A stretch of 64,000 nucleotides of DNA from Candidatus Thorarchaeota archaeon. Its GTDB lineage: Archaea > Asgardarchaeota > Thorarchaeia > Thorarchaeales > Thorarchaeaceae. Positions 1 to 64,000 of the stretch are shown here, piece by piece. Below the pieces are notes generated by a model. The model saw only the letters and a program-made list of their open reading frames with translations. It made no database searches and was not told the origin of the DNA. Position 1 is the stretch's first letter, and every line of letters begins with the position of its first letter. The stretch spans positions 1-64,000 of the forward strand of contig JAIZWL010000010.1 in NCBI GenBank assembly GCA_021498125.1. The letters run 5' to 3'. The position numbers and the translations under genes are program-made.

Positions 1-2739
1 ATTATGATGAATGTATAATGGATCCGGTACATGATGTCCGGGGTATGATCTCAATCTAGGCGAGTAACCATGTGTATACAAAAGATGTACACTGGGCGAC
101 AACGAAATCATCATACCTCGAAGAATTGGATAGTTGCCACTCCGTAGAAATCGATAGCCCTGTTTCTCTCGAATTGCCACGTAATCTGCGGGAGTGTCAC
201 CAATCGCCTCTTGAAAACCTGATAATTCCTCTTCTGAGAAGAATGAAGTTTTATGAACAACCACACGATTTGGAGGGGCATTTGTTCGTTCTGTGAATTT
301 TCGAATGATCTCGTCCATAAGTTCCTTAGCCTGATGGCGTTCAAGATGCGCCTCCTTAGTTGTTTCACGAACCTTGACAGATCCACCCCGTAGGACATAC
401 CCTTCACCACTATGGGTAAATATCTGGGCCATTGATGTTCTCAGAAAGCTATCCGAAGATACACGGCTTCGATAGAATGATATACCAACATAGCAGGTCC
501 CTTCAGATAACTCTGCTAATCTCCAAGGTCTTCCACTTGCTTTGTAGTAAAGTGCCGTTGAAAGATTCCATGCAAAGCTTGCTGGAGGCTCGGTACTGCT
601 GGTCTTGGGTGAATAATGTAATATATCTCTACCAGTGCTTTCTTGAAGTAATTGTATTGGTACTCCTAAGTCCATTGCTCGACCCTTTAATGCCGCCCAA
701 AGATCATAGTTCTTTTCAGAGGCCCTATTCGGTTTCATCAAATCGATGCCTATTCCCCATTCTGTAAGGAATGTCTGTCCCTCTTCTTTTAACTTTAATA
801 GTTTCTTCTCCTCTGGAGATAACCGTTTTTGTTTTGCGCCTCTTGTTCTCTCTGATATACCACAATATTCTTCAATTTCTTTTGGAAGACAACAAAGTAC
901 TACGGCTGGAGGGCTATCTTCACTTACGACTTTTCCCACATGTTCTGCAAATAGAATGGCGGCTTGTGCAATTCGCTCATTTACATCGTCAATATCAACT
1001 ATTCTTCTAATACGAGTGTTAGATATCGTAGCAATCCAGTTGGACTGAGTAACAATATCACAACCTATTGCAGAATCGAGTTTAAAACCAGGATAGGGTG
1101 GGAAAAGCCATTGATTTCGTTTTGCGGAACCTATAGGACTTTTGAGTAAACTAACTATATCCTTAGCTAATCGAATAGTCCGCCCAGTTCCCACAATACC
1201 AAGACGAATTTGACTTAATGGGGAACCCCCATCATGTGGAACATACGGCCCAAAATGCTTGAGACCAACACGGGGATCCTTTTCCGTACCTCCGCCTCCA
1301 AATCGTAGAGTGGGCTCCCCAAGATAACGTGAAGGAAATGTTTCGATTGTCTGGTCTTCAATGCTAATGTAGTGATCTTCGAACTCGTCTTGTTGTTCTT
1401 TTTTAGGAAGATCTCCACGAATTCCAACTTCCGTAATCGAACGAACTGGCTCTCCAGATAGACGTATTCGGTCATTAATGATAATATCCCCATTATCAGT
1501 TGGAAATAATGAAATCCAGAACAAAATATTCAGCAAGTATTGACCGTTGTATTCATTATACGACAAGCTGGTGATTTTTGTTCCCATTGTAGAGTCAATA
1601 ATAGGTTTGTAGCCATCAGAGGTAAGTACAATTCGTGGAGAAATCTGGATGTATAAAGATGAATCAATCTCCCTAGCTACTAGTTTTACAGCTGCATGAC
1701 TACAATACTCCAGGTTTCCACCAACTTCGGGGATTATCTTTTGAGCAACTGTCCTAGTAGATGCACGATATCGTCCAGACCATTTTATTCGTCGTCGCGA
1801 GCCGTCTCTTGGTCTTAACGGAAAATAATATTTCCTCCCCCTTGATTGATATTTTAGTCCAATACTATAACAAGCAGTTTTGATTTCATTGTTGAGAAGT
1901 AAAACTATGATCTGCAAATCTTCTTCATCTAAGTCACCCGTCCTTATTCTTAGTATTGTATCTTGTTTTACAATAGATTTGAAACTAGGACGACTCAAAT
2001 TGAGAAATGAATAACACTTGTGATCAAAGATTACATAAGGTCCAGGAAATCTTTGAGAACCCTTGGTTCTTCTTGGGAGAACCTCTCCAATGTATACATG
2101 ATCGGGGAGCTTTTTCACTTCTAAAAGGTTTCCAAAAAGTGTTTCTCGGACTTCATCCGCTTCGCCTGATAAGATGGAGAGATTATGTCGCTCATCTTTC
2201 GCCCTAGCTGCAATCCATTCAATCTCGTTACTCGAAGCTTTAATACTTTGAGAACCCCTTCTAATAAAAACGTCATTGGCCTTGAATACTATCTTTCTTT
2301 GGTGGCCTCTACCATATGCACCTTCTTTGATCGGCACAAGAACAGTTTTTGATGGTGGAATATACATAATTGCAAACTTTAGAGGAGTATCACGAATAAT
2401 CTCGCTATGCTCGACCCACAAAAGGCTAATGGGTTGCGACGAATAAGAATTGAACTTCTCTGTAACTGTTGCTCCATCTACATGAAAATCACTGGGCAGA
2501 CCTATGAATTCAAACGACCCGGTATCTTTCTCCCGAACTCCAAAAACAATGTAACCACCACCATAATTTGCCATTGCAAAAATGTCCTTGGTAATCTCTG
2601 GAAAATCGGAACCTCTCTCAATATGGAGTATTTCTTTGAAATCTAACCAAGGCATTTCTCCTCTCTGGCCCATGAGATAATTTATTATTATAATATCGAG
2701 AGGATTGGGTTGACTCTCCGTTGTTGGAATTTTATCCAT
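1..2739 (-). CDS. AlbA_2-APAZ-MID-PIWI fusion: single-chain short Argonaute with Schlafen-type domain (3' end off the window)
   Basis: One open frame of 913 codons runs to base 1 without a stop, so the C-terminus is missing. The chosen ATG has GGTGA 5 nt upstream; an in-frame ATG at 2751 lies on the ribosome-binding site. Residues ~25-175 look like a Schlafen AlbA_2 domain (DFKEIL; then MANYGGGYIVFGV at ~55-68; a closing FIRRGS). Residues ~250-465 resemble APAZ (KYYFPLRP, RIKWSGRY, HAAVKLVA, LNILFW). Residues ~470 onward are the Argonaute MID-PIWI half: EPTLRFG, then VGLKHFGPY, the RNase H strand YVGISFYR at ~750 and VVVHKTSFFSEEE at ~824. The Asp positions of the slicer tetrad read Ser and Lys-Thr, so the PIWI part is probably a guide-dependent sensor, not a nuclease. 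Short Argonautes are known to pair with APAZ proteins bearing SIR2, TIR or nuclease effectors. Here the presumed effector is AlbA_2 and everything is in one chain. Domain calls are by eye but strong for PIWI and AlbA_2, good for APAZ. Confidence 0.88.
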   Translation of the reverse strand, partial: MDKIPTTESQPNPLDIIIINYLMGQRGEMPWLDFKEILHIERGSDFPEITKDIFAMANYGGGYIVFGVREKDTGSFEFIGLPSDFHVDGATVTEKFNSYSSQPISLLWVEHSEIIRDTPLKFAIMYIPPSKTVLVPIKEGAYGRGHQRKIVFKANDVFIRRGSQSIKASSNEIEWIAARAKDERHNLSILSGEADEVRETLFGNLLEVKKLPDHVYIGEVLPRRTKGSQRFPGPYVIFDHKCYSFLNLSRPSFKSIVKQDTILRIRTGDLDEEDLQIIVLLLNNEIKTACYSIGLKYQSRGRKYYFPLRPRDGSRRRIKWSGRYRASTRTVAQKIIPEVGGNLEYCSHAAVKLVAREIDSSLYIQISPRIVLTSDGYKPIIDSTMGTKITSLSYNEYNGQYLLNILFWISLFPTDNGDIIINDRIRLSGEPVRSITEVGIRGDLPKKEQQDEFEDHYISIEDQTIETFPSRYLGEPTLRFGGGGTEKDPRVGLKHFGPYVPHDGGSPLSQIRLGIVGTGRTIRLAKDIVSLLKSPIGSAKRNQWLFPPYPGFKLDSAIGCDIVTQSNWIATISNTRIRRIVDIDDVNERIAQAAILFAEHVGKVVSEDSPPAVVLCCLPKEIEEYCGISERTRGAKQKRLSPEEKKLLKLKEEGQTFLTEWGIGIDLMKPNRASEKNYDLWAALKGRAMDLGVPIQLLQESTGRDILHYSPKTSSTEPPASFAWNLSTALYYKASGRPWRLAELSEGTCYVGISFYRSRVSSDSFLRTSMAQIFTHSGEGYVLRGGSVKVRETTKEAHLERHQAKELMDEIIRKFTERTNAPPNRVVVHKTSFFSEEELSGFQEAIGDTPADYVAIREKQGYRFLRSGNYPILRGMMISLSPSVHLLYTHGYSPRLRSYPGHHVPDPLYIHHN

Positions 2740-2959
2740 CACATTCACCATCCCACCAAGTTTCAGTTGACATGATATGTTATTACAACATGAAACAAAT
2801 AAACTATGGTAATTAATAATATGCAGTTACTTTCCTGTTTGCTACGCATTCAAACTGGACCGCAACTGTATAACTAAACAAGTTCAAGCATTGGAATTCA
2901 TTATGTTATCATTGTAATGGGTAGTCATGACACTAATGTATTCGTTATCGGTAAAATGG

Positions 2960-4015
2960 CTATGTTCTAATTTGCTCCAACTCATGGATTCTCTTAAAAA
3001 GAAGAACTATTGAATTTGATAGGCACTCAAACCAAATCACTATCTTAGGAAATTGATCTTCCGCAAATTCTACCAACACTTGAATGGCCCCAAGCAGATT
3101 ATTTACTGCAATCGTCACTTTAGACACGAATGAATCTACAACTCTCTTGCCGCTCTTGTAAATATCATTAATAAATTGTCTTGATGGTTCCCAAGATAAT
3201 AGAAAAAGAGAAATTAAAGATACAATACCCGCGGCTGAAATCGTCAGTAAAGGTTGCCGCTTTACACTATCAACCAATTCAGTAAATATCTGTTCTCCGA
3301 TACAAAGACCTGTGTTCATAATCTGTTCGACTGCCTCGAATCCCATTGAAACTATTTCCATACCTATCATGATAAGAGCAAGCGTAGCATAAGGTATCCC
3401 TTCTGCCGCGACCCACAAAGTGAGGGCACCTCTGTTAACTTCAGTTAAAATCCTACCAATCTCACCAAGTTCCCATGTTTTAAACTCGTCAATGTCAATA
3501 AAATCCTTATCTTTTGAAATCACACCATGTGTATTGTACTCGAGAATAATCTGTACAAATACAACATCTTTAGGATCTCTTGTACCCATTAAATACTCGG
3601 CTTTGGCTTGATCGTGTATCTTGAAGCCTTTTACAAAACGTATTCCTTGAAAAATTCGTTCTGCAATAGATAATGCCTTCTGCTCTTCAATGCCCTCAAA
3701 CTTTTCGGGAATCTTTTCATAAATCTCATTCCGCATCTCGATTGGGGCAAGAGCATCCAAAAAAGGACTTTTAGTTAGCGCCGAAAAAAAAGGTCTTTTT
3801 CCATTCATGATTCGAAGAATCTCCGAAAGTACTACATTTGTATCCACTACGATTCGGATACTGAAACCAGTTGAAGATTTTAGAACACTACCAAACTTTG
3901 AAAGAAAGTTTCTAAGGTATATTTCAGAGCTAGGATCCAGTAGGGCTATAGCATCATTCCAATACTTTTTACAATCATCACTTACCCAATTCACAGGACT
4001 TAGTAAATCGGTCAT
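2960..4015 (-). CDS. PIN-domain nuclease with membrane-associated C-terminal half
   Basis: Residues ~50-180 read as a PIN RNase domain: the first strand VVDTNVVLSEIL (Asp58), a Glu in the helix PIEMRNEI (~93-97), RDPKDVVFV (Asp147/Asp150) and SKDKDF (Asp169/Asp171), giving the usual acidic metal site. PIN domains normally cleave RNA. Unusually, ~170 residues follow, with an apolar helix at ~208-225 and a convincing membrane segment at ~255-273 before a basic amphipathic tail. The protein is therefore probably a membrane-tethered endoribonuclease. A strong GGAGGT lies 13 nt before the ATG. It is on the same strand as the Argonaute fusion, 220 bp upstream of it, so a joint role is possible but cotranscription is not shown. 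There is no obvious small antitoxin beside it. Confidence 0.75.
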   Translation of the reverse strand: MTDLLSPVNWVSDDCKKYWNDAIALLDPSSEIYLRNFLSKFGSVLKSSTGFSIRIVVDTNVVLSEILRIMNGKRPFFSALTKSPFLDALAPIEMRNEIYEKIPEKFEGIEEQKALSIAERIFQGIRFVKGFKIHDQAKAEYLMGTRDPKDVVFVQIILEYNTHGVISKDKDFIDIDEFKTWELGEIGRILTEVNRGALTLWVAAEGIPYATLALIMIGMEIVSMGFEAVEQIMNTGLCIGEQIFTELVDSVKRQPLLTISAAGIVSLISLFLLSWEPSRQFINDIYKSGKRVVDSFVSKVTIAVNNLLGAIQVLVEFAEDQFPKIVIWFECLSNSIVLLFKRIHELEQIRT

Positions 4016-4268
4016 AAAGATATCAAGTACCTCCGACTAAGGATAGTTATCGATCGGCCTAAAGCATTTTCGGAAATTTATAGATATAGCAATAAATTGG
4101 ATTGCTTACATTCAACTAGAAATTATTCTGCTTCGAGTAATATAGTAAGCTAAATCCAAGTTCAAAAATAGCATACAATCCTAAAACGATGTTCCCACTC
4201 AAAAATATCATAAGCCATTGCATCAAATCATTACGGATAAATTATCATCACAATCAATATAGATACAA

Positions 4269-5498
4269 CTAAACATCTAGAGGGTTATGTGTAAACTCAA
4301 AGCCGTTTTCAGTATCCCAGCACAAACTAAGTGGCACACCAATCTCTAGTTTATCCACCCAACTTTGATCTGCCTTGTTAGGTTCACGATTTAATAATAG
4401 TATCCAATGATTCTTAGGCACTCGGCCGGGATAGAAATTATACTCTAGTATTTGTCCCAGTGCAGCTCGGATTGGAAAGCGTAACGCCCCATCAGAATAT
4501 TTGGCTTCAACTCCAAAAGAAAGTCCATTATAATCAAAACACAAGTCAATATACCTAATCTCTTTGAATGACTTGATTCCATAAGCAGTCTTCAGCCATA
4601 CCATGAACCTATTAACTAGTTCAAACTCCTTTGTACAATACTCACGTGTCCTAGACCTTAGTTCATACTGAATATATGAAATATCATGCGGATTAGAAGT
4701 TTCACTTTTGTATACTTCGGGATGATCTTCAGAAAGCCCGGATTCAACATCTAAAGACAACTCTGTAGTAATTATTCTTGAAGAACCGAATTTATTTAAA
4801 ATGACAGGATATACTGGCAGATACATAGGCCTTGTATATTTTCCAAATACATTAGTTCGACTCATCAGTTGTTTAAGATACTTGTCAATCGGTATAGGCT
4901 CCGGAAAAACCACTACTTCTTCGATAGGACATTTTAAGTAGCGTTTTGCCTCATACCCTTCCGAATCCAACACATTTTCTATGATTCGCCTTTTATCAAT
5001 TATACTGAGAGTTTTGAAGTGAGAAATATTTCCAAATGAACTTCTCTCTGAAACAACTGAAAATACCTCGTCAATGCGCTCATCAAAAATAGCACTTTTT
5101 TTATGAAAGTCTTTCAATTGACCTATTTCATCCTCAGCAACATATCTACTCTTAAGATATCCTCCAATGAGAAAAGTATCACCAACACCCGTATCAAAGG
5201 GAGAAGAATAGAAATAGACTGGAAATGCTTCATCTTCTGAATACCCCAATCGTTTCAGATTCGCAGGTCGTGCCATCATAAAACCATAGATTGATCTATC
5301 AAAGTTGTGATCAGTTCGAAAATCCCATTCTTCATGACCAAATCCATAACGGGCATAGTACGAACCGTCTTTGGGATTTTTCATACTACCAGAGGGGAGT
5401 TGCCATTTAAAGGAATTCCAGACTATCTTGACAAAAACTGCCATATCCCTGCCTTGGATATTTTGAAAATCATGGACATAGGCAAAGGCGTTATCCAT
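4269..5498 (-). CDS. PD-(D/E)XK restriction-like nuclease with N-terminal recognition-type domain
   Basis: The C-terminal third contains a PD-(D/E)XK signature: IDLCFDYNGLSF followed by GVEAKYSDG (Glu-Ala-Lys), then a helix with AALGQILEYNFYPG and a strand HWILLLN. This arrangement is typical of single-polypeptide restriction enzymes and related defence nucleases. The N-terminus (IVWNSFKWQLPSG, GFGHEEWDF) resembles the head domain seen before McrA/Mrr-like restriction nucleases, which would recognise modified or foreign DNA; that assignment is from memory and weaker. An internal Met at residue 19 (position 5444) is an alternative start. The gene sits between the PIN gene and a small hypothetical gene in an A/T-rich defence island; no methyltransferase is visible, which fits a modification-dependent enzyme or one of unknown target. 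Confidence 0.6.
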   Translation of the reverse strand: MDNAFAYVHDFQNIQGRDMAVFVKIVWNSFKWQLPSGSMKNPKDGSYYARYGFGHEEWDFRTDHNFDRSIYGFMMARPANLKRLGYSEDEAFPVYFYSSPFDTGVGDTFLIGGYLKSRYVAEDEIGQLKDFHKKSAIFDERIDEVFSVVSERSSFGNISHFKTLSIIDKRRIIENVLDSEGYEAKRYLKCPIEEVVVFPEPIPIDKYLKQLMSRTNVFGKYTRPMYLPVYPVILNKFGSSRIITTELSLDVESGLSEDHPEVYKSETSNPHDISYIQYELRSRTREYCTKEFELVNRFMVWLKTAYGIKSFKEIRYIDLCFDYNGLSFGVEAKYSDGALRFPIRAALGQILEYNFYPGRVPKNHWILLLNREPNKADQSWVDKLEIGVPLSLCWDTENGFEFTHNPLDV

Positions 5499-5588
5499 TC
5501 CTTGTGTCCTTTGATACTTTGTATAAAATATGGTAAATATGGAAATGTCAGCGGGGATTAAACACTTGTATCTTTACATTAAGAGATT

Positions 5589-5867
5589 TTAGGGTTTCCG
5601 ACCATAACAATTCGGTAGCATAATATCTTTATAAGAATCGAAATGCGCAGCTATTCTAATCCCTCCACCGCCACTTTTTTTTGTTTCGTAAAAGAAGAGT
5701 CGTGCATAACCATAACGGTGTATTGAGAAATCGAGCGCCTTTTTCATACCATCATTAATAGTATTTGTCCATTCAACGGTAGTACTTACAGTTCTAGTTT
5801 CAATTCCATGCAGAATTTCATCTACATAATCCTTGTCACACATACCAATAATCGCAATCCGATCCAT
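5589..5867 (-). CDS. Small hypothetical protein of the defence island
   Basis: This 92-residue reading frame has a good start context (GGGGCT five bases before ATG) and ordinary codon use. The protein has an alpha/beta pattern: a first strand RIAIIGMC, a central acidic/polar helix, then YARLFFYETKKSGGGGIRIAAHF, which looks like two strands around a Gly-rich turn. I do not recognise the family; an ASCH/EVE-like or small nuclease-associated fold is possible but not demonstrated. It lies 90 bp upstream of the PD-(D/E)XK gene in the same orientation, so it may be its transcriptional partner. Confidence 0.5.
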   Translation of the reverse strand: MDRIAIIGMCDKDYVDEILHGIETRTVSTTVEWTNTINDGMKKALDFSIHRYGYARLFFYETKKSGGGGIRIAAHFDSYKDIMLPNCYGRKP

Positions 5868-5981
5868 AGTTTAGCCCCTTACTACTTGTCTTTTCTTCAT
5901 TATCCAAACATAGTCTTAACCGATAACCTTTGCCGAACGCGGAAATAATTGTATTCCCTTTATCATAGTTGTCATTTGACG

Positions 5982-6109
5982 GAGCTGTGTGAAAAATCAA
6001 TAAGCAAAATTGTAAGAGGTCAGAACACCTTAACGTGATGTCCTATTCAGATCACATTAGCCTCCAGTTTTGATTGATTCTGTTCATACCGTAACTTTTC
6101 ACACAGCAC
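5982..6109. mobile_element. MITE-like element, copy 1
   Basis: Left end GGAGCTGTGTGAAAAATC and right end whose complement reads GGTGCTGTGTGAAAAGT form terminal inverted repeats around ~95 bp of unique A/T-rich sequence without an open frame. The same ends recur at ~15.0 kb and ~34.8 kb. No flanking direct repeat was found here. It lies just upstream of the membrane winged-helix gene. A non-autonomous transposon (MITE) is the best explanation. Confidence 0.6.
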
Positions 6110-6161
6110 CCCAAAACCAAAAGACTCATCTCAGATTAAGAAATCTATTCGGAGGATTTGG

Positions 6162-7118
6162 GTGGAATCAGGAAGGGCCTATCGGATATTTGTCAGGTAT
6201 ATGACCCGCATAGGGATCATCTGCATATCTTACGCACTAGTCATTTGGGTTATGGCGAAGACCTTTCCATTCTTCCGTTTACTGAACAGTCCTAGTACGA
6301 TAATGATATTTATGGGGTCTATCCTTGTTGGCTCAGCCGGGATGTTCTGTGGTGCATCTGACGGGATTGCGATTTATCGTAAAAGAAGAGATTTAGTCCA
6401 GACCATTCGAAATACTACTACTGAAAAAGATGAAATCATGAAATTAGAAGCAGGCAGCTTTCCGCCCTACATGTTAGCAGACTCTATTGATCACGAAACA
6501 CTTGTCTACGTAAAAGAGCTTGGTGGGGATATTCTAGACCTCCAAGAGAGGCTCATGAAACGGAGCATAATGAGAGAGGGAGCTGAATTCACACGTCGAA
6601 TTAGCAAGCTCATCCTTCTTGGACTCCTCGTTCTCTATGATGACGACAAACAGTTATATTTGACCTCAGCAGGACTAGATGCAGTCAATACACCCCCGAC
6701 ATTGTTCATCTCGTCAATACCAGAATCAGTATGGAATACGATCTTGAAACAGAAACGATGCCTGTATAGAGAGGACTGGGGTGGCACCGTTGTTGCAACG
6801 AGCCAAGCCCTTGAGGCGGCAATGAGGAATCTACTCGATAAGGCGATTGAATCAAAGCCCGATCAATTTGAAGAGGTATCTAAGAATATATCAGGCAAAC
6901 CGTTGGATAGATGGTCGGCTGGCAACTTGTTGGGGGCTTTGAGGAAACTGGAGGTTGTAAGGGCTCATTCATTGGAAGACTTTCTTGCTGGTGAATTAAT
7001 CAAAATCCGAAACCGGATACACCAGAAGGAGGACGCAAAGTCATTCACGTCCTCTGATGCAGATAAATGTGATATATACATAGGACTCCTTCTCAGAGCA
7101 TGGTTTGGATTAAAATAA
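6162..7118 (+). CDS. Membrane protein with winged-helix-like and HEPN-like regions
   Basis: A GTG start with GGAGG six bases upstream gives 318 residues. Two membrane helices span about residues 15-33 and 43-65, followed by a basic stretch that should be cytoplasmic. The segment around 125-175 (ERLMKRSIMREGAEFTRRIS then LYLTSAGLDAV) looks like a winged helix with its wing. The last ~120 residues are all-helical with ATSQALEAAMRNLLDKAIE and KIRNRIHQKED; the Arg-Asn...His element resembles HEPN/DUF4145-type domains, which are often RNases or RNase-like sensors in defence loci. It is divergent from the genes to its left. Function is unknown; a membrane-anchored sensor or effector is an inference. 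Confidence 0.55.
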   Translation: MESGRAYRIFVRYMTRIGIICISYALVIWVMAKTFPFFRLLNSPSTIMIFMGSILVGSAGMFCGASDGIAIYRKRRDLVQTIRNTTTEKDEIMKLEAGSFPPYMLADSIDHETLVYVKELGGDILDLQERLMKRSIMREGAEFTRRISKLILLGLLVLYDDDKQLYLTSAGLDAVNTPPTLFISSIPESVWNTILKQKRCLYREDWGGTVVATSQALEAAMRNLLDKAIESKPDQFEEVSKNISGKPLDRWSAGNLLGALRKLEVVRAHSLEDFLAGELIKIRNRIHQKEDAKSFTSSDADKCDIYIGLLLRAWFGLK

Positions 7119-7462
7119 TGGACTGACTGGCACTAGAACGACTAAAAAGAATGAATCTCAAGAGAAACTTTCACAGTGGATACATGTGAGCCTACTGCGC
7201 TCAATCATGCTGAGTGAGCATCCATATGATTACCAGTATCATCATGCTATCCTGCTGGTTGATGAAGTAGGGGCTTGAAACGTTAAGTGGTAGAACGCAG
7301 GCAATCGGAATAATCATGACCTAGGGCCTGAAGAACGTACAAAGGAGTAATGACAAGCATAATGTTCCAAATGAGGAGGAAACACTTAAAAATAATACTA
7401 TAAAATAGCCAATAGTGTAACAGAATCGGGGAGAGCATCTTACATCCCAAGCATCAAGAAGA
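7119..7462. other. Intergenic region, no gene recognised
   Basis: This 344-bp stretch lies between a plus-strand gene and a convergent minus-strand pair. A start-less open stretch of ~50 codons is present around 7120-7280 but matches nothing I know. An A/T-rich segment near 7390-7415 may hold terminators for both sides. No RNA gene or repeat was seen. Confidence 0.5.
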
Positions 7463-7828
7463 TCAAAGTATCTTACACCAGTCCTTGTATTTTTTGAATA
7501 AGACTATTGGCGTATCAATACAGTCACTTGCTTTTGTGTGCGATATGCTCCGCTCGGGATCATAGTCAGCATCTAATCGACTATATCTAAGTTCTTTGAG
7601 ATACTCCACTAATTCAGAATCCTCAGTAATAAGGAATACCTTTTCTTCAAGCGCATCATAGAACGTATGGTCGCGTGGAATAGGACCAACCGTCTCTCGG
7701 ATAGTCTGATAGATAATCATCGCAGCAGAGAGAAAAGTTCTGTTAACAACGGTTCTATAAGCAGACTCGGTTCCGACACCTAAAAGATGATTGCACAGAT
7801 CAATGTGAGTTGCATAGGAGAAAGTCAT
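7463..7828 (-). CDS. HEPN-like small protein, possible toxin component
   Basis: The 121-residue protein is helical. It has an N-terminal AYRTVVNRTFLSAAMIIYQTIRE helix pair and a C-terminal LRYSRLDADYDP segment, which resembles the Leu-Arg...Ala-Asp-Tyr signature of HEPN-related proteins. The canonical R-x4-6-H RNase motif is absent, with Tyr where His is usual, so catalytic activity is uncertain. Its ATG overlaps the end of the upstream gene by 4 nt, implying translational coupling. The pair may be a toxin-antitoxin-like module; that is an inference from size, overlap and location among defence genes. Confidence 0.5.
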   Translation of the reverse strand: MTFSYATHIDLCNHLLGVGTESAYRTVVNRTFLSAAMIIYQTIRETVGPIPRDHTFYDALEEKVFLITEDSELVEYLKELRYSRLDADYDPERSISHTKASDCIDTPIVLFKKYKDWCKIL

Positions 7829-8403
7829 GTATCTTGAACCTCAACGATAGTTCCGAAAATAGTCCGTAATTGGACAAATTGTTCCCGATCAAACTTATAG
7901 TTCTTTGCGAGTTGTTGAACAATATCATCTACTATTCTAATAATACGACGCTTCAGATGACGTTTATCTTCCTTTGATAGTTCTCGCATCTGAATAACAA
8001 AATAGATTCTCAGTTTTGACCCTTCGGGATCATTTAACTTCACTACTCGAAAAGTAACCACATTCGGATCATGGACAAGTAGTTTTTGAATAGCAGTCAA
8101 TATTTTCAAAAAACATTCCTTTACCCGCAAGTCAGTATCAAGGAGTCGTTGCAGATCAGGAGAGATATCGGGAGAAAGAACAGCAGTATTCTCGGCGGCC
8201 TCACTTGAATGGTCCATCTCCGAAAGTTTTGAGATTTCGCGCTCAATTATTTTCTTACCAGTAGGATTTTTTCGTGATATAGTAAGAGGCGAATGGACCA
8301 AAGGGATAACATCACCAGTAAACACACCTTTTGAGGGTTTAGCATGTTTTTGGTCATTATCGTCGATCTCGTCCTCTGCCGGAGAGGGTATACGAACGGA
8401 CAT
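7825..8403 (-). CDS. Hypothetical partner of the HEPN-like protein
   Basis: 192 residues. The first ~90 are charged, Pro/Ser-rich and probably disordered (PSPAEDEIDDND, AENTAVLSPD). The remainder is a compact alpha/beta domain with a strand VVTFRVVKL, another RIYFVIQMRE, a very basic helix KEDKRHLKRRIIRIV and a closing strand. I do not recognise the family. The 4-nt overlap with the HEPN-like gene indicates an operon. It could be the antitoxin or the regulatory subunit, but nothing in the sequence proves which partner is toxic. Confidence 0.5.
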   Translation of the reverse strand: MSVRIPSPAEDEIDDNDQKHAKPSKGVFTGDVIPLVHSPLTISRKNPTGKKIIEREISKLSEMDHSSEAAENTAVLSPDISPDLQRLLDTDLRVKECFLKILTAIQKLLVHDPNVVTFRVVKLNDPEGSKLRIYFVIQMRELSKEDKRHLKRRIIRIVDDIVQQLAKNYKFDREQFVQLRTIFGTIVEVQDT

Positions 8404-8535
8404 AGTATTATCCCTACGTAATGTAGTATTTCTGCCTTATTCAGTCTTTATGTCCGTAGCCTATCGACAGGACCATTAGACCAGAAAAACGATAAATAAA
8501 ATAGAAGGAAGATTACCAAGAGAGCAGAGAGAATT

Positions 8536-8943
8536 GTGACTGACGGCATCAGCGATGACTTGTGGGTATTACTCGCAGGCCTGATAGCGATTGACCTCAT
8601 CAGCAGGGCCGAACTTGCGTTCAGGATAATATTAGTTTTAATAGCGTGTGTGATTCCCCATTTTGTACTTCATGCAACACGTTGGGATTGCTTTTACTGG
8701 AGACCACGCGGGAGAATTGTTCAATGGTATCTCGCACGTCCAAAACGAGCCAGCTATCTCTTTGACCCGAGGCATTCCGAACCGCATCATTACTCCTGCG
8801 AGAATCTTTCTACGAACGTCCATGTCGAAGAACATTGCGCCTTCACTGCTTTATACGTTCGTATTGAAGCCCCACGTGCCGTGAATTCGTTTCCATCACT
8901 AGACCAACGATCAAGTATTACGATAGGAAGACAAAGGACGTGA
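8536..8943 (+). CDS. Possible small membrane protein (doubtful gene)
   Basis: A GTG-initiated frame of 135 codons with two apolar N-terminal segments (WVLLAGLIAIDLIS and IILVLIACVIPHFVLHA) that could be membrane helices. The C-terminal half is rich in Arg, His and Pro and not obviously globular, and other frames over 8640-8880 are also open, so this may be a decayed or spurious gene. No family was recognised. Confidence 0.3.
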   Translation: MTDGISDDLWVLLAGLIAIDLISRAELAFRIILVLIACVIPHFVLHATRWDCFYWRPRGRIVQWYLARPKRASYLFDPRHSEPHHYSCENLSTNVHVEEHCAFTALYVRIEAPRAVNSFPSLDQRSSITIGRQRT

Positions 8944-9149
8944 CTAGGCCAGAGTGCTCATGCCACTACTTCACACCTATCCGTGGCCAGAGATGCTGTG
9001 TGAATCCTTACTTGATTCATATTTCGTAGGAGATAATTAACGCAGGTGCCTGAATGCACATCGAAGTCTTGGGAGAGTATACAAGTTGAGTACAAAGTTT
9101 CCTTCATCGGTAGAGGAGCTTAATTTGACAGAAAATCATGAAAGTCGGC

Positions 9150-12100
9150 TCAATTATCTTTCACTTTCTCATAATCCCTAATCAAATACCATCTTGTAGC
9201 TTTGCGGAGTTTCTTGTATTCTTTCATTGAGATAATTTCAGATTTCGGAACTCCTTCCTTCTTTGCGGCTCCAACAAGATAAGTCATTACTCCTTCTATT
9301 GCATAAGGATCTTTAACTTTGGCGAGTAGTCGCTTGAGACCATGAAAACCACATCTATCTCGAATCTTATCCAAAGTTGATATATCCCATGAAAACCAGG
9401 GGGTGTGAATATCCAGGGGTTCTTTCTTTTCCCTTTTTTTGAGGTCTTTGTGAATTCTGTCAACTTCACGTGCTACGTACTCAACAATCTCATCGCTATC
9501 TTCATCGAATAAATCGCCAAGATAGATTTCAAACAAACTGTTCACAGTCCCTTCGTGTGGGAATATCATTTTCCAATGTTTGAGTGCAACTTCCCTCAAA
9601 ACTCTTCCTGATGTGAGGAATGAACATACGGTTCCAGTCCGATCGTTCTCGATAAAGAGCAATAGAGTTTCCTCAGCCTTCTTTGGATCGCTCTCAAGTT
9701 TCTTCTTGTACTCATCCCAACCTCCTTCCATATCAATTTCATATAAAAGTCGTGCAAAAGGATTGGTTAGTTTCATTGCTATCTCCCTTGCTCTCTCGGG
9801 ATTCTTGGACCAAATGGCCCCAAGGTATCTTGGCTCTTTATTCAACGAGCGGATGAGTGTATTCATGTCTTTCTTTGTACCATAAAGTAGAATCATTTCT
9901 TCAAGAGCAGTACTGTAGAAGAAATCGTTTCCATCCAGATATTTATCAAAGTGAGGTCTTACAATTCTGAGTTTGTCTTCAGGTGTAAGATGCTCAAAAA
10001 GGAACTGAAGAACGGATCGCGTATCGATTATACTTAGAGGCATCTCTTCTGCAATCTCCAGAATTCGAGCATATAATTGAGGGCTGTTAGTCGAAATAGG
10101 AGAAAGAGATTCTACAAGACCACTTTTCTTGATTCTCTGCCAATATCTCGTTTCTCTTGAGGTAGGATCTTTTTCTAATAGTCGAAGTATAAATGCTGCA
10201 ATCTCACCCTTTGGTCTTTGCATGACCCAGCTCACTAGAGGGTCAAACGTCTCTATTAGACAGTTTCTCAGAGCCAAAATATCGTCGAGAATTTTGATCG
10301 CATCTTCAATGGTTTTGACATGACCAGATTCTAGATAAGCTTCCATGAGGTAACTCCACTCCAGAATTTCATCCCAGTCAACTTTGTCAATATGTTTTAT
10401 CCATGAATCTCTGGATAACGGAAGATACAGTAGTCCCTGAATTAGATTTGTATATCGTTCAACAAGAAGATCGTCTAAATCACTTCGGTCATCGATTTCT
10501 TTGTAGAGAGGATAAAGATATTCATCAATTTGGAAATCCATCATATCAATTTCTGATTTGATGAGCTTGTGGAAGAATTTCTTCTTAGTAGATTTCCGTA
10601 CAGTTTTCAACCAGCTTGCTATTCGTTCAATAACCTCGGTTGCTCTATAGTCTAATCGTCTCTGACCGATCTCACTCACGGGTTTTGAGATGATGTAGAG
10701 CAATCTCATTGCATCATCAATTGTCTGGAGATTTGAGTCCCACCATAAGTCAATCAAGTTTCTAAGACGCGCCTTATCCCATGGGGCCACCTTAATTTTA
10801 CGTATAGCTTGCATAATTGTATAGCTAAGTTGTACGAAGTGTCTGTTAATCTCTGCTTCATCATATTCTTCTTTGAGAAGTTCGGGAAGGAGAAGTCCCA
10901 ACCATTTCCAGCCATCGCTTTTCCGGATTACATCAAAAATATCATCCAAGCTAATCTCAGGAAGCTCTTGGGAGAGGCATATAGCTATCCCGTATTTGGA
11001 GTCTATCTTATTGCGTTCAGTAGCCATCCATACCTCTCTTGTGTATCGTTCCGGTAATGTTATCTTACTAATATTATAAATCAGTTTTAATTTCAGTTTC
11101 TCTTCAACATATGAAGAACCAATAGTTTCAAGGAATATTGAAAATCTGGCGTCATCCATCTCGGCGTTCGAGTTCAAAAAGATATATGCAAGTGAAGTCC
11201 ATAGTGCCTCCGAATTAAGTCGCGCTGCATTTCTATATAGACTCTCGAGCCAATCGATACCTATTGATGTGAAATTAGAAGTAACATATCTAAAAACGTC
11301 GTAAATCATCTGCTTATCGTGCGCCTCATCAATTATTTTGATTATCTTTGGTAGGCGCTCCGGTTCTAGTACTCTTATCGTCCAGGGAGTCAGCCAAGGT
11401 TTCGTAGATGTGAGATGAAGCAACCAATCCTGAATCTTATCATAATCAAGATGGTAGAGGATGTATCCTAATGAATCACGAACCGCTATGCCTTTTTGCT
11501 GTTCGGGGTCTTCTGGGATCAACTTAGAAATATCAGTAGTCCCAAGTGCATTTTCAATTTCGATCAAAGGCACAATGTATTGCTCCGGAATATCATCTTT
11601 TTCTTCTATTATAATATCTCGAAGTAAATTTGTAAATATTCTAAGAATACGTCTTCTTGAACGTTGATCTTGTGATAGTGTCCAATATCGAACAAGACCA
11701 GTAAATAGGGCATTATAGAAGGGAGTTGCTCTTGATCTTTCTGTTGGTTTAATTGGTTGTATTTTCATCCCAGAATCAAAGGATTCTGATTCTCCCTGAA
11801 TACATATCATTGCAGATATTTCTAATGGGGACAATTCTGCACTTCTATGAATTGGCTCTCCCTCATGTCTTCTTTCCAGATCGTATGATAATATCTCCAC
11901 AAGAAAACTGAAAGTTTGCGAATCCCCTCGAATAGGTGGATACTTTCCTGATAGATATGATCTAAAAATATACTCCGCAGACAGATAGGGGATTAAATTA
12001 TTCCTTGCGATTTCAGGATAAGGAGAATCCCCTGAACCATAACGTTTCTCTAAGAGATTCTTTAGTAGTGGATTATATTGTAAAACTTGGTCGTAACTAA

Positions 12101-13850
12101 GAGTTGTATTTCGACCCTCTCTCTGCAGATATGCTATATAGGGTAAATATCTCCAAACGGAGTGAGAAACATCTCGACTTCGAATCCAATCCTTCAATGT
12201 TTTTTCTGCATACACATTCCCCTCAATTATCCGATCGATCTCGGAGCGAGATCGTATATCGTGTGGAATGTTTGGATGAATAGAAGATAAGACCTGTAAT
12301 TCAATCCAACTTCTATAGACGGGAACTCGTCCATAAGAAACTTCCTCCATTTTTGGTACTCGTCCCAGTATCTCCAAATCCAGAGGAGTCAAGTTTGGAA
12401 ACCACTTGCTAATATTGCCAAGAACAGCTGCATCCATTCCTCTGGAACGCAGATAAACAGTGCAACTATCATTTGAGGGTGCTTCAAGGTTCAAATAAAC
12501 TGGTTCTATTTTTTCTAAATAGAGATCACTAGTTCTGGAGCTTATGATGCATGGGATTTCATTTTTGCGACATGCATCTACGAATTTAGCTGCCTCGTTC
12601 CGTTCTACTGGTTTAAGTTCATCCCATCCATCGAGAAAAATAACATACTCCATCTTCCAATCTATGCGGTCGAGTATCTTTGGTACATGACCATGAAATT
12701 TATTCAACATAGCTTCAAGTGATCGAGCAATCAATGTACTACGAGACATTTCGCCCAGTTCTTCATCTTTGTACAGCAATGGGGACCTCCCTTCAGCATA
12801 TACAAGAGCTTCACCTCGTTTAGTTCGGTCCAGAAACATAGCGCCTAGTTCCAGAAAGATTGGAATCAATTTGTGACTATTACTTTGAGTAGGAGAGGAG
12901 TCGAAGGTTTCATTCCATAATTCACATGCTTGCTGAATCATCCAAAATGACTTTCCACTACCTGCACTCCCAACAAGCAACGCGATGGTAGAAATTGATT
13001 CTTCGGGGCGTTCTTCATCTAACTCTGTATGATCCCTATCCGTTTTAATCGGTTGATGGTTCAACCATTCATCAACATTGAATTCCTTATGTCCCTTAGA
13101 TACTGATAACGTATAAAATGTATCAGCGACAATTTTCAGCTTCTTCTTACGTGGAGATTTAGAGAAGGCATTATCGTGTTTCAGAAGCAAGTTTAGAATT
13201 ACAGTCTGAATATATGGAAGAATACTCCTTTCATCCCTATCAAATTCAGTATCTTGAGCCAGAATGGATTGATTTTCAATAAGTGTTTGAATCTCTTGAA
13301 AGAATCGTGTGGGCGCACCGGTGGAATCAATCAACAATAACTTTTGATACAATTCAGAAATCCCAGATTCTTTCGATCCCTCCTGTACCTCGGGAGTTTC
13401 AGTTAAATCAATTTTATGCGCTTTTATTAAGAAAATGTATAGAACAAGTGCGAGATTCCTAGCACCATTTTCATTATTCAGTGTATATCTAGAATCAATC
13501 TTAGTGAACAAGTCGGTCCGTTTACTAAGAAGACTTCTGGCATTTCCCGAACCACTAATATATTCAGCAGTGTCTTCAAACCATTTCTCAGGCAGTGCTA
13601 AGGCACTTCTAATCTTAGGGAAATTAAACCGGTGAAATAGGGAATCTTCGGCGGTCTTTGAGAATCCAAAATCTACAAACTCACTGATTTTTTGCAGTTC
13701 GTTCTCTTTTAGCAAGTAAGAGAGCAAGAGAAGTCTGACAGACCATTTTCCATCACGGCTCAAATCTAAGATTTGATACGCATCTTCGATATCTCTCGAG
13801 ATTTCGAGATCCTTAAGTAATTGAGGAATGTATTCTTTTTCGATACTCAC
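9150..13850 (-). CDS. Giant NACHT-type STAND NTPase
   Basis: 1566 residues starting at GTG inside the stop of the radical SAM gene (GTGA overlap). The NTPase core has a Walker A GSAGSGKSF at ~290-302 and a Walker B YVIFLDGWDEL at ~400-412, followed by a sensor-like strand ending in SSRTSD; the Asp-Gly-Trp-Asp-Glu-Leu form is characteristic of NACHT NTPases. STAND proteins oligomerise upon ligand sensing and trigger an N-terminal effector. Here the ~280 N-terminal residues are helical and carry no effector that I can name. The ~1000 C-terminal residues are helical and repeat-like and should be the sensor. No nuclease, TIR or protease motif was found in it. Coupling to the radical SAM gene suggests that protein or its product provides the output or the modification; this is inference. 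Confidence 0.85.
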   Translation of the reverse strand: MSIEKEYIPQLLKDLEISRDIEDAYQILDLSRDGKWSVRLLLLSYLLKENELQKISEFVDFGFSKTAEDSLFHRFNFPKIRSALALPEKWFEDTAEYISGSGNARSLLSKRTDLFTKIDSRYTLNNENGARNLALVLYIFLIKAHKIDLTETPEVQEGSKESGISELYQKLLLIDSTGAPTRFFQEIQTLIENQSILAQDTEFDRDERSILPYIQTVILNLLLKHDNAFSKSPRKKKLKIVADTFYTLSVSKGHKEFNVDEWLNHQPIKTDRDHTELDEERPEESISTIALLVGSAGSGKSFWMIQQACELWNETFDSSPTQSNSHKLIPIFLELGAMFLDRTKRGEALVYAEGRSPLLYKDEELGEMSRSTLIARSLEAMLNKFHGHVPKILDRIDWKMEYVIFLDGWDELKPVERNEAAKFVDACRKNEIPCIISSRTSDLYLEKIEPVYLNLEAPSNDSCTVYLRSRGMDAAVLGNISKWFPNLTPLDLEILGRVPKMEEVSYGRVPVYRSWIELQVLSSIHPNIPHDIRSRSEIDRIIEGNVYAEKTLKDWIRSRDVSHSVWRYLPYIAYLQREGRNTTLSYDQVLQYNPLLKNLLEKRYGSGDSPYPEIARNNLIPYLSAEYIFRSYLSGKYPPIRGDSQTFSFLVEILSYDLERRHEGEPIHRSAELSPLEISAMICIQGESESFDSGMKIQPIKPTERSRATPFYNALFTGLVRYWTLSQDQRSRRRILRIFTNLLRDIIIEEKDDIPEQYIVPLIEIENALGTTDISKLIPEDPEQQKGIAVRDSLGYILYHLDYDKIQDWLLHLTSTKPWLTPWTIRVLEPERLPKIIKIIDEAHDKQMIYDVFRYVTSNFTSIGIDWLESLYRNAARLNSEALWTSLAYIFLNSNAEMDDARFSIFLETIGSSYVEEKLKLKLIYNISKITLPERYTREVWMATERNKIDSKYGIAICLSQELPEISLDDIFDVIRKSDGWKWLGLLLPELLKEEYDEAEINRHFVQLSYTIMQAIRKIKVAPWDKARLRNLIDLWWDSNLQTIDDAMRLLYIISKPVSEIGQRRLDYRATEVIERIASWLKTVRKSTKKKFFHKLIKSEIDMMDFQIDEYLYPLYKEIDDRSDLDDLLVERYTNLIQGLLYLPLSRDSWIKHIDKVDWDEILEWSYLMEAYLESGHVKTIEDAIKILDDILALRNCLIETFDPLVSWVMQRPKGEIAAFILRLLEKDPTSRETRYWQRIKKSGLVESLSPISTNSPQLYARILEIAEEMPLSIIDTRSVLQFLFEHLTPEDKLRIVRPHFDKYLDGNDFFYSTALEEMILLYGTKKDMNTLIRSLNKEPRYLGAIWSKNPERAREIAMKLTNPFARLLYEIDMEGGWDEYKKKLESDPKKAEETLLLFIENDRTGTVCSFLTSGRVLREVALKHWKMIFPHEGTVNSLFEIYLGDLFDEDSDEIVEYVAREVDRIHKDLKKREKKEPLDIHTPWFSWDISTLDKIRDRCGFHGLKRLLAKVKDPYAIEGVMTYLVGAAKKEGVPKSEIISMKEYKKLRKATRWYLIRDYEKVKDN

Positions 13851-14869
13851 CTTTTATTTCCCCCATATGCCATTTGATTCAGCCGTTTCTTTATTCGGCC
13901 AAAATTCTGTTCTAAGAAAGGTTTGAGATCAATCCGAAGCGCTGGCCTCAGATAGCAGGGAGTCAATGCAAGATCCGAATCGGTTTCAAAGCCATATCCC
14001 ATGAACCCCTCTTCACACATTGAATTCAATGGACAGTTTCTACAAAGCTGATACTTGCTGCCGCGTTTATGATGAAACCAACTCGTAGTCACTCTTACAC
14101 CGTTCTCAGTTTCTAGGGTGTAACGATACCGTTGAGGATCAACGAATTCTGTAATTTCAAGGCCTCTCCAATTTATCGCGTAGGGCTGAATCACTTCGTT
14201 CCAAGATACGAAATATCGCTCGTACTCTGATTTAAAATGAGGTTGCCATAACAAAGGATAGAGCTTGAGTTCAAAATTTTTGATTGCTGCATAATTTAAC
14301 AAATCTTGAATATTATCATTCACACCACGAAGAAGAACAACATTCAATTTCGTGGGTATTCCAAAATCCGCACACAAGTCTAGAGATTCAAGAACTGGTA
14401 AAATGCTTCCACGAGTTATTTGTTTGAAGATTACCGGATCCAGAGTATGTAGAGAAACAGTTAGCCTGTTCAAACCAGCCTCTATAAGATCAGGTAGTAC
14501 AGATGCTAACCGAGTACCATTTGTGGTCATACTAAGGTCGGATATATTGAAAGACCGAGTTTCAGATATCAACTCTGTCAGATCAGGATGTAGTGTAGGT
14601 TCCATCCCTGCAATCTTTAGTGAATGCATGTTCCATCGATCCATTCCTGCTAGAAGGTGCAGCCAACTCTCCAAATCCAAGTTCCGTCCTGAACCAACCA
14701 TATCATCTCTAGAGTGACACCATGTCTTTCCATCTGGAAACCCGCATCTGTGATTACAGACACTATTGATGAAGATCCGCATCTCATGAGGGTACCCTTC
14801 GATTTTTCGATGTTTCGTACTTGCTCCAAACCCGGGCAAGTCCCACCAGTTAGTTGTCAAGTATGTCAT
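13847..14869 (-). CDS. MoaA-like radical SAM enzyme with an atypical cysteine motif and SPASM/twitch-like tail
   Basis: 340 residues. The N-terminal barrel carries SVCNHRCGF...WCHSR, giving Cys38-x3-Cys42-x8-Cys51. The usual radical SAM motif is Cx3Cx2C, so the loop is extended by six residues. MTTNGTRL and the following SLHTLDPVIFKQIT match the MoaA-type strand order (the 'TTNG' and 'SL...D' motifs). The C-terminus has Cys276-x2-Cys279-x5-Cys285 and Cys305, a likely second Fe-S cluster of twitch/SPASM type, used by MoaA and peptide-maturing enzymes. It is not the molybdenum cofactor enzyme by context: no moa genes are near, and it is translationally coupled to a NACHT NTPase. It may modify a peptide, nucleotide or the NACHT protein; the substrate is unknown. 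Confidence 0.8.
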   Translation of the reverse strand: MTYLTTNWWDLPGFGASTKHRKIEGYPHEMRIFINSVCNHRCGFPDGKTWCHSRDDMVGSGRNLDLESWLHLLAGMDRWNMHSLKIAGMEPTLHPDLTELISETRSFNISDLSMTTNGTRLASVLPDLIEAGLNRLTVSLHTLDPVIFKQITRGSILPVLESLDLCADFGIPTKLNVVLLRGVNDNIQDLLNYAAIKNFELKLYPLLWQPHFKSEYERYFVSWNEVIQPYAINWRGLEITEFVDPQRYRYTLETENGVRVTTSWFHHKRGSKYQLCRNCPLNSMCEEGFMGYGFETDSDLALTPCYLRPALRIDLKPFLEQNFGRIKKRLNQMAYGGNKR

Positions 14870-15224
14870 GTGTTATATATGATATTGTTATGCATCTAAA
14901 TTGACAAAAATATGACATGCATGAATATTTCATGCAAAATTCATACCGAAATAAAATAAGTTAGTGGAACGAGATACAGGTTCAATAATACAAGTCATGT
15001 GAAAAGTCCGCAGATATGAACAGCGACACTCAAGTCACGATATTGCTGTGAGTGAACCCAGGACCCACATTGAGGAGAACGGAATTCTCACAAGCTTGCT
15101 CGTTGACTTTTCACACAGCTCTGGTTATGATGATTGAAGGAAAACCTTGCTAGTTCGGGTAAGATGATTTGACAGAAAACCATATACGTTGACAAGAGAA
15201 GCAGGCATCGAAGGTGTTTGAGAG
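14870..15224. other. Intergenic region with divergent promoters and a MITE-like element
   Basis: The 355-bp gap separates the minus-strand radical SAM gene from a plus-strand membrane gene. The A/T-rich part at 14870-14960 probably contains the promoter of the radical SAM/NACHT operon. A MITE-like element fills 14996-15121. Nothing else was recognised. Confidence 0.5.
14996..15121. mobile_element. MITE-like element, copy 2
   Basis: The right end GACTTTTCACACAGCTCT is the exact complement of the left end of the copy at 34.75 kb. The left end is degraded but keeps ATGTGAAAAGTCCGCAGA. The interior differs from the other copies. No flanking direct repeat was found. Confidence 0.6.
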
Positions 15225-15608
15225 ATGGCGAGAGTACCACTTGGTGTAGCATTTTTAGCAGTATTGAATCTCCTAGCAGGGATACTGATCCTTATAGGCT
15301 CCAGTCCGATCTTCAGTGAGTTCAGTTATCTAGTCCTCTTCCATGTCCTGCAATCGGTCCAATACGGAATGGTGCTCATAGCAGTGATCTATATCGCATT
15401 GGGGTTAGGGTTACTCAGTCTTGCGCGGTGGGCGTGGTATGCGGACATCATCTTCGCAATGCTCAACCTGCTCATTATCGCGTTAGGAGTGATCGGTCCC
15501 GGAGGAACCCTGAACCTGTCGAATATCTCATGGATCTCCTTATTGCTGAACCTCATAATTGTGCTGTACTTGAATCAGGAGAGTATCAAAAGGAAGTTCT
15601 ACATATAG
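15225..15608 (+). CDS. Small four-helix membrane protein
   Basis: 127 residues with about four hydrophobic helices (roughly 7-25, 34-55, 68-90 and 100-117) and short polar connections. GGTG lies eight bases upstream of the ATG. Such small tetraspan proteins, similar in layout to the DUF2127 group, are common in archaea and of unknown function. It appears to be a single-gene unit at the right end of the defence island. Confidence 0.65.
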   Translation: MARVPLGVAFLAVLNLLAGILILIGSSPIFSEFSYLVLFHVLQSVQYGMVLIAVIYIALGLGLLSLARWAWYADIIFAMLNLLIIALGVIGPGGTLNLSNISWISLLLNLIIVLYLNQESIKRKFYI

Positions 15609-15756
15609 AATAATGCATAGTCAACCAGACCTTGAGAAGAGGCCAATTTGGCAAGGTAAAATCTGAGGCGAAACAGATTAGTCCATTGTCAATAACAACA
15701 AAAGTAGCATTCTTGATCTAACAAAAGAACCATATAGCGATAGTCCGAAACGGTGA

Positions 15757-16071
15757 CTACCTATCATAGACATTCTTGCGCAGACCGAACGCAAGAAAGA
15801 CAACAGTGTTATCGGGCGTCTGATCACAATTAGCACAGCCAATCATATCTTCGACTCCACGTAACCGGCAGTCTTCACAGATTTGATAGAGTATCCGATA
15901 TTTTCCAAACCGTCGTGAGCGATAGCCTAAACCAACAAGAACCTTAGAATTGTGATAAGGGTCACTCAAGATGTCGTGGATGCCGGTATCAATTCGATTG
16001 CGTACCTTCTTATCCTTAAGCTTCTTCCGAGCTTTGAGGAACTGGTCAGTAAGAGCGGCCTGCCAGTCCAA
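15757..16071 (-). CDS. RelE/ParE-like toxin with a zinc-ribbon-like insertion
   Basis: 104 residues. The fold pattern is that of RelE/ParE toxins: two N-terminal helices with KARKKLKDKKVRNRI, a helix ending before DPYH, the strands YRSRRFGKYRILYQI and a last strand VVFLAFGLRKNVYDR. The region between the last strands holds Cys65-x2-Cys68 and Cys79-x2-Cys82, an inserted four-Cys zinc-ribbon-like element not usual for RelE. Translation starts at TTG immediately after the stop of the upstream gene, so expression should depend on reinitiation. Members usually inhibit translation or gyrase; which applies here is unknown. Confidence 0.7.
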   Translation of the reverse strand: MDWQAALTDQFLKARKKLKDKKVRNRIDTGIHDILSDPYHNSKVLVGLGYRSRRFGKYRILYQICEDCRLRGVEDMIGCANCDQTPDNTVVFLAFGLRKNVYDR

Positions 16072-16764
16072 TCAATCATCCTCCAGGTCATCGAGAGAGG
16101 AGAGGATATGGATTCTACCCTGTCGTGCATCCTCGATGGACCTGTCGAGCATTTCGCGTAGATCCGCGTCGAGCAATACTTCTAAGGTCTCTTCGAGATC
16201 ATCACTGGGTTCGTAGATTATTTTTGCGTTGCGGGGTGAAATGGGAATTTGAATCCATTTTCGTAGAGGAGCATCATCGATCAATTGATGAGTGATAAGA
16301 TTCTGCATCCCGTGCGTCAAATTCGCAAGATCTTCTGAATTCATACCACTATATGTTTTCAGAACCTCAGTCATAGCATCAATAATACTTTGATAATTAT
16401 TATTCGCCATATGTGTGAGAGCCTGTTGAGATATGGGTTCACCATCGGATGTGAGTCCGGTCAACAATACGGGTTTCCCGTCTGCTGTCTGTACGCAGTC
16501 AGAAGTGATAAGCCCAGCTTGTTCCAATACAGGGATAATTGTTTCAATGTCTGTTGACCACGGACCCTGTGGCATTTTATGGAATCTAAATCCGCTGGCA
16601 AGGATTCGTTCATGTATCATTTGCCTCTGAATTAAAAAAAAGAACTTGTGAATTTGTGTACGAGTCAAGTGCGAATGACCATGCGTCTTGGCAAGATCAA
16701 GCAAGACCAGTAGAAGGAGCATATTTGCAATTGGTCTAAGTTTGTCGCTCAGCACAGTCGTCAA
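16072..16764 (-). CDS. Panacea-like (SocA/DUF4065-type) antitoxin
   Basis: 230 residues from a TTG start supported by GAGGTG seven bases upstream. Residues ~8-110 follow the Panacea pattern: a helix LLLVLLDLAK, THLTRTQIHKFFFLIQRQM, a Phe-Arg-Phe strand with MPQGPWSTDIE, and a helix VLEQAGLI. Panacea domains act as fold-specific chaperone-like antitoxins for many unrelated toxins. The C-terminal segment (DDLEETLEVLLDADLREMLDRSIEDA) would be the toxin-binding addiction region. It abuts the RelE-like toxin gene with no gap. The domain call is by eye; the pairing with a downstream RelE-like gene is direct observation. Confidence 0.65.
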   Translation of the reverse strand: MTTVLSDKLRPIANMLLLLVLLDLAKTHGHSHLTRTQIHKFFFLIQRQMIHERILASGFRFHKMPQGPWSTDIETIIPVLEQAGLITSDCVQTADGKPVLLTGLTSDGEPISQQALTHMANNNYQSIIDAMTEVLKTYSGMNSEDLANLTHGMQNLITHQLIDDAPLRKWIQIPISPRNAKIIYEPSDDLEETLEVLLDADLREMLDRSIEDARQGRIHILSSLDDLEDD

Positions 16765-16859
16765 GTGTTCGCACCTCTAATGCCTTATAGAAGGTTTATT
16801 GGCAAATAACTGTTAATATTAGTGCTAATAAACCAACCTTGCCGATTCGCAACCAAGTT

Positions 16860-18134
16860 CTACGGACTAATTGCCTCCAAGATGGGACAGGAGGAACCAT
16901 CCATCATCTGTGACAGTGTCCAGAACATCATCCCCTTCATTCCGGTGGTGTCGCAGAAAGAGACCTTTGCCGAGATCGAGCGAGTGGTCTCATAGAAGAT
17001 GATCCCGACATCAATGTCTTGACCACGACCGATTTTCACCGTCACTAATTGATCCGTGGCTGGTGCGTGCCAGTAGGTGCATTTCCCGATATCGTCCCAT
17101 GCCTCGATGAGTCCTGAATAGTTCTCCACAGCACTCTTGACCCAAGACCAAGTGACAGAGTTATCACCAGCAATTGGCCGAGTCTCAGTGAAGGCCGGCC
17201 CAAAGAGATCAGTGTTCGAGTAGGGTGCGATAGGAGCGACACCGTCACCATTCGAATCACCCCAGACAAGGCCATAACCGCCAACCCCCATAATGAGTTT
17301 GGATGCAGGGACTCCGGCATCAAGCCACTTGTAAAGAGTGTAGTTGACGGAATAGGGATTAGGGCCATAGCCCGGACGATCAACACCGTAGAGAGGAGTG
17401 TGAGGCACAGGGATCGACCAGCCGCCCCACTGTTGGATCGAGGCATAGGTCATCGGCATAAACACATCAACATAGTCCTTCGCAGGTGCAAGTTTGGCCG
17501 CGTCCAGTCCTTGAGAATCTGTGGGAATAGTGATGATCGCATTTGACCAAAGACCACGTAACTCCTTTGCCAGACTGACCAGTTGAGAATGCTCCACCGA
17601 ATCCTCCCAGTCAAGATCGAGACCGTCAAACCCTGCTGGACGGAGGATTTCCACGATATTCTGAGCAAAGGCCTTGACGTTTTCCGGAGCGGTCGCACGG
17701 TTCCAGATCTGGTCGGGGTTTGAGCCTGCGCCGCCGAGCATGCAATTGACCTTCACGCCAGCAGCATGACCCGCCTCAATATAGCCGTGAGCCAGATCCA
17801 GCCACGAGTTCAAATCACCATAGAATTCATCGGGCGCCTTCAACGAATACTCGTGGGATGAGGTCGCGTTCACGTGAAGATAACCAAGGATCAGATGAGT
17901 GAGATGGCCCCAAGGAATATCATCAGCGTGTAATGAGTTCCATTGATAGACGGGATGATATGCAAGAACCCAGAAATTAGCGTTAGTATGGTTATTGTTA
18001 GTGGTGTTAGTGGTAGTAGTGTCAGTGATGTTGTCATCATCATTGGTATTGTAATCCCCAGACCAATAGACCATAGTCCCAATCACAATCGCAATAATTA
18101 ATAAAATAGCAACAGCTTGAATACGATCTTCCAT
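16860..18134 (-). CDS. Extracellular GH18-family glycoside hydrolase (chitinase-like)
   Basis: Start chosen at an internal ATG with GGGAGTG eight bases upstream; an ATG 48 bp earlier would place charged residues ahead of the membrane helix. The N-terminal helix VAILLIIAIVIGTMVYW anchors or exports the protein and is followed by a Thr/Asn-rich linker. The barrel contains the complete GH18 catalytic motif DGLDLDWE (Asp170, Asp173, Asp175, acid/base Glu177) and the typical first strand WVLAYHPVYQW, a MPMTYAS strand and a late Trp-bearing strand GMMFWTL. The family hydrolyses beta-1,4-GlcNAc polymers such as chitin or peptidoglycan, or binds glycans. It is likely exported to degrade environmental polymers; the exact substrate is unknown. 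Confidence 0.85.
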   Translation of the reverse strand: MEDRIQAVAILLIIAIVIGTMVYWSGDYNTNDDDNITDTTTTNTTNNNHTNANFWVLAYHPVYQWNSLHADDIPWGHLTHLILGYLHVNATSSHEYSLKAPDEFYGDLNSWLDLAHGYIEAGHAAGVKVNCMLGGAGSNPDQIWNRATAPENVKAFAQNIVEILRPAGFDGLDLDWEDSVEHSQLVSLAKELRGLWSNAIITIPTDSQGLDAAKLAPAKDYVDVFMPMTYASIQQWGGWSIPVPHTPLYGVDRPGYGPNPYSVNYTLYKWLDAGVPASKLIMGVGGYGLVWGDSNGDGVAPIAPYSNTDLFGPAFTETRPIAGDNSVTWSWVKSAVENYSGLIEAWDDIGKCTYWHAPATDQLVTVKIGRGQDIDVGIIFYETTRSISAKVSFCDTTGMKGMMFWTLSQMMDGSSCPILEAISP

Positions 18135-18441
18135 GAAGCGTGCACTCCCGTGGTGGTAAGGGTGGTGGTCTTGCAGAATCAACGAATCAATTTAACATCT
18201 TTCGATTGAAGCAGCCTTTACGACTCTATTGATACTTGTTTATATCAATAAATATTTTGTTTCTCCGAACAAGTAATCCGCCAAGGATTTCAAAATATAC
18301 ACAATGCCATTATCGCTTCACCTATTTCTTCAAGGAAACTGCCAATCCCCCGGGTCTTATAGAAAACTCATCGTAGGTTATGTTGCCCTACTTGTGACGT
18401 GGTCCCTTAGGATCACGTGACTAACGTTGTCCAACTTGCAA

Positions 18442-19182
18442 TCAATAGTCAGTCTCAAGAGAGTAACGGTCAAACTGCACAGGGAGCGCCCGTAAGAGAG
18501 GACAACCGATCAGGACTGTGATGAACCCCGCGAAGACAACTTTCAAGGGGGTGATGATTCCTGCAACCAGCCATAGGACAGCGAGTTGCTCAGGTGTGAA
18601 GCCGTAGAATAGCCAGTAGGTCTGACAGGGGATGAGGAAAAAGATCCGGGTCAGAATGTCAGCCTCCAATCCGAAGACGGCACTCAGCCCGACAAGGACT
18701 TTCCGTGACATCCACTGTGGACGCGAGCCATGTCGAAAGGTCACATAAGAGGCAATCACGATTAAGACGATGTACGTAGAGAGTGTATCCCAGATACCCC
18801 AGAGAGGAAGCGACCAAGTTACGGGTGTGAGAAAATAGGCAGCGAACAGGAGAGTATTGATCACGACTGCCTCGCGCCAGCGTCCATCATACACGAGTCC
18901 GGAGACCGCCGCCCCAACTGGTGCCCCGAGCATGAACAGTAATTCATAGGGGTCTCGAAAGTAAATCATATGCCCGACCAGTGTTCCAAGCCCAACCGAC
19001 ATAGCCCCTGCTGCTGGGCCGAGGATGATCCCTACGAGTGGGCTGATGAGAAATAACCACGAGTCCCATACACCACTGGAGAAACCAGGAAGCATGGGGA
19101 TGGCATCAAGTACTGCCACCATTGCTGCAAAGACTGCAATTAGAGAGATCTGATTGCTGGCAAGAGGTCGTAAAGTGGGCAT
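18442..19182 (-). CDS. ECF transporter S-component-like membrane protein
   Basis: 246 residues with about six membrane helices. The opening ISLIAVFAAMVAVLDAI and LISPLVGIILGPAAGAMSVGLGTLVGHMIYF resemble substrate-binding S subunits of energy-coupling factor transporters, with the small-residue helix used to contact the EcfT scaffold. No EcfA/EcfT genes are near, which is normal for group II systems sharing one energising module. The ligand, usually a vitamin or queuosine precursor, cannot be told. It stands alone on the minus strand. Confidence 0.65.
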   Translation of the reverse strand: MPTLRPLASNQISLIAVFAAMVAVLDAIPMLPGFSSGVWDSWLFLISPLVGIILGPAAGAMSVGLGTLVGHMIYFRDPYELLFMLGAPVGAAVSGLVYDGRWREAVVINTLLFAAYFLTPVTWSLPLWGIWDTLSTYIVLIVIASYVTFRHGSRPQWMSRKVLVGLSAVFGLEADILTRIFFLIPCQTYWLFYGFTPEQLAVLWLVAGIITPLKVVFAGFITVLIGCPLLRALPVQFDRYSLETDY

Positions 19183-19241
19183 ACCTTATAGTAAGGTGCG
19201 CCCCCTTTTTTATAAATTGGTTCGCTGAGGAGAATAGGCTT

Positions 19242-19592
19242 CTACCACTCGCCGGAAAAGAACACTAACCAAGCGACTACAGCCTCGAGATTGTTGGCGG
19301 GGTTCTCACTCAGACGAAATAGAGTCGAACCACTCGAAGTCATGATGCTGTTCGAACCTAATCTGAAACGTGTAGAACCCGAACTGCTCATCACCGACGA
19401 ACGATCATAGCGAGCAATAGTACTTCCCGACGAATTGGAGACATAGCCACCGCTGACCTTTCCGATTGTGCTACCTGACGAGTTAGACACGTAATCTCCA
19501 GAGATCCGACCGATCGTACTACGGGAGGAAGACATCACATAGGAGCCTTCCACATATCCTATTGTGGAACCACTACTGTTCATTATTTGCAT
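19242..19592 (-). CDS. Beta-flower-type repeat protein
   Basis: Start taken at the ATG just before the repeats; the upstream extension of the frame has no repeat character. The protein is built from about seven units of ~14-16 residues of the form SSGSTIGxxxGxYV, changing to SSGSTRFRLGSNSIM in the last units, then a short apolar tail (VVAWLVFFSGEW). This is the pattern of short beta-strand repeat proteins such as the four-fold beta-flower group. Function unknown; in bacteria these occur as small structural or toxin-associated proteins. Confidence 0.6.
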   Translation of the reverse strand: MQIMNSSGSTIGYVEGSYVMSSSRSTIGRISGDYVSNSSGSTIGKVSGGYVSNSSGSTIARYDRSSVMSSSGSTRFRLGSNSIMTSSGSTLFRLSENPANNLEAVVAWLVFFSGEW

Positions 19593-19888
19593 AGTATCAC
19601 AATTCCAGAGTATTACGATTTCAAATATGAACTTGTTTGGTAGATTATTGGAGAATCGACGAACCTGAAACTGTGTTGACATACCAAAACAACATATTGT
19701 TTCACTAGGAACTACTTGCATAAGTCATGTAAACCTACATGTGAGAGATGACAATAGAGATCGTACATACAAGTCGAAAATAGGTCATGATAATCCAGAG
19801 AAAGAAACCGTTTGCAACTGTTTGTGACCCCATATGAAACTGAAAGGACAACAAGAAGTGGTCACACCATCATTAAGGCTTTGAGGAA

Positions 19889-20587
19889 TCACATGAAATC
19901 GATGGAATAACTGGTAGAAGGCTGAGGCGTAGTATCACCAAGAGGAATTAGTTCAAGCCTAAATGAATCAAGTTTACGTCTAATCATGGTGAATTGCAGA
20001 CTAAATCCCCGTAAAGTTGCCTGCTTTTTGGCCCTATAGAATTCACTAAGATTAAGGAGGGACACTATTATGCCGAAAAATAGCGCCGGGAGAAAAAAGA
20101 ACAGGCTCAACAAATTACCAGTATTTGGGTAAGGACACATAAAGTTCCACAATGCTTGTATTCCATTTAACCAAAGGATTCCGATGTATGGTCCAATTAA
20201 TAGGAGCAGGAGCCGTCGGATACCAACTTGAACAATATGATCACGAAATACCTCAACATATAATCTGTGAATGGGAATGTATAGCACTAGACCGACTAGA
20301 CCACCAATAAAGGTACAAAGATACAGGACTGGTCTGACGAATGCCGCACCTAAAAATGCGACTAAAGCATCATCGACAGGATTGTGGACAATAAAGACAT
20401 AGGGCGAGAGGAAATACGGTAATGTCATAAGAGATAAGAGAACAAAGCTCACTAAATGTATCCAATTGACATATACCAACGGGTCTGAAACTCTTTGGGT
20501 GTCTTTATTTTGAGAACATGGCTCATCAGTAACTAGTGTCATTCCTATCGCCCCATTAAGTATACTATGTTTGGATATAGTGCCCAT
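19889..20587 (-). CDS. Four-helix membrane protein, partner of the caspase-like protein
   Basis: About 232 residues from an ATG with GGAG seven bases upstream that overlaps the preceding gene by 23 nt; another ATG at 20542 would remove the overlap. Hydrophobic helices lie near the beginning (VNWIHLVSFVLLSLMTL), then VAFLGAAFVRPVLYLCTFIGG, LLLLLIGPYIGILWL and LFFFLPALFFGIIVSLL, followed by a basic cytoplasmic tail. No family recognised. The overlap indicates co-expression with the secreted caspase-like protein. Confidence 0.6.
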   Translation of the reverse strand: MGTISKHSILNGAIGMTLVTDEPCSQNKDTQRVSDPLVYVNWIHLVSFVLLSLMTLPYFLSPYVFIVHNPVDDALVAFLGAAFVRPVLYLCTFIGGLVGLVLYIPIHRLYVEVFRDHIVQVGIRRLLLLLIGPYIGILWLNGIQALWNFMCPYPNTGNLLSLFFFLPALFFGIIVSLLNLSEFYRAKKQATLRGFSLQFTMIRRKLDSFRLELIPLGDTTPQPSTSYSIDFM

Positions 20588-21677
20588 CACATGGCTCCGG
20601 CCATGCAAGAACTGGAATAGGACTAGAGCCTACCCCTGAATAAACAAGATGGATCCACCATGAACGTCCGATTTTTATTCGCTCCACGCCACGTTCAGGA
20701 ATTTCATGAAATATCCATCCTGAGCCTGTTTCATCAGGTAGAAAAACGGATGCAATAATTGAAACTCCAATACCAATAGCCGCAAAAACAGATGCAATTG
20801 CTGCTGCAACAGCTAAAGTAGTGCCTGCAGAAATTAGACCGAGAGCAATACCCACCGTAAGTATAGCATCAATAATGGGGCCCATACCTCCTGCCTTCCA
20901 GAATTCCACCTTATCCCTTGAAACATGTTGTGCGGCCATACCACCAATTGCGGTACCATATTTGTCCTTGGTAGTACGATCAATAGTAAAGTCACGTGAT
21001 GGCCCCACTCCCACCATAGTATGGTAGTAATACGTGTAGTCTGGATGATCATAGAACACCTCATCATCGGGGTTAATATTGTAAGCATCCCAGTACATAC
21101 TTTTGTAGTAGAAATCATAAGTGGGGGGTGACGGAGGGGGAGAACCACCGCCTATATAATGCAAAAAGATAGGTGCAGACGGATCGTTAAAAAGGACTGT
21201 CAAGCGCTTGGTAAACTTGAAGTAGATCGAATCAATATTGCCTAGTGTCCCCATAGATGAGAATAGAACCAGAGAAGTAATGAGTCCGCCCAAAATGGCA
21301 TCTATCATCCCGAAACTGAATACAGAACTCCTGACTACATACTGTGTAATCTCATTAGAATCACATGCTAACACGATATCATTGCCCGGGGTCATCTCGA
21401 TCATATCACTGAATGCACGCCAACTGAGCACCTGTGAACCTGCAAGAATCCCGTCCTTCGAACCATGAGACACCCAGACCACTCTTCCGGCCGTCCGATG
21501 AATAGTCAGAGCATATTCTAGAGACCCATACTCCACAACCTGCACAGACGGATCATTTGCTGTAATAGTTCGGACAGCAGTATTCACCGCACGGTTATGG
21601 TGCATGACCACCACCACATCCGAAACCACTGGTGCCGAGAGCGGCATGACCCACAATGGCGACAACACGGCGATCAC
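20565..21677 (-). CDS. Secreted caspase-like (clan CD-like) protein with C-terminal membrane segments
   Basis: The frame starts at GTG inside what looks like a signal peptide (VIAVLSPLWVMPLSAPVVS); the frame stays open upstream, and GAGGTGAT at ~21706-21713 would fit a slightly longer protein lacking a standard start codon. Residues ~20-120 show a Rossmann-like core with the dyad signature of caspase-like peptidases: VVWVSHGSKDG (His71) and DIVLACDSNE (Cys105) after strands. Later come a Pro-rich linker with Tyr-rich stretch (~175-215) and two apolar segments (GPIIDAILTVGIALGLISAGTTL and AAIASVFAAIGIGVSIIASVF). Activity is predicted from the His/Cys spacing only. The neighbour is a coupled membrane protein. 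Confidence 0.5.
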   Translation of the reverse strand: MIAVLSPLWVMPLSAPVVSDVVVVMHHNRAVNTAVRTITANDPSVQVVEYGSLEYALTIHRTAGRVVWVSHGSKDGILAGSQVLSWRAFSDMIEMTPGNDIVLACDSNEITQYVVRSSVFSFGMIDAILGGLITSLVLFSSMGTLGNIDSIYFKFTKRLTVLFNDPSAPIFLHYIGGGSPPPSPPTYDFYYKSMYWDAYNINPDDEVFYDHPDYTYYYHTMVGVGPSRDFTIDRTTKDKYGTAIGGMAAQHVSRDKVEFWKAGGMGPIIDAILTVGIALGLISAGTTLAVAAAIASVFAAIGIGVSIIASVFLPDETGSGWIFHEIPERGVERIKIGRSWWIHLVYSGVGSSPIPVLAWPEPCDGHYIQT

Positions 21678-22193
21678 AAGCAGCGCAGTCCGTAGTTTTA
21701 AAAAATCACCTCTATGACGACCGACCGACCTAGATCCACTCGTGCACCTAGTGCACGTTCAAATTTCCCCATTTCACTCAAGAGAATCTCTCCTTAAATT
21801 GCCAGTTCTATCAAATGGATATAAGTGTATCCAATCACTGAACCAAGATCGTACAGGTTACAAACACTAATGGCAATCCATATCTTATGTATTCGAGATC
21901 TTGCACCTATAAAGGCCACCAGCAACAGAGAACGTGGACATTGTTAAACGGGGTGGCTGTAGAACACTATTAGCTAAGCCGTTGATTCACGGACAATGTC
22001 TGAGCAACAGGTTAGTTGATTTCTCATGTGACATACCCGATGGTGTTGCTATGTGAACTCCGAACTCGGTCTCCTTCTTTGTCTACCTCATAATAGATGA
22101 CAAAAATTATTGATCATAAAATAAGGGGATGGACCAAGAAGTGCACTTGACCTAGGTTTAAAAGTTCTCGTAGGAAATTGGAAATGAGTACGG
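21678..22193. other. Intergenic region between divergent genes
   Basis: This ~515-bp gap carries the likely ribosome-binding site of the caspase-like gene (GAGGTGAT on the minus strand, ~21706-21713), a perfect palindrome around CGTGCACCTAGTGCACG near 21750 and A/T-rich sequence before the plus-strand coiled-coil gene. No gene or RNA was recognised. Confidence 0.45.
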
Positions 22194-23024
22194 ATGACTG
22201 AAACTGAAAAGGAACTTGACCCGACCAAGATCGCAGAAAAGTTTCTAGAAGCATTAAGAAAAAACCCAAGCATTAGAGAGCAGTTCTTAGAATTAATAGA
22301 ACCAGGAGCTTATGTCAAACGGGATGAGCTCGCAGAAGTAATGCAAGAGATTAAACAACTGCGTGTAGAAAATGTTGAACGGTACGAGGCAATGGATAGA
22401 CGATTTGAAGAGGTATTCAAACGTTTTGAGAACATGGATAGACGATTTGAAGCCACACAAAAACAGATGGATGAACGCTTCGAAACAATGCAAAAACAGA
22501 TGGACAGACGATTTGAAGAGGTATTCAAACGTTTTGAGAACGTGGATAGACGATTTGAAGAGGTATTCAAACGTTTTGAGAACGTGGATAGACGATTTGA
22601 AGAGGTGTTCCAACGCTTTGATGATCTTTCTCTGGCCTTAGGTCATGATTTTGAGGAGTTTAATAGCTACTGGTTACAGACCTTTCTCATCGAGCAAGGC
22701 TATCCTAAGATAGATGTTAAGAAATATCATTTCGTGGACAATGACTATTCTGTGTTTCCGGATTCCAAGGATATTGAACTTGATCTGTTCAACGAAAAGC
22801 CATTAGTAGTCGGCGAGGTCACAGCATTCGTTCGCGGGATTGATAAGGTTAACGTATTCCTGAGAAAGGTCAAGTTCATTGAGAACCTCTTCAAATGCAC
22901 TGCGGACTACAAGTTATTCATTACGTATGCAATAGATGCGGAAATAAGAGATGAGGCAGTCAAATTGTTGGAAGATAATGGAGTGATACTCATCACTATT
23001 CGCAGACATCCTCGTGACAGATGA
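22194..23024 (+). CDS. Coiled-coil protein with PD-(D/E)XK-like C-terminal domain (DUF3782-type)
   Basis: 276 residues. After a helical N-terminus there is a long coiled coil (residues ~55-150) made of 14-residue units of the type DRRFEEVFKRFENV. The C-terminal domain has FLIEQGYPKIDV, then IELDLFNEKPLVVGEVTAF and YKLFITYAIDAEIRDEA, matching the archaeal/cyanobacterial DUF3782 group of the PD-(D/E)XK superfamily. In place of the usual Glu-x-Lys there is Glu-Val-Thr, so nuclease activity is doubtful. Frequent in thermophilic and Asgard archaea, of unknown function. Monocistronic by layout. Confidence 0.7.
   Translation: MTETEKELDPTKIAEKFLEALRKNPSIREQFLELIEPGAYVKRDELAEVMQEIKQLRVENVERYEAMDRRFEEVFKRFENMDRRFEATQKQMDERFETMQKQMDRRFEEVFKRFENVDRRFEEVFKRFENVDRRFEEVFQRFDDLSLALGHDFEEFNSYWLQTFLIEQGYPKIDVKKYHFVDNDYSVFPDSKDIELDLFNEKPLVVGEVTAFVRGIDKVNVFLRKVKFIENLFKCTADYKLFITYAIDAEIRDEAVKLLEDNGVILITIRRHPRDR
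22395..22628 (+). repeat. 42-bp coding repeats in the coiled coil
   Basis: A 42-bp unit starting GATAGACGATTTGAAGAGG occurs at 22395-22436 and three times in tandem at 22503-22544, 22545-22586 and 22587-22628, with only a few differences in the last. The units encode 14 residues each, two heptads of coiled coil. Near identity at DNA level implies recent expansion by slippage or unequal recombination. Confidence 0.85.
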
Positions 23025-23294
23025 AGCGTGTCATTGACTTGTGGATTTGTTTTCAGACACAACACGACGAGGAAAAATACGATACGTTTTGAAACAGTAC
23101 ATTTGCAATTTTCAATGAGGGACCATTACTTGTGAGAGAAATAATGCAATTACTCCGGAGGAGCGACAAAATCGGAGGATCAACGTAGAAGTAGAACCAG
23201 AACTTCATACTACCTTGTGGATGAGGGCACGTAGCAATCGATCATATCGGCGTACAACAGCATACCACCGGAACTGGATCTGGCGAATACCGGC

Positions 23295-24878
23295 TTACAA
23301 TGATTTCAAGTAATCAATGACATCCAAGCCATAGGCATATTTGACTCCGGACGTGAGCGGGCACCAGTGCGGCAACAGGACAGTATTGCATACAGTGATC
23401 TCCAAATCCGCATCGTTGTCCAGCTGCTGAGCAAATAGACCCCATGTGATACATTGGTTGTCAAATAGTATCTCGTACTGTCCGTCAGTATAACTGAATA
23501 CATCAGAAGAAGAGAGACCTCCCTTTTGGTTTAGGAACAGAACCAGATCGCCATAGCTGGTCTCCCATGTAGCATACTCCTTACAGAAGATCATTGCATC
23601 ATCATAACCGTCCTTGTCACAGTCCATGACGACGAGCCGTGAATAGACGCGGATGTAAGGGTAGTGCGTTCCGTTAGGATTGGAGATTCCACTCAACTCG
23701 TAGCCTGTACCGTTGGGGATCAGAGAGATGACTCCGGAGTACGGATAGGAGGCGGAGTTGTTCGAGTTAAAACCAAAGACCACTGATTCCTTGCCATTAG
23801 TCGGGTCGCCATCAAGGTTTGCAGCCTTCGCATCCATCACTGATGCATCATCGATCCAGAATGTCTGAATCTCTTCAAAGAGAAAATCTATGCTCAAATT
23901 CAAGACCCTACGATACAAAGTGATCCTTGCACGGATGATGGTCTCACCATCTGTATAGGCACCACCGACAACCAAGTCCATGTTATTATCACTGTCAAGA
24001 TGAATTGGCACAACTCCAGGCGAGTATACGCCGGTCGCACCAGTCACCTCATCAGGACGCCAGACCATCTCTTCAATGCCCTGCCCGGTCTGAACATAGA
24101 ATCGTTTCACGTAGAAGGGATCGGACAAGTACGGAATCGAACCGGTGATGTTCTCTGTGACATAGGTATAGTTGACCGATTCGAATCCATTGTCGGGCTG
24201 TTCCAACAGGAAGACTCGTGCACCATTTCCACCAGCCACTTTAGTCATTGTCGGGACAATGATGTCCATCTTATCATTGGAGAGCGAACGGAACTTGGGA
24301 TCGGCAGGTACTGGAATACAATTGGAGATACCCGTGCTTGTGATGTTTTCGCCCCATGCGCCCCACACAAGAGGCTGCGGCTCGGGATTGGGACTATTTG
24401 GGTCCAGGTAGATGATTCCGGGGAACGCTCTTCGCGTTGTACCAATATGATTGGCCGGATAGTACACGGCATCCATCGCAGTTATGATCTCAGGATAGCC
24501 GTCCGCATCAACATCGGCAGAGATGAATCCCTTTGTTGGCCATGCGCCAACGTTATCGGGATCAAACTGAGAATGGATCGGATAGCGACTCCACGAATCA
24601 CCATCCTTGTAATTGACAAAGATACCAGGATGCCCATGATGATATCCTGCGACTGTGACAATATCGCTGGTTCCAAGGAAATCACCAGAGAGCGCGACTT
24701 GGTAGCAGTCGAATATGTCATCGGAATAATGACCTGTGCTGATCACTTTCCAAGAGGCGGGAAATTCATTAAAATAATCATGCGAAACAAAACAGGGATA
24801 GAGATAGATTCCGACAATCATTACGATAATGGAAACCGATATGACAATACTGACCTTCTTTTTTGATAGGCGGCGCAT
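23295..24878 (-). CDS. Membrane-anchored or secreted FG-GAP/VCBS-type repeat protein
   Basis: 527 residues with an AGGAG site before the ATG. A basic start and one membrane helix (VSIVISVSIIVMIVGIYLY) precede an all-beta ectodomain. Repeated Ca-binding-like loops occur: DVDADGYPEI, LDSDNNMDL, CDKDGYDDA and LDNDADLEI, each followed by Ile/Val-rich strands, as in FG-GAP/VCBS beta-propellers of integrin type. Such proteins bind glycans or other surface ligands. No enzymatic motif was seen. It is a single transcription unit facing away from the neighbouring membrane sensor gene. Confidence 0.7.
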   Translation of the reverse strand: MRRLSKKKVSIVISVSIIVMIVGIYLYPCFVSHDYFNEFPASWKVISTGHYSDDIFDCYQVALSGDFLGTSDIVTVAGYHHGHPGIFVNYKDGDSWSRYPIHSQFDPDNVGAWPTKGFISADVDADGYPEIITAMDAVYYPANHIGTTRRAFPGIIYLDPNSPNPEPQPLVWGAWGENITSTGISNCIPVPADPKFRSLSNDKMDIIVPTMTKVAGGNGARVFLLEQPDNGFESVNYTYVTENITGSIPYLSDPFYVKRFYVQTGQGIEEMVWRPDEVTGATGVYSPGVVPIHLDSDNNMDLVVGGAYTDGETIIRARITLYRRVLNLSIDFLFEEIQTFWIDDASVMDAKAANLDGDPTNGKESVVFGFNSNNSASYPYSGVISLIPNGTGYELSGISNPNGTHYPYIRVYSRLVVMDCDKDGYDDAMIFCKEYATWETSYGDLVLFLNQKGGLSSSDVFSYTDGQYEILFDNQCITWGLFAQQLDNDADLEITVCNTVLLPHWCPLTSGVKYAYGLDVIDYLKSL

Positions 24879-25035
24879 AAAGGAAGACTCCTTTGTTTAA
24901 TAAACTGCCTAATATTATAACTCTTCTGACAAAATTGACGACCCCACTTTTCAAAGATATATAGCCCAAGACAGTTTAACTATCAGGAAACTATCAGAAT
25001 AGAAGATAAAATATACAATCTACTGGGTGTCAATA

Positions 25036-26133
25036 ATGGATCTGAGTCTATTTCTCGTGGGACTGGGCCTGTCAACAGGATTTGTACTCATCACGATCAT
25101 CTTCTGGCTAAGAGAACGGAAGACCGGTCGAAAGGTCTACTTTCTCAAAGAAGCAACGGCACTTGGGACGCTGACGGGAATTGCCAATCTCATGAAGGCA
25201 GGTCCCGAGGTTGATGTTTTTGGTCTTGGTCCAGATCTGCTTCAATGGTTCGTGCTGACATCATGGAGCATTGTCTTCGGCATGCTCGGATTCTTCTTCC
25301 TCAGCATGCGACATGAGAGTCCCCCATGGAAACAGGTCTCACTTGCAGTTGCGCTCGGCGTGACCGAATTGACTGCGGGTCTTGCAACACTCCCCAATCC
25401 GGTACCCGCAGGAAATCCATTATACTTGACGTGGAAAGTATGCTTCTCACTCCTTGGCCTGTATATCTTCAGTTATGGGGCAAAGGTGTACATTGACGCC
25501 CAACGTAGAAGGCCCGAGATCAGAAGCCTGCTCATGAGTCTCGCATTATCCATTGTTGCAGTATCGTATCTTCCTGTGATATTGACCTATGATCTCCCGA
25601 ACTATCTTGGTATCCAGCTCATCCCCGGCATCAACACGGAAACTGCGACAGACTATGTGCGCATCGTGACTCTGATAATCATCGTCCTTACTCTTCTCTC
25701 AGACATGGAGTACTTCTACAGGATTCCAACTGAACTCTATGCGATCTCGGTTGTTGCGGAGTCGGGAATCAGCCTCTATAGTTATGGTGACGAGAACGTT
25801 GACATTGATCCGAATCTCTTGGCCTCCGCACTGACAGCGATCTCGGTTGTAGTAAAAGAGTCATCAGGGAGCACCAAGCCGCTCAGAAGAATTGCTACCG
25901 GTGATAGGATCATTCTGGTCGTGAGCAAACCGGAACAGGAGTTCTCTGTGACTGCACTGGCTGAACGATCCTCCCTTGTACTGGTCCGTTCACTTCAGGT
26001 CTTTGCGGACTTCATCTCCGAAGAGATAGGGGACACACTAGCTACGGACACGATCTTGGCGCTCGATAAGAAGAAGATAGATGGACTTGTCTTCCGTGCA
26101 TTTCCGTTTCTAAAAGTAAGCAGAAGCAAATAG
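25036..26133 (+). CDS. Seven-helix membrane protein with C-terminal longin/roadblock-like domain
   Basis: Start taken at ATG with GGGTG six bases upstream; a GTG lies 9 bp earlier. About seven hydrophobic helices fill residues 1-235. The cytoplasmic ~120-residue tail has the layout of longin or roadblock domains: strand LYAISVVAESGISLYSY, helix DPNLLASALTAISVVVKE, strands PLRRIATGDRIILVVS and FSVTALAERSSLVL, and a last amphipathic helix. Such domains regulate small GTPases and are expanded in Asgard archaea, where many are fused to membrane helices. The protein may be a membrane receptor linked to GTPase signalling; this is an inference from fold pattern. Confidence 0.5.
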   Translation: MDLSLFLVGLGLSTGFVLITIIFWLRERKTGRKVYFLKEATALGTLTGIANLMKAGPEVDVFGLGPDLLQWFVLTSWSIVFGMLGFFFLSMRHESPPWKQVSLAVALGVTELTAGLATLPNPVPAGNPLYLTWKVCFSLLGLYIFSYGAKVYIDAQRRRPEIRSLLMSLALSIVAVSYLPVILTYDLPNYLGIQLIPGINTETATDYVRIVTLIIIVLTLLSDMEYFYRIPTELYAISVVAESGISLYSYGDENVDIDPNLLASALTAISVVVKESSGSTKPLRRIATGDRIILVVSKPEQEFSVTALAERSSLVLVRSLQVFADFISEEIGDTLATDTILALDKKKIDGLVFRAFPFLKVSRSK

Positions 26134-26330
26134 ATCCAACCAAAGCTCTGGGTCTTGTCGAAGATAGGCCGTGGACATAGACAATTGGCCAGATTGCATC
26201 TCACACCTCAAGAGCGTATAATGAAAACTACAATGAGAAAGATTGGAATCGGCAGACAGAAAAATGCCAGCGAACGATATTTCAACAGAGCAAGGTGAGT
26301 AGCAGCTTGCAATCAGGTCGGTAGATAGTC

Positions 26331-28931
26331 ATGGTCAAGAAACTGACACCCATGCAGAGGCAGTACCTTGAACTCAAGCGTCAGTACCCCGACAGCATTC
26401 TGATGTTTCGCCTTGGGGACTTTTACGAGATGTTCAACGAGGATGCAAAGACAGCAAGCAAGATCCTCGATATAGTCCTGACCGCACGAGGAGAGGGCGT
26501 AGAAAAATGGCCGATGTGTGGAGTCCCCTACCATGCTGTAGATAGTTATGTGGCCAAGCTCATTCAGGCAGGCTGTACAGTGGCCATTGCTGAACAGGTC
26601 GAAGATCCCTCTCAGGCGCGGGGAATAGTCAGACGCGAGATCGTCCGCCTGATCACTCCGGGGACCGTTGTCGAGGCGTCCATGCTTGAGGATGCCACCA
26701 ATAACTTCCTCGTTGCACTTGTCACACATGAAGGGCGTGTTGGAATCGCCGCGGTCGATGTGTCAACTGGGGAGTTCTTGACCACTGAGTTCAAGGCCGA
26801 CCTTACAGATGATCGAGTGATGACAGAACTCACAAGGCTGAGTCCTGCTGAGATTCTTCTCCCCGACTCCATAGTCAAGGAAAAACGGCTCAAGGAAGAA
26901 CTGGAACGGATGGGCACAAAGATCACTCCGAGAAATGACTTTGACTTCTCGACCAGAGCCGCGGAACAACGGATCCTCCAGACCTTCAATGTCGCCACAC
27001 TCGAAGGGTATGGAATTGCTGGCTGGCCAGCAGCACTTGGTGCAGTTGGAGCGATCATGACGTACCTCCAAGATGTTCACAAAGAGAACACGGTCATGAT
27101 CTCGGGTATCAGAACATACTCTGTCGAATCACACATGATAGTGGATGCCACCACACAGAGGAATCTGGAACTCATCAAGAACGCACGTGATGGCAGCCCA
27201 AGAGGCACTCTACTCAGCGTGCTCTCAAAGACCACAACCCCCATGGGCAAGCGCCTCATCAAGCGATGGATACTGCAACCGCTCCTCAGTATTGAAGAGA
27301 TCAAACGACGACATGATGCAGTAGAGGACCTCGCCCGTTCGGCGGCAGTGCGCAGGAAGATCATGGAGAGCCTTAGACCACTGGGAGACCTCGAACGGAT
27401 CACCAGTCGTATCCTCTTTGGCACGGCGGGAGCAAGGGAGCTGGTGGCACTTCGTGAGGCACTCGGCCGATTACCTGCGGTGAAGACATCGCTGGCCAGC
27501 AGTGGAGCAGACCTACTGATCGAGTCTACAAATAGTATCGACCCGCTTGAAGAACTACGGGAGACCCTGACCCGGTCGATCGTTGACGACCCGCCAGTGA
27601 CTGTGAGAGAGGGCGGCATGATCCGACGTGGGTACTCGAAGGACCTTGATGAACTCAAGCAGAGTATCGCCGAGGACAAGAAATGGATCGCGTCACTTCA
27701 GGCGAGGGAACGCCAACGGACCGGGATCAAGTCATTGAAGGTGGGCTACACCAAAGTATTCGGGTACTATATCGAGGTCACGAAGGCAAACCTCCGAATG
27801 GTCCCTGATGATTACGAACGGAAGCAGACCTTGGTTAATGCGGAGAGGTTCATCACACCGGAGCTCAAGAAGCGTGAGGCTGCTGTGCTCTCAGGAGAAG
27901 AACGGATAAACCGCCTTGAGTTCGAGATCTTTGAGAGCCTGCGAGAGAAGGTAAAGGAGAAGGCGGACATCCTTCGCAGGAACGCTGGAGCCGTGGCGGT
28001 CATAGATGTTCTAGCCTGCCTTGCTGATGTGGCTGTCACTCGACGCTATGTGCGACCCACCATGACCGATGGGACTGCAATCAAGATCATAGATGGCCGA
28101 CATCCGTCTCTGGAGATGATCCTCGGGCCAAATGAGTTTGTACCCAACAGCCTAGAGATCGGAGATGGTGGAAAGACGCTCATTATCGTCACGGGGCCAA
28201 ATATGGCGGGAAAGAGTACCTATATGCGTCAGGCGGCACTCATCGTCCTGCTCGCTCAGATGGGGGCCTTCGTCCCTGCCAAGTCCGCAGAGATAGGTCT
28301 CGTGGATCGCATCTTTACCCGAGTCGGTGCATTCGATGATCTCACGGCGCGACAGTCCACCTTCATGGTGGAGATGGTGGAGACCGCCAACATACTCAAC
28401 AATGCAACAGAGAGAAGCCTCGTCATTCTGGATGAGATCGGTCGTGGAACATCCACCTTTGATGGCATGGCACTCGCATGGGCTGTCGCCGAGCAGATCG
28501 TTCAGATGAAGACCCGAACGCTCTTTGCTACGCACTTTCATCAGTTGACAGATATGGCCAATCTCTATCACGGGGTCAAGAACGTACACACACTTGCACG
28601 TGAAACCGGTAATCGAATCGTATTCCTTCACAAGGTAGTCGATGGTGGGACTGACAAGAGCTATGGGGTACACGTTGCAGCACTGGCGGGTGTCCCCGAA
28701 CCTGTGGTTCAACGGGCAAAAGAGATACTGCAACAACTCGAACAACAGAATGTTGTGAACCTGAGCGAGGCAACGGATGTACCGGAAAAGACGGCACAGA
28801 CCACTCTTGAGGCGCTCGTCATTGATGATCCCATCGTGGATCAGATTCGCCACATGGATCTTGACCGGACCACCCCGATTGATGCGCTGCTTGCATTAAA
28901 AGAGATGCAAGATGAGATCCGTAAACGATAG
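26331..28931 (+). CDS. mutS: DNA mismatch repair protein MutS
   Basis: 866 residues, full length for MutS1. The mismatch-recognition domain carries GDFYEMF (Phe31-Tyr32-Glu33), the wedge residue motif. The C-terminal ATPase has the Walker A GPNMAGKST near residues 622-630, the VDRIFTRVGAFDDL signature, Walker B LVILDEIGRGTSTFDG and the ATHFHQL switch. MutS binds mismatches as a dimer and recruits MutL on ATP binding. mutL is about 9.5 kb downstream on the same strand. Bacterial-type MutS/MutL is patchy in archaea and usually ascribed to ancient transfer from bacteria. No antirestriction or moderate-length insertion is seen, and both dimerisation and lever segments are present. Confidence 0.97.
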   Translation: MVKKLTPMQRQYLELKRQYPDSILMFRLGDFYEMFNEDAKTASKILDIVLTARGEGVEKWPMCGVPYHAVDSYVAKLIQAGCTVAIAEQVEDPSQARGIVRREIVRLITPGTVVEASMLEDATNNFLVALVTHEGRVGIAAVDVSTGEFLTTEFKADLTDDRVMTELTRLSPAEILLPDSIVKEKRLKEELERMGTKITPRNDFDFSTRAAEQRILQTFNVATLEGYGIAGWPAALGAVGAIMTYLQDVHKENTVMISGIRTYSVESHMIVDATTQRNLELIKNARDGSPRGTLLSVLSKTTTPMGKRLIKRWILQPLLSIEEIKRRHDAVEDLARSAAVRRKIMESLRPLGDLERITSRILFGTAGARELVALREALGRLPAVKTSLASSGADLLIESTNSIDPLEELRETLTRSIVDDPPVTVREGGMIRRGYSKDLDELKQSIAEDKKWIASLQARERQRTGIKSLKVGYTKVFGYYIEVTKANLRMVPDDYERKQTLVNAERFITPELKKREAAVLSGEERINRLEFEIFESLREKVKEKADILRRNAGAVAVIDVLACLADVAVTRRYVRPTMTDGTAIKIIDGRHPSLEMILGPNEFVPNSLEIGDGGKTLIIVTGPNMAGKSTYMRQAALIVLLAQMGAFVPAKSAEIGLVDRIFTRVGAFDDLTARQSTFMVEMVETANILNNATERSLVILDEIGRGTSTFDGMALAWAVAEQIVQMKTRTLFATHFHQLTDMANLYHGVKNVHTLARETGNRIVFLHKVVDGGTDKSYGVHVAALAGVPEPVVQRAKEILQQLEQQNVVNLSEATDVPEKTAQTTLEALVIDDPIVDQIRHMDLDRTTPIDALLALKEMQDEIRKR

Positions 28932-29211
28932 ACCTTGAAACACGTCTTTGGAATTAACGGGTCTTAATTCTGAAATGACCTTCAGTTCGTTCCAGATTTG
29001 GAATGGAAAACTCTCGATTAGCCCAACATCTCAAACAATCAAATTTTGTTCCAAGATTTAAAATATCAAAAATCACCTAACGAATTTATTGGGAATATCT
29101 CCTTAGAAGAGGTGAACAATACTCATTGCTGTATCAAAATGCAACAAGATCGAAAATGCAGAAAGATGAAATCTATGTTAAACAAAAAAGAGAATCCGGA
29201 TGACATGAAAA

Positions 29212-29502
29212 ATGAAAACAATTGACGAGATAAAGGAGATCATTCATCTACACTGGACCGAACTTGAGAAAAAATACAAAGTCAAGAAGATGGCGATCTT
29301 CGGTTCATATGCTCGTGGCGAACAAAACAAAGAGAGCGACTTGGATATCCTCGTGGAGTTCAGTGAGCCCGTAGGATTTCTCTTCTTTCACCTTGCAGAT
29401 TATTTGGAGGAGATACATGGTATCCAAGTGGATTTAGTGACTCCAGATGCAGTAAAACCAAATAGACGGAGATTCATCACGGAGAATTTGATCCATCTCT
29501 AA
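29212..29502 (+). CDS. MNT-type minimal nucleotidyltransferase (MntA-like), orphan
   Basis: 96 residues. The Pol-beta nucleotidyltransferase signature is complete: FGSYARGE followed by SDLDILVEF, with a later strand VDLVTPDAV supplying the third acidic residue. MNT proteins typically act as antitoxins that AMPylate the HEPN toxin HepT encoded next door. No intact HEPN gene adjoins it in this window, so it is either an orphan or acts on a distant partner. A/T-rich sequence surrounds it on both sides. Confidence 0.85.
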   Translation: MKTIDEIKEIIHLHWTELEKKYKVKKMAIFGSYARGEQNKESDLDILVEFSEPVGFLFFHLADYLEEIHGIQVDLVTPDAVKPNRRRFITENLIHL

Positions 29503-29775
29503 AAGAGAACGAATATTATTTATTGAAAATGTTTTAGATGTGATTAATTTGCATAAAAATAGTCTGGGACATAGTTTTCGAGGATTTCAAAGATGATAGA
29601 AAACGGTTGATGCGCTGAAGATAGTTGTACGTATGAACAAGCATATACAAATCAAGGCTATAGAGAATAATCACATCGAACACCAATCGGTTTTCAGTTT
29701 CCCTTGAAGCCATAATTAGCATACCGAAGGATAATTATTCGTGAGGACTATATTGATTTAGTGGATCTGCAAACT

Positions 29776-30900
29776 ATGAGGCTTACAAGGGTCATTGCGC
29801 ATGACTTCAAATGCTTTAAAAAAATTGATGTCAAGATGGATAACTTGACAGTCCTCGTCGGCCCCAATGCATCAGGAAAAAGCAGCTTCATCGACATTTT
29901 TGCATTTGTATCCAATGCCCTCTCTGAGAGCCTAAGACTTGCCATTAGATCACGTGGGGGATATCCGTCCATAGTAAGAGCTCAAGGCGGAGGTAGAAGA
30001 CCTCAAGATATTATGATAGAACTAGAACTTGAGAGCGTCTCGAAAACAAAATATCGGTATGGCATCGAAATCGGTACAACTTCAGAATATGAATTTATTG
30101 TGAAAAGTGAATGGCTGACAAAATACTTGTCAGATGAAGAACACTATCTATTTCATTCCGAAAATGGAGAATGGGTGGTCGCACCTTCAGAAGGAAAATT
30201 CAGACCACCGAAGATAGATCTTGCAATTTCAAAACTGTCAGAAGATACCGAAATCCATTCAGTCCACGAGTTTCTCCAGAATATGTTTGTCTATCGAATA
30301 CATCCTGACCTTCTTAGACGACCTCAGAAAACTCAGGCCTCAGAACGATTGAAAGGTGACGGCTCAAACATAGCAAGCATACTTCTCCGAATGACTGACG
30401 AAGAATCTCCACTTCTTAAAGAGATGCTTTCAGATTTGAAGGCGTTGATTCCAGAAATAGAGGACATTGCAGTCAACCAAGTAACAGGATATCCGGTAAT
30501 ATTCTTGAAGCATAAGATAGATGACAAAGAATTCTACTTGGATCTGAGCCAAGAATCTGACGGAACCATCAGAATAATCGGACTGCTTACAGCGATATAT
30601 CAGGACCCACCGCCAACAGTACTAGGTATAGAAGAACCAGAGATAGCAGTACATCCCAAGATCATGGCAGCACTTGCAGAGATTTTGGATGAAACAAGTG
30701 ATAATATGCAGGTGATTCTTACAACTCACAGCCCCGAGCTCATGAATAGATTTCCAATCGATACAATACGTGTTGTCGAGAAACAGGATGGTGTGGCTCA
30801 TATTGGGACCATCAATAAAAAACAACGTAAGATTATCGAACAACGTTTGTATGAGATAGGGGAGTTACTGCTAATTGACGATTTGAAAAGAACAACATGA
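29776..30900 (+). CDS. OLD/RecF-like AAA ATPase
   Basis: Start taken at ATG before the typical opening RLTRVIAHDFKCF; a GTG 15 bp upstream is an alternative. Walker A GPNASGKSS lies near residue 31-39, the D-loop and Walker B read LGIEEPEIAVHPK, followed by QVILTTHSPELMNRF. This is the ABC-type ATPase family AAA_15/AAA_21 found in DNA repair (RecF), and in OLD-type and other defence NTPases. No TOPRIM nuclease domain follows, so any nuclease partner would have to be separate, and none is adjacent. A role in repair or defence is possible; the precise function is unknown. Confidence 0.8.
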   Translation: MRLTRVIAHDFKCFKKIDVKMDNLTVLVGPNASGKSSFIDIFAFVSNALSESLRLAIRSRGGYPSIVRAQGGGRRPQDIMIELELESVSKTKYRYGIEIGTTSEYEFIVKSEWLTKYLSDEEHYLFHSENGEWVVAPSEGKFRPPKIDLAISKLSEDTEIHSVHEFLQNMFVYRIHPDLLRRPQKTQASERLKGDGSNIASILLRMTDEESPLLKEMLSDLKALIPEIEDIAVNQVTGYPVIFLKHKIDDKEFYLDLSQESDGTIRIIGLLTAIYQDPPPTVLGIEEPEIAVHPKIMAALAEILDETSDNMQVILTTHSPELMNRFPIDTIRVVEKQDGVAHIGTINKKQRKIIEQRLYEIGELLLIDDLKRTT

Positions 30901-31055
30901 ACGTGGCACAGTAATCATCTCATGAAAATAACTCGTATAATATCTGAGGCATAAGACATGCATCAAGTTTGTATTCTAGAGAATCAAGGTTAGTTTGAGT
31001 AGTATCCTACTGATGAACCGAAGACAAGTCATTCACACGAACGAGGACAGTTCTA

Positions 31056-31298
31056 TCAAGCAATGTCATCATAAATCTCAATTCTTCGAACGGTTCCGAT
31101 CACTTCTCCTAGGTCAGGAGGGTTTGCAAGATGATGAAGTAAGCGTGAAGTTGCTTTTTCAGCGGTCAAGACGACCAATTGGATCGTCCCTTTGCCATTA
31201 ATATTAAATCGGACAGTATCACCATCATTTAGTCTGAGCCTCTCTCGAATTACTCTTGGAATGTATGGTTTTTCATTGTGATACCGCGCCTCATACAT
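31056..31298 (-). CDS. AbrB/SpoVT-like swapped-hairpin DNA-binding protein
   Basis: Start chosen at the Met just before the domain (MYEARYHNEKPYIP). The sequence PYIPRVIRERLRLNDGDTV then RFNINGKGTIQLVVL is the AbrB swapped-hairpin pattern of strands and loop (Ile-Pro...Arg...Leu...Gly-Asp). The rest is a basic helix and a short acidic tail. Such proteins are transcriptional regulators or antitoxins of VapB type; no VapC-like gene is beside it. It converges with the ATPase gene. Confidence 0.7.
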   Translation of the reverse strand: MYEARYHNEKPYIPRVIRERLRLNDGDTVRFNINGKGTIQLVVLTAEKATSRLLHHLANPPDLGEVIGTVRRIEIYDDIA

Positions 31299-31567
31299 TT
31301 TAGCCACATGCCAATCAATACGGCCAATAAAATAAGGTTTTAGTATAAAAAACAAGAACTAGGATAAATCCTACTGCTCTGAAATAAGGGGCAAAAAAGG
31401 AAACATACATTGATGGCTCTATTAAGATAAAAATTGAAAGACCTAGAAGCGCATAAAGAGGTTTCAGCGAGTCGATGGAGAGATCATCCAAATTATCGCA
31501 TGTCGCAATGCTTAATTGATAGGTTGTCGTGCCAGCAGTTGAAAGACCCATCTGGAGACCTCTCCCT

Positions 31568-32233
31568 GTGAAACCGATCATTGCACCGTCAATACTGTCT
31601 GCCAACTTTGCCCGACTTGAAGAGGACGTGCTGGCCGCCGTGCGAGGCGGTGCAGGAGCACTGCATTGCGACATCATGGATGGAACGTTCGTTCCGAACA
31701 TATCGTTTGGTCCATTGATTGTCAAGACACTCGATGAGATCACAGATGTAATGCTTGATGTCCATCTGATGATTGTCAACCCGGACAAGTACATCCCCAA
31801 GTTCATTGAGGCAGGAGCGGACCTGATCTATCCTCATGTCGAGGCTCCCTTCGATATCTACCGGACAGTCCAGTTGATCGCGGACCTTGGTGTCCGACCG
31901 GGACTGACATTAAACCCGGGAACACCACTTGAGACCGTCAGGCCACTATTAGACTATCTGGACACGGTACTGATCATGAGCGTCTGCCCGGGCTTTGGAG
32001 GTCAGAAGTTCATTCCATCAGCGCTCGACAGAATTCGAAGACTGCGTGAGTTTCTCGATGAAGAGAAACCGGACGTGGTGATCGCTGTCGATGGTGGAGT
32101 GTCAAAAGACAATATTGTGGGCCTCTACAAAGCGGGAGTACGACATTTTGTTGCGGGCTCCGCGGTATTCAAGACTGAGGACATAGAGCAGACGGTCAGG
32201 GAGATGAGGATGCAGGTAGAGGGACTGGAGTGA
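31568..32233 (+). CDS. rpe: Ribulose-phosphate 3-epimerase
   Basis: Start placed at GTG with GGAGA nine bases upstream; the frame also allows a GTG at 31529. The TIM barrel is complete: PSILSANFARLEED, HCDIMDGTFVPNISFGP (metal His/Asp), DVHLMI, YPHVEA, LMSVCPGFGGQKF-type phosphate segment (MSVCPGFGGQ) and AVDGGVSKDN with GSAVF. It interconverts ribulose-5-phosphate and xylulose-5-phosphate. The transaldolase gene starts 6 nt after its stop, forming a two-gene operon for the non-oxidative pentose phosphate route. Confidence 0.95.
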   Translation: MKPIIAPSILSANFARLEEDVLAAVRGGAGALHCDIMDGTFVPNISFGPLIVKTLDEITDVMLDVHLMIVNPDKYIPKFIEAGADLIYPHVEAPFDIYRTVQLIADLGVRPGLTLNPGTPLETVRPLLDYLDTVLIMSVCPGFGGQKFIPSALDRIRRLREFLDEEKPDVVIAVDGGVSKDNIVGLYKAGVRHFVAGSAVFKTEDIEQTVREMRMQVEGLE

Positions 32234-32239
32234 GGTACG

Positions 32240-32887
32240 ATGAAGTTCTTCATAGACACAGCAAATGTTGATGCGATTCGCAGAGCACACGAGAGAGGCA
32301 TGGTCGATGGTGTGACCACGAACCCGACTCTCGTCGCAAGAGAGGGCCGCGATTTCAGACAGATCGTTAATGAGATCGCCTCCTTTGTCAAGGGACCCAT
32401 CAGTCTCGAAGTAGTGAGTGAAGATGCCGAGGGCATGATGAAAGAGGCCCGCGAACTCAATACGTGGATCGATAATGCAGCGATCAAGATACCGATGACA
32501 TGGGAAGGTCTCAAGGCCGTACGGATGTGCGCAGACGAGGGCATCAAGACCAATGTGACCCTTGTCTTCAGCCCGAACCAAGCACTCCTTGCTGCAAAGG
32601 CAGGCGCCACATTTGTCTCGCCGTTCATCGGCAGGCTGGATGATGTCGGCCACACAGGAATGGAGATAGTCGAGTCAATCGTTCAGATCTACAGTAACTA
32701 CGGATTCGACACAGAGGTCATCGTGGCAAGTATTCGACATCCGGTTCACGTTTATGAGGCGGCAATGATCGGAGCGGACATCGCCACAATCCCACCAGCG
32801 GTTCTTGACAAGATGGTGAACCACCCACTCACTGATGTGGGAATCAAGAGATTTCTGGCGGACTGGGAAAAGGTCAAGAAAAAGTAA
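32240..32887 (+). CDS. Transaldolase, fructose-6-phosphate aldolase-like type
   Basis: 215 residues, the size of the short FSA/TalC-type family. It opens with [10 protein letters not shown] and has GVTTNPTLV, the Schiff-base lysine in NAAIKIPMT (Lys83), then [22 protein letters not shown] and [12 protein letters not shown]. The enzyme transfers or cleaves a dihydroxyacetone unit between sugar phosphates. Tight coupling to rpe (6-nt gap) points to pentose phosphate formation rather than a free aldolase role. The family members of this length differ by one residue, so transaldolase versus aldolase activity cannot be told by eye. Confidence 0.93.
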
Positions 32888-32992
32888 GTTGCCAGAAAAA
32901 GTAGACCATTATAAATAATGCAGTACACACCGAAAGAATTTCGTCGCTCGATTAGATAGCGATATATGGACTGGCGAATTATTCTACGATGA

Positions 32993-34570
32993 GTGCCACA
33001 AATGAAAATTGAAGCCGACCTCGTTGTCTTTAATGGCAACGTCATCACCATGGACTCCAGTAATCCCACCGCCACAGCGATAGCAATCAAGAATTTCAAG
33101 TTCCTGCTGGTGGGTTCGGACAATGATGTCATCGACCTACTCCAGTCGGCAAAACGGGTCATTGATCTTGGTGGCAAGACAGTCGTCCCCGGCTTTGTCG
33201 ATGCTCACACTCATATCACAAGCGCGGGTCTCCGCAGAACACAGGTCAATCTCTCTAAGACCACCTCACTCCAAGAAGTCAAGGCTGCACTTGAAGAGGT
33301 AGCAAGAGAGAAGGCACCAGGAGCATGGATTCTAGGATATGGATGGGACGAGAGCAAATGGGCAAAGAGAGAGTACCCTACTGCAAAAGATCTGGATGAG
33401 GTCTCGACCCAGCACCCCATTGCCATAAAAAGAATAGATGAACATCTGACATCTGCAAATACACTTGCCATAGAGAAATTTGGTGTCCCGCTGGACCAAG
33501 AGGGCGTGCTCAAGGATCGCAAGGGGCGACCAATCGGCGTCTTCAAGGACGTTCCAGACCTCTATCGCAAGATCCAACCGTCACAGAGTGAGATGAAAGC
33601 AGCAGTAATATCTGGCGCTCGAATTGCCACCTTTCACGGAATCACCACGGTCGTCGATAACACTCGACCGGAATTTATCAGACAGATTGCCGAGTGCGAA
33701 CGAGACCAATCACTCACTGTTCGCTTCATCCCTAATCCTCCCGCTGATACCATGAAACATATGATCGGCCTCGGTCTCACCTCCGGCCTTGGAGGGCCCA
33801 TGTTTCGAATTGGGGGCGTCAAGAGTTTCATTGATGGATCCATTGGTGCCAGAACTGCGGCCCTCTTTGAAGACTACACCGATGAGAGAGGCAATAAGGG
33901 CAAGCTGTTCACTGAAGAGAAGAAGTTCGCCCGATTCGTCAAGAAGGCAATCGATAACGGAATCCAGACCGTCACTCATGCCATAGGTGATCGCGCAATA
34001 GAACTCTTGCTCAATGCCTTTGAGAGCCTTGATGAGAAAAGATTGGCACTTGTCCGGACCAGACGCCATAGGATCGAACATGCCGAGATGATGAACACCG
34101 AACAGATCAGACGAGCTGTGGCCCTTGGACTGATCCTGTCAATGCAACCCAATTTTGTGGGACAGTGGCAGGGGAAAGGAGGACTGTACGAGGAACGACT
34201 TGGAGAAGAGCGGACCTCTTGGATGAACATGTTCCGGGTGGCTCTGGATAATGGTGCACACCTCTGTTTTGGTTCGGATGGCATGCCCTATGGTCCACTC
34301 TATGGGATCTGGTCAGCAGTCGCGCACCCAAATCCGAGAGTGAAGATCTCCGTGGAAGAGGCTCTCAGATGTTATACTATGGAGGGAGCGTATTCCGTCT
34401 TCATGGAGCGTAACATTGGTAGCATCACCGTTGGCAAGAGAGCGGACTTTGTCGTTCTATCTGAGGACATCACTAAGGCGAAACCGGAACAGATACGCGA
34501 GATCCAAGTAGAGAATACCTTCGTCGGGGGAATCGAAGAGTTCTCTCAGGCAAGGAATAGAGGAATATAA
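32993..34570 (+). CDS. YtcJ-like amidohydrolase
   Basis: 525 residues from GTG; an ATG three codons later (33002) is as likely. It follows the amidohydrolase_3 layout: N-terminal beta sandwich, metal site VDAHTHI (His72/His74), then a long insertion, WILGYGWDESKW, VTHAIGDRA, HRIEHAEMM, and the C-terminal FGSDGMPYGP Asp. All of these are hallmarks of YtcJ-like metal-dependent hydrolases, whose substrates (amides or imides) vary widely. It stands as a single gene after the rpe-transaldolase pair, with a MITE-bearing gap behind it. Confidence 0.85.
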   Translation: MPQMKIEADLVVFNGNVITMDSSNPTATAIAIKNFKFLLVGSDNDVIDLLQSAKRVIDLGGKTVVPGFVDAHTHITSAGLRRTQVNLSKTTSLQEVKAALEEVAREKAPGAWILGYGWDESKWAKREYPTAKDLDEVSTQHPIAIKRIDEHLTSANTLAIEKFGVPLDQEGVLKDRKGRPIGVFKDVPDLYRKIQPSQSEMKAAVISGARIATFHGITTVVDNTRPEFIRQIAECERDQSLTVRFIPNPPADTMKHMIGLGLTSGLGGPMFRIGGVKSFIDGSIGARTAALFEDYTDERGNKGKLFTEEKKFARFVKKAIDNGIQTVTHAIGDRAIELLLNAFESLDEKRLALVRTRRHRIEHAEMMNTEQIRRAVALGLILSMQPNFVGQWQGKGGLYEERLGEERTSWMNMFRVALDNGAHLCFGSDGMPYGPLYGIWSAVAHPNPRVKISVEEALRCYTMEGAYSVFMERNIGSITVGKRADFVVLSEDITKAKPEQIREIQVENTFVGGIEEFSQARNRGI

Positions 34571-35054
34571 TCATAAAATATTGATAGCGAGGCTATTCAA
34601 CATTTCAGATTGTGATAATCCCAGCACTTGCGTAAATAGCAGCGATACTTGCAAGCGATATGCTTCTACAATCCTTGGCGACCTAACATAATCGGACATA
34701 ATAGAGCAACATATCTAATTTAATACGCTATTTTGCACTAAATTAAATTTGAGAGCTGTGTGAAAAGTCCACAGACATAGATCGTTCAAGTCAGAATGGA
34801 TCCCGAAACGTTTTGGATTCGATCGCAAAATGGTGTTCATACTTCTCATGATCACTATTTCACTGACTTTTCACACAGAGCCTTAAATTTGCAAAGATTA
34901 AAATCCATCAATATCCTAACAAAAAGGAGAACAGATTCATAGATGTGGAAATGCTGCGTCAAACGTTTTACAAGAAAGGTTCAGAGATCCTGGCGGAATC
35001 ACTACATCAAGATGTGATTTTGTTAAGGAAATCTCTGTTAGGAGAGAGAAAAAC
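34571..35054. other. Intergenic region with a MITE-like element and the promoter of a surface-protein gene
   Basis: About 484 bp. The interval 34680-34750 is A/T-rich. A MITE-like element lies at 34752-34882. The remainder ends in GGAG ten bases before the ATG of the surface-protein gene. No further gene was seen. Confidence 0.6.
34752..34882. mobile_element. MITE-like element, copy 3, with 9-bp flanking direct repeat
   Basis: Left end AGAGCTGTGTGAAAAGTC and right end (complement) GGCTCTGTGTGAAAAGTC form near-perfect terminal inverted repeats. The element is flanked by TTAAATTTG at 34743-34751 and again at 34883-34891, the target-site duplication expected of a transposed element. The interior has no open frame and differs from the other two copies. 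Confidence 0.75.
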
Positions 35055-38000
35055 ATGAAAACAGGAAAGTTTTATGTTATATTAATGGCCTTGCTGCTAC
35101 TGATGCCTTCACTAATCAGTATTAATCCAATAAATCATACGACCAACAATTACATGACTACAAAACCAATGTCCCCTAAAGTCAAAGACATTCCATCAGT
35201 AGACACGGTCTCAGAAATAACACGAACGAACATTATGGAAAATCCCTCATTTGAGAGAACCACTATAAGAGGCACACCAATCGACTATTATTCCAGTGGA
35301 AGTGCATATGCACATACCAATTTCTCATACAAGGACGATGTCCATACCGGAGCTCAAGCAGCGTGCATTGAGGGTGAAGCCACCAATTCATCATCGAACT
35401 ATGCATCATTTTACCAGTATATCTCTGGCAATCGATACTTGTCAGAGAGTCAAACACTTGATGCATACTACAACATCCAAAAGCCCGGCCCAATTGATAA
35501 TGACGCATATACGTATATCCAAATTACAACTACAAACTCATCATATTATAGGATTTACGTGTACTATGTGATCAGTTATGGAACATTTGCTCCATCGAAC
35601 TGGAGTAATAGTATTTACTTTATGTTGAATAGTACTCTGAATAGTTGGAATCACTTAACCAGAAATATCACTCAGGATTTGCTCAGTGCGATACCTAGCA
35701 CAGCAACAGACCTGACAAGAAGGGTAGAGTCGGTCTATGTATCACTCACTTCATATACGGGTAACACGGAACGCATGTCTTCAATATTCGATGATTTTCG
35801 CATTCTTAATGGAACTGGCTACAACATACTAGCTAACAGTGGGTTTGAGAATACAAACCCGACCAATTGGAATGCGAACAATTATTCACCATCCCATATT
35901 GGAAGATCGGCAGATTGCACGGATGGGAAGAATGCATTGAACATAACCATTGCGTCCATTGGCCAAGGACACACGGGATATGCTTACACCCAAAGAGCTT
36001 TTTATAATACATATGATCAGTTCCTCCCGACAACAGAACAATCGGTCAAAATCGCATTTGATTGGAAATACTCAGACGTGTATAACGGTGGGGGGCAATA
36101 TGCGTTTGCAGGGTTACGGCTCGTGAATGACACCGGGTCTTTTTATCTATACTATTTATTGGGGGCGGATAGGGATACATATGCATACTCAAATTCAACC
36201 ACGGAGTTGTATTTTGAAGCCCAAAGTTTCGGAACAAGAGATCAATGGAACCATTTCTCACGGGATATATCTGCGGACCTAGCATCTATCGGATGGAAAA
36301 ACGTTTCATTATATCGTGTCCAATTTTATACATATCTTGGGAATCACGCCAATTCCTCAGTCCAGTTGCTTGTTGATGCGGTAGAGGTCAAGGCCTACAC
36401 CTTTGGAGACCCAGGGTTTGAGTCCATCTTTCGAGACACATCTTCAGATCGCATAGCGACATGGTATCGACAATCTGGTGATGCCTCAAGAGTGACTCGG
36501 TCAACAGACCGTCACTCTGGGGAGTATTCTGCAAATCTGACTGCGGAGAATAATCAGTATTCAAGCATTAGTCGGTTTAACTTCTTTACACCAGTTGATG
36601 CAGGATTGTATTTCGATGTCTCATGGAAAATCGTCTCAATGACATCTCCACCAACAGGTGACATCTATGCCAGAATTGGTTTGTATTTTGAGGGAGGCTA
36701 CACGCTCTACTATTTCTTAGCAAAATCGGCTTCACTCACATTAACTAATGACAGCTACAACTCGTATATCAATGTCAAGAACTTCAACACGACAGGCACA
36801 TGGTTTACAAATCACATGAACATCACAGATCATCTGAACGCCTCATTTGGAGAACATATATGGAATCTCACAGAGATACAGATCTGGGTGTATGCGTCCA
36901 GCGGAAACAAGATCGTGTTCTTGCTTGATGACATTGGTCTCGTCGATGTGATACCTCCAACTATCAGTTCGGTGTCGCACACCCCTGCTTCACCCATGTA
37001 CTATGAGCCTGTTGAGGTCACTGTAAATGCACAGGATGATCGCGCCAGTGTGAAGACTGTCACAGTCTATTACCGGACAACTGGGTCATGGACTGCCCAA
37101 CCCGCCAGTGAATCAGATGGTCATTACACCGCAACAATTCCAGCACAGGGCTATAACGCGACTGTAGAGTACTACGTGGAGGTCACGGATTGGTCAGGGA
37201 ATAGTGTGATCGATAACAACGGTGGATCGTATTACTCCTACACAGTTGGAGATGATGTGAACCCAACTGTGTCATTGGACCACCCAGTAAATGGGACAAC
37301 CGTGACAGGAGAGGCATGGCTCAATGTGACTGCTGATGATGCTGGAAGTGGAATAGACTATGTCGAGTTCAAGATAGACGGCGTATCTGTATACAATGAC
37401 ACAACAGCACCATTCGCCCTGTACTGGAACTCCAGAACTGTAAGTAACGGCTCAAGGACTCTGACCGTTGTGGCGCATGATGTTGCCGGTCACGTGTCTG
37501 AGGACTTTATTGTCATCAATGTACAGAATGACGTTGCTCCACCAGAACTGACCTATGCCATCATCAATCCTTCGGAGCCACAGTATGGGGAGGATGTCAC
37601 AATCTCCGTTGGAGCTCTTGATGTGTCTGGTGTAGAGAATGTCACACTATTCTATCGCATGAATGGTGGCTCTTGGACCTCAGTACTCATGACCCAATCA
37701 GGAATTCTGTATAGCCATGTGATACCGGGACAACCTTATGGGACAGAGGTGGAATACTATATCGTTGCATACGACATCTATGGAACATCTGACTCCATAG
37801 GCTCCAGCTCGAACCCAAGAAGCTATACAGTGTCTGATCGAATCGCACCAGTCCTGAGCGTGAGTGGCCCATCAACCACCGAGCCAGTCATGGGAACCGT
37901 GGCATTCCAGGTCACAGCAAACGATCTTGGCAGCGGTATTGATCGAGTAGAGTTCAAGGTTGATGGAACTACTGTCGAGTCCAAGGCTGGTGGCACCTTC

Positions 38001-38243
38001 AACTGGAACACTCTTGACTTTGAGAACGGCAATTACACACTGACCTTTACTGCATATGATAATGCAGGCAACACAGTGACTTTCAGCATCGAATATCAGG
38101 TCCATAATCCGGTGGGCATTGAAGGAATTACAGCAAGCCTCTCGTCACTCATGGCTCAATACGGTTTCATCTTGGGTGCTGCTACTGTGGTCATCATTCT
38201 AGTAGTGATCAAGATCATTGCTAGGAAACGAGGCAGTGCGTAG
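35055..38243 (+). CDS. Large secreted surface protein with jelly-roll-like and Ig-like domains and C-terminal anchor
   Basis: 1062 residues. A signal peptide (VILMALLLLMPSLISI) precedes three related ~180-residue beta-rich domains (each opening with NPSFE, NSGFEN or DPGFES), a layout of carbohydrate-binding jelly rolls. Residues ~630-1025 contain four Ig-like domains with AxDxSG-type loops (VEYYVEVTDWSGN, VEYYIVAYDIYG), alternating with VTADDAGSGID repeats. The end has a membrane helix FILGAATVVIILVVIKII and a basic tail. Asn-glycosylation sequons are frequent. This looks like an adhesin or part of the cell envelope. A terminator hairpin follows the stop. Confidence 0.8.
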   Translation: MKTGKFYVILMALLLLMPSLISINPINHTTNNYMTTKPMSPKVKDIPSVDTVSEITRTNIMENPSFERTTIRGTPIDYYSSGSAYAHTNFSYKDDVHTGAQAACIEGEATNSSSNYASFYQYISGNRYLSESQTLDAYYNIQKPGPIDNDAYTYIQITTTNSSYYRIYVYYVISYGTFAPSNWSNSIYFMLNSTLNSWNHLTRNITQDLLSAIPSTATDLTRRVESVYVSLTSYTGNTERMSSIFDDFRILNGTGYNILANSGFENTNPTNWNANNYSPSHIGRSADCTDGKNALNITIASIGQGHTGYAYTQRAFYNTYDQFLPTTEQSVKIAFDWKYSDVYNGGGQYAFAGLRLVNDTGSFYLYYLLGADRDTYAYSNSTTELYFEAQSFGTRDQWNHFSRDISADLASIGWKNVSLYRVQFYTYLGNHANSSVQLLVDAVEVKAYTFGDPGFESIFRDTSSDRIATWYRQSGDASRVTRSTDRHSGEYSANLTAENNQYSSISRFNFFTPVDAGLYFDVSWKIVSMTSPPTGDIYARIGLYFEGGYTLYYFLAKSASLTLTNDSYNSYINVKNFNTTGTWFTNHMNITDHLNASFGEHIWNLTEIQIWVYASSGNKIVFLLDDIGLVDVIPPTISSVSHTPASPMYYEPVEVTVNAQDDRASVKTVTVYYRTTGSWTAQPASESDGHYTATIPAQGYNATVEYYVEVTDWSGNSVIDNNGGSYYSYTVGDDVNPTVSLDHPVNGTTVTGEAWLNVTADDAGSGIDYVEFKIDGVSVYNDTTAPFALYWNSRTVSNGSRTLTVVAHDVAGHVSEDFIVINVQNDVAPPELTYAIINPSEPQYGEDVTISVGALDVSGVENVTLFYRMNGGSWTSVLMTQSGILYSHVIPGQPYGTEVEYYIVAYDIYGTSDSIGSSSNPRSYTVSDRIAPVLSVSGPSTTEPVMGTVAFQVTANDLGSGIDRVEFKVDGTTVESKAGGTFNWNTLDFENGNYTLTFTAYDNAGNTVTFSIEYQVHNPVGIEGITASLSSLMAQYGFILGAATVVIILVVIKIIARKRGSA

Positions 38244-38258
38244 AGAACGAATAATAGC

Positions 38259-38297
38259 TTGATGAGGTCTTTGTGCCTCATCAACTCTCCTTTTTAT
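38259..38297 (+). terminator. Hairpin terminator after the surface-protein gene
   Basis: TTGATGAGG at 38259-38267 pairs with CCTCATCAA at 38276-38284, with an 8-nt loop, followed by CTCTCCTTTTTATTTC. The perfect 9-bp stem and T-rich tail directly after the stop codon are good evidence. Confidence 0.75.
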
Positions 38298-38384
38298 TTC
38301 ATTAAGATCACATCAGCATAGATAAGGAACTGTGCCGTATTCCGATGCATTCAAGTTAAGAGCATACTATCTAATCTCAACGAG

Positions 38385-40193
38385 ATGATTCATGTACAAG
38401 AGGTCTCAATAGTGGGTCGAATACGACGATTGAATGATAATCTGATAGCGCTTATCTCAGCAGGAGAAGTGATCGAGGGACCGTTCTCCGTGGTCAAGGA
38501 GCTCGTGGAGAACTCGTTGGATGCTGGTGCCACATCTATTGACATTGAGATCTCAGGGGGAGGAATTGATAGGATAGTCGTCTCTGATAATGGCAGCGGG
38601 ATCTTACGCGAGGACTGTACGGTCTGCCTAGAGAGATATGCCACGAGCAAGATCGCAACACGAGAGGACATTGAAGGTATCAAGACATACGGGTTTCGGG
38701 GAGAGGCACTTGCAAGCATCTCAGCCATTGCAGACGTGAGAATTGTCACACGCGCAGAAGAGGAGACTGTTGGAACGGAGCTCATCGCGCCCGCAGGAGA
38801 ACAGCCTACGATCAGGGAGACCTCACGACCCAGAGGCACGACCGTAGAGGTGAGCGATCTCTTTGCCCGAGTGCCTGCTAGAAGAAAGCACCTCGCCGGA
38901 CCAAAGACTGAGGCACGGAGAGTCATGGATGTCGTCATGCGTCATGCGGCGGTCCGGAACGATATCGGCTTTCGACTCATCCGTGATGGAGAGGTCATCA
39001 TTGACTGCCCGGCAGGACAGTCCCGCCAAGACAGGCTCACCTATCTGTGGGGGACCCAGATCTCGGGAATGCTCATCGAAGTCGACTACACTCTTGAAGA
39101 CATCCGAGTCGAGGGAATCATCATACGCCCACCGATGTCGAGAGGAAGCCGAAATAGGGAATACTTCTCGATATTGAAGAGACCGATCGAAGACAATCGA
39201 TTGAGTCGAGCTGTTGAGAGCGCATACTCTACGCTCCTGATGCGTGGGAGGTATCCTGCCTGTGTCTTGGACATAACGGTTGATGTGAATACTGTCGATG
39301 CCAACGTCCACCCGACAAAACGAGAGGTGAGAATCACGGACATGGATCATGTTGTGGAAGCGGTCCAGCTCGCGGTCATTCATGCCTTGCGACAGGACAC
39401 ACCACCTGAGACCACTGCCAGTCTTGAGGACTTCATCCCTGAACGGGACGGAATTCAATCTCACGAACCAATCCCTCAGAGAACAATCGCAGCAACTACC
39501 CCCATACCGCCTCCTCCAGTAAAGAGGCCAAAGGTACCAATTGAGAGCAGAGAACTCTTCGAACAGGAAGACTCCGCTCAGGAGCAACAGGAGACCCGGA
39601 TTGATCCTCTGGGTGGTACGTTCAAGATCATAGGCCAGATACAGAATGTATACATCCTCCTCGAGTTTGATGATGCACTGGTCATTATTGATCAGCATGC
39701 CGCTCATGAGCGTGTGATGTACGAACGATTCCGTAAACAGGTCAATGAGGGGAAGGTCGTCGCCCAAGAGCTGTTAGAACCGCTCGTGCTCGAATTGAGT
39801 CCCGATGACACGGAACGGATTGCTGAACTGAAGGACTCGTTTGAGAGAGTGGGATTTTCGGTGGACATGTTTGGCACACGGGAGATCATCGTACAGACGG
39901 TACCCGACATTCTTGGACACCAGATCTCAGGGCGAGAGCTTCTTGGTCTCATGGATGAGATACTTGAGGTTGGAAGAGAGCAACCAGTTGATCACTTCAT
40001 GGATGAACTGGTCAAGTTGACGGCGTGCCACAATGCGATTCGAGCAGGCCAAGCCCTGAACACAGAGGAGATTCGCAACCTTCTGGAAGAGATGGCTGAG
40101 ACCCCAAATCGGTACAACTGCCCACATGGTAGACCGACTATGATCCGCATCACATATGACGAGCTGGAGCGCAGATTCAAACGAACAGTCTGA
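38385..40193 (+). CDS. mutL: DNA mismatch repair protein MutL with endonuclease motif
   Basis: 602 residues. The N-terminal GHKL ATPase is complete: ELVENSLDAGA, SDNGSGI, YGFRGEALASI and VHPTKREVR. The C-terminal domain holds DQHAAHERVMYE, the DQHA(x)2E(x)4E metal motif of endonuclease-type MutL, followed by ACHNAIRAG and CPHGRPT, the conserved zinc-associated motifs. It therefore should nick the strand to be repaired, as in organisms without MutH. A proline-rich linker (~355-400) joins the two halves. mutS is upstream on the same strand with ten genes between. An alternative GTG start lies at 38412. Confidence 0.95.
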   Translation: MIHVQEVSIVGRIRRLNDNLIALISAGEVIEGPFSVVKELVENSLDAGATSIDIEISGGGIDRIVVSDNGSGILREDCTVCLERYATSKIATREDIEGIKTYGFRGEALASISAIADVRIVTRAEEETVGTELIAPAGEQPTIRETSRPRGTTVEVSDLFARVPARRKHLAGPKTEARRVMDVVMRHAAVRNDIGFRLIRDGEVIIDCPAGQSRQDRLTYLWGTQISGMLIEVDYTLEDIRVEGIIIRPPMSRGSRNREYFSILKRPIEDNRLSRAVESAYSTLLMRGRYPACVLDITVDVNTVDANVHPTKREVRITDMDHVVEAVQLAVIHALRQDTPPETTASLEDFIPERDGIQSHEPIPQRTIAATTPIPPPPVKRPKVPIESRELFEQEDSAQEQQETRIDPLGGTFKIIGQIQNVYILLEFDDALVIIDQHAAHERVMYERFRKQVNEGKVVAQELLEPLVLELSPDDTERIAELKDSFERVGFSVDMFGTREIIVQTVPDILGHQISGRELLGLMDEILEVGREQPVDHFMDELVKLTACHNAIRAGQALNTEEIRNLLEEMAETPNRYNCPHGRPTMIRITYDELERRFKRTV

Positions 40194-40486
40194 CCGTTAG
40201 CTCGAACCAAAGTCCTTTTTATTCCGATTTCATCTTACAATATTTGGCCTACCAGGAAGTGTGAATCGGAATCAGCGCTCGTAGACCACCGATTCCGAAG
40301 AGAAGCAGTGAATCGCACAATCTTGATAGGCGAAGACAGACCTAAATACCATGCCTGAGAAAGAGTGACTATGCGGATATAATACTGTGACTGTCGAAGA
40401 CTCGAAACCAAACACAATTCAAATCTGGGTCCCTTCAGAAAAACTTTCGGAGAGGATCAGAAGACTACGAGAACATTTCTACTCTT

Positions 40487-41002
40487 TTGCGACACGTTCT
40501 GAGACAACTCCCTAAGCTTGGGAATCCGATCTTGATCGATAGTAGAACTAATAGAGCGTTACTGACCAAGCACAAGAAGAACAAGTTCAAAGTCCAACAG
40601 GATGCATTCCATAAATTCTTGATCGAGATGATAGAGTCATATTTCACCTCCAAGTTAGGAGCCGGTTCGGAGTTCATCTCTCAGCTAAAGGCCGAGATCA
40701 AAGATATGACCGAACTCTTACCCAGACTTGTTCTGAGCGTATCTCGTTTGAGCCATGACGCAGGAACTTTAACTAATTTGTGGCAAAAGATCTCTAATAA
40801 CGAGCAGCTCCAGATGTTAGACGACCTATTTGAGAGATTAAAAGAACATGACAGTATGGACGAGTTTGGATTCGTGCTAGCCAACTTTGTAAAAGAAAGC
40901 CATAACCGTTTGATATCCACACATCAAAGAGATACAGGAACAAGAAAAATGGAGACCTTACTTTTCAAAGCTCTCCAAGGCATAATGAATTCGGCTTCGT
41001 AA
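40487..41002 (+). CDS. Hypothetical helical protein, possibly 5'-truncated by a frameshift
   Basis: The only start in this frame is TTG, with no clear ribosome-binding site. 171 mostly helical residues: LLTKHKKNKFKVQQDAFHKFLIEMIE, a long amphipathic LLPRLVLSVSRLS, then LDDLFERLKEHD. Directly upstream a different frame (from GTG 40387) encodes TVEDSKPNTIQIWVPSEK and continues into the same region before stopping at 40514. That stretch looks coding, so the true gene may start there and be joined by a +1 frameshift or sequencing error. No family recognised. The next gene starts 25 nt downstream. Confidence 0.45.
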   Translation: MRHVLRQLPKLGNPILIDSRTNRALLTKHKKNKFKVQQDAFHKFLIEMIESYFTSKLGAGSEFISQLKAEIKDMTELLPRLVLSVSRLSHDAGTLTNLWQKISNNEQLQMLDDLFERLKEHDSMDEFGFVLANFVKESHNRLISTHQRDTGTRKMETLLFKALQGIMNSAS

Positions 41003-41027
41003 ATGTAATGTGAAAGATATATAATTA

Positions 41028-41561
41028 ATGTCAGCCCCATTTTTTGATAATAGCCCCTCGATTAAGTGCTTTTTGCTACTCGGGAGAGAAAGGCGAAGAC
41101 TTTTACTATATAAAGTACATAAGAAATACGAGACCGGAACAATGGTCTCAGGGGTGGCGACTGTGAGCACCACCTGGTTCATAGCAAAAGAATACCTAAA
41201 GAGATTAGACGTATCATTTGAAGAGAGAGGACGGAAGACATTCAGTCTGTACCCTGTTGGCAAGACCAAGACCGAAGAGATAGAGGTCTTCCCGGGGACA
41301 AATTGGATCACGTTGACGACTCGGCTTCTGAATCTATCAGAAGTTCCGGAAAAGAAGAGAAAGGATGTCTACGAGAAGCTCCTGCGAATCAACGCCACGT
41401 TAGTCGAGATTAGTTTTGGCGTGGATAAGAAGAACTGTTTGACTCTGCGAAATGCGATCCCGGTGACAGGAATCTCATATGATGCATTTAGTGCGGTCTA
41501 TGAGGCGCACATCAATGGAATCAAATTATTCCAGAAGAAACTGCTCTCTCAACTATTGTGA
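41028..41561 (+). CDS. YbjN/CesT-like small protein
   Basis: 177 residues. The C-terminal half reads as alpha-beta: TNWITLTTRLLNLSEVPEKK, a helix YEKLLRINATLVEISFGVDKKNCLTLRNAIPV, and a final helix YDAFSAVYEAHINGIKLF. This strand-helix-LN...-strand-L-P-helix order matches the YbjN/type III chaperone-like fold. The N-terminal half is basic with KVHKKYETG. Probably co-transcribed with the helical gene upstream, 25 nt apart. Function unknown. Confidence 0.45.
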   Translation: MSAPFFDNSPSIKCFLLLGRERRRLLLYKVHKKYETGTMVSGVATVSTTWFIAKEYLKRLDVSFEERGRKTFSLYPVGKTKTEEIEVFPGTNWITLTTRLLNLSEVPEKKRKDVYEKLLRINATLVEISFGVDKKNCLTLRNAIPVTGISYDAFSAVYEAHINGIKLFQKKLLSQLL

Positions 41562-41745
41562 TGAGAGCCAAGTCGAATTGAACTGAAAATGCCAGAGTAG
41601 AGTTGTAGAACCGCAGACTCGTAAGAAGACGAGTTCGTGCAATATGTGCTGTCAATGTGTTTTTCGTGGCGTAGCCATGTAGAGGAAGCGATTGGCCAGT
41701 CCTTAAATGAAAACGACGAAAACAACAACTGCCAGAACTGTATTT

Positions 41746-41782
41746 TAAAAAAAGAGAGGGGAGAAGAGGGAAGACCCTCTTC
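41746..41782 (-). terminator. Hairpin terminator of the first giant surface gene
   Basis: On the minus strand, GAAGAGGGTCTTCCCTCTTC followed by a CTCTC spacer and TTTTTTT. The stem of about eight base pairs and T-run lie just after the stop codon. Confidence 0.75.
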
Positions 41783-41788
41783 AGTAGT

Positions 41789-43560
41789 CTATCGTCGGCG
41801 TTTGGATACTAACACTACGAGGATCACTACGACAACTGCAATGCCACCCACCATGATCAGCATTTCCGAGTTGATCTCAGGGCCACCGCCCGTATATGGT
41901 GGATTGGTCGTGGTGGTTGCCACCATGCCCTTACCAACAACATAGGTCAGAACCATGGACTCATAGCTACCTGAGGGTGTAGATACTAACACCTTGAAGT
42001 AGACCTGAGTGTCCTCGTCAAATGGCGGAATAGTGCCAGCCCAAGTGTTGCCGTTCTCGTTCCACATAGACCCCGAGTTCCAGTTCGCGTCATCGGTACT
42101 ATAGAGGAGAGAGACCTCGTTGATCTGCTCGCTCGTATAGATGTCACCACGAACCGTCACTGAGTCACTGGATGTAGGAACGGCAGGCTCGATGCTGAAG
42201 GCACCGAAGGTCACTGGTCCAAGACCACCCTGGACACCAGAGGCGGACACGTAGCTGACAAAGACCGGGTCCTGATTGACGCTAAAGCCTTCCCACTCGG
42301 GGAAGCCAATAGTCACCATGTACATGCTTGAACTAAAGCTCCAAGCAGTTGCGGACTTGCCCGAGTCTGACTCGAAGGCCGTTCGGAAAGTACCCAATGG
42401 GGTCGTGTAGCTGAGAACATCGTACGGAGCAGTGAGGTTCTTGCCCCAGTCATAGGTGACGCCACCCATGATCATCTCAGCAAAACGGGCACCTGAGGTC
42501 TCAAGGTCAAACCTGTCCGAACTCACAGTGCTCTCGCTGTCGGCAAAGGTGCCGTTCGCCTTGAAGGCAAAGTCGGACATGCGGACCTCGGAGAAGTAGT
42601 TGAGTGCAAGACTGCGGTTCTCGAGATTATCTCTGCCACCAAGCAGATCCACATCCCAATTTCCGACGTAGTTATCCACCTTGATCCGTGCCTGATTATT
42701 GATGTCGCTGGAAGAAACAGTACCTTGGAAGTGTACTAGAAATGACAGCTCGTCGATAGTAATCTTGGTCGGTCGCTCGTCAAAGGTCCTCATGTCGGTA
42801 CCAGTGACTAGACTGTCATACCAGCCCCAGTAACCATAGGAGGTGAATGGGAAGACAGTTCCGTTGACATTATGGAATGTGACGCCCCATGTCACCTCAT
42901 TGGTGAGATTGAGGTTCAACCAGCCAGAGGCATTGAGATTACCATAGGCCTCGCCAGGAGTGACAAAGCTCACCGACTCCACGGAGTCAGGAATGAGGAA
43001 GTGTGTCAGCTCACTATTTGATGGATTGTTGACATCAACGGACATGACACTATCATTGTTCGTGTCCTTCCAGAGCATGAGGCCACTGTATTCATAGTGA
43101 AGACCAATGTCTAGCCAGTGATCGACATCGCCAACCATGGTCGAAGTCCCATAATTCTGGTCAATACCAAAGCTGAGCCATGTCCAAGTCTGACCACCCT
43201 GATCGATCCAGTCCCAACCATTCGCTTGAGCCTGTGCAAGAATATCCGCCCAGGTCATATTCTGAGCCATCCATGCAACACCCCAATATCCAGCTCGTGG
43301 AGTATCATCGCTGAACATCAGTGTGTCCTTGATGATGTCCATGTCAGTGGAATTCACTCTCGTGAAGTCGGCTGCATGATACCAGTAGAAGGACTGACTC
43401 CATGTGTAGTTCCAAGTGAAGGTATCTACACCCAGCCACGAGTTGACATGCATCTCGTCACCATAAGCAGTACCGTTGGGATCCCAAGTGAGCCAGACAT
43501 CCATGTGGTCCCATGAATGGGTCCAACTATCTGTCGATTCGTACTCCTCAAGGATGTAGT
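41789..43560 (-). repeat. Near-identical paralogous segment shared with 48033-49760
   Basis: The C-terminal coding part of protein A repeats at 48033-49760 in protein B. Stretches such as 42205-42270 are identical base for base to 48463-48528. Elsewhere roughly nine bases in ten match by eye, including third positions. This is a large direct repeat from gene duplication or later gene conversion. Confidence 0.8.
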
Positions 43561-46500
43561 ACTGATCACTAGTGGTCTCGAAGTCCCCATCAAGATCCAG
43601 TGCGCCATTGGTCGGATCAATTGCCCAGTTCTTAAAGTCCCACATTCCCCATGCGGGTATACCTATGACAACAGAATCAAAGTTCTTGTAGACAGCACTA
43701 TCGATTGGTTCAGGACCGTACACATATGCATGACCCCAAACGTATCTCAAGCGTCGAATAGGTTCTATGTGAGAGGTGGCGTTTACCAGACTACCCTTGT
43801 AATAAAATTGGTAGATGGGGTGGTCATTACTAAGATAGACTTCGGCAGATGATGTGCCATTCACGATTCGAAGTTGGGTATTGATATACGCATTGTCATG
43901 AACAACATACGTCTGATTATTGAAGTCAATCACCGTGTGCGATGCATTCTCATATGCTATTGCATGTGAGATGACCAATACTGGAAGAGATCGATAATTG
44001 GTTCCAAGTTCGATCTCGCTGCCATTTAGTGCAATATAGAAGTACACAGTATAATTGTCCTGTTGGCGACTATAGGGATAGTTGAACCAAGAGTAGAACT
44101 GCGTACCATCGAGATCCATCAGATAGACATTCACCAGATTGGTCTCATTCACAAGCCAATAGGTGCCATTGAGAAGGTGATAGAGATAGCAATTGTTAGG
44201 TGCACTCCAATTTAGAGGCTGACCATACTCGTTGCTATAGTACTCAACGGTCTCAAGTGGACTGAACATCTGATTTCCACTAAAAGTACCAACTTCAGCA
44301 GTACTACTACTGACAGTCGGATTCCATGCAATTGTGCCATTAGCGATAATGACTCTCTGGAATGACTCGACCACTTCATAGGTTGTCCCATTGATAATAG
44401 TATACAAGAGTGAGTCATTGTATTTGTGGACAGGATAGAACGTACCGTTATAGACCAGTGATCTGGTCGAGGGTACCTTTCCGCCCTCCGAGATCAGATG
44501 GTCGAGATCGTACTCGTCAGCAGACGCAGCACCAGGATAGGGCATCTCGTGTATGAGACCATTCCCATCTTCATAGTACCAGAAACGGTCTATATTCCAA
44601 GACACCAATATCACTGCGTCACCATCATACTGTCCAATGTAATACACTTCAGACCAGCTGACAAACTGCCAAGAGCCTTCGATGTACATCATGTACCGAT
44701 CTGTCACTGAGTCATGCTGCAACTGGTAGAGAATACCGTCAACATCCATGATGAAGTAGGTTGACGCAGCACTATCCCACCAATACTCACTGATATTGAG
44801 TAGACCATTGTTACCATAGCGGACATACTTGTAATTGGTCATATTATCCGGAGTCACAAAGTCGTAAGGTGTGATGTTGACCGAGGGACCCGAATATTCC
44901 CAATCGCCTTGGTGAAGGCCTCCGTAAATATCAATCCAGTAGTAATAGCCGCCACTATCGTTGCCATCCCACCAACGGTCCCAGTCCTGAGCCGTTAGGA
45001 AGGTGTCACCGTTACTGACGGTCACATTGTAGATCCAGATACCCTCAGTATAGGTCACCGGGAGCCTAGTGCCATTGACCAGCTCATAGTAGTAGTAATT
45101 CTGAGAGGTGATAGGATCATAGTGGTCATAGAAAAACAGACGCTTGACATCTTTTTGCATTCCGGGATCAAAGATGGTCGTCACCTGAATTGGTATCTTT
45201 TCATTATTAATGAGAACAAATGGTGCCTCACGACCCATCATAAATGCAGAACCTAGTGTACCGTTAACGAAGTTGTACGCCAATTGATTTTCAAAATTCT
45301 GATCGACATAGATCAATGATTCTTGATAATCAAAGCTGTAGACTGGCTCCATGCCCCATGAATACACAGGATGCAGGCCCCAGATACTATCATAGTCTTC
45401 ATGCCATGTGTTATTCATGAAGGAGAAGTCCCACCAGTATGTGGTGTCGGGAACTGCGTCGCTCATATTTACAAAGAAGGAGACATACAAGTTGCCGTCC
45501 TCAGTCCACTTGGTGAAGTTCTCAGTTGTACAGAATGGCGATGTGACTTCGGTATTAGGACCACGTTCGGGGATCCATTCCGTTTGCCATTCACCAGTCT
45601 GCTGGTTGAAGAACCAAGTGGTCCACACCCAGCCTTCGATCTCGCCCCATTCCCATATTTGGTAGGCACCAAAGACATACTCGGTCGCGCCGGATGTCGC
45701 ATTGTATACTTTATGCCAGCCTGTCTTGTTGACAAGAACATAGTCCCAATGAGTACCATATGTGAGGTTGGTCAAGGTGGTGTAGTTATACGCCGTCAGC
45801 GTCGGGCTGCCGTCCATAGCATAATTGATCTCGTATGAGAGAGAAGACCATGTTGTCTCGTTTTCGGACCAAGTACCGTCGTATGCCTTGAGCCGTAAGA
45901 ACGCAGCATCAATATCATCAGCGATCGAGCTGCCGCCCTGTAGTTCGGCCTTCACTTGGAAGTATTGGCCCTTGTCAACTTGGAAGGTCCAACCTGAGGG
46001 ATTCTTTCCATCAGCTGTGAGAAGCCACGCGATCGTCACAGGGCTCTCAATTGCGACCTGTCGGGCCATATTGAATTCGGCCTCGGTCTGTAGAGGATTA
46101 CCTCCCCATGTTGCCGGACCCCAGTGATTGCCCTTGACATCAAAGACGTCAGCCCAAAAATTCACCGAGTTATAGCGATTGGTCGGGGGCATCTTGTCTG
46201 TGAAGTGCCCAACAAGATCAACCACCAACTGGTTATTGATCTCACGTGCTATGCACCGAGAGAAATTAAGTTCGAAGAACTTTGGAATATCAGTGGGATA
46301 GGGTTCTGTCACGATAAGGTCGCGTTCATCCACGCCATCAACATAGTGGTCAAGGGGATAGCCCCAGACAGTGTACCCATATTGCTCAGTCCAGTTACCG
46401 GAGCTCACATTATAGCTATAGTAAGCCATTGAGGGGACCCATTGAGTCTCATTATAGAGCACGGGTTCATTTTGACCACTTGTCGCATTCCATTCCCATG

Positions 46501-47647
46501 TCAGGCGGGTGACATTCACACCCTTTGCAGTATTGAACTCGGTTCGTTGTAACTCCTCATGGACGCCATAGATCCACTCATACGTTGTGACCACAGCAGA
46601 GGCATTCCAGACATAGGTATGCATTACGTGATCATATTCCCAACCACCAGTAGTGATGATGGGAGCCAGATAATCAGAAGTCACATTCACAAGGGTGTCA
46701 ATACCCTCTGGTAACGGTAGGGTGAGACGAACAATACCCGGATCCGTACCTGTAACATTAAAGCGCATGATAAAATCGCCGTTTCTGCTCACTGAATAGA
46801 TAGTATCACCTGAGAGACCCAGCTTCTGTAACGTAAACGAACCACCAAAGGAGATAGCCATCGCCGCAGATGGTGGTAGTACAAGTGAGATCCCTCTAAA
46901 TTGCCAACCAGTATTGTACCCATCTTGGCGATAGTTGTTGTAATCTGTGTCCATTATGTACATGTCCAATGTATACATTCCCACAGGGGCGTCTTCGGTA
47001 AAGCGTACAACAAAACTAACATAATCGTTCATCGTATCATTGTGGTATGAACTGCTATTTGAATCGATAATCACAAATGAGGGGGCTGGAGGCTCGGGAG
47101 GTGCCGTAGAACCGGATTCGGTTGCATTATACTCTGAGGAGTAAACGTCCCAGTTAGCGATCCCGTCCCATAGATGAAAATTAATATTAAAGTTGGCCGA
47201 AAAGTTAGTGTCAGAGGTCATGTAATATCCATTAAACGTTACTGTATCGATAGTAGCGTTTCCACTGAAGATGTCCTTAGGCACTGTGACAGTAAAAGTC
47301 AACCATTCGTCAACCTCGGCGTAATCGTCAGGCCCAAAAATAGATCCGTTCTCATGATAGATCTTATAATCGGGGCGTGGGCCAAATAGCCATTGCTTGT
47401 TATCCCAGGTCCATGTATCACTTGTGCTGTTACTATCCTTGTTCCAACCTACGAATGTCCCATTCTCACCTGGCTGTATAGGACCCATTGGAGGTCCTTC
47501 CTTTTGAGACCATGTAAAGATGAGATCATTCGTAGAAATATCCGATGCGGGTAGAGTGGCGGCTGAACCAGCATAGAACATTGAAATAAGGAAAATACTA
47601 ACAGCAACTACAGAAAGAAATTTTCTTGTGCTTTCCGTTGGTTGCAT
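41789..47647 (-). CDS. Giant glycosylated surface/S-layer-like protein A
   Basis: About 1952 residues counted from the ATG after AGGAG; the frame extends upstream but without a signal-like start. A signal helix (FLSVVAVSIFLISMFYAGSA) leads into a very long beta-rich, Tyr/Trp/Asn-rich ectodomain with many N-x-S/T sequons. Segments resembling ADSEST, VTYDWGKN and a C-terminal Ig-like domain (VTVRGDIYTSEQINEV) precede a Thr-rich linker, a membrane helix (IAVVVVILVVLVS) and KRRR. The gene is highly similar to the neighbouring 1956-residue gene, almost identical over the last ~500 codons. Architecture suits a cell-envelope or S-layer role; direct proof is lacking. Confidence 0.75.
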   Translation of the reverse strand: MQPTESTRKFLSVVAVSIFLISMFYAGSAATLPASDISTNDLIFTWSQKEGPPMGPIQPGENGTFVGWNKDSNSTSDTWTWDNKQWLFGPRPDYKIYHENGSIFGPDDYAEVDEWLTFTVTVPKDIFSGNATIDTVTFNGYYMTSDTNFSANFNINFHLWDGIANWDVYSSEYNATESGSTAPPEPPAPSFVIIDSNSSSYHNDTMNDYVSFVVRFTEDAPVGMYTLDMYIMDTDYNNYRQDGYNTGWQFRGISLVLPPSAAMAISFGGSFTLQKLGLSGDTIYSVSRNGDFIMRFNVTGTDPGIVRLTLPLPEGIDTLVNVTSDYLAPIITTGGWEYDHVMHTYVWNASAVVTTYEWIYGVHEELQRTEFNTAKGVNVTRLTWEWNATSGQNEPVLYNETQWVPSMAYYSYNVSSGNWTEQYGYTVWGYPLDHYVDGVDERDLIVTEPYPTDIPKFFELNFSRCIAREINNQLVVDLVGHFTDKMPPTNRYNSVNFWADVFDVKGNHWGPATWGGNPLQTEAEFNMARQVAIESPVTIAWLLTADGKNPSGWTFQVDKGQYFQVKAELQGGSSIADDIDAAFLRLKAYDGTWSENETTWSSLSYEINYAMDGSPTLTAYNYTTLTNLTYGTHWDYVLVNKTGWHKVYNATSGATEYVFGAYQIWEWGEIEGWVWTTWFFNQQTGEWQTEWIPERGPNTEVTSPFCTTENFTKWTEDGNLYVSFFVNMSDAVPDTTYWWDFSFMNNTWHEDYDSIWGLHPVYSWGMEPVYSFDYQESLIYVDQNFENQLAYNFVNGTLGSAFMMGREAPFVLINNEKIPIQVTTIFDPGMQKDVKRLFFYDHYDPITSQNYYYYELVNGTRLPVTYTEGIWIYNVTVSNGDTFLTAQDWDRWWDGNDSGGYYYWIDIYGGLHQGDWEYSGPSVNITPYDFVTPDNMTNYKYVRYGNNGLLNISEYWWDSAASTYFIMDVDGILYQLQHDSVTDRYMMYIEGSWQFVSWSEVYYIGQYDGDAVILVSWNIDRFWYYEDGNGLIHEMPYPGAASADEYDLDHLISEGGKVPSTRSLVYNGTFYPVHKYNDSLLYTIINGTTYEVVESFQRVIIANGTIAWNPTVSSSTAEVGTFSGNQMFSPLETVEYYSNEYGQPLNWSAPNNCYLYHLLNGTYWLVNETNLVNVYLMDLDGTQFYSWFNYPYSRQQDNYTVYFYIALNGSEIELGTNYRSLPVLVISHAIAYENASHTVIDFNNQTYVVHDNAYINTQLRIVNGTSSAEVYLSNDHPIYQFYYKGSLVNATSHIEPIRRLRYVWGHAYVYGPEPIDSAVYKNFDSVVIGIPAWGMWDFKNWAIDPTNGALDLDGDFETTSDQYYILEEYESTDSWTHSWDHMDVWLTWDPNGTAYGDEMHVNSWLGVDTFTWNYTWSQSFYWYHAADFTRVNSTDMDIIKDTLMFSDDTPRAGYWGVAWMAQNMTWADILAQAQANGWDWIDQGGQTWTWLSFGIDQNYGTSTMVGDVDHWLDIGLHYEYSGLMLWKDTNNDSVMSVDVNNPSNSELTHFLIPDSVESVSFVTPGEAYGNLNASGWLNLNLTNEVTWGVTFHNVNGTVFPFTSYGYWGWYDSLVTGTDMRTFDERPTKITIDELSFLVHFQGTVSSSDINNQARIKVDNYVGNWDVDLLGGRDNLENRSLALNYFSEVRMSDFAFKANGTFADSESTVSSDRFDLETSGARFAEMIMGGVTYDWGKNLTAPYDVLSYTTPLGTFRTAFESDSGKSATAWSFSSSMYMVTIGFPEWEGFSVNQDPVFVSYVSASGVQGGLGPVTFGAFSIEPAVPTSSDSVTVRGDIYTSEQINEVSLLYSTDDANWNSGSMWNENGNTWAGTIPPFDEDTQVYFKVLVSTPSGSYESMVLTYVVGKGMVATTTTNPPYTGGGPEINSEMLIMVGGIAVVVVILVVLVSKRRR

Positions 47648-47770
47648 CTTTAATCGACTCTCCTGAGTGACATGCGGTCTAACTGCACGCAGGAGATGTA
47701 CAGATGCGGGGGGTTGTTGGCGTGCAATCAAAAAGATGATCACTCTAGAACTAATATATTATAAGATGAA
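47648..47770 (-). promoter_or_regulatory. TATA promoter and conserved 5' UTR stem-loop of surface gene A
   Basis: On the minus strand a TATA-like CTTATAATATATTAG lies at about 47748-47765. The 5' UTR then contains complementary arms at 47721-47727 (TTGCACG) and 47683-47689 (CGTGCAG). The arm nearest the gene begins exactly 36 bases before the start codon, the same as in gene B. An SD-like CAGGAG follows. The arms would put a stem-loop near the mRNA 5' end. Confidence 0.65.
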
Positions 47771-47983
47771 TTGCGAATATAAGATAATGGCTGATATACT
47801 GCTTTTTAGACCGTAAAAAAGCGCAAAAATACATCGATAATGCCAGTCAAATGATATTACGAGCCGTCATCGGCCAGAGAGTCCTGTTACGACACACAGA
47901 ACGATCGGAAAAAAGGAAACGTATTGGCAAATGACGAAGGAGAGTCCATTAGAAAATAATCGTACTCAACAAGATATATTGGC

Positions 47984-48026
47984 GAAAAAAGAAAAAAATA
48001 AGGAGGAAGAGGGGATAACCCTCTTC
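47984..48026 (-). terminator. Hairpin terminator of surface gene B
   Basis: GAAGAGGG...CCCCTCTTC (complement of 48006-48026) followed by CCTCCTTATTTTTTTC on the minus strand just after the stop codon. Confidence 0.75.
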
Positions 48027-48032
48027 ATTATT

Positions 48033-51000
48033 TTACCGTCGGCGTTTGGACATGATCACAGCCAGCACGATCACAACAACGGCAATGCCACCTACCATGA
48101 ACAATACTTCCGTACTAATTCCTGGGCCACTGCCAGTATAAGGTGAAGTAGTGGTGATGGTGGTGATGGTGGTGATCATGCCCTTGCCCACAACATAAGA
48201 CTGGACATCCGACTCATAAGTCCCTGAGGGTGTAGACACGGCCACCTTGAAGTAGACCTGAGTGCCCTCGCCAAACGGTGGAATAGTACCAGCCCAAGTG
48301 TTGCCGTTCTCGTTCCACATAGAATCTGAGTTCCAGTTCGTTCCGTCGGTGCTATAGAGGAGAGAAACCTCGTTGATCTGCTCACTCGTATAGATGTCAC
48401 CACGAACCGTCACAGAATCACCGGAAGTGGGAACGTCAGGCTCGATACTGAATGCACCGAAGGTCACTGGTCCAAGACCACCCTGGACACCAGAGGCGGA
48501 CACGTAGCTGACAAAGACCGGGTCCTGATTGACACTGTAGCCATCCCACTCGGGGAAGCCAATGCTTACCATGTACATGCTTGAGCTGAAGCTCCATGCA
48601 GCTGCCGACTGCCCAGAGTCAGACTCGAAGGCCGTTCGGAAGGTGCCCAGCGGGGTCGTGTAGCTGAGGACATCGTATGGTGCAGTCTTGTTCTTGCCCC
48701 AGTCATAGGTGACACCACCCATGATCATCTCGGCAAATTGTGCACCTGAGGTCTCAAGCTGGAAACGATCAGCACTTACAGTGCTCTCGCTGTCGGCAAA
48801 GGTACCGTTCGCCTTGAAGGCAAAGTCGGACATGCGGACCTCAGAGAAGTAGTTGAGTGCAAGACTGCGGTTCGCGAGATTGGCCCTGCCACCAAGCATG
48901 TCCACATCCCAGTTTCCGACATAGTTGTCAACCTTAATGATGGCCTCATTATTCAGACCGGTATCGGAAACATTTCCGTGGAAGTGGACAAGGAAGGACA
49001 GCTCGTCGATAGTGACCTTGGTCGGTCGCTCGTCAAAGCTTCTCATGTCGGTACCTGTGACTAGACTATCATACCAGCCCCAGTAGCCGTAGGAGGTGAA
49101 CGGGAAGACGGTTCCGTTGACATCATGGAACGCAACGCCCCAAGTCACCTCATCTGTCAGATTGAGAGCCAAGAACCCTGAGGCATTGTAGTCGCCGTAA
49201 CCTTCACCGGGAGTGACGAAACTGATAGAGCCTATCGAGTCAGGAATGAGGAAGTGCGTCAACTCACTTGACGAGGGATCGTTCACATTGACCGACATGA
49301 CACCATCAGTGTTATTGTCCTCCCAGATCATCAGACCACTGTACTCGTAGTGGAGTCCGACATCTAGCCAATGAGTCACGTCACCGACCTGAGTACTGGT
49401 ACCATAGTTCTGGTCAATGCCGAAGCTGAGCCACGTCCAAGTCTGCCCGTCCTCATCGTACCAGTCCCAGCCGTTGGCCTTAGCCTCTGCAATGACGTCT
49501 TCCCAAGTCACATTCTTGGCCATCCACGCGATGTCCCAATATCCAGCACGTGGCTCACCCCCACTGGTAAAGAGGGTCTCATTAATCGAGGCCATTTCAG
49601 TAGAATTGACTTGTGTGAGATTATCAGCATGGTACCAGAAGAAGCTCTGGTTCCACGAGTACGACCAGCTGAAGGTATCAATACCCATCCATGAGTTGAT
49701 GCGCATCTCATCACCGTATTGAGTACCATTGGGATCCCAAGTGAGCCAGACATCCATGTGGTCCCATGTATGGTTCCACTGATCAGTCGAGTCATAGGCC
49801 TCTAACACGTAGTACTGATCATCGGTAGTATCGAAATTCCCATCGAGGTCAAGTGCTCCATTGGACGGGTCAGTTGCCCAGTTCCTGAGGCCCCACATCC
49901 CCCACTTCGGAGAACCAATGACAAACGAGTGGAAATTCTGGTACACAGTGCTATCAATCTCGTGAGGGCCATAGACATATTGGTATCCCCAGACATACAC
50001 AAAACTCCGGATGGGAGTCATATTCGCAAAGGCTGTCACATTGACACCTTTGTACGTGAAGTTGTAAATGGGATAGTGCTCCCAAGGTTGGATATACATC
50101 GGGGTGGACGAAGTTGCATTCAGAAGCTTACGTGCCCAAGTATAGAAGGCATTATCATGCAACTTGTAGGTCTGGCCCTTGAAATCCATAAACAAGCCGG
50201 ACCCAGCATTATATGCCTCGACCATAGTCACATTGATGACAGGTAAGATGTCGTAGTCACGAAGCTGAATCTTTGTTCCGTTGATTGCCCAGTAGTAGTA
50301 CTCTGTATAATTGTCGTGGTACCAGCTGTAAGGATAGTTGAACCACGAATAGAATTCCGATCCATTCAGAGAGACCGCATAGATAGTCACCAAATAGGTA
50401 TCATTGACCACCCAGGTTGTACCATTGAAGAGTGGATACAGATAGCAGGAATTGTTGTCATCCCAGAGGGGCTCTCCGGCTGTATCGGTATAATACCTAA
50501 TTGTCTCAACTGGCTCAAACACCTGCTCACCAGTGAAAGTGCCAATCTGAGTGGTCGAACCGACCAACAGAGGATTCCAAGATATCGTGCCGTTGGCAAC
50601 TATGACCTGAGCGTACACCTCGGTGACGCCATAGGTCACGCCATCAATGGTCGTGGTCATGTTCATGTCTTCGCCCATTACCGGATAGGCGGTACCATTG
50701 TAGATTAGCGATTTTGTGCTAGGAACGCGTCCGTCAGGCTGTATATGATCGAGATCATAGGAGGAACATGCTCCAGCCTTGGGGTAGGGCATCTCATGAC
50801 GAACACCATTGCCATCTTCATAGAACCAGAATTGGTCCGGGCAGCAGGTCAACAGTACTGCGGGCTTGTTATTGTAGTCTCCAACAAAATACTGCTCTGG
50901 ATAACTGACATATTGCCAAGCACCGTCAATAAAGATCATGTATCTGCCACTACTTGACTCGTATTGCAGCCTGTAGAGTGTTCCATTCGTATCCGTGAGA

Positions 51001-53903
51001 TAGTAGGTCTCTTCACCGCTATCCCACCAGTATTCAGTGATATTGAGGAATCCACTGCCACCATAGCGGACGAACTGAGAAATTGGCATGCCAGTGAATT
51101 CTATATAGTCATAGAATTCAATCTGTGCATTACAGCCTTCGTATTGCCAATCACCCTGATGAACACCACCATTGATGTCAATCCAATAATAGCTCTCTGT
51201 GCCATTTCCATTCCACCAGCGACTCCATCTTTGAGCTGTCAAGAAAGACTCGCCGTTGTAGAGTGTCACATTATAGATGAAGATTGCATCAATAGAGGTC
51301 ACAGGAATCTTGGTCCCATTCAGAAGTTTGTAATAATAGATGTCCTTCCCAGTGAACGGGTCAGTACGATCAAAGAAGAGTATCCGCTTGTGTGTCGAGC
51401 CCATTGCTGGATCGTAGGTGTCTATCGTAGTGATTGGGAGTTGTCGGCCATCAATGACAATGTACGGGGAATCCTGTCCCAGCATCAGCTGGGTGTCACC
51501 AGTCTTATTGGTGAACTGGTAGGCTAGCTGGTTGTTATCGCCCATGCTACCGGGATACTTATCCACATAGACAGGGGTGCCCAGATAATCGAAGGAATAC
51601 ACAGGCTTGAACTCCCATGAATAGACCTCATGGAGACCCCAACTACTTGTGGTGTCCTCATACCATGAATTGTTGGTAAAGGCAAAAGACCAATCATAGC
51701 TCTGGTCTGGAACGGACTCGCTCATGTTGATCAGAAATGAGACATAGAGGTTACCGTTCTCGGTCCATGCGCTAAAGTTCGAAGTAGTGCAAAAGACTGA
51801 TGAGGTGATCCGCGTTTCGGGGCCCTGCGTTGGGATCCATTCGTGTTGCCATTGATGGGTCTGTTGGTTATAGTACCAAGTGGTCCAGTACCAACCCTCG
51901 GCCTCACCCCATTCCCAGACCGTATAGTTACCGAATTTGTATTCCCATGTACCAGTTGTGGAATTGTAGTCCTTATACCATCCAGTCTTGTTGACGGGTA
52001 TGTAATCCCAATACTTGCCATAGGTCTGATTGTATTTTGTGGTATAATTGAATGCTGAGAATGTGGGGGTTCCATTCATTGTATAGTAGATCCTATAGGA
52101 GATATCAGTCCAGATTGATTCGTTTTCGGACCACGTTCCAGTATAGGCATTAAAAGCGACCTTGACACCATCAATGTCACTTGCGATGTCACTACCGCCC
52201 TGAAGTTCGCCTTTTATCATGAAGTCCTTGTTCTTGTCAACCTGGAAGAGCCAGCCCATCGGGGTTCGACCGTCAGCGGTCAACAACCGTGCGACGGTGA
52301 CAGGACTCTCGATCGCAACTTGCTGAGCGAGCCTGAAATCGGAATCGCTTTGAAGCGGTTGATCACCACAAGTGGCAGGACCATAAGGATTGCCATCAGA
52401 ACCAAGGACACTAGTTTCGAATCGCACAATGTTATCGTTTGAAGTAGGTGGCATATCTTCAGTGAAATGCCCGACAAAATCAACAACCAACTGGTGATTG
52501 ATCTCAGTGGCTGTGCACAACGAGTAGTTCAACTCGTAGAAAACTGGCAAGTTAGGCGGGTAGGTGTCAGGAATAATAAATTCCGTTTCTCCTGGCTGAT
52601 CAGGATTGTAATAGTCATAGGGATAGCCCCAGACGGAATAGCCATAGGTATCAGACCACGTATCCGAGGTCACGTTATATGTGAAGACGAGAAGTGCTGG
52701 AGCCCACTGAGTCTCCTCATAGAGAACTGGGTCATCTCTCTGAGTGGTCTCATTCCATTCCCATGACAAGCGGGTGACATTAATTTCGCGCCAGGTGTTG
52801 AAAGGCACCCACTGGTCAACCTCATGAACACCATACTCTTCCTTGTAGGTAGTGACCTCAACCGAGGCATTCCATACAAAGGTATGGAGCGTTGGATCGT
52901 ATTCCCAACCACCAGTAGTGGTCACTGGCACACGATACCACGAAGTCTCATTAACTTTCGTGTTCATTCCATCAGGGAGTGGTAATGAGAGACGGACTAT
53001 GCCAGTATTTTCGCCGGTGACATTAAATCTCATGATGAAATCGCCATTTCTACTGACAGAATAGATAGTATCACCTGTCAGAGAAAGCTTTTGCAGGGTA
53101 TACGTACCACCAAAGGAGAATGTCCATGCCTCAGAAAGTGGAATACCGACGGAGATCCCTCGGAACTGCCAACCCGTCCCATAGTCGCCCAGCCCGAACG
53201 AATTCCCCTCATTGTCATAGACAAGCAGATCGAGGCTGTAGAGGCCTTCTGGCGCACTCTCGTTAAAACGGACTACAAAATTGACATGCTGACTGTTGAC
53301 ATCGTGGGAGGTAGAACTGCTAGCACTGTCAAGTTCGACAAAGGTAGGCGAGGGTGCATCGGGATTAGAACAACTACCATTCCAAATGGACGAATACACA
53401 TTCCAGCTGAAGCTACTGCCCCAGATCTCGTATCTCAAATGAAAATCGGCTGATAAATTAACATTCTGGGACATATACCAACCTTGGATCTCTACAGAGG
53501 AAAGGGTAGCATTTTTACTGAAGAGATTGTTAGGGATCGTGACCGCAAAGACAAGCCACTGCCCATACACGGCGTAGTCATCTTTGCCGAACATTGTTCC
53601 ATTTTTATAATAAATCTCGTATTTCGCTTTAGGCCCAAAGAGCCAGTTACGGTTCTCCCAGGACCATTGATCACTCGTGCTGTTGCTATCCCTGTTCCAG
53701 TCGACAAACGTTCCATTCGCCCCCATTGGTGCAGGTGGCTCAGGTGGAGGAGTCTTTTCCTGAGACCATGTGAACAGGGGTGTATCTACACTATGTGCAG
53801 AGGTTGGAGCTGTTGCAATTGAATTAGCATACAACATTGAAATCAGGAAGATAGTAACAGCAACTACAGACAGGATTTTTCTTACGCGCTCTGTGTGTTG
53901 CAT
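48033..53903 (-). CDS. Giant glycosylated surface/S-layer-like protein B
   Basis: 1956 residues. The signal helix (ILSVVAVTIFLISMLYA), ectodomain, the Ig-like domain, Thr-rich linker (TTITTITTTS), membrane helix and KRRR tail match protein A throughout, and the last ~500 codons are almost the same. The middle third, which would face the environment, has diverged more. No enzyme motifs were seen. Its own promoter and terminator make it an independent unit. Two such near-identical genes suggest phase or antigenic variation or dosage, but that is only inferred. Confidence 0.75.
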   Translation of the reverse strand: MQHTERVRKILSVVAVTIFLISMLYANSIATAPTSAHSVDTPLFTWSQEKTPPPEPPAPMGANGTFVDWNRDSNSTSDQWSWENRNWLFGPKAKYEIYYKNGTMFGKDDYAVYGQWLVFAVTIPNNLFSKNATLSSVEIQGWYMSQNVNLSADFHLRYEIWGSSFSWNVYSSIWNGSCSNPDAPSPTFVELDSASSSTSHDVNSQHVNFVVRFNESAPEGLYSLDLLVYDNEGNSFGLGDYGTGWQFRGISVGIPLSEAWTFSFGGTYTLQKLSLTGDTIYSVSRNGDFIMRFNVTGENTGIVRLSLPLPDGMNTKVNETSWYRVPVTTTGGWEYDPTLHTFVWNASVEVTTYKEEYGVHEVDQWVPFNTWREINVTRLSWEWNETTQRDDPVLYEETQWAPALLVFTYNVTSDTWSDTYGYSVWGYPYDYYNPDQPGETEFIIPDTYPPNLPVFYELNYSLCTATEINHQLVVDFVGHFTEDMPPTSNDNIVRFETSVLGSDGNPYGPATCGDQPLQSDSDFRLAQQVAIESPVTVARLLTADGRTPMGWLFQVDKNKDFMIKGELQGGSDIASDIDGVKVAFNAYTGTWSENESIWTDISYRIYYTMNGTPTFSAFNYTTKYNQTYGKYWDYIPVNKTGWYKDYNSTTGTWEYKFGNYTVWEWGEAEGWYWTTWYYNQQTHQWQHEWIPTQGPETRITSSVFCTTSNFSAWTENGNLYVSFLINMSESVPDQSYDWSFAFTNNSWYEDTTSSWGLHEVYSWEFKPVYSFDYLGTPVYVDKYPGSMGDNNQLAYQFTNKTGDTQLMLGQDSPYIVIDGRQLPITTIDTYDPAMGSTHKRILFFDRTDPFTGKDIYYYKLLNGTKIPVTSIDAIFIYNVTLYNGESFLTAQRWSRWWNGNGTESYYWIDINGGVHQGDWQYEGCNAQIEFYDYIEFTGMPISQFVRYGGSGFLNITEYWWDSGEETYYLTDTNGTLYRLQYESSSGRYMIFIDGAWQYVSYPEQYFVGDYNNKPAVLLTCCPDQFWFYEDGNGVRHEMPYPKAGACSSYDLDHIQPDGRVPSTKSLIYNGTAYPVMGEDMNMTTTIDGVTYGVTEVYAQVIVANGTISWNPLLVGSTTQIGTFTGEQVFEPVETIRYYTDTAGEPLWDDNNSCYLYPLFNGTTWVVNDTYLVTIYAVSLNGSEFYSWFNYPYSWYHDNYTEYYYWAINGTKIQLRDYDILPVINVTMVEAYNAGSGLFMDFKGQTYKLHDNAFYTWARKLLNATSSTPMYIQPWEHYPIYNFTYKGVNVTAFANMTPIRSFVYVWGYQYVYGPHEIDSTVYQNFHSFVIGSPKWGMWGLRNWATDPSNGALDLDGNFDTTDDQYYVLEAYDSTDQWNHTWDHMDVWLTWDPNGTQYGDEMRINSWMGIDTFSWSYSWNQSFFWYHADNLTQVNSTEMASINETLFTSGGEPRAGYWDIAWMAKNVTWEDVIAEAKANGWDWYDEDGQTWTWLSFGIDQNYGTSTQVGDVTHWLDVGLHYEYSGLMIWEDNNTDGVMSVNVNDPSSSELTHFLIPDSIGSISFVTPGEGYGDYNASGFLALNLTDEVTWGVAFHDVNGTVFPFTSYGYWGWYDSLVTGTDMRSFDERPTKVTIDELSFLVHFHGNVSDTGLNNEAIIKVDNYVGNWDVDMLGGRANLANRSLALNYFSEVRMSDFAFKANGTFADSESTVSADRFQLETSGAQFAEMIMGGVTYDWGKNKTAPYDVLSYTTPLGTFRTAFESDSGQSAAAWSFSSSMYMVSIGFPEWDGYSVNQDPVFVSYVSASGVQGGLGPVTFGAFSIEPDVPTSGDSVTVRGDIYTSEQINEVSLLYSTDGTNWNSDSMWNENGNTWAGTIPPFGEGTQVYFKVAVSTPSGTYESDVQSYVVGKGMITTITTITTTSPYTGSGPGISTEVLFMVGGIAVVVIVLAVIMSKRRR

Positions 53904-54030
53904 TTTCGATCAGCACTCCTGAGTGTTATCAAGTCCAACTGCACGTAGGAGATAACTGTCGTCTATCGCAGCGGGTCTTGGGCGTGCAGCTTGGAAAATA
54001 TGCACTCTGGAACTGATTATATATAATGTG
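53904..54030 (-). promoter_or_regulatory. TATA promoter and conserved 5' UTR stem-loop of surface gene B
   Basis: TATA-like TTATATATAATC (minus strand, about 54016-54027) precedes arms CTGCACG (complement of 53983-53989) and CGTGCAG (complement of 53939-53945). The distal arm begins 36 bases from the ATG, as in gene A. CACTCAGGAGTG near the ATG is itself palindromic and contains the SD. Confidence 0.65.
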
Positions 54031-54103
54031 ATTTGCAAATATAAGATAATGTCCGATGAATCACATCATTCCTGTTTGAAAAATAGACAATCTGTTATAT
54101 TCG

Positions 54104-54139
54104 ATAAAAAAAGAGAAGAGGACGGGCACAAGGCCCGTC
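54104..54139 (-). terminator. Hairpin terminator of surface gene C
   Basis: GACGGGC (complement of 54133-54139) pairs with GCCCGTC (complement of 54121-54127) over a short loop, then CTCTTCTCTTTTTTT on the minus strand after the stop. Confidence 0.75.
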
Positions 54140-54151
54140 AGGTCTGACTAC

Positions 54152-57100
54152 TTACTTGACCTTGCGCAACCGCAGAATAATGACGATCACCACGACCACT
54201 GCCACACCGCCACCTATGGCTATCAGGATCATGGGGTTCAGTTCACCTGGTAGGCCAGTCGTCGATGTAGTGGTTGGTAACGTTGTTGTTGTGGTCTCTG
54301 TAGCATCCTGAACTGTGTAGCTCAGTTGTGGAGAGTCGGTATACTTGCCACTCAGATCATAGGCTCGAACGTAGTACGTGACCACAGAGCCATCAGATTG
54401 TGCAGGGATAATTCCTTGATACTGACTGGTCGACACATTGGTCATAGATACCATGTTCCAAGACCCATCACCAACTTTGTAGTAGAGCGTGACATTCTGA
54501 ATACCAGTGTCATCCGAGACCACAGCAGTGACGGTCACAGAGTCATTAGAGGTCGGATGCGCCTTGTCCACACTGACAGAGATCGTTGGTGGAGAGAGAT
54601 CATCAGACACGACGTAGTAGAAGATATCGGACTGAGTACTCTGCCCAAGATTGTCAACTGCAATCACATAGTAGGACACATTGGAACCATTCGGCTGAGC
54701 CGGAATGAGGGCCCAATACGTGTTCGCATTAGCGGTCATGGAAAGATTGTTCCACGGGCCACCATTGACACTGTAGCGTAGAGTCACATTCTCAATAGTT
54801 CCATCGTCAAGTACGGTCACAGACACGTTCACACTATCTGAAGAGGTCGGACTTGTTGGAGTGATGCTCAGAGCACCCATCCCGGGTGGAGTATCACCCT
54901 CGGTCGAGAATCGATAGACCTGCTCATCAGATGTTGCAGTATTGCCATCGTTGTCGGTTGCCGCGACCGTATAGAACACGTATGTGCCAGGTGCCTGATT
55001 GGGTACCGTGTACGTGTATAGCTCTGTCGCGGACTGGTAGGTCATGTCAACAGTTGTTGGATGGCCACCGATGGTATATGTCAACTGAACAGAGGCAAGA
55101 CCCGAACCACCTTCATCAGTGATCGAGGCATCGACTATGAGGACCTCATCACCACTGACCTCACCCTTACTCCCAGTCACCGAGAAGATGACAGGTGGCT
55201 GAGCATCGATGAACCGATAGCTCTGTGTGGAAGAGGACATTAGATTGCGGGCATTGTCGTATGCACGAACAATGTAGTACATGGTGTAGGCAAAGTTGCT
55301 TGCACGTGTCACATAGGCCTCATACAGGCCAAGTGTGGCATTGTATTCCATCCGTACAGTCTGCTCGGTATTGATGATGTAGATCTCCACATATGCGATG
55401 CCAGACGTACCAACATCTGAGACGTCGGCAGTGATGTGCGCATATACTTTACCAGAGTCTGATGCAAGGCCGAGTGAGGCAATGCTGGGGGCATCAGGGT
55501 CATTCCAGAACTTGTGTTGGAACGAACTGGTGCTGTTCATGTTCCCGGCATAGTCGTAGACCTCAATCCTACCATTGAAGGTGTAGGGAGTCGTACCGAC
55601 CATCTCAACATAGCCAGTCCATTTCTTAGTCCCACTGTCAAAGGTGAGTGTCGTGTTCGCATTCAGATCATCAATGTTGACCAGTCGCACTTCACGAATA
55701 CCCGAGCCGCCAGTATCAGTCGCATCCACTGTAACGTAGAGGCGCTCCTTGTTGTCCACAAAGCGCGTGACATTTGTCATCGATTGGATCTGTGGTGCAA
55801 TCATATCAGTCACACCATTCGCGGACGAATATGACACAAAGACAGGATCCACTGTGACCGCATAGCCATCCCACCACTTGAAATCAATCAGTGTATAGAA
55901 TTGGCTGGTCGAGATATCGAACGGGGTCACAGTTGTTCCGCCCTGAGAAGCATAGGCTGCCTCAAAGGCGTCAACTGGAACTGTCTGGGAGTCAACAATA
56001 GTATAGTTCGCACTCTTGTTCCTCGCCCACGAATAGTATGCGCCGCCCAAGTTCATCGAGGCTATCGAGTCAGTTCCAACTCCTAATGAGAAATTAGAAG
56101 ACCCTACTGTCTGATTATTTGACACGGGTTGACCACTCTGATCAAAATAGGATGCATCAAGTATTGTGCCAGACTCGGACACCATCAGGACATCGGTATA
56201 AAACGCCATTCCTAGACTAAGCCCATCTAGTACGGACTTGCCACCGGGTGCATCAATGTCCCAGTCACCAACTGTCAGATTGAACTTCACCGTTCCGTTG
56301 TTCATGCCACCACCAGTATTGATGTGGCCACTGAACGCAGCACCTATACCAAACTCGGTGACATTCACCTGAGTTGGACGCTCTTCAAAGGTCATGAAGT
56401 CGCCAGTCTGAGATCCCGTGTACCAGTCCCAGTAGCTGTTCCCACCGAATGGAAAGGCCTTACCGGACACATTTTCAAAAGTCACACCAAATGGAACGGT
56501 TGCATTGACATCCCAGTAGACATCTCCTGAGAAACTACCGTTTGGAGTCGTGAAGACAACATCACCAAAATCAGTCGGCAACCAGTAGTGGGTCGCCTCG
56601 CTATCTGTAAGGTCGGCAGAATTGAAGTCCATGATGTCATTGGAATTGGTATCATTCCACGCAAACATTCCTGCATATTCGTACCAGACATCAACAGACA
56701 TGAATGTACCATTTGACATCTCACTTCCGTAGTGCTCGGATAACTGCCACCAGACCCAGCTCCATTCTTGCGTATCCTCAATGGCCCAGTCCCAACCCTC
56801 ATCGATGGCCTGCTGTTTGAGGTCATCAGAGGTGAAGTTCTTGGCCATCCACGAGATGCCCCAGTATCCGGGACGCGGAGCCCCCGAGGGGTCGAAGATG
56901 GTGCTATTGACATAGGTGTTGAACTCGGAGGGACTGAGAAGATCACCACTAGTTGCGTTGTACCAGTAGTAATTGTCAGCCCAGAAATACGACCAATTGA
57001 CCGTCACCAAGCCTGTGTACGAGTCAACATAGAACTCGTCACCAACGGTCGTATTATCAGGCTCCCACTCGATTGAGACTTGCAGATACTGCTCGGTCAC

Positions 57101-60100
57101 ATTGTAACAGTCCGTGCTCTCATGAGCGCTCTTGACATAGAACTGGTCGTCAGTCGTCGTGAAGTTGCCATCAAGATCGAGGGCACCAGTCGCAGGGTCT
57201 ATACCCCAAGATTGGACATCCCAAAGACCAAATTCCGGATTACCCACAACAAGCGAATACTGATCGCGCATGATTGTGATTGGCAGTGCAGCGTAGTCGT
57301 ATTTGAGTGGATATCCCCAGACATTGTGAGCCTTGTAGATCATCTCATGAGATGATGTGACATTCCAATAGGTCACCCCACCATCGAGGGTGAAGTTATA
57401 CCGTGGCATGTTGAAGTAGTTCCCCTTATCGAGATCGGGATCGTAGATCTCCAACTTCACGGTACCGTTGGTCAACACCACATAGTCATAATCAACTACC
57501 ATATTATTGTAGTTCCAAGACTCCCAATACTGATTGTCAAAGTTCCAAATTGATACGGAATAATCTGTGTGATTATACCAAGTGCCTTCAAAGAGAAACT
57601 GTTCGGAGGTGCTGTTATAGACATCTGCAATGATTATCGTCACAGAGCTGACATCAGTGTCCACCCAAGTGACTTTAGAACCGTTCAAATCCCATGTGTA
57701 CCAGTAGATAAGGTCATAGGAACCACGAGATTCATTGAACAATGTATAGTCATACGGATAGGGCATTGCAGTATAGAAGAACGTGCCATTTGATAGTGTC
57801 ACGTTATAGAAATAGCCACGATCAGGACGGGTGTAGTTCATGACAAACCCATCAACTGTGACTACGTAAGGGGTGCCGTTTACATCATAGTTTTGAATCT
57901 CACCTGAGGTTTCCTCATCAGGAGGCGAACCTGTCGTGACCTCGATCTGGCCATCAGGGATGAACTCCCAGGTCACATTGTCTCTGTGACCATAGGAGAC
58001 AGTCCAACCATTGAACTGCAGGTTGCGAATAAACAGCGAGCCATTGGCCATTGCTGTTAATGGATTATCTGAATCACCATAAGGCTGCCATGCATCAGGT
58101 CCTACACTGTACTTGGTCAGGTTGTAAATGGTACCATTCACAATTGCGTGATAGAAATCGTAGCTGTATCCATCAGTAGGATGCACATAGCTGCCCGCGT
58201 AGGTCACATTGGTCCATTGCCCTTCAAGCCGTACCAAGATGTCACTTGTCGTACCGTGCTCGAGTTCGTAGAAGTTATGGGTAATCGTACCGGGTTCTGG
58301 TAGCCACATCTTCGGTCCCAAGATATCCGTATACATGAAGTACTCCACTGTGTCGGAGAGAGCCAACACCTTTGTACCTTTATACCAACCCTCGAAGACA
58401 TCTTGAGGCCAGAGAGTATTGAAGAACCAATAGGTTGAACTTCCGTTTACGTAATAGTATGCCTCACGATTATACTCAGGACAATAGCCCCACCAGACGT
58501 CAAAGCGCTGCCAAGTGGCATTCTCATAGATGACGTAGTGATCACCCACCCATTCTGGGTACGTGGCCATGAACAATGTCTTTGAGTCGTTGACAACAGA
58601 TGCCAGACCGACCTTCATGAGATCGACGTAATCAAGTAGAACGTTGGTGGAGGACATCCAAATTGAAGGCGAGTCTACAACTGGAGAGCCGTTGATTGCA
58701 AACATGTACTCATATGCTGGATTGATGTGTGGATGAGTTACATTTTCTACAGCAAGGAACGAATCAAAGGGTGTCGTAATATTGTAGATGGGGACTTGCC
58801 GTCCCTGATGTGCATAGACTCGTGTACCGTTGGTCAATCTGTAGTAGTACTCCCAGTTGCCATTGTATTGATTACTATCCTCATTGAACGCAGTAGCATT
58901 CCATTCCTTGAAGAGAATGAACTGACGCTCATTACCGTCAATATCAGTTTCCGTGAAACGATCTACATAGAGTTTCTCTCCACCAATCACGATGTATGGC
59001 ATTGTCTTAGTGTCAAGAAGCGAATCAGTATCGTTGTCACGCATGACAACAGATCGACGGGGAGTAGTAATGTAGACACGAGAACCATTCTCATAGCTGT
59101 GAACAAGACTATCGGTCCAGTCAAGGACAACGTGTTCACCCCAGCCTGCCTCATAGTCCTCCATCCATGTGAGATTTCCATAGTAGTAATCCCACTGCCA
59201 CTCCATCTCTGGCATTAGAACCGTTGGAGTCACGTCAAAGGTGATACTGAGATCGTTACCGAGCACATTGTAAGTCATGTTACCAATATTCACATAGGAC
59301 AGAGGCATGACCGTCTTATTGCTCTGATACATTAGTGGCTCAGTCGTCCAGTCATTGGCCTCAAAGTCCCAGAAGAACTCCTGCCAGTGCCATCCAGCGA
59401 CGAGAACATATTGCCATTCCCAGTGACCGGGGAACGTCTCAAGATATTGCCATTGATAGCTATCACCATACACGTATTCTACCCGATGTGTCATATTATA
59501 GACAGTGACATCTTTGTAGCCATCGGGAGATATCTTCATCCAAATCTCTACTTGTGAGTCTTGAGACCATGAGTCAGGTCCTTCATCACCCCATTGATAC
59601 TCCTGTCCACGAAGTACCAACGCTACTCCATCAATATCGTTCGCATAGGCTGCACCGCCTTGCAGGCGTGACTTGACAGTAAAGGTCTCTGCTCGCTGAG
59701 TGACGAACATCCATGATGGATCATACGGTTTGTTTTGATGCAGCAGACGGACGACCGCTATTGGTGAATCTATTGCCAATTCTCTAAATCGGTCATAGGC
59801 CGCCGCTTCTTCGGTGCTTGCAAAAGGCATCCATGCATACGGGATAAGGGTACGACCAAAGAGATCCATAACTAGAGTCTGGACTTGGAGCGGAGCAACA
59901 TCACCGCCAGTTGGAAGTGCATCTTCAGAGATATGACCTCTAAAAGTGATGATATCATGAACGCCGTCCGTAGAGTAACCACTCGCACTGGCATTAAGCA
60001 CATACGTTTCAGGGATACTCCCGTCAGAGGGGAACGGCTCAAACACTTGTGTAGGTTCAAGATGTCCACCCATGGAATCGTCAACAAAATGCATCTCTTC

Positions 60101-61420
60101 GTGATGGAGAAGATAACTAAAGGAGTTATTTGCAAACCAGTAGACCACAGCGATATGGAGCTCTGCAAACTCGGTCACAGGGTCACCACTCTGTGGATCA
60201 ATATGTTGGTATTCAACCGTTGGGTCAAGCCATTCATCGACGGTTTCCCAATGAAGACCCCAAACTTGTTCTGTTGCCCTTACGTTAATTGAGGCATTCC
60301 AAAAGTAAGTATCTAGTGTAGAATCGTATTGCCATCCGCCAGTCCTGTTTACTACGCGGATATAATCACTCTCAATTAGTCTCTGCACATGAATCTTGTT
60401 TGGTAATCCAAACAGAAGTGTTGCATTATCAAGATAAGAGCCGCTGATAATGTAAGTGGTGTTGAAATCTTCGCCGCGGGTTGCTGAATATAGAATATTT
60501 CCATCATCATCAACACGTGACACTGAATAGTACCCACCAACCACGGCCTGCAGTGCTTGCTCAAATGTGATTCCAATTGCACGGACTGAAGTATCATCGT
60601 CATGACTCTCTGCAATCGGTACTAAACTGCTATCCACCGCCAAGGCATGGATACGATAAAGACCAAGTTCGGTACTGGAATTAAATCTCAGCTGGAACTG
60701 TGTCCAGATGTTTTGCTGACCAGGAAAGTAGCCACAACCTGCAGTATTGATCTCCAAGAACGGATCAAGCTCCGGACCAAACATGTCTTGCAAAGTCCAA
60801 CCGGGTGGCAATGAGGGGGACACACTTGTTTCCATACTAGGACCAGAAGAAGGACCTGATTCTGAGCCGCTGGCAAAGGTTGCATTCTTGCTAGAATAGA
60901 TCTGCCAGAGTCCAGTTGACACCTCAAAGACCCCCAAGAAAGAAGTTGTATAGGGAGCAGGTTCATAGGGGGCTCCTGACATCTTTGCCGCAACTTCTGT
61001 AAAGTTGACATAGGTACCCGTTATGATCACCGCGTAGGGGATCTTTCCACCTATAGCATTCTTTGGGATCTTGAGCAAAAAGTTCGTCCAGCCATCAATG
61101 CCAATTGTGTCATTTAGTGTAATGACTTGGCCGGTAGTAGCGTTGCTCACACTCCATGTAATGGTGGGACCAAACTCCCAATTACTCCATGATGAAGTGT
61201 CATTCCAGCTTTCACTAGTGGTTCCCTGATCCCATTCAACATGTGTATAATTCGGGGGAAGCGAGTCAGCCAATTTGTATGGTATTCGCGGAGGTGCATA
61301 TACCATGTTTGACTGAGAATCTAAAGAATCATGTTGATTAATGGGAGGGGGGCCCATCAACAGTGAAAGTGTAAACAGACTAAGCATGAAGAGAGTAACT
61401 AGTTCGTGCTTTCGAATCAC
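54152..61420 (-). CDS. Giant surface protein C with C-terminal Ig-like array
   Basis: About 2422 residues from GTG with AAGGAG at eight bases; a TTG six bases upstream is too close to the ribosome-binding site. A signal helix (LVTLFMLSLFTLSLLMG) is followed by a long Trp/Tyr-rich ectodomain of the same kind as proteins A and B, but clearly more distant and longer. The last ~500 residues add at least five Ig-like domains (for example VTYYVRAYDLSGKY, NVSYYVIAVDNLGQ), close to those of the 1062-residue surface protein at 35 kb. A Thr-rich linker, membrane helix (VAVVVVIVIILRL) and short basic tail end it. Probably a scaffold or cell-contact protein. Confidence 0.75.
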   Translation of the reverse strand: MIRKHELVTLFMLSLFTLSLLMGPPPINQHDSLDSQSNMVYAPPRIPYKLADSLPPNYTHVEWDQGTTSESWNDTSSWSNWEFGPTITWSVSNATTGQVITLNDTIGIDGWTNFLLKIPKNAIGGKIPYAVIITGTYVNFTEVAAKMSGAPYEPAPYTTSFLGVFEVSTGLWQIYSSKNATFASGSESGPSSGPSMETSVSPSLPPGWTLQDMFGPELDPFLEINTAGCGYFPGQQNIWTQFQLRFNSSTELGLYRIHALAVDSSLVPIAESHDDDTSVRAIGITFEQALQAVVGGYYSVSRVDDDGNILYSATRGEDFNTTYIISGSYLDNATLLFGLPNKIHVQRLIESDYIRVVNRTGGWQYDSTLDTYFWNASINVRATEQVWGLHWETVDEWLDPTVEYQHIDPQSGDPVTEFAELHIAVVYWFANNSFSYLLHHEEMHFVDDSMGGHLEPTQVFEPFPSDGSIPETYVLNASASGYSTDGVHDIITFRGHISEDALPTGGDVAPLQVQTLVMDLFGRTLIPYAWMPFASTEEAAAYDRFRELAIDSPIAVVRLLHQNKPYDPSWMFVTQRAETFTVKSRLQGGAAYANDIDGVALVLRGQEYQWGDEGPDSWSQDSQVEIWMKISPDGYKDVTVYNMTHRVEYVYGDSYQWQYLETFPGHWEWQYVLVAGWHWQEFFWDFEANDWTTEPLMYQSNKTVMPLSYVNIGNMTYNVLGNDLSITFDVTPTVLMPEMEWQWDYYYGNLTWMEDYEAGWGEHVVLDWTDSLVHSYENGSRVYITTPRRSVVMRDNDTDSLLDTKTMPYIVIGGEKLYVDRFTETDIDGNERQFILFKEWNATAFNEDSNQYNGNWEYYYRLTNGTRVYAHQGRQVPIYNITTPFDSFLAVENVTHPHINPAYEYMFAINGSPVVDSPSIWMSSTNVLLDYVDLMKVGLASVVNDSKTLFMATYPEWVGDHYVIYENATWQRFDVWWGYCPEYNREAYYYVNGSSTYWFFNTLWPQDVFEGWYKGTKVLALSDTVEYFMYTDILGPKMWLPEPGTITHNFYELEHGTTSDILVRLEGQWTNVTYAGSYVHPTDGYSYDFYHAIVNGTIYNLTKYSVGPDAWQPYGDSDNPLTAMANGSLFIRNLQFNGWTVSYGHRDNVTWEFIPDGQIEVTTGSPPDEETSGEIQNYDVNGTPYVVTVDGFVMNYTRPDRGYFYNVTLSNGTFFYTAMPYPYDYTLFNESRGSYDLIYWYTWDLNGSKVTWVDTDVSSVTIIIADVYNSTSEQFLFEGTWYNHTDYSVSIWNFDNQYWESWNYNNMVVDYDYVVLTNGTVKLEIYDPDLDKGNYFNMPRYNFTLDGGVTYWNVTSSHEMIYKAHNVWGYPLKYDYAALPITIMRDQYSLVVGNPEFGLWDVQSWGIDPATGALDLDGNFTTTDDQFYVKSAHESTDCYNVTEQYLQVSIEWEPDNTTVGDEFYVDSYTGLVTVNWSYFWADNYYWYNATSGDLLSPSEFNTYVNSTIFDPSGAPRPGYWGISWMAKNFTSDDLKQQAIDEGWDWAIEDTQEWSWVWWQLSEHYGSEMSNGTFMSVDVWYEYAGMFAWNDTNSNDIMDFNSADLTDSEATHYWLPTDFGDVVFTTPNGSFSGDVYWDVNATVPFGVTFENVSGKAFPFGGNSYWDWYTGSQTGDFMTFEERPTQVNVTEFGIGAAFSGHINTGGGMNNGTVKFNLTVGDWDIDAPGGKSVLDGLSLGMAFYTDVLMVSESGTILDASYFDQSGQPVSNNQTVGSSNFSLGVGTDSIASMNLGGAYYSWARNKSANYTIVDSQTVPVDAFEAAYASQGGTTVTPFDISTSQFYTLIDFKWWDGYAVTVDPVFVSYSSANGVTDMIAPQIQSMTNVTRFVDNKERLYVTVDATDTGGSGIREVRLVNIDDLNANTTLTFDSGTKKWTGYVEMVGTTPYTFNGRIEVYDYAGNMNSTSSFQHKFWNDPDAPSIASLGLASDSGKVYAHITADVSDVGTSGIAYVEIYIINTEQTVRMEYNATLGLYEAYVTRASNFAYTMYYIVRAYDNARNLMSSSTQSYRFIDAQPPVIFSVTGSKGEVSGDEVLIVDASITDEGGSGLASVQLTYTIGGHPTTVDMTYQSATELYTYTVPNQAPGTYVFYTVAATDNDGNTATSDEQVYRFSTEGDTPPGMGALSITPTSPTSSDSVNVSVTVLDDGTIENVTLRYSVNGGPWNNLSMTANANTYWALIPAQPNGSNVSYYVIAVDNLGQSTQSDIFYYVVSDDLSPPTISVSVDKAHPTSNDSVTVTAVVSDDTGIQNVTLYYKVGDGSWNMVSMTNVSTSQYQGIIPAQSDGSVVTYYVRAYDLSGKYTDSPQLSYTVQDATETTTTTLPTTTSTTGLPGELNPMILIAIGGGVAVVVVIVIILRLRKVK

Positions 61421-61587
61421 TTTCAATTCTCCTTTGATAACCTATTATTATGACCGAACCTTGACGAGAAACAAACAGGTTACATAGAGTTTCCACCCGT
61501 ATGATCCTGTTGCGCTTGGAACGGAAACCTTAACCAGCGGACCTCTCAGGTGTCGGCGCATCAATATTAATGGTAAAGGCAGTCGAA

Positions 61588-61597
61588 ATAATATAAG
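61588..61597 (-). promoter_or_regulatory. Probable TATA element of surface gene C
   Basis: On the minus strand CTTATATTAT stands ~165 bp upstream of the gene; the intervening leader is long and more G+C-rich, and has no second TATA-like run. Confidence 0.4.
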
Positions 61598-61608
61598 CAT
61601 TGACTGGA

Positions 61609-61652
61609 TGTAAAAAAGAAAGGTCGAACGAGCGTAAGCAAACGCCCGTCCG
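61609..61652 (-). terminator. Probable terminator of the SpoIIM-like gene
   Basis: On the minus strand GACGGGCGTTTGCTTACGCTCGTTC can fold with one mismatch around a loop, followed by GACCTTTCTTTTTTAC. It lies just beyond the stop codon. Confidence 0.6.
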
Positions 61653-61664
61653 ATAATTGAAAAC

Positions 61665-63983
61665 CTATGGTGGATACATCATCATTTCGACTAATGGAGT
61701 AATATATGCCTCAATCATTGCGGCTATCAGCAAGAAGAACAGAATAAACAGATATGTACGCCAAAGCCGTCCGTCCGTGAGAAGGCTCTTTGTCTTGGAG
61801 GGAATCTCATCCCACCGCTCGGCCTGTACAGAAGGTGCAAGATCCCTTGCGATACGAATCGAGGCCGCAGCCGTAAAGAGAAATGCAGGGATCTCAATGA
61901 CACCATGAGGAAATGTCTGTACAAAGAAGCGGACAGGATCACCATACATTGCATTTAACGCCCCAATACCTGCCAACCAGAGGGCGGTAGACAGCACCTC
62001 TGCAATGGCAAGAGACATGAGGCTAAATCGAATATAGGTGATGAGAAAGTCCTCGGACTTGACCTCTTCGCGATTAGCATAGATTAACCTGTAGAATCCA
62101 GCGATAATCATTGGCAGGATTATCAATGCGATGAGCGTGAACTGATCATCATACACGAAATATTCAATGAAAAAGAGTGTCAAGAGGGGTGGGAACCACC
62201 AACCACCTAGAGATCCTTTCGTACCAAGATTAAACAATCCAATAAGAGCATAGAGGCCAAAGAGGGAGCCTAGAATTATGCCTGCACGAGCACCAAGTTC
62301 TGCAGGGTATGGACCAAAGAACACTACACCATTGGCAAGATCGTAGTTGGTCCAAAAGAATGCTGCGATAGTACCAATTACTGCAAGGACCACTGCAATT
62401 TGTCCAATCCTCTTTTCTGAGGATTGTTTCTGAACTGCAATGAACCAGAGGACCAGTGACCAAAATACAGGACCAATCACTAACATAAGGAGGGTTCTAA
62501 CAAGGTTATGCTCGGCCAATATCAAGAAGAGAGAAACATTCCAGCTCAAGATTAACTCAAGGCCATCAGGCAGACCTATCTCGATTATTAGGGAGTCAAT
62601 CATGCTGCCAAGAGTCCCCGGATCCATGAGAAAGGAGAGAATGAACACACCTATCACTGATCCAATAATACCAAACACGAACATCTTGACTGCATCAATG
62701 ACATCTACTGCATGCACTGAAAGAAGAGGCCCTCGTTCCTCTCCACTCTCTTCTCGCCATCGCTCGCGATACTCAAAGTAGTACATGACGAACAATGCTG
62801 CGGATATGAAAATGGGCACGTTGACTATGAACTCGTAAGCAAGTCGGTAGAGCATCTGTTCAGGCCCGCCTGTGGGAATCACAAGAATCGGACGCAGTCT
62901 GTTAAATAGAACCCCACCGAACTCTACATTTGTGACCACAGGACCGATCTGATAATCAAGACCTGGTAACATGAAGTAGCTGACCACAGACACCACAAAT
63001 CCTGCGACCAGTGCAAAACTCTCCATGCCACCATTAAACCGATCCCTAACATAGTGGCCAACAACACCAGTAAGTATCATTATCCCGAGGGTAATAGAGA
63101 GAATTAACAGTACCCAGAAACCTGGAGTGATCGTGACCACATTATTTGCGGCTGAGGTCAATATAGAGTTCATCTGGTACGCTATGTCTCGGGGATACAT
63201 GACCAGAATCCCTAATGCAGATGCCGCAGTATGAAGTGTGACACCAAGAATGGCTCCCACAAAGGCAAGGGCCATCAGTCCACCAGTTCCCAACGAGGCA
63301 ACAAGATTCATAATCGACCTACGGATGTTCATCTCACGAATCTTTGAGCCAGCATTGTTTAGCGACTCAAAGGTGTTCTTGTACAAAATGACAGAAAACC
63401 GTTCTACAAGGGGCAGCATGATGATAGCAAAGACTATCGGCGGGAACGCCTGCCGCACTCCATCAATATAGTAGTTCACTAAATAGCCTATTGTATTTGT
63501 GGCCACTGCGTGAATTGCGTCCAAAATGAAAAATACAAAAGTCAGAAGAATATTGAGGCGGAAGAACCACCCGAGAACACCACGCATCATCTCAGACCCA
63601 ATATCACGATCGCCGAGCTTTAGTCCTGCACCCTTGGCAATACGGTTCGATGCGGGATAGCCAAAACGGTAGATCCACGTCAGAAAGATAAGAACACATA
63701 GAATGTAAGCATCAGGACCGTGTAATGCCGGATTCAGATGCTGCGCGATATAGCTAGGGAGAGTACCAACGTATGCTGGAATAGAGGGCAGTAGTGTTGC
63801 CAACCCAATGATCAAGTAATCCTTCCACGCTGACGACCATGCTTGCTTTTGAACATCAGGATTTAGAGGGTTCTCAGGCACGCCTTCAAACGTGAGATGG
63901 TTGAGCCTATCCCTAAAACCACTGTAGCCGTCACTAACAGGCTCCTTTCCAACCAACCGCTTGATGATGTTGCTAAACTTCAT
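61665..63983 (-). CDS. Polytopic membrane protein with SpoIIM/DUF95-like C-terminus
   Basis: 772 residues with about 15 predicted membrane helices and a soluble N-terminal ~50 residues. The last part carries FPHGVIEIPAFLFTAAASIRIA and LIAAMIEAYITP, the core pattern of SpoIIM-type membrane proteins (Pro-His-Gly...Glu...Pro-Ala and Glu-x5-Pro). In archaea these proteins are often near envelope or transport genes. The rest is duplicated-looking but not recognised. The start codon is 17 bases before the right edge, so any upstream operon partner is not visible. A possible role in envelope remodelling is an inference from family name only. Confidence 0.7.
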   Translation of the reverse strand: MKFSNIIKRLVGKEPVSDGYSGFRDRLNHLTFEGVPENPLNPDVQKQAWSSAWKDYLIIGLATLLPSIPAYVGTLPSYIAQHLNPALHGPDAYILCVLIFLTWIYRFGYPASNRIAKGAGLKLGDRDIGSEMMRGVLGWFFRLNILLTFVFFILDAIHAVATNTIGYLVNYYIDGVRQAFPPIVFAIIMLPLVERFSVILYKNTFESLNNAGSKIREMNIRRSIMNLVASLGTGGLMALAFVGAILGVTLHTAASALGILVMYPRDIAYQMNSILTSAANNVVTITPGFWVLLILSITLGIMILTGVVGHYVRDRFNGGMESFALVAGFVVSVVSYFMLPGLDYQIGPVVTNVEFGGVLFNRLRPILVIPTGGPEQMLYRLAYEFIVNVPIFISAALFVMYYFEYRERWREESGEERGPLLSVHAVDVIDAVKMFVFGIIGSVIGVFILSFLMDPGTLGSMIDSLIIEIGLPDGLELILSWNVSLFLILAEHNLVRTLLMLVIGPVFWSLVLWFIAVQKQSSEKRIGQIAVVLAVIGTIAAFFWTNYDLANGVVFFGPYPAELGARAGIILGSLFGLYALIGLFNLGTKGSLGGWWFPPLLTLFFIEYFVYDDQFTLIALIILPMIIAGFYRLIYANREEVKSEDFLITYIRFSLMSLAIAEVLSTALWLAGIGALNAMYGDPVRFFVQTFPHGVIEIPAFLFTAAASIRIARDLAPSVQAERWDEIPSKTKSLLTDGRLWRTYLFILFFLLIAAMIEAYITPLVEMMMYPP

Positions 63984-64000
63984 CTTCAGAGGATCCTGAA

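Follow-up and report, generated by a model that had tools for sequence, protein, structure and literature searches.

A conserved 5' RNA fold in the leaders of large putative surface-protein genes of Thorarchaeota

Stabilizing 5' stem-loops are described in bacteria for the leaders of E. coli ompA and papA and of B. subtilis aprE (studies cited in PMC3997798), and a 5'-terminal stem-loop counteracts bacterial decay, according to the introduction of PMC3792030. Degradation of RNA by aCPSF2 in the 5'->3' direction is known from Sulfolobus, as is the protection of triphosphate ends by aIF2 (PMC3792030, PMC3936769). Two further systems lie close to the present subject: the SLH motif of Synergistaceae and Firmicutes, a candidate riboswitch that precedes genes for S-layer-homology proteins (PMC6429828), and the RBS-masking 5' UTRs of Methanolobus psychrophilus, in which the predicted fold buries the ribosome-binding site (PMC5378194). 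Archaeal structured leaders governing mRNA stability or translation are poorly known: the literature searched held no archaeal mRNA-stabilizing 5' stem-loop, and for Asgard archaea it described no structured leader setting mRNA stability or translation.

We analyzed a 64,000-nucleotide stretch of DNA (the window), which corresponds to contig C10 of a Thorarchaeota (Asgard) genome and carries, on its minus strand, three large genes arranged head to tail: A (41789-47647), B (48033-53903) and C (54152-61426). Gene A, taken from the list of open reading frames, encodes a 1952-aa putative surface protein with a signal peptide and a C-terminal transmembrane segment followed by KRRR; its ATG at 47647 is common to the homologues. 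Gene B (ATG at 53903) encodes a 1956-aa tandem paralogue with 57-58% identity to A across the N-terminal ~390 aa, and the nearest named relatives of both come from Thorarchaeota MAGs. Gene C is a more distant relative, with 30% identity across 180 residues. Each of the three proteins begins with a signal-peptide-like stretch and ends in a hydrophobic segment with a basic tail after it; from signal peptide, size and C-terminal anchor, 'surface protein' is a fair inference. Domain searches assigned no Pfam family to A or B, only a sub-threshold CBM_56 to C, and no NCBIfam match to B; a structure model of the N-terminal domain had low confidence and was uninformative, its PDB search giving no match at E <= 0.001.

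The leaders of A and B each contain an inverted repeat on the minus strand. In A the 5' arm TTGCACGC (47727..47720) faces the 3' arm GCGTGCAG (47690..47683), and in B CTGCACG (53989..53983) faces CGTGCAG (53945..53939). The initial annotation had placed the gene-proximal arm 36 bases from the ATG, and this is exact in both genes, the last base of the 3' arm lying at -36, as it does in a related leader from genome G003 (-34 in that from G001). Outward, the stem continues through sequences that differ between the paralogues yet match within each: UUUGA/UUAGA in A (TTTGA at 47732..47728 and TTAGA at 47682..47678), and UCCAA/UUGGA with a bulged G in B (TCCAA at 53995..53991 and TTGGA at 53938..53934). 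The loop, which had been described as diverged, is so for most of its length, but not for ATCTCCT, seven bases identical in A (47691..47697) and B (53947..53953) that lie directly 5' of the 3' arm and, in A, can pair with AGGAGA, a possible way of masking the ribosome-binding site that would be confined to A and B. The Shine-Dalgarno (SD) sequence AGGAG occupies -17..-13 in both genes (47660..47664 in A, 53916..53920 in B). Upstream, a proximal TATA-like box on the same strand (TTATAATATA at 47755..47764 in A, TTATATATAA at 54017..54026 in B) stands ~38 nt before each 5' arm, and a second one, TTATATT, starts at 47782 in A and at 54044 in B. An outer GAGTG/CACTC pairing in both genes would need use of the distal box, and is weak in G003. 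When each stem-loop was compared with 200 shuffles, none folded as well as that of B (z -3.1) and 10 as well as that of A (z -1.9), while the last 108 nt of the leader gave z -2.5 for A and z -3.1 for B.

Homologous leaders were collected from 47 genomes, mostly MAGs, of a single family (f1), which we searched with a profile of the two N-termini and then with a profile of 23 homologues; starts were assigned by homology and leaders were taken upstream of the homologous start codon. The ~30 leaders gathered share an architecture: in most, a TATA-like TTATAT is followed 37-43 nt downstream by a GC-rich strand, often GCGCGCC (GCACGCC in A and B), whose complementary strand lies just upstream of the SD, and nearly all of them pair their 5' segment with the one immediately before the SD. 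Compared with the others, A, B, G003 and G001 have their 3' strand ~16-20 nt farther upstream of the SD, and MAFFT places that of A, B and G003 against the 3' strand of the other leaders. A few lineages fit the pairing poorly (G012, G022, G046b), and the element is absent from the AT-rich leaders of some paralogues (G046a, G028); the leaders examined in three order-level relatives (G068, G081, G086) are AT-rich. The element was found in family f1 only, and seems restricted to the A/B gene family. The leaders tested had no gathering match in Rfam 15, including no match to a riboswitch or thermometer, and the best weak match was an unrelated sRNA (E 0.42, 15.2 against 46.6 bits); we regard the element as previously undescribed.

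RNAalifold found no structure in a MAFFT alignment of the full set of leaders, whose loops and inner helices are too diverged for alignment, and we therefore used an alignment-free cognate-swap test. With one leader per lineage for 22 lineages, the hybridization energy within each leader, between its 5' segment (-112..-65) and its 3' segment (-60..-5), was compared with that of segments swapped between leaders. Cognate segments paired with a mean of -27.8 kcal/mol versus -20.2 kcal/mol for swapped ones (z about -9.1), a difference reached in none of 100,000 permutations. Eight control region pairs outside the leader core (upstream/leader, leader/CDS and CDS/CDS) were null, with z from -1.2 to +1.4, and the signal persisted upon removal of the window's own clade (z -8.6), of genus g5 (z -7.6) or of four among the strongest-pairing lineages (z -7.2). 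The same test was not significant for the leaders of gene C (z -1.3), whose lengths are variable. The mean z-score of the minimum free energy was about -1.8 over thirty leaders, and -1.73 with gene C included.

In genus g5 the leaders form a 16-pair helix with 92% of cells paired and 6 pairs changed on both sides, and none of 500 shuffles matched either the covariation score or the pairing percentage. A covariance model of the g5 leaders (R2) retrieved one further leader, from G026 (E 1.7e-21), that the protein profile search had missed; this leader directly precedes an ATG, and the C-terminal end of the same protein lies in another frame, so that the gene is either internally deleted or misassembled. 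Added to g5, this held-out leader contributed one new compensatory pair. The window's own group of four sequences (group I) has 3 of 10 pairs changed on both sides and 92.5% of cells paired, which alone is suggestive only, because 33 of 500 shuffles do equally well. In a 17-sequence MAFFT alignment, most leaders have a G-C pair where A, B and G003 have A-U; the pair-count control is weak there, with 22-26 of 500 shuffles on the two covariation measures, in part owing to the misplacement of G006 and G025a by MAFFT. The proposal of an RNA element maintained by selection for pairing is supported by the z of -9.1 over 22 lineages, by the compensatory changes and by the excess of G-U pairs on the sense strand described below. 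A lack of conservation in other genomes, which the initial annotation had named as refuting, was not what we observed: the stem is conserved across the f1 lineages. Since matching mutations preserve it in more than 20 lineages, the leader fold is, judging from these sequences, a real RNA element.

We also asked what this fold does at the ribosome-binding site, which according to the initial annotation can be hidden by a local hairpin, CACTC-AG-GAG(T/A)G. That hairpin would leave an impossible 2-nt loop; only a 4-bp version can form, which is no better than shuffles in all four leaders (A, B, G003, G001) and is lost in G003, and we discarded it. Hiding of the site by other parts of the leader likewise found no general support. 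The conserved partner of the 5' segment is the stretch at -40..-17, just upstream of the SD (z -7.1), and the SD itself is not a conserved partner of the loop, the 5' strand or the whole leader across lineages (z -0.7 to -1.5). With the SD and coding sequence retained and the leader shuffled, the region -16..+15 is less paired in real than in shuffled leaders (0.52 versus 0.57, p 0.0018; lower in 19 of 25), a small effect on the ribosome-binding region; a first version of this comparison gave an effect at the AUG (p 0.006) and none at the SD (p 0.67). The conserved helix ends before the SD, and general hiding of the ribosome-binding site is not supported. There are notable exceptions: in A the SD is predicted to be fully paired, with ATCTCCT of the loop, and the g5 helix extends at its base, through a weak UUC strand, into the GGA of the SD. 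Gene-specific translational control may therefore operate in A.

These observations led us to prefer, tentatively and at slightly less than even confidence, a reading in which the leader, as a self-contained domain, would shield the 5' end of the message while keeping the start region open. Against it weigh the exceptions in A and g5, the small size of the openness effect, the poorly fitting lineages, the paralogue leaders that lack the element, and the absence of an archaeal precedent from the literature searched. The spacing of 37-43 nt between TATA-like box and 5' arm in most lineages (~38 nt in A and B) predicts an mRNA 5' end ~10 nt before the stem, with the qualification that A and B have two TATA-like boxes. 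From there, the ~90-110 nt leader would form one RNA domain, its 5' strand beginning ~10 nt downstream of where transcription is predicted to start and its 3' partner strand ending just before the SD, save for the extra ~16-20 nt that separate the two in A and B. Few free 5' nucleotides would then be left, which could shield the transcript against 5'->3' decay, and a leader tied up in its own fold could leave the SD and AUG available, as an insulator of the ribosome site. Such a combination would be of use to a long message encoding a structural protein. As to the enzymes of decay, the genome encodes aCPSF1 (941 bits against a cut-off of 580) and a second, aCPSF2-like beta-CASP protein, whose match to the aCPSF1 model is well below the cut-off and which reached no RNase J cut-off. 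Extending the bacterial 5' stem-loop role to the Thorarchaeota leader is an analogy.

Regulated translation is a possible but rather unlikely alternative, in which the leader would be a switch whose state, set by a ligand, by a protein (perhaps the gene's own product or one of the ribosome) or by temperature, decides whether the SD is hidden or free. The ATCTCCT loop sequence of A and B could be the alternative or pseudoknot partner of the SD: the predicted fold pairs the SD with a probability of 1.00 in A and 0.68 in B, the minimum free energy structure of the A leader from -88 joins it to ATCTCCT, and these seven bases are identical in the two genes while the remaining loop differs. In G003 and G001, however, the pairing between loop and SD is weak, and the switch also sits poorly with the SD not being a conserved partner across lineages, with a start region more open than under shuffled leaders, and with the lack of any riboswitch or thermometer match in Rfam. 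Another point in its favor is that the 5' arm is conserved beyond the needs of pairing alone: in 13 of 22 lineages CGCGCCG is present with at most one mismatch, whereas shuffles reach no more than 9. No sequence common to the 3' strands exceeds shuffles, and the 5' strand may therefore hold a second, sequence-specific role. A loop motif, CGCCACC, is present in 10 lineages, though shuffles likewise reach 10.

The conserved 5' arm also bears on a very improbable explanation, that the element acts as DNA, either as a dyad for a transcription regulator or with the 5' arm as a downstream promoter element, RNA pairing being incidental. GCGCGCC is indeed conserved both in sequence and in its spacing from the TATA box; yet each 3' arm pairs with the 5' arm of its own leader, even though no sequence common to the 3' arms exceeds shuffles, and the inner helices are quite different, yet matched, in each genus. 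Cognate pairing was stronger on the sense strand (z -9.1) than on the antisense strand (z -7.0), and G-U pairs numbered 80 in sense versus 48 in antisense, an asymmetry that favors RNA and points to a constraint acting on the transcribed strand. A common promoter module of TATA plus GCGCGCC was considered as well and rejected, as elsewhere in the genomes this combination occurs only at about background level. Hardly credible is the remaining explanation, that there is no functional RNA element and the likeness of A and B, which are tandem paralogues, reflects a recent duplication, or the hairpin terminates transcription of the gene before it. The cognate-swap test contradicts this explanation, as do the facts that the same architecture recurs with compensatory changes in 22 diverged lineages, that a second model, R1, has no match at E < 1e-15 beyond the leaders of A, B, G003 and G001 (next match E 0.01), and that the 5' arms lie ~300 nt (A) and 160 nt (B) beyond the upstream stop codons, downstream of the TATA-like boxes.

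On a broader scale, archaea of family f1 might mark surface-protein mRNAs with dedicated 5' RNA folds, namely the long-range A/B stem, arms in the gene C leaders and, before the genes of a family of ~1,200-aa surface proteins, a distinct covarying hairpin whose loop is AGGAA, within a common post-transcriptional envelope programme involving a binding protein for the GCGCGCC strand or for the loops; we consider this speculative and improbable. The element is short, and the structural evidence for it, although drawn entirely from sequence, is strong, giving a handle on how the archaea most closely related to eukaryotes preserve and translate the mRNAs of large envelope proteins.

Compared with the described systems, the shield-and-open-start reading brings the leader close to those of ompA, papA and aprE: a stem-loop lies a few nucleotides from the mRNA 5' end (here a predicted one), upstream of an accessible ribosome-binding site, in mRNAs of exported proteins. 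It differs from these in being archaeal, in the single long-range helix that encloses almost all of the leader as far as the SD, and in the decay enzymes that it would face. With the SLH motif it shares the position of a structured RNA before surface-layer genes; that motif is bacterial and precedes other genes, whereas the Thorarchaeota leaders tested have no Rfam match and no sign of a conserved ligand pocket. M. psychrophilus offers an archaeal structured leader and, given the two TATA-like boxes of A and B, a possible parallel in start-site choice, but there the predicted fold buries the ribosome-binding site, and the conserved Thorarchaeota helix ends before it.

On the minus strand, the reading frame of gene A, which encodes a putative giant surface protein, stays open upstream of its ATG, through the leader and up to a GTG at 47743 (47647-47743). 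Because neither the homologues nor the tandem paralogue, gene B, keep this upstream open frame, sequence comparison favors the ATG at 47647 as the probable start.

The paralogues L019 (G046a) and L086 (G028) depart from the A-type pattern of a GC-rich 5' strand paired with a strand upstream of the Shine-Dalgarno (SD) sequence: they carry AT-rich leaders without GC-rich arms. At L159 (G026:C122, near 13554), the leader element is followed by an ATG and by the C-terminal end of this surface protein in another frame; this locus is either a gene with an internal deletion or an assembly error.

Leaders of the ~1,200-aa family carry a second element, the hairpin CATCARAGG..CCTTTGATG, found in L091 (G000:C5, near 28,900), L093-L100 and L125-L144. 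It is preceded by GTCGGTTTTTTC, often holds AGGAA within its loop, and shows matched sequence changes in G011, G025, G028 and G012.

GCGCC-type strands also lie ~40 nt past the TATA box in leaders of gene C, a more distant relative (window 61430-61600; L045-L054, L087-L090); the pairing test, comparing cognate with swapped 5' and 3' segments, was not significant for gene C leaders (z -1.3). Six genomes of genus g5 (L049, L050, L051, L056, L087, L090) have ACG at the position of their relatives' ATG, in the context GAGGTG-TACAMG-ACG-AAG with an SD-like GAGGTG upstream, and these gene C homologues may initiate at ACG, judging from this context. The A-to-C distance is ~7 kb in many genomes, similar to the window (contigs of G022, G002, G014, G012, G010 and G020), and this recurrent spacing suggests that genes A and C form a conserved envelope-gene pair.
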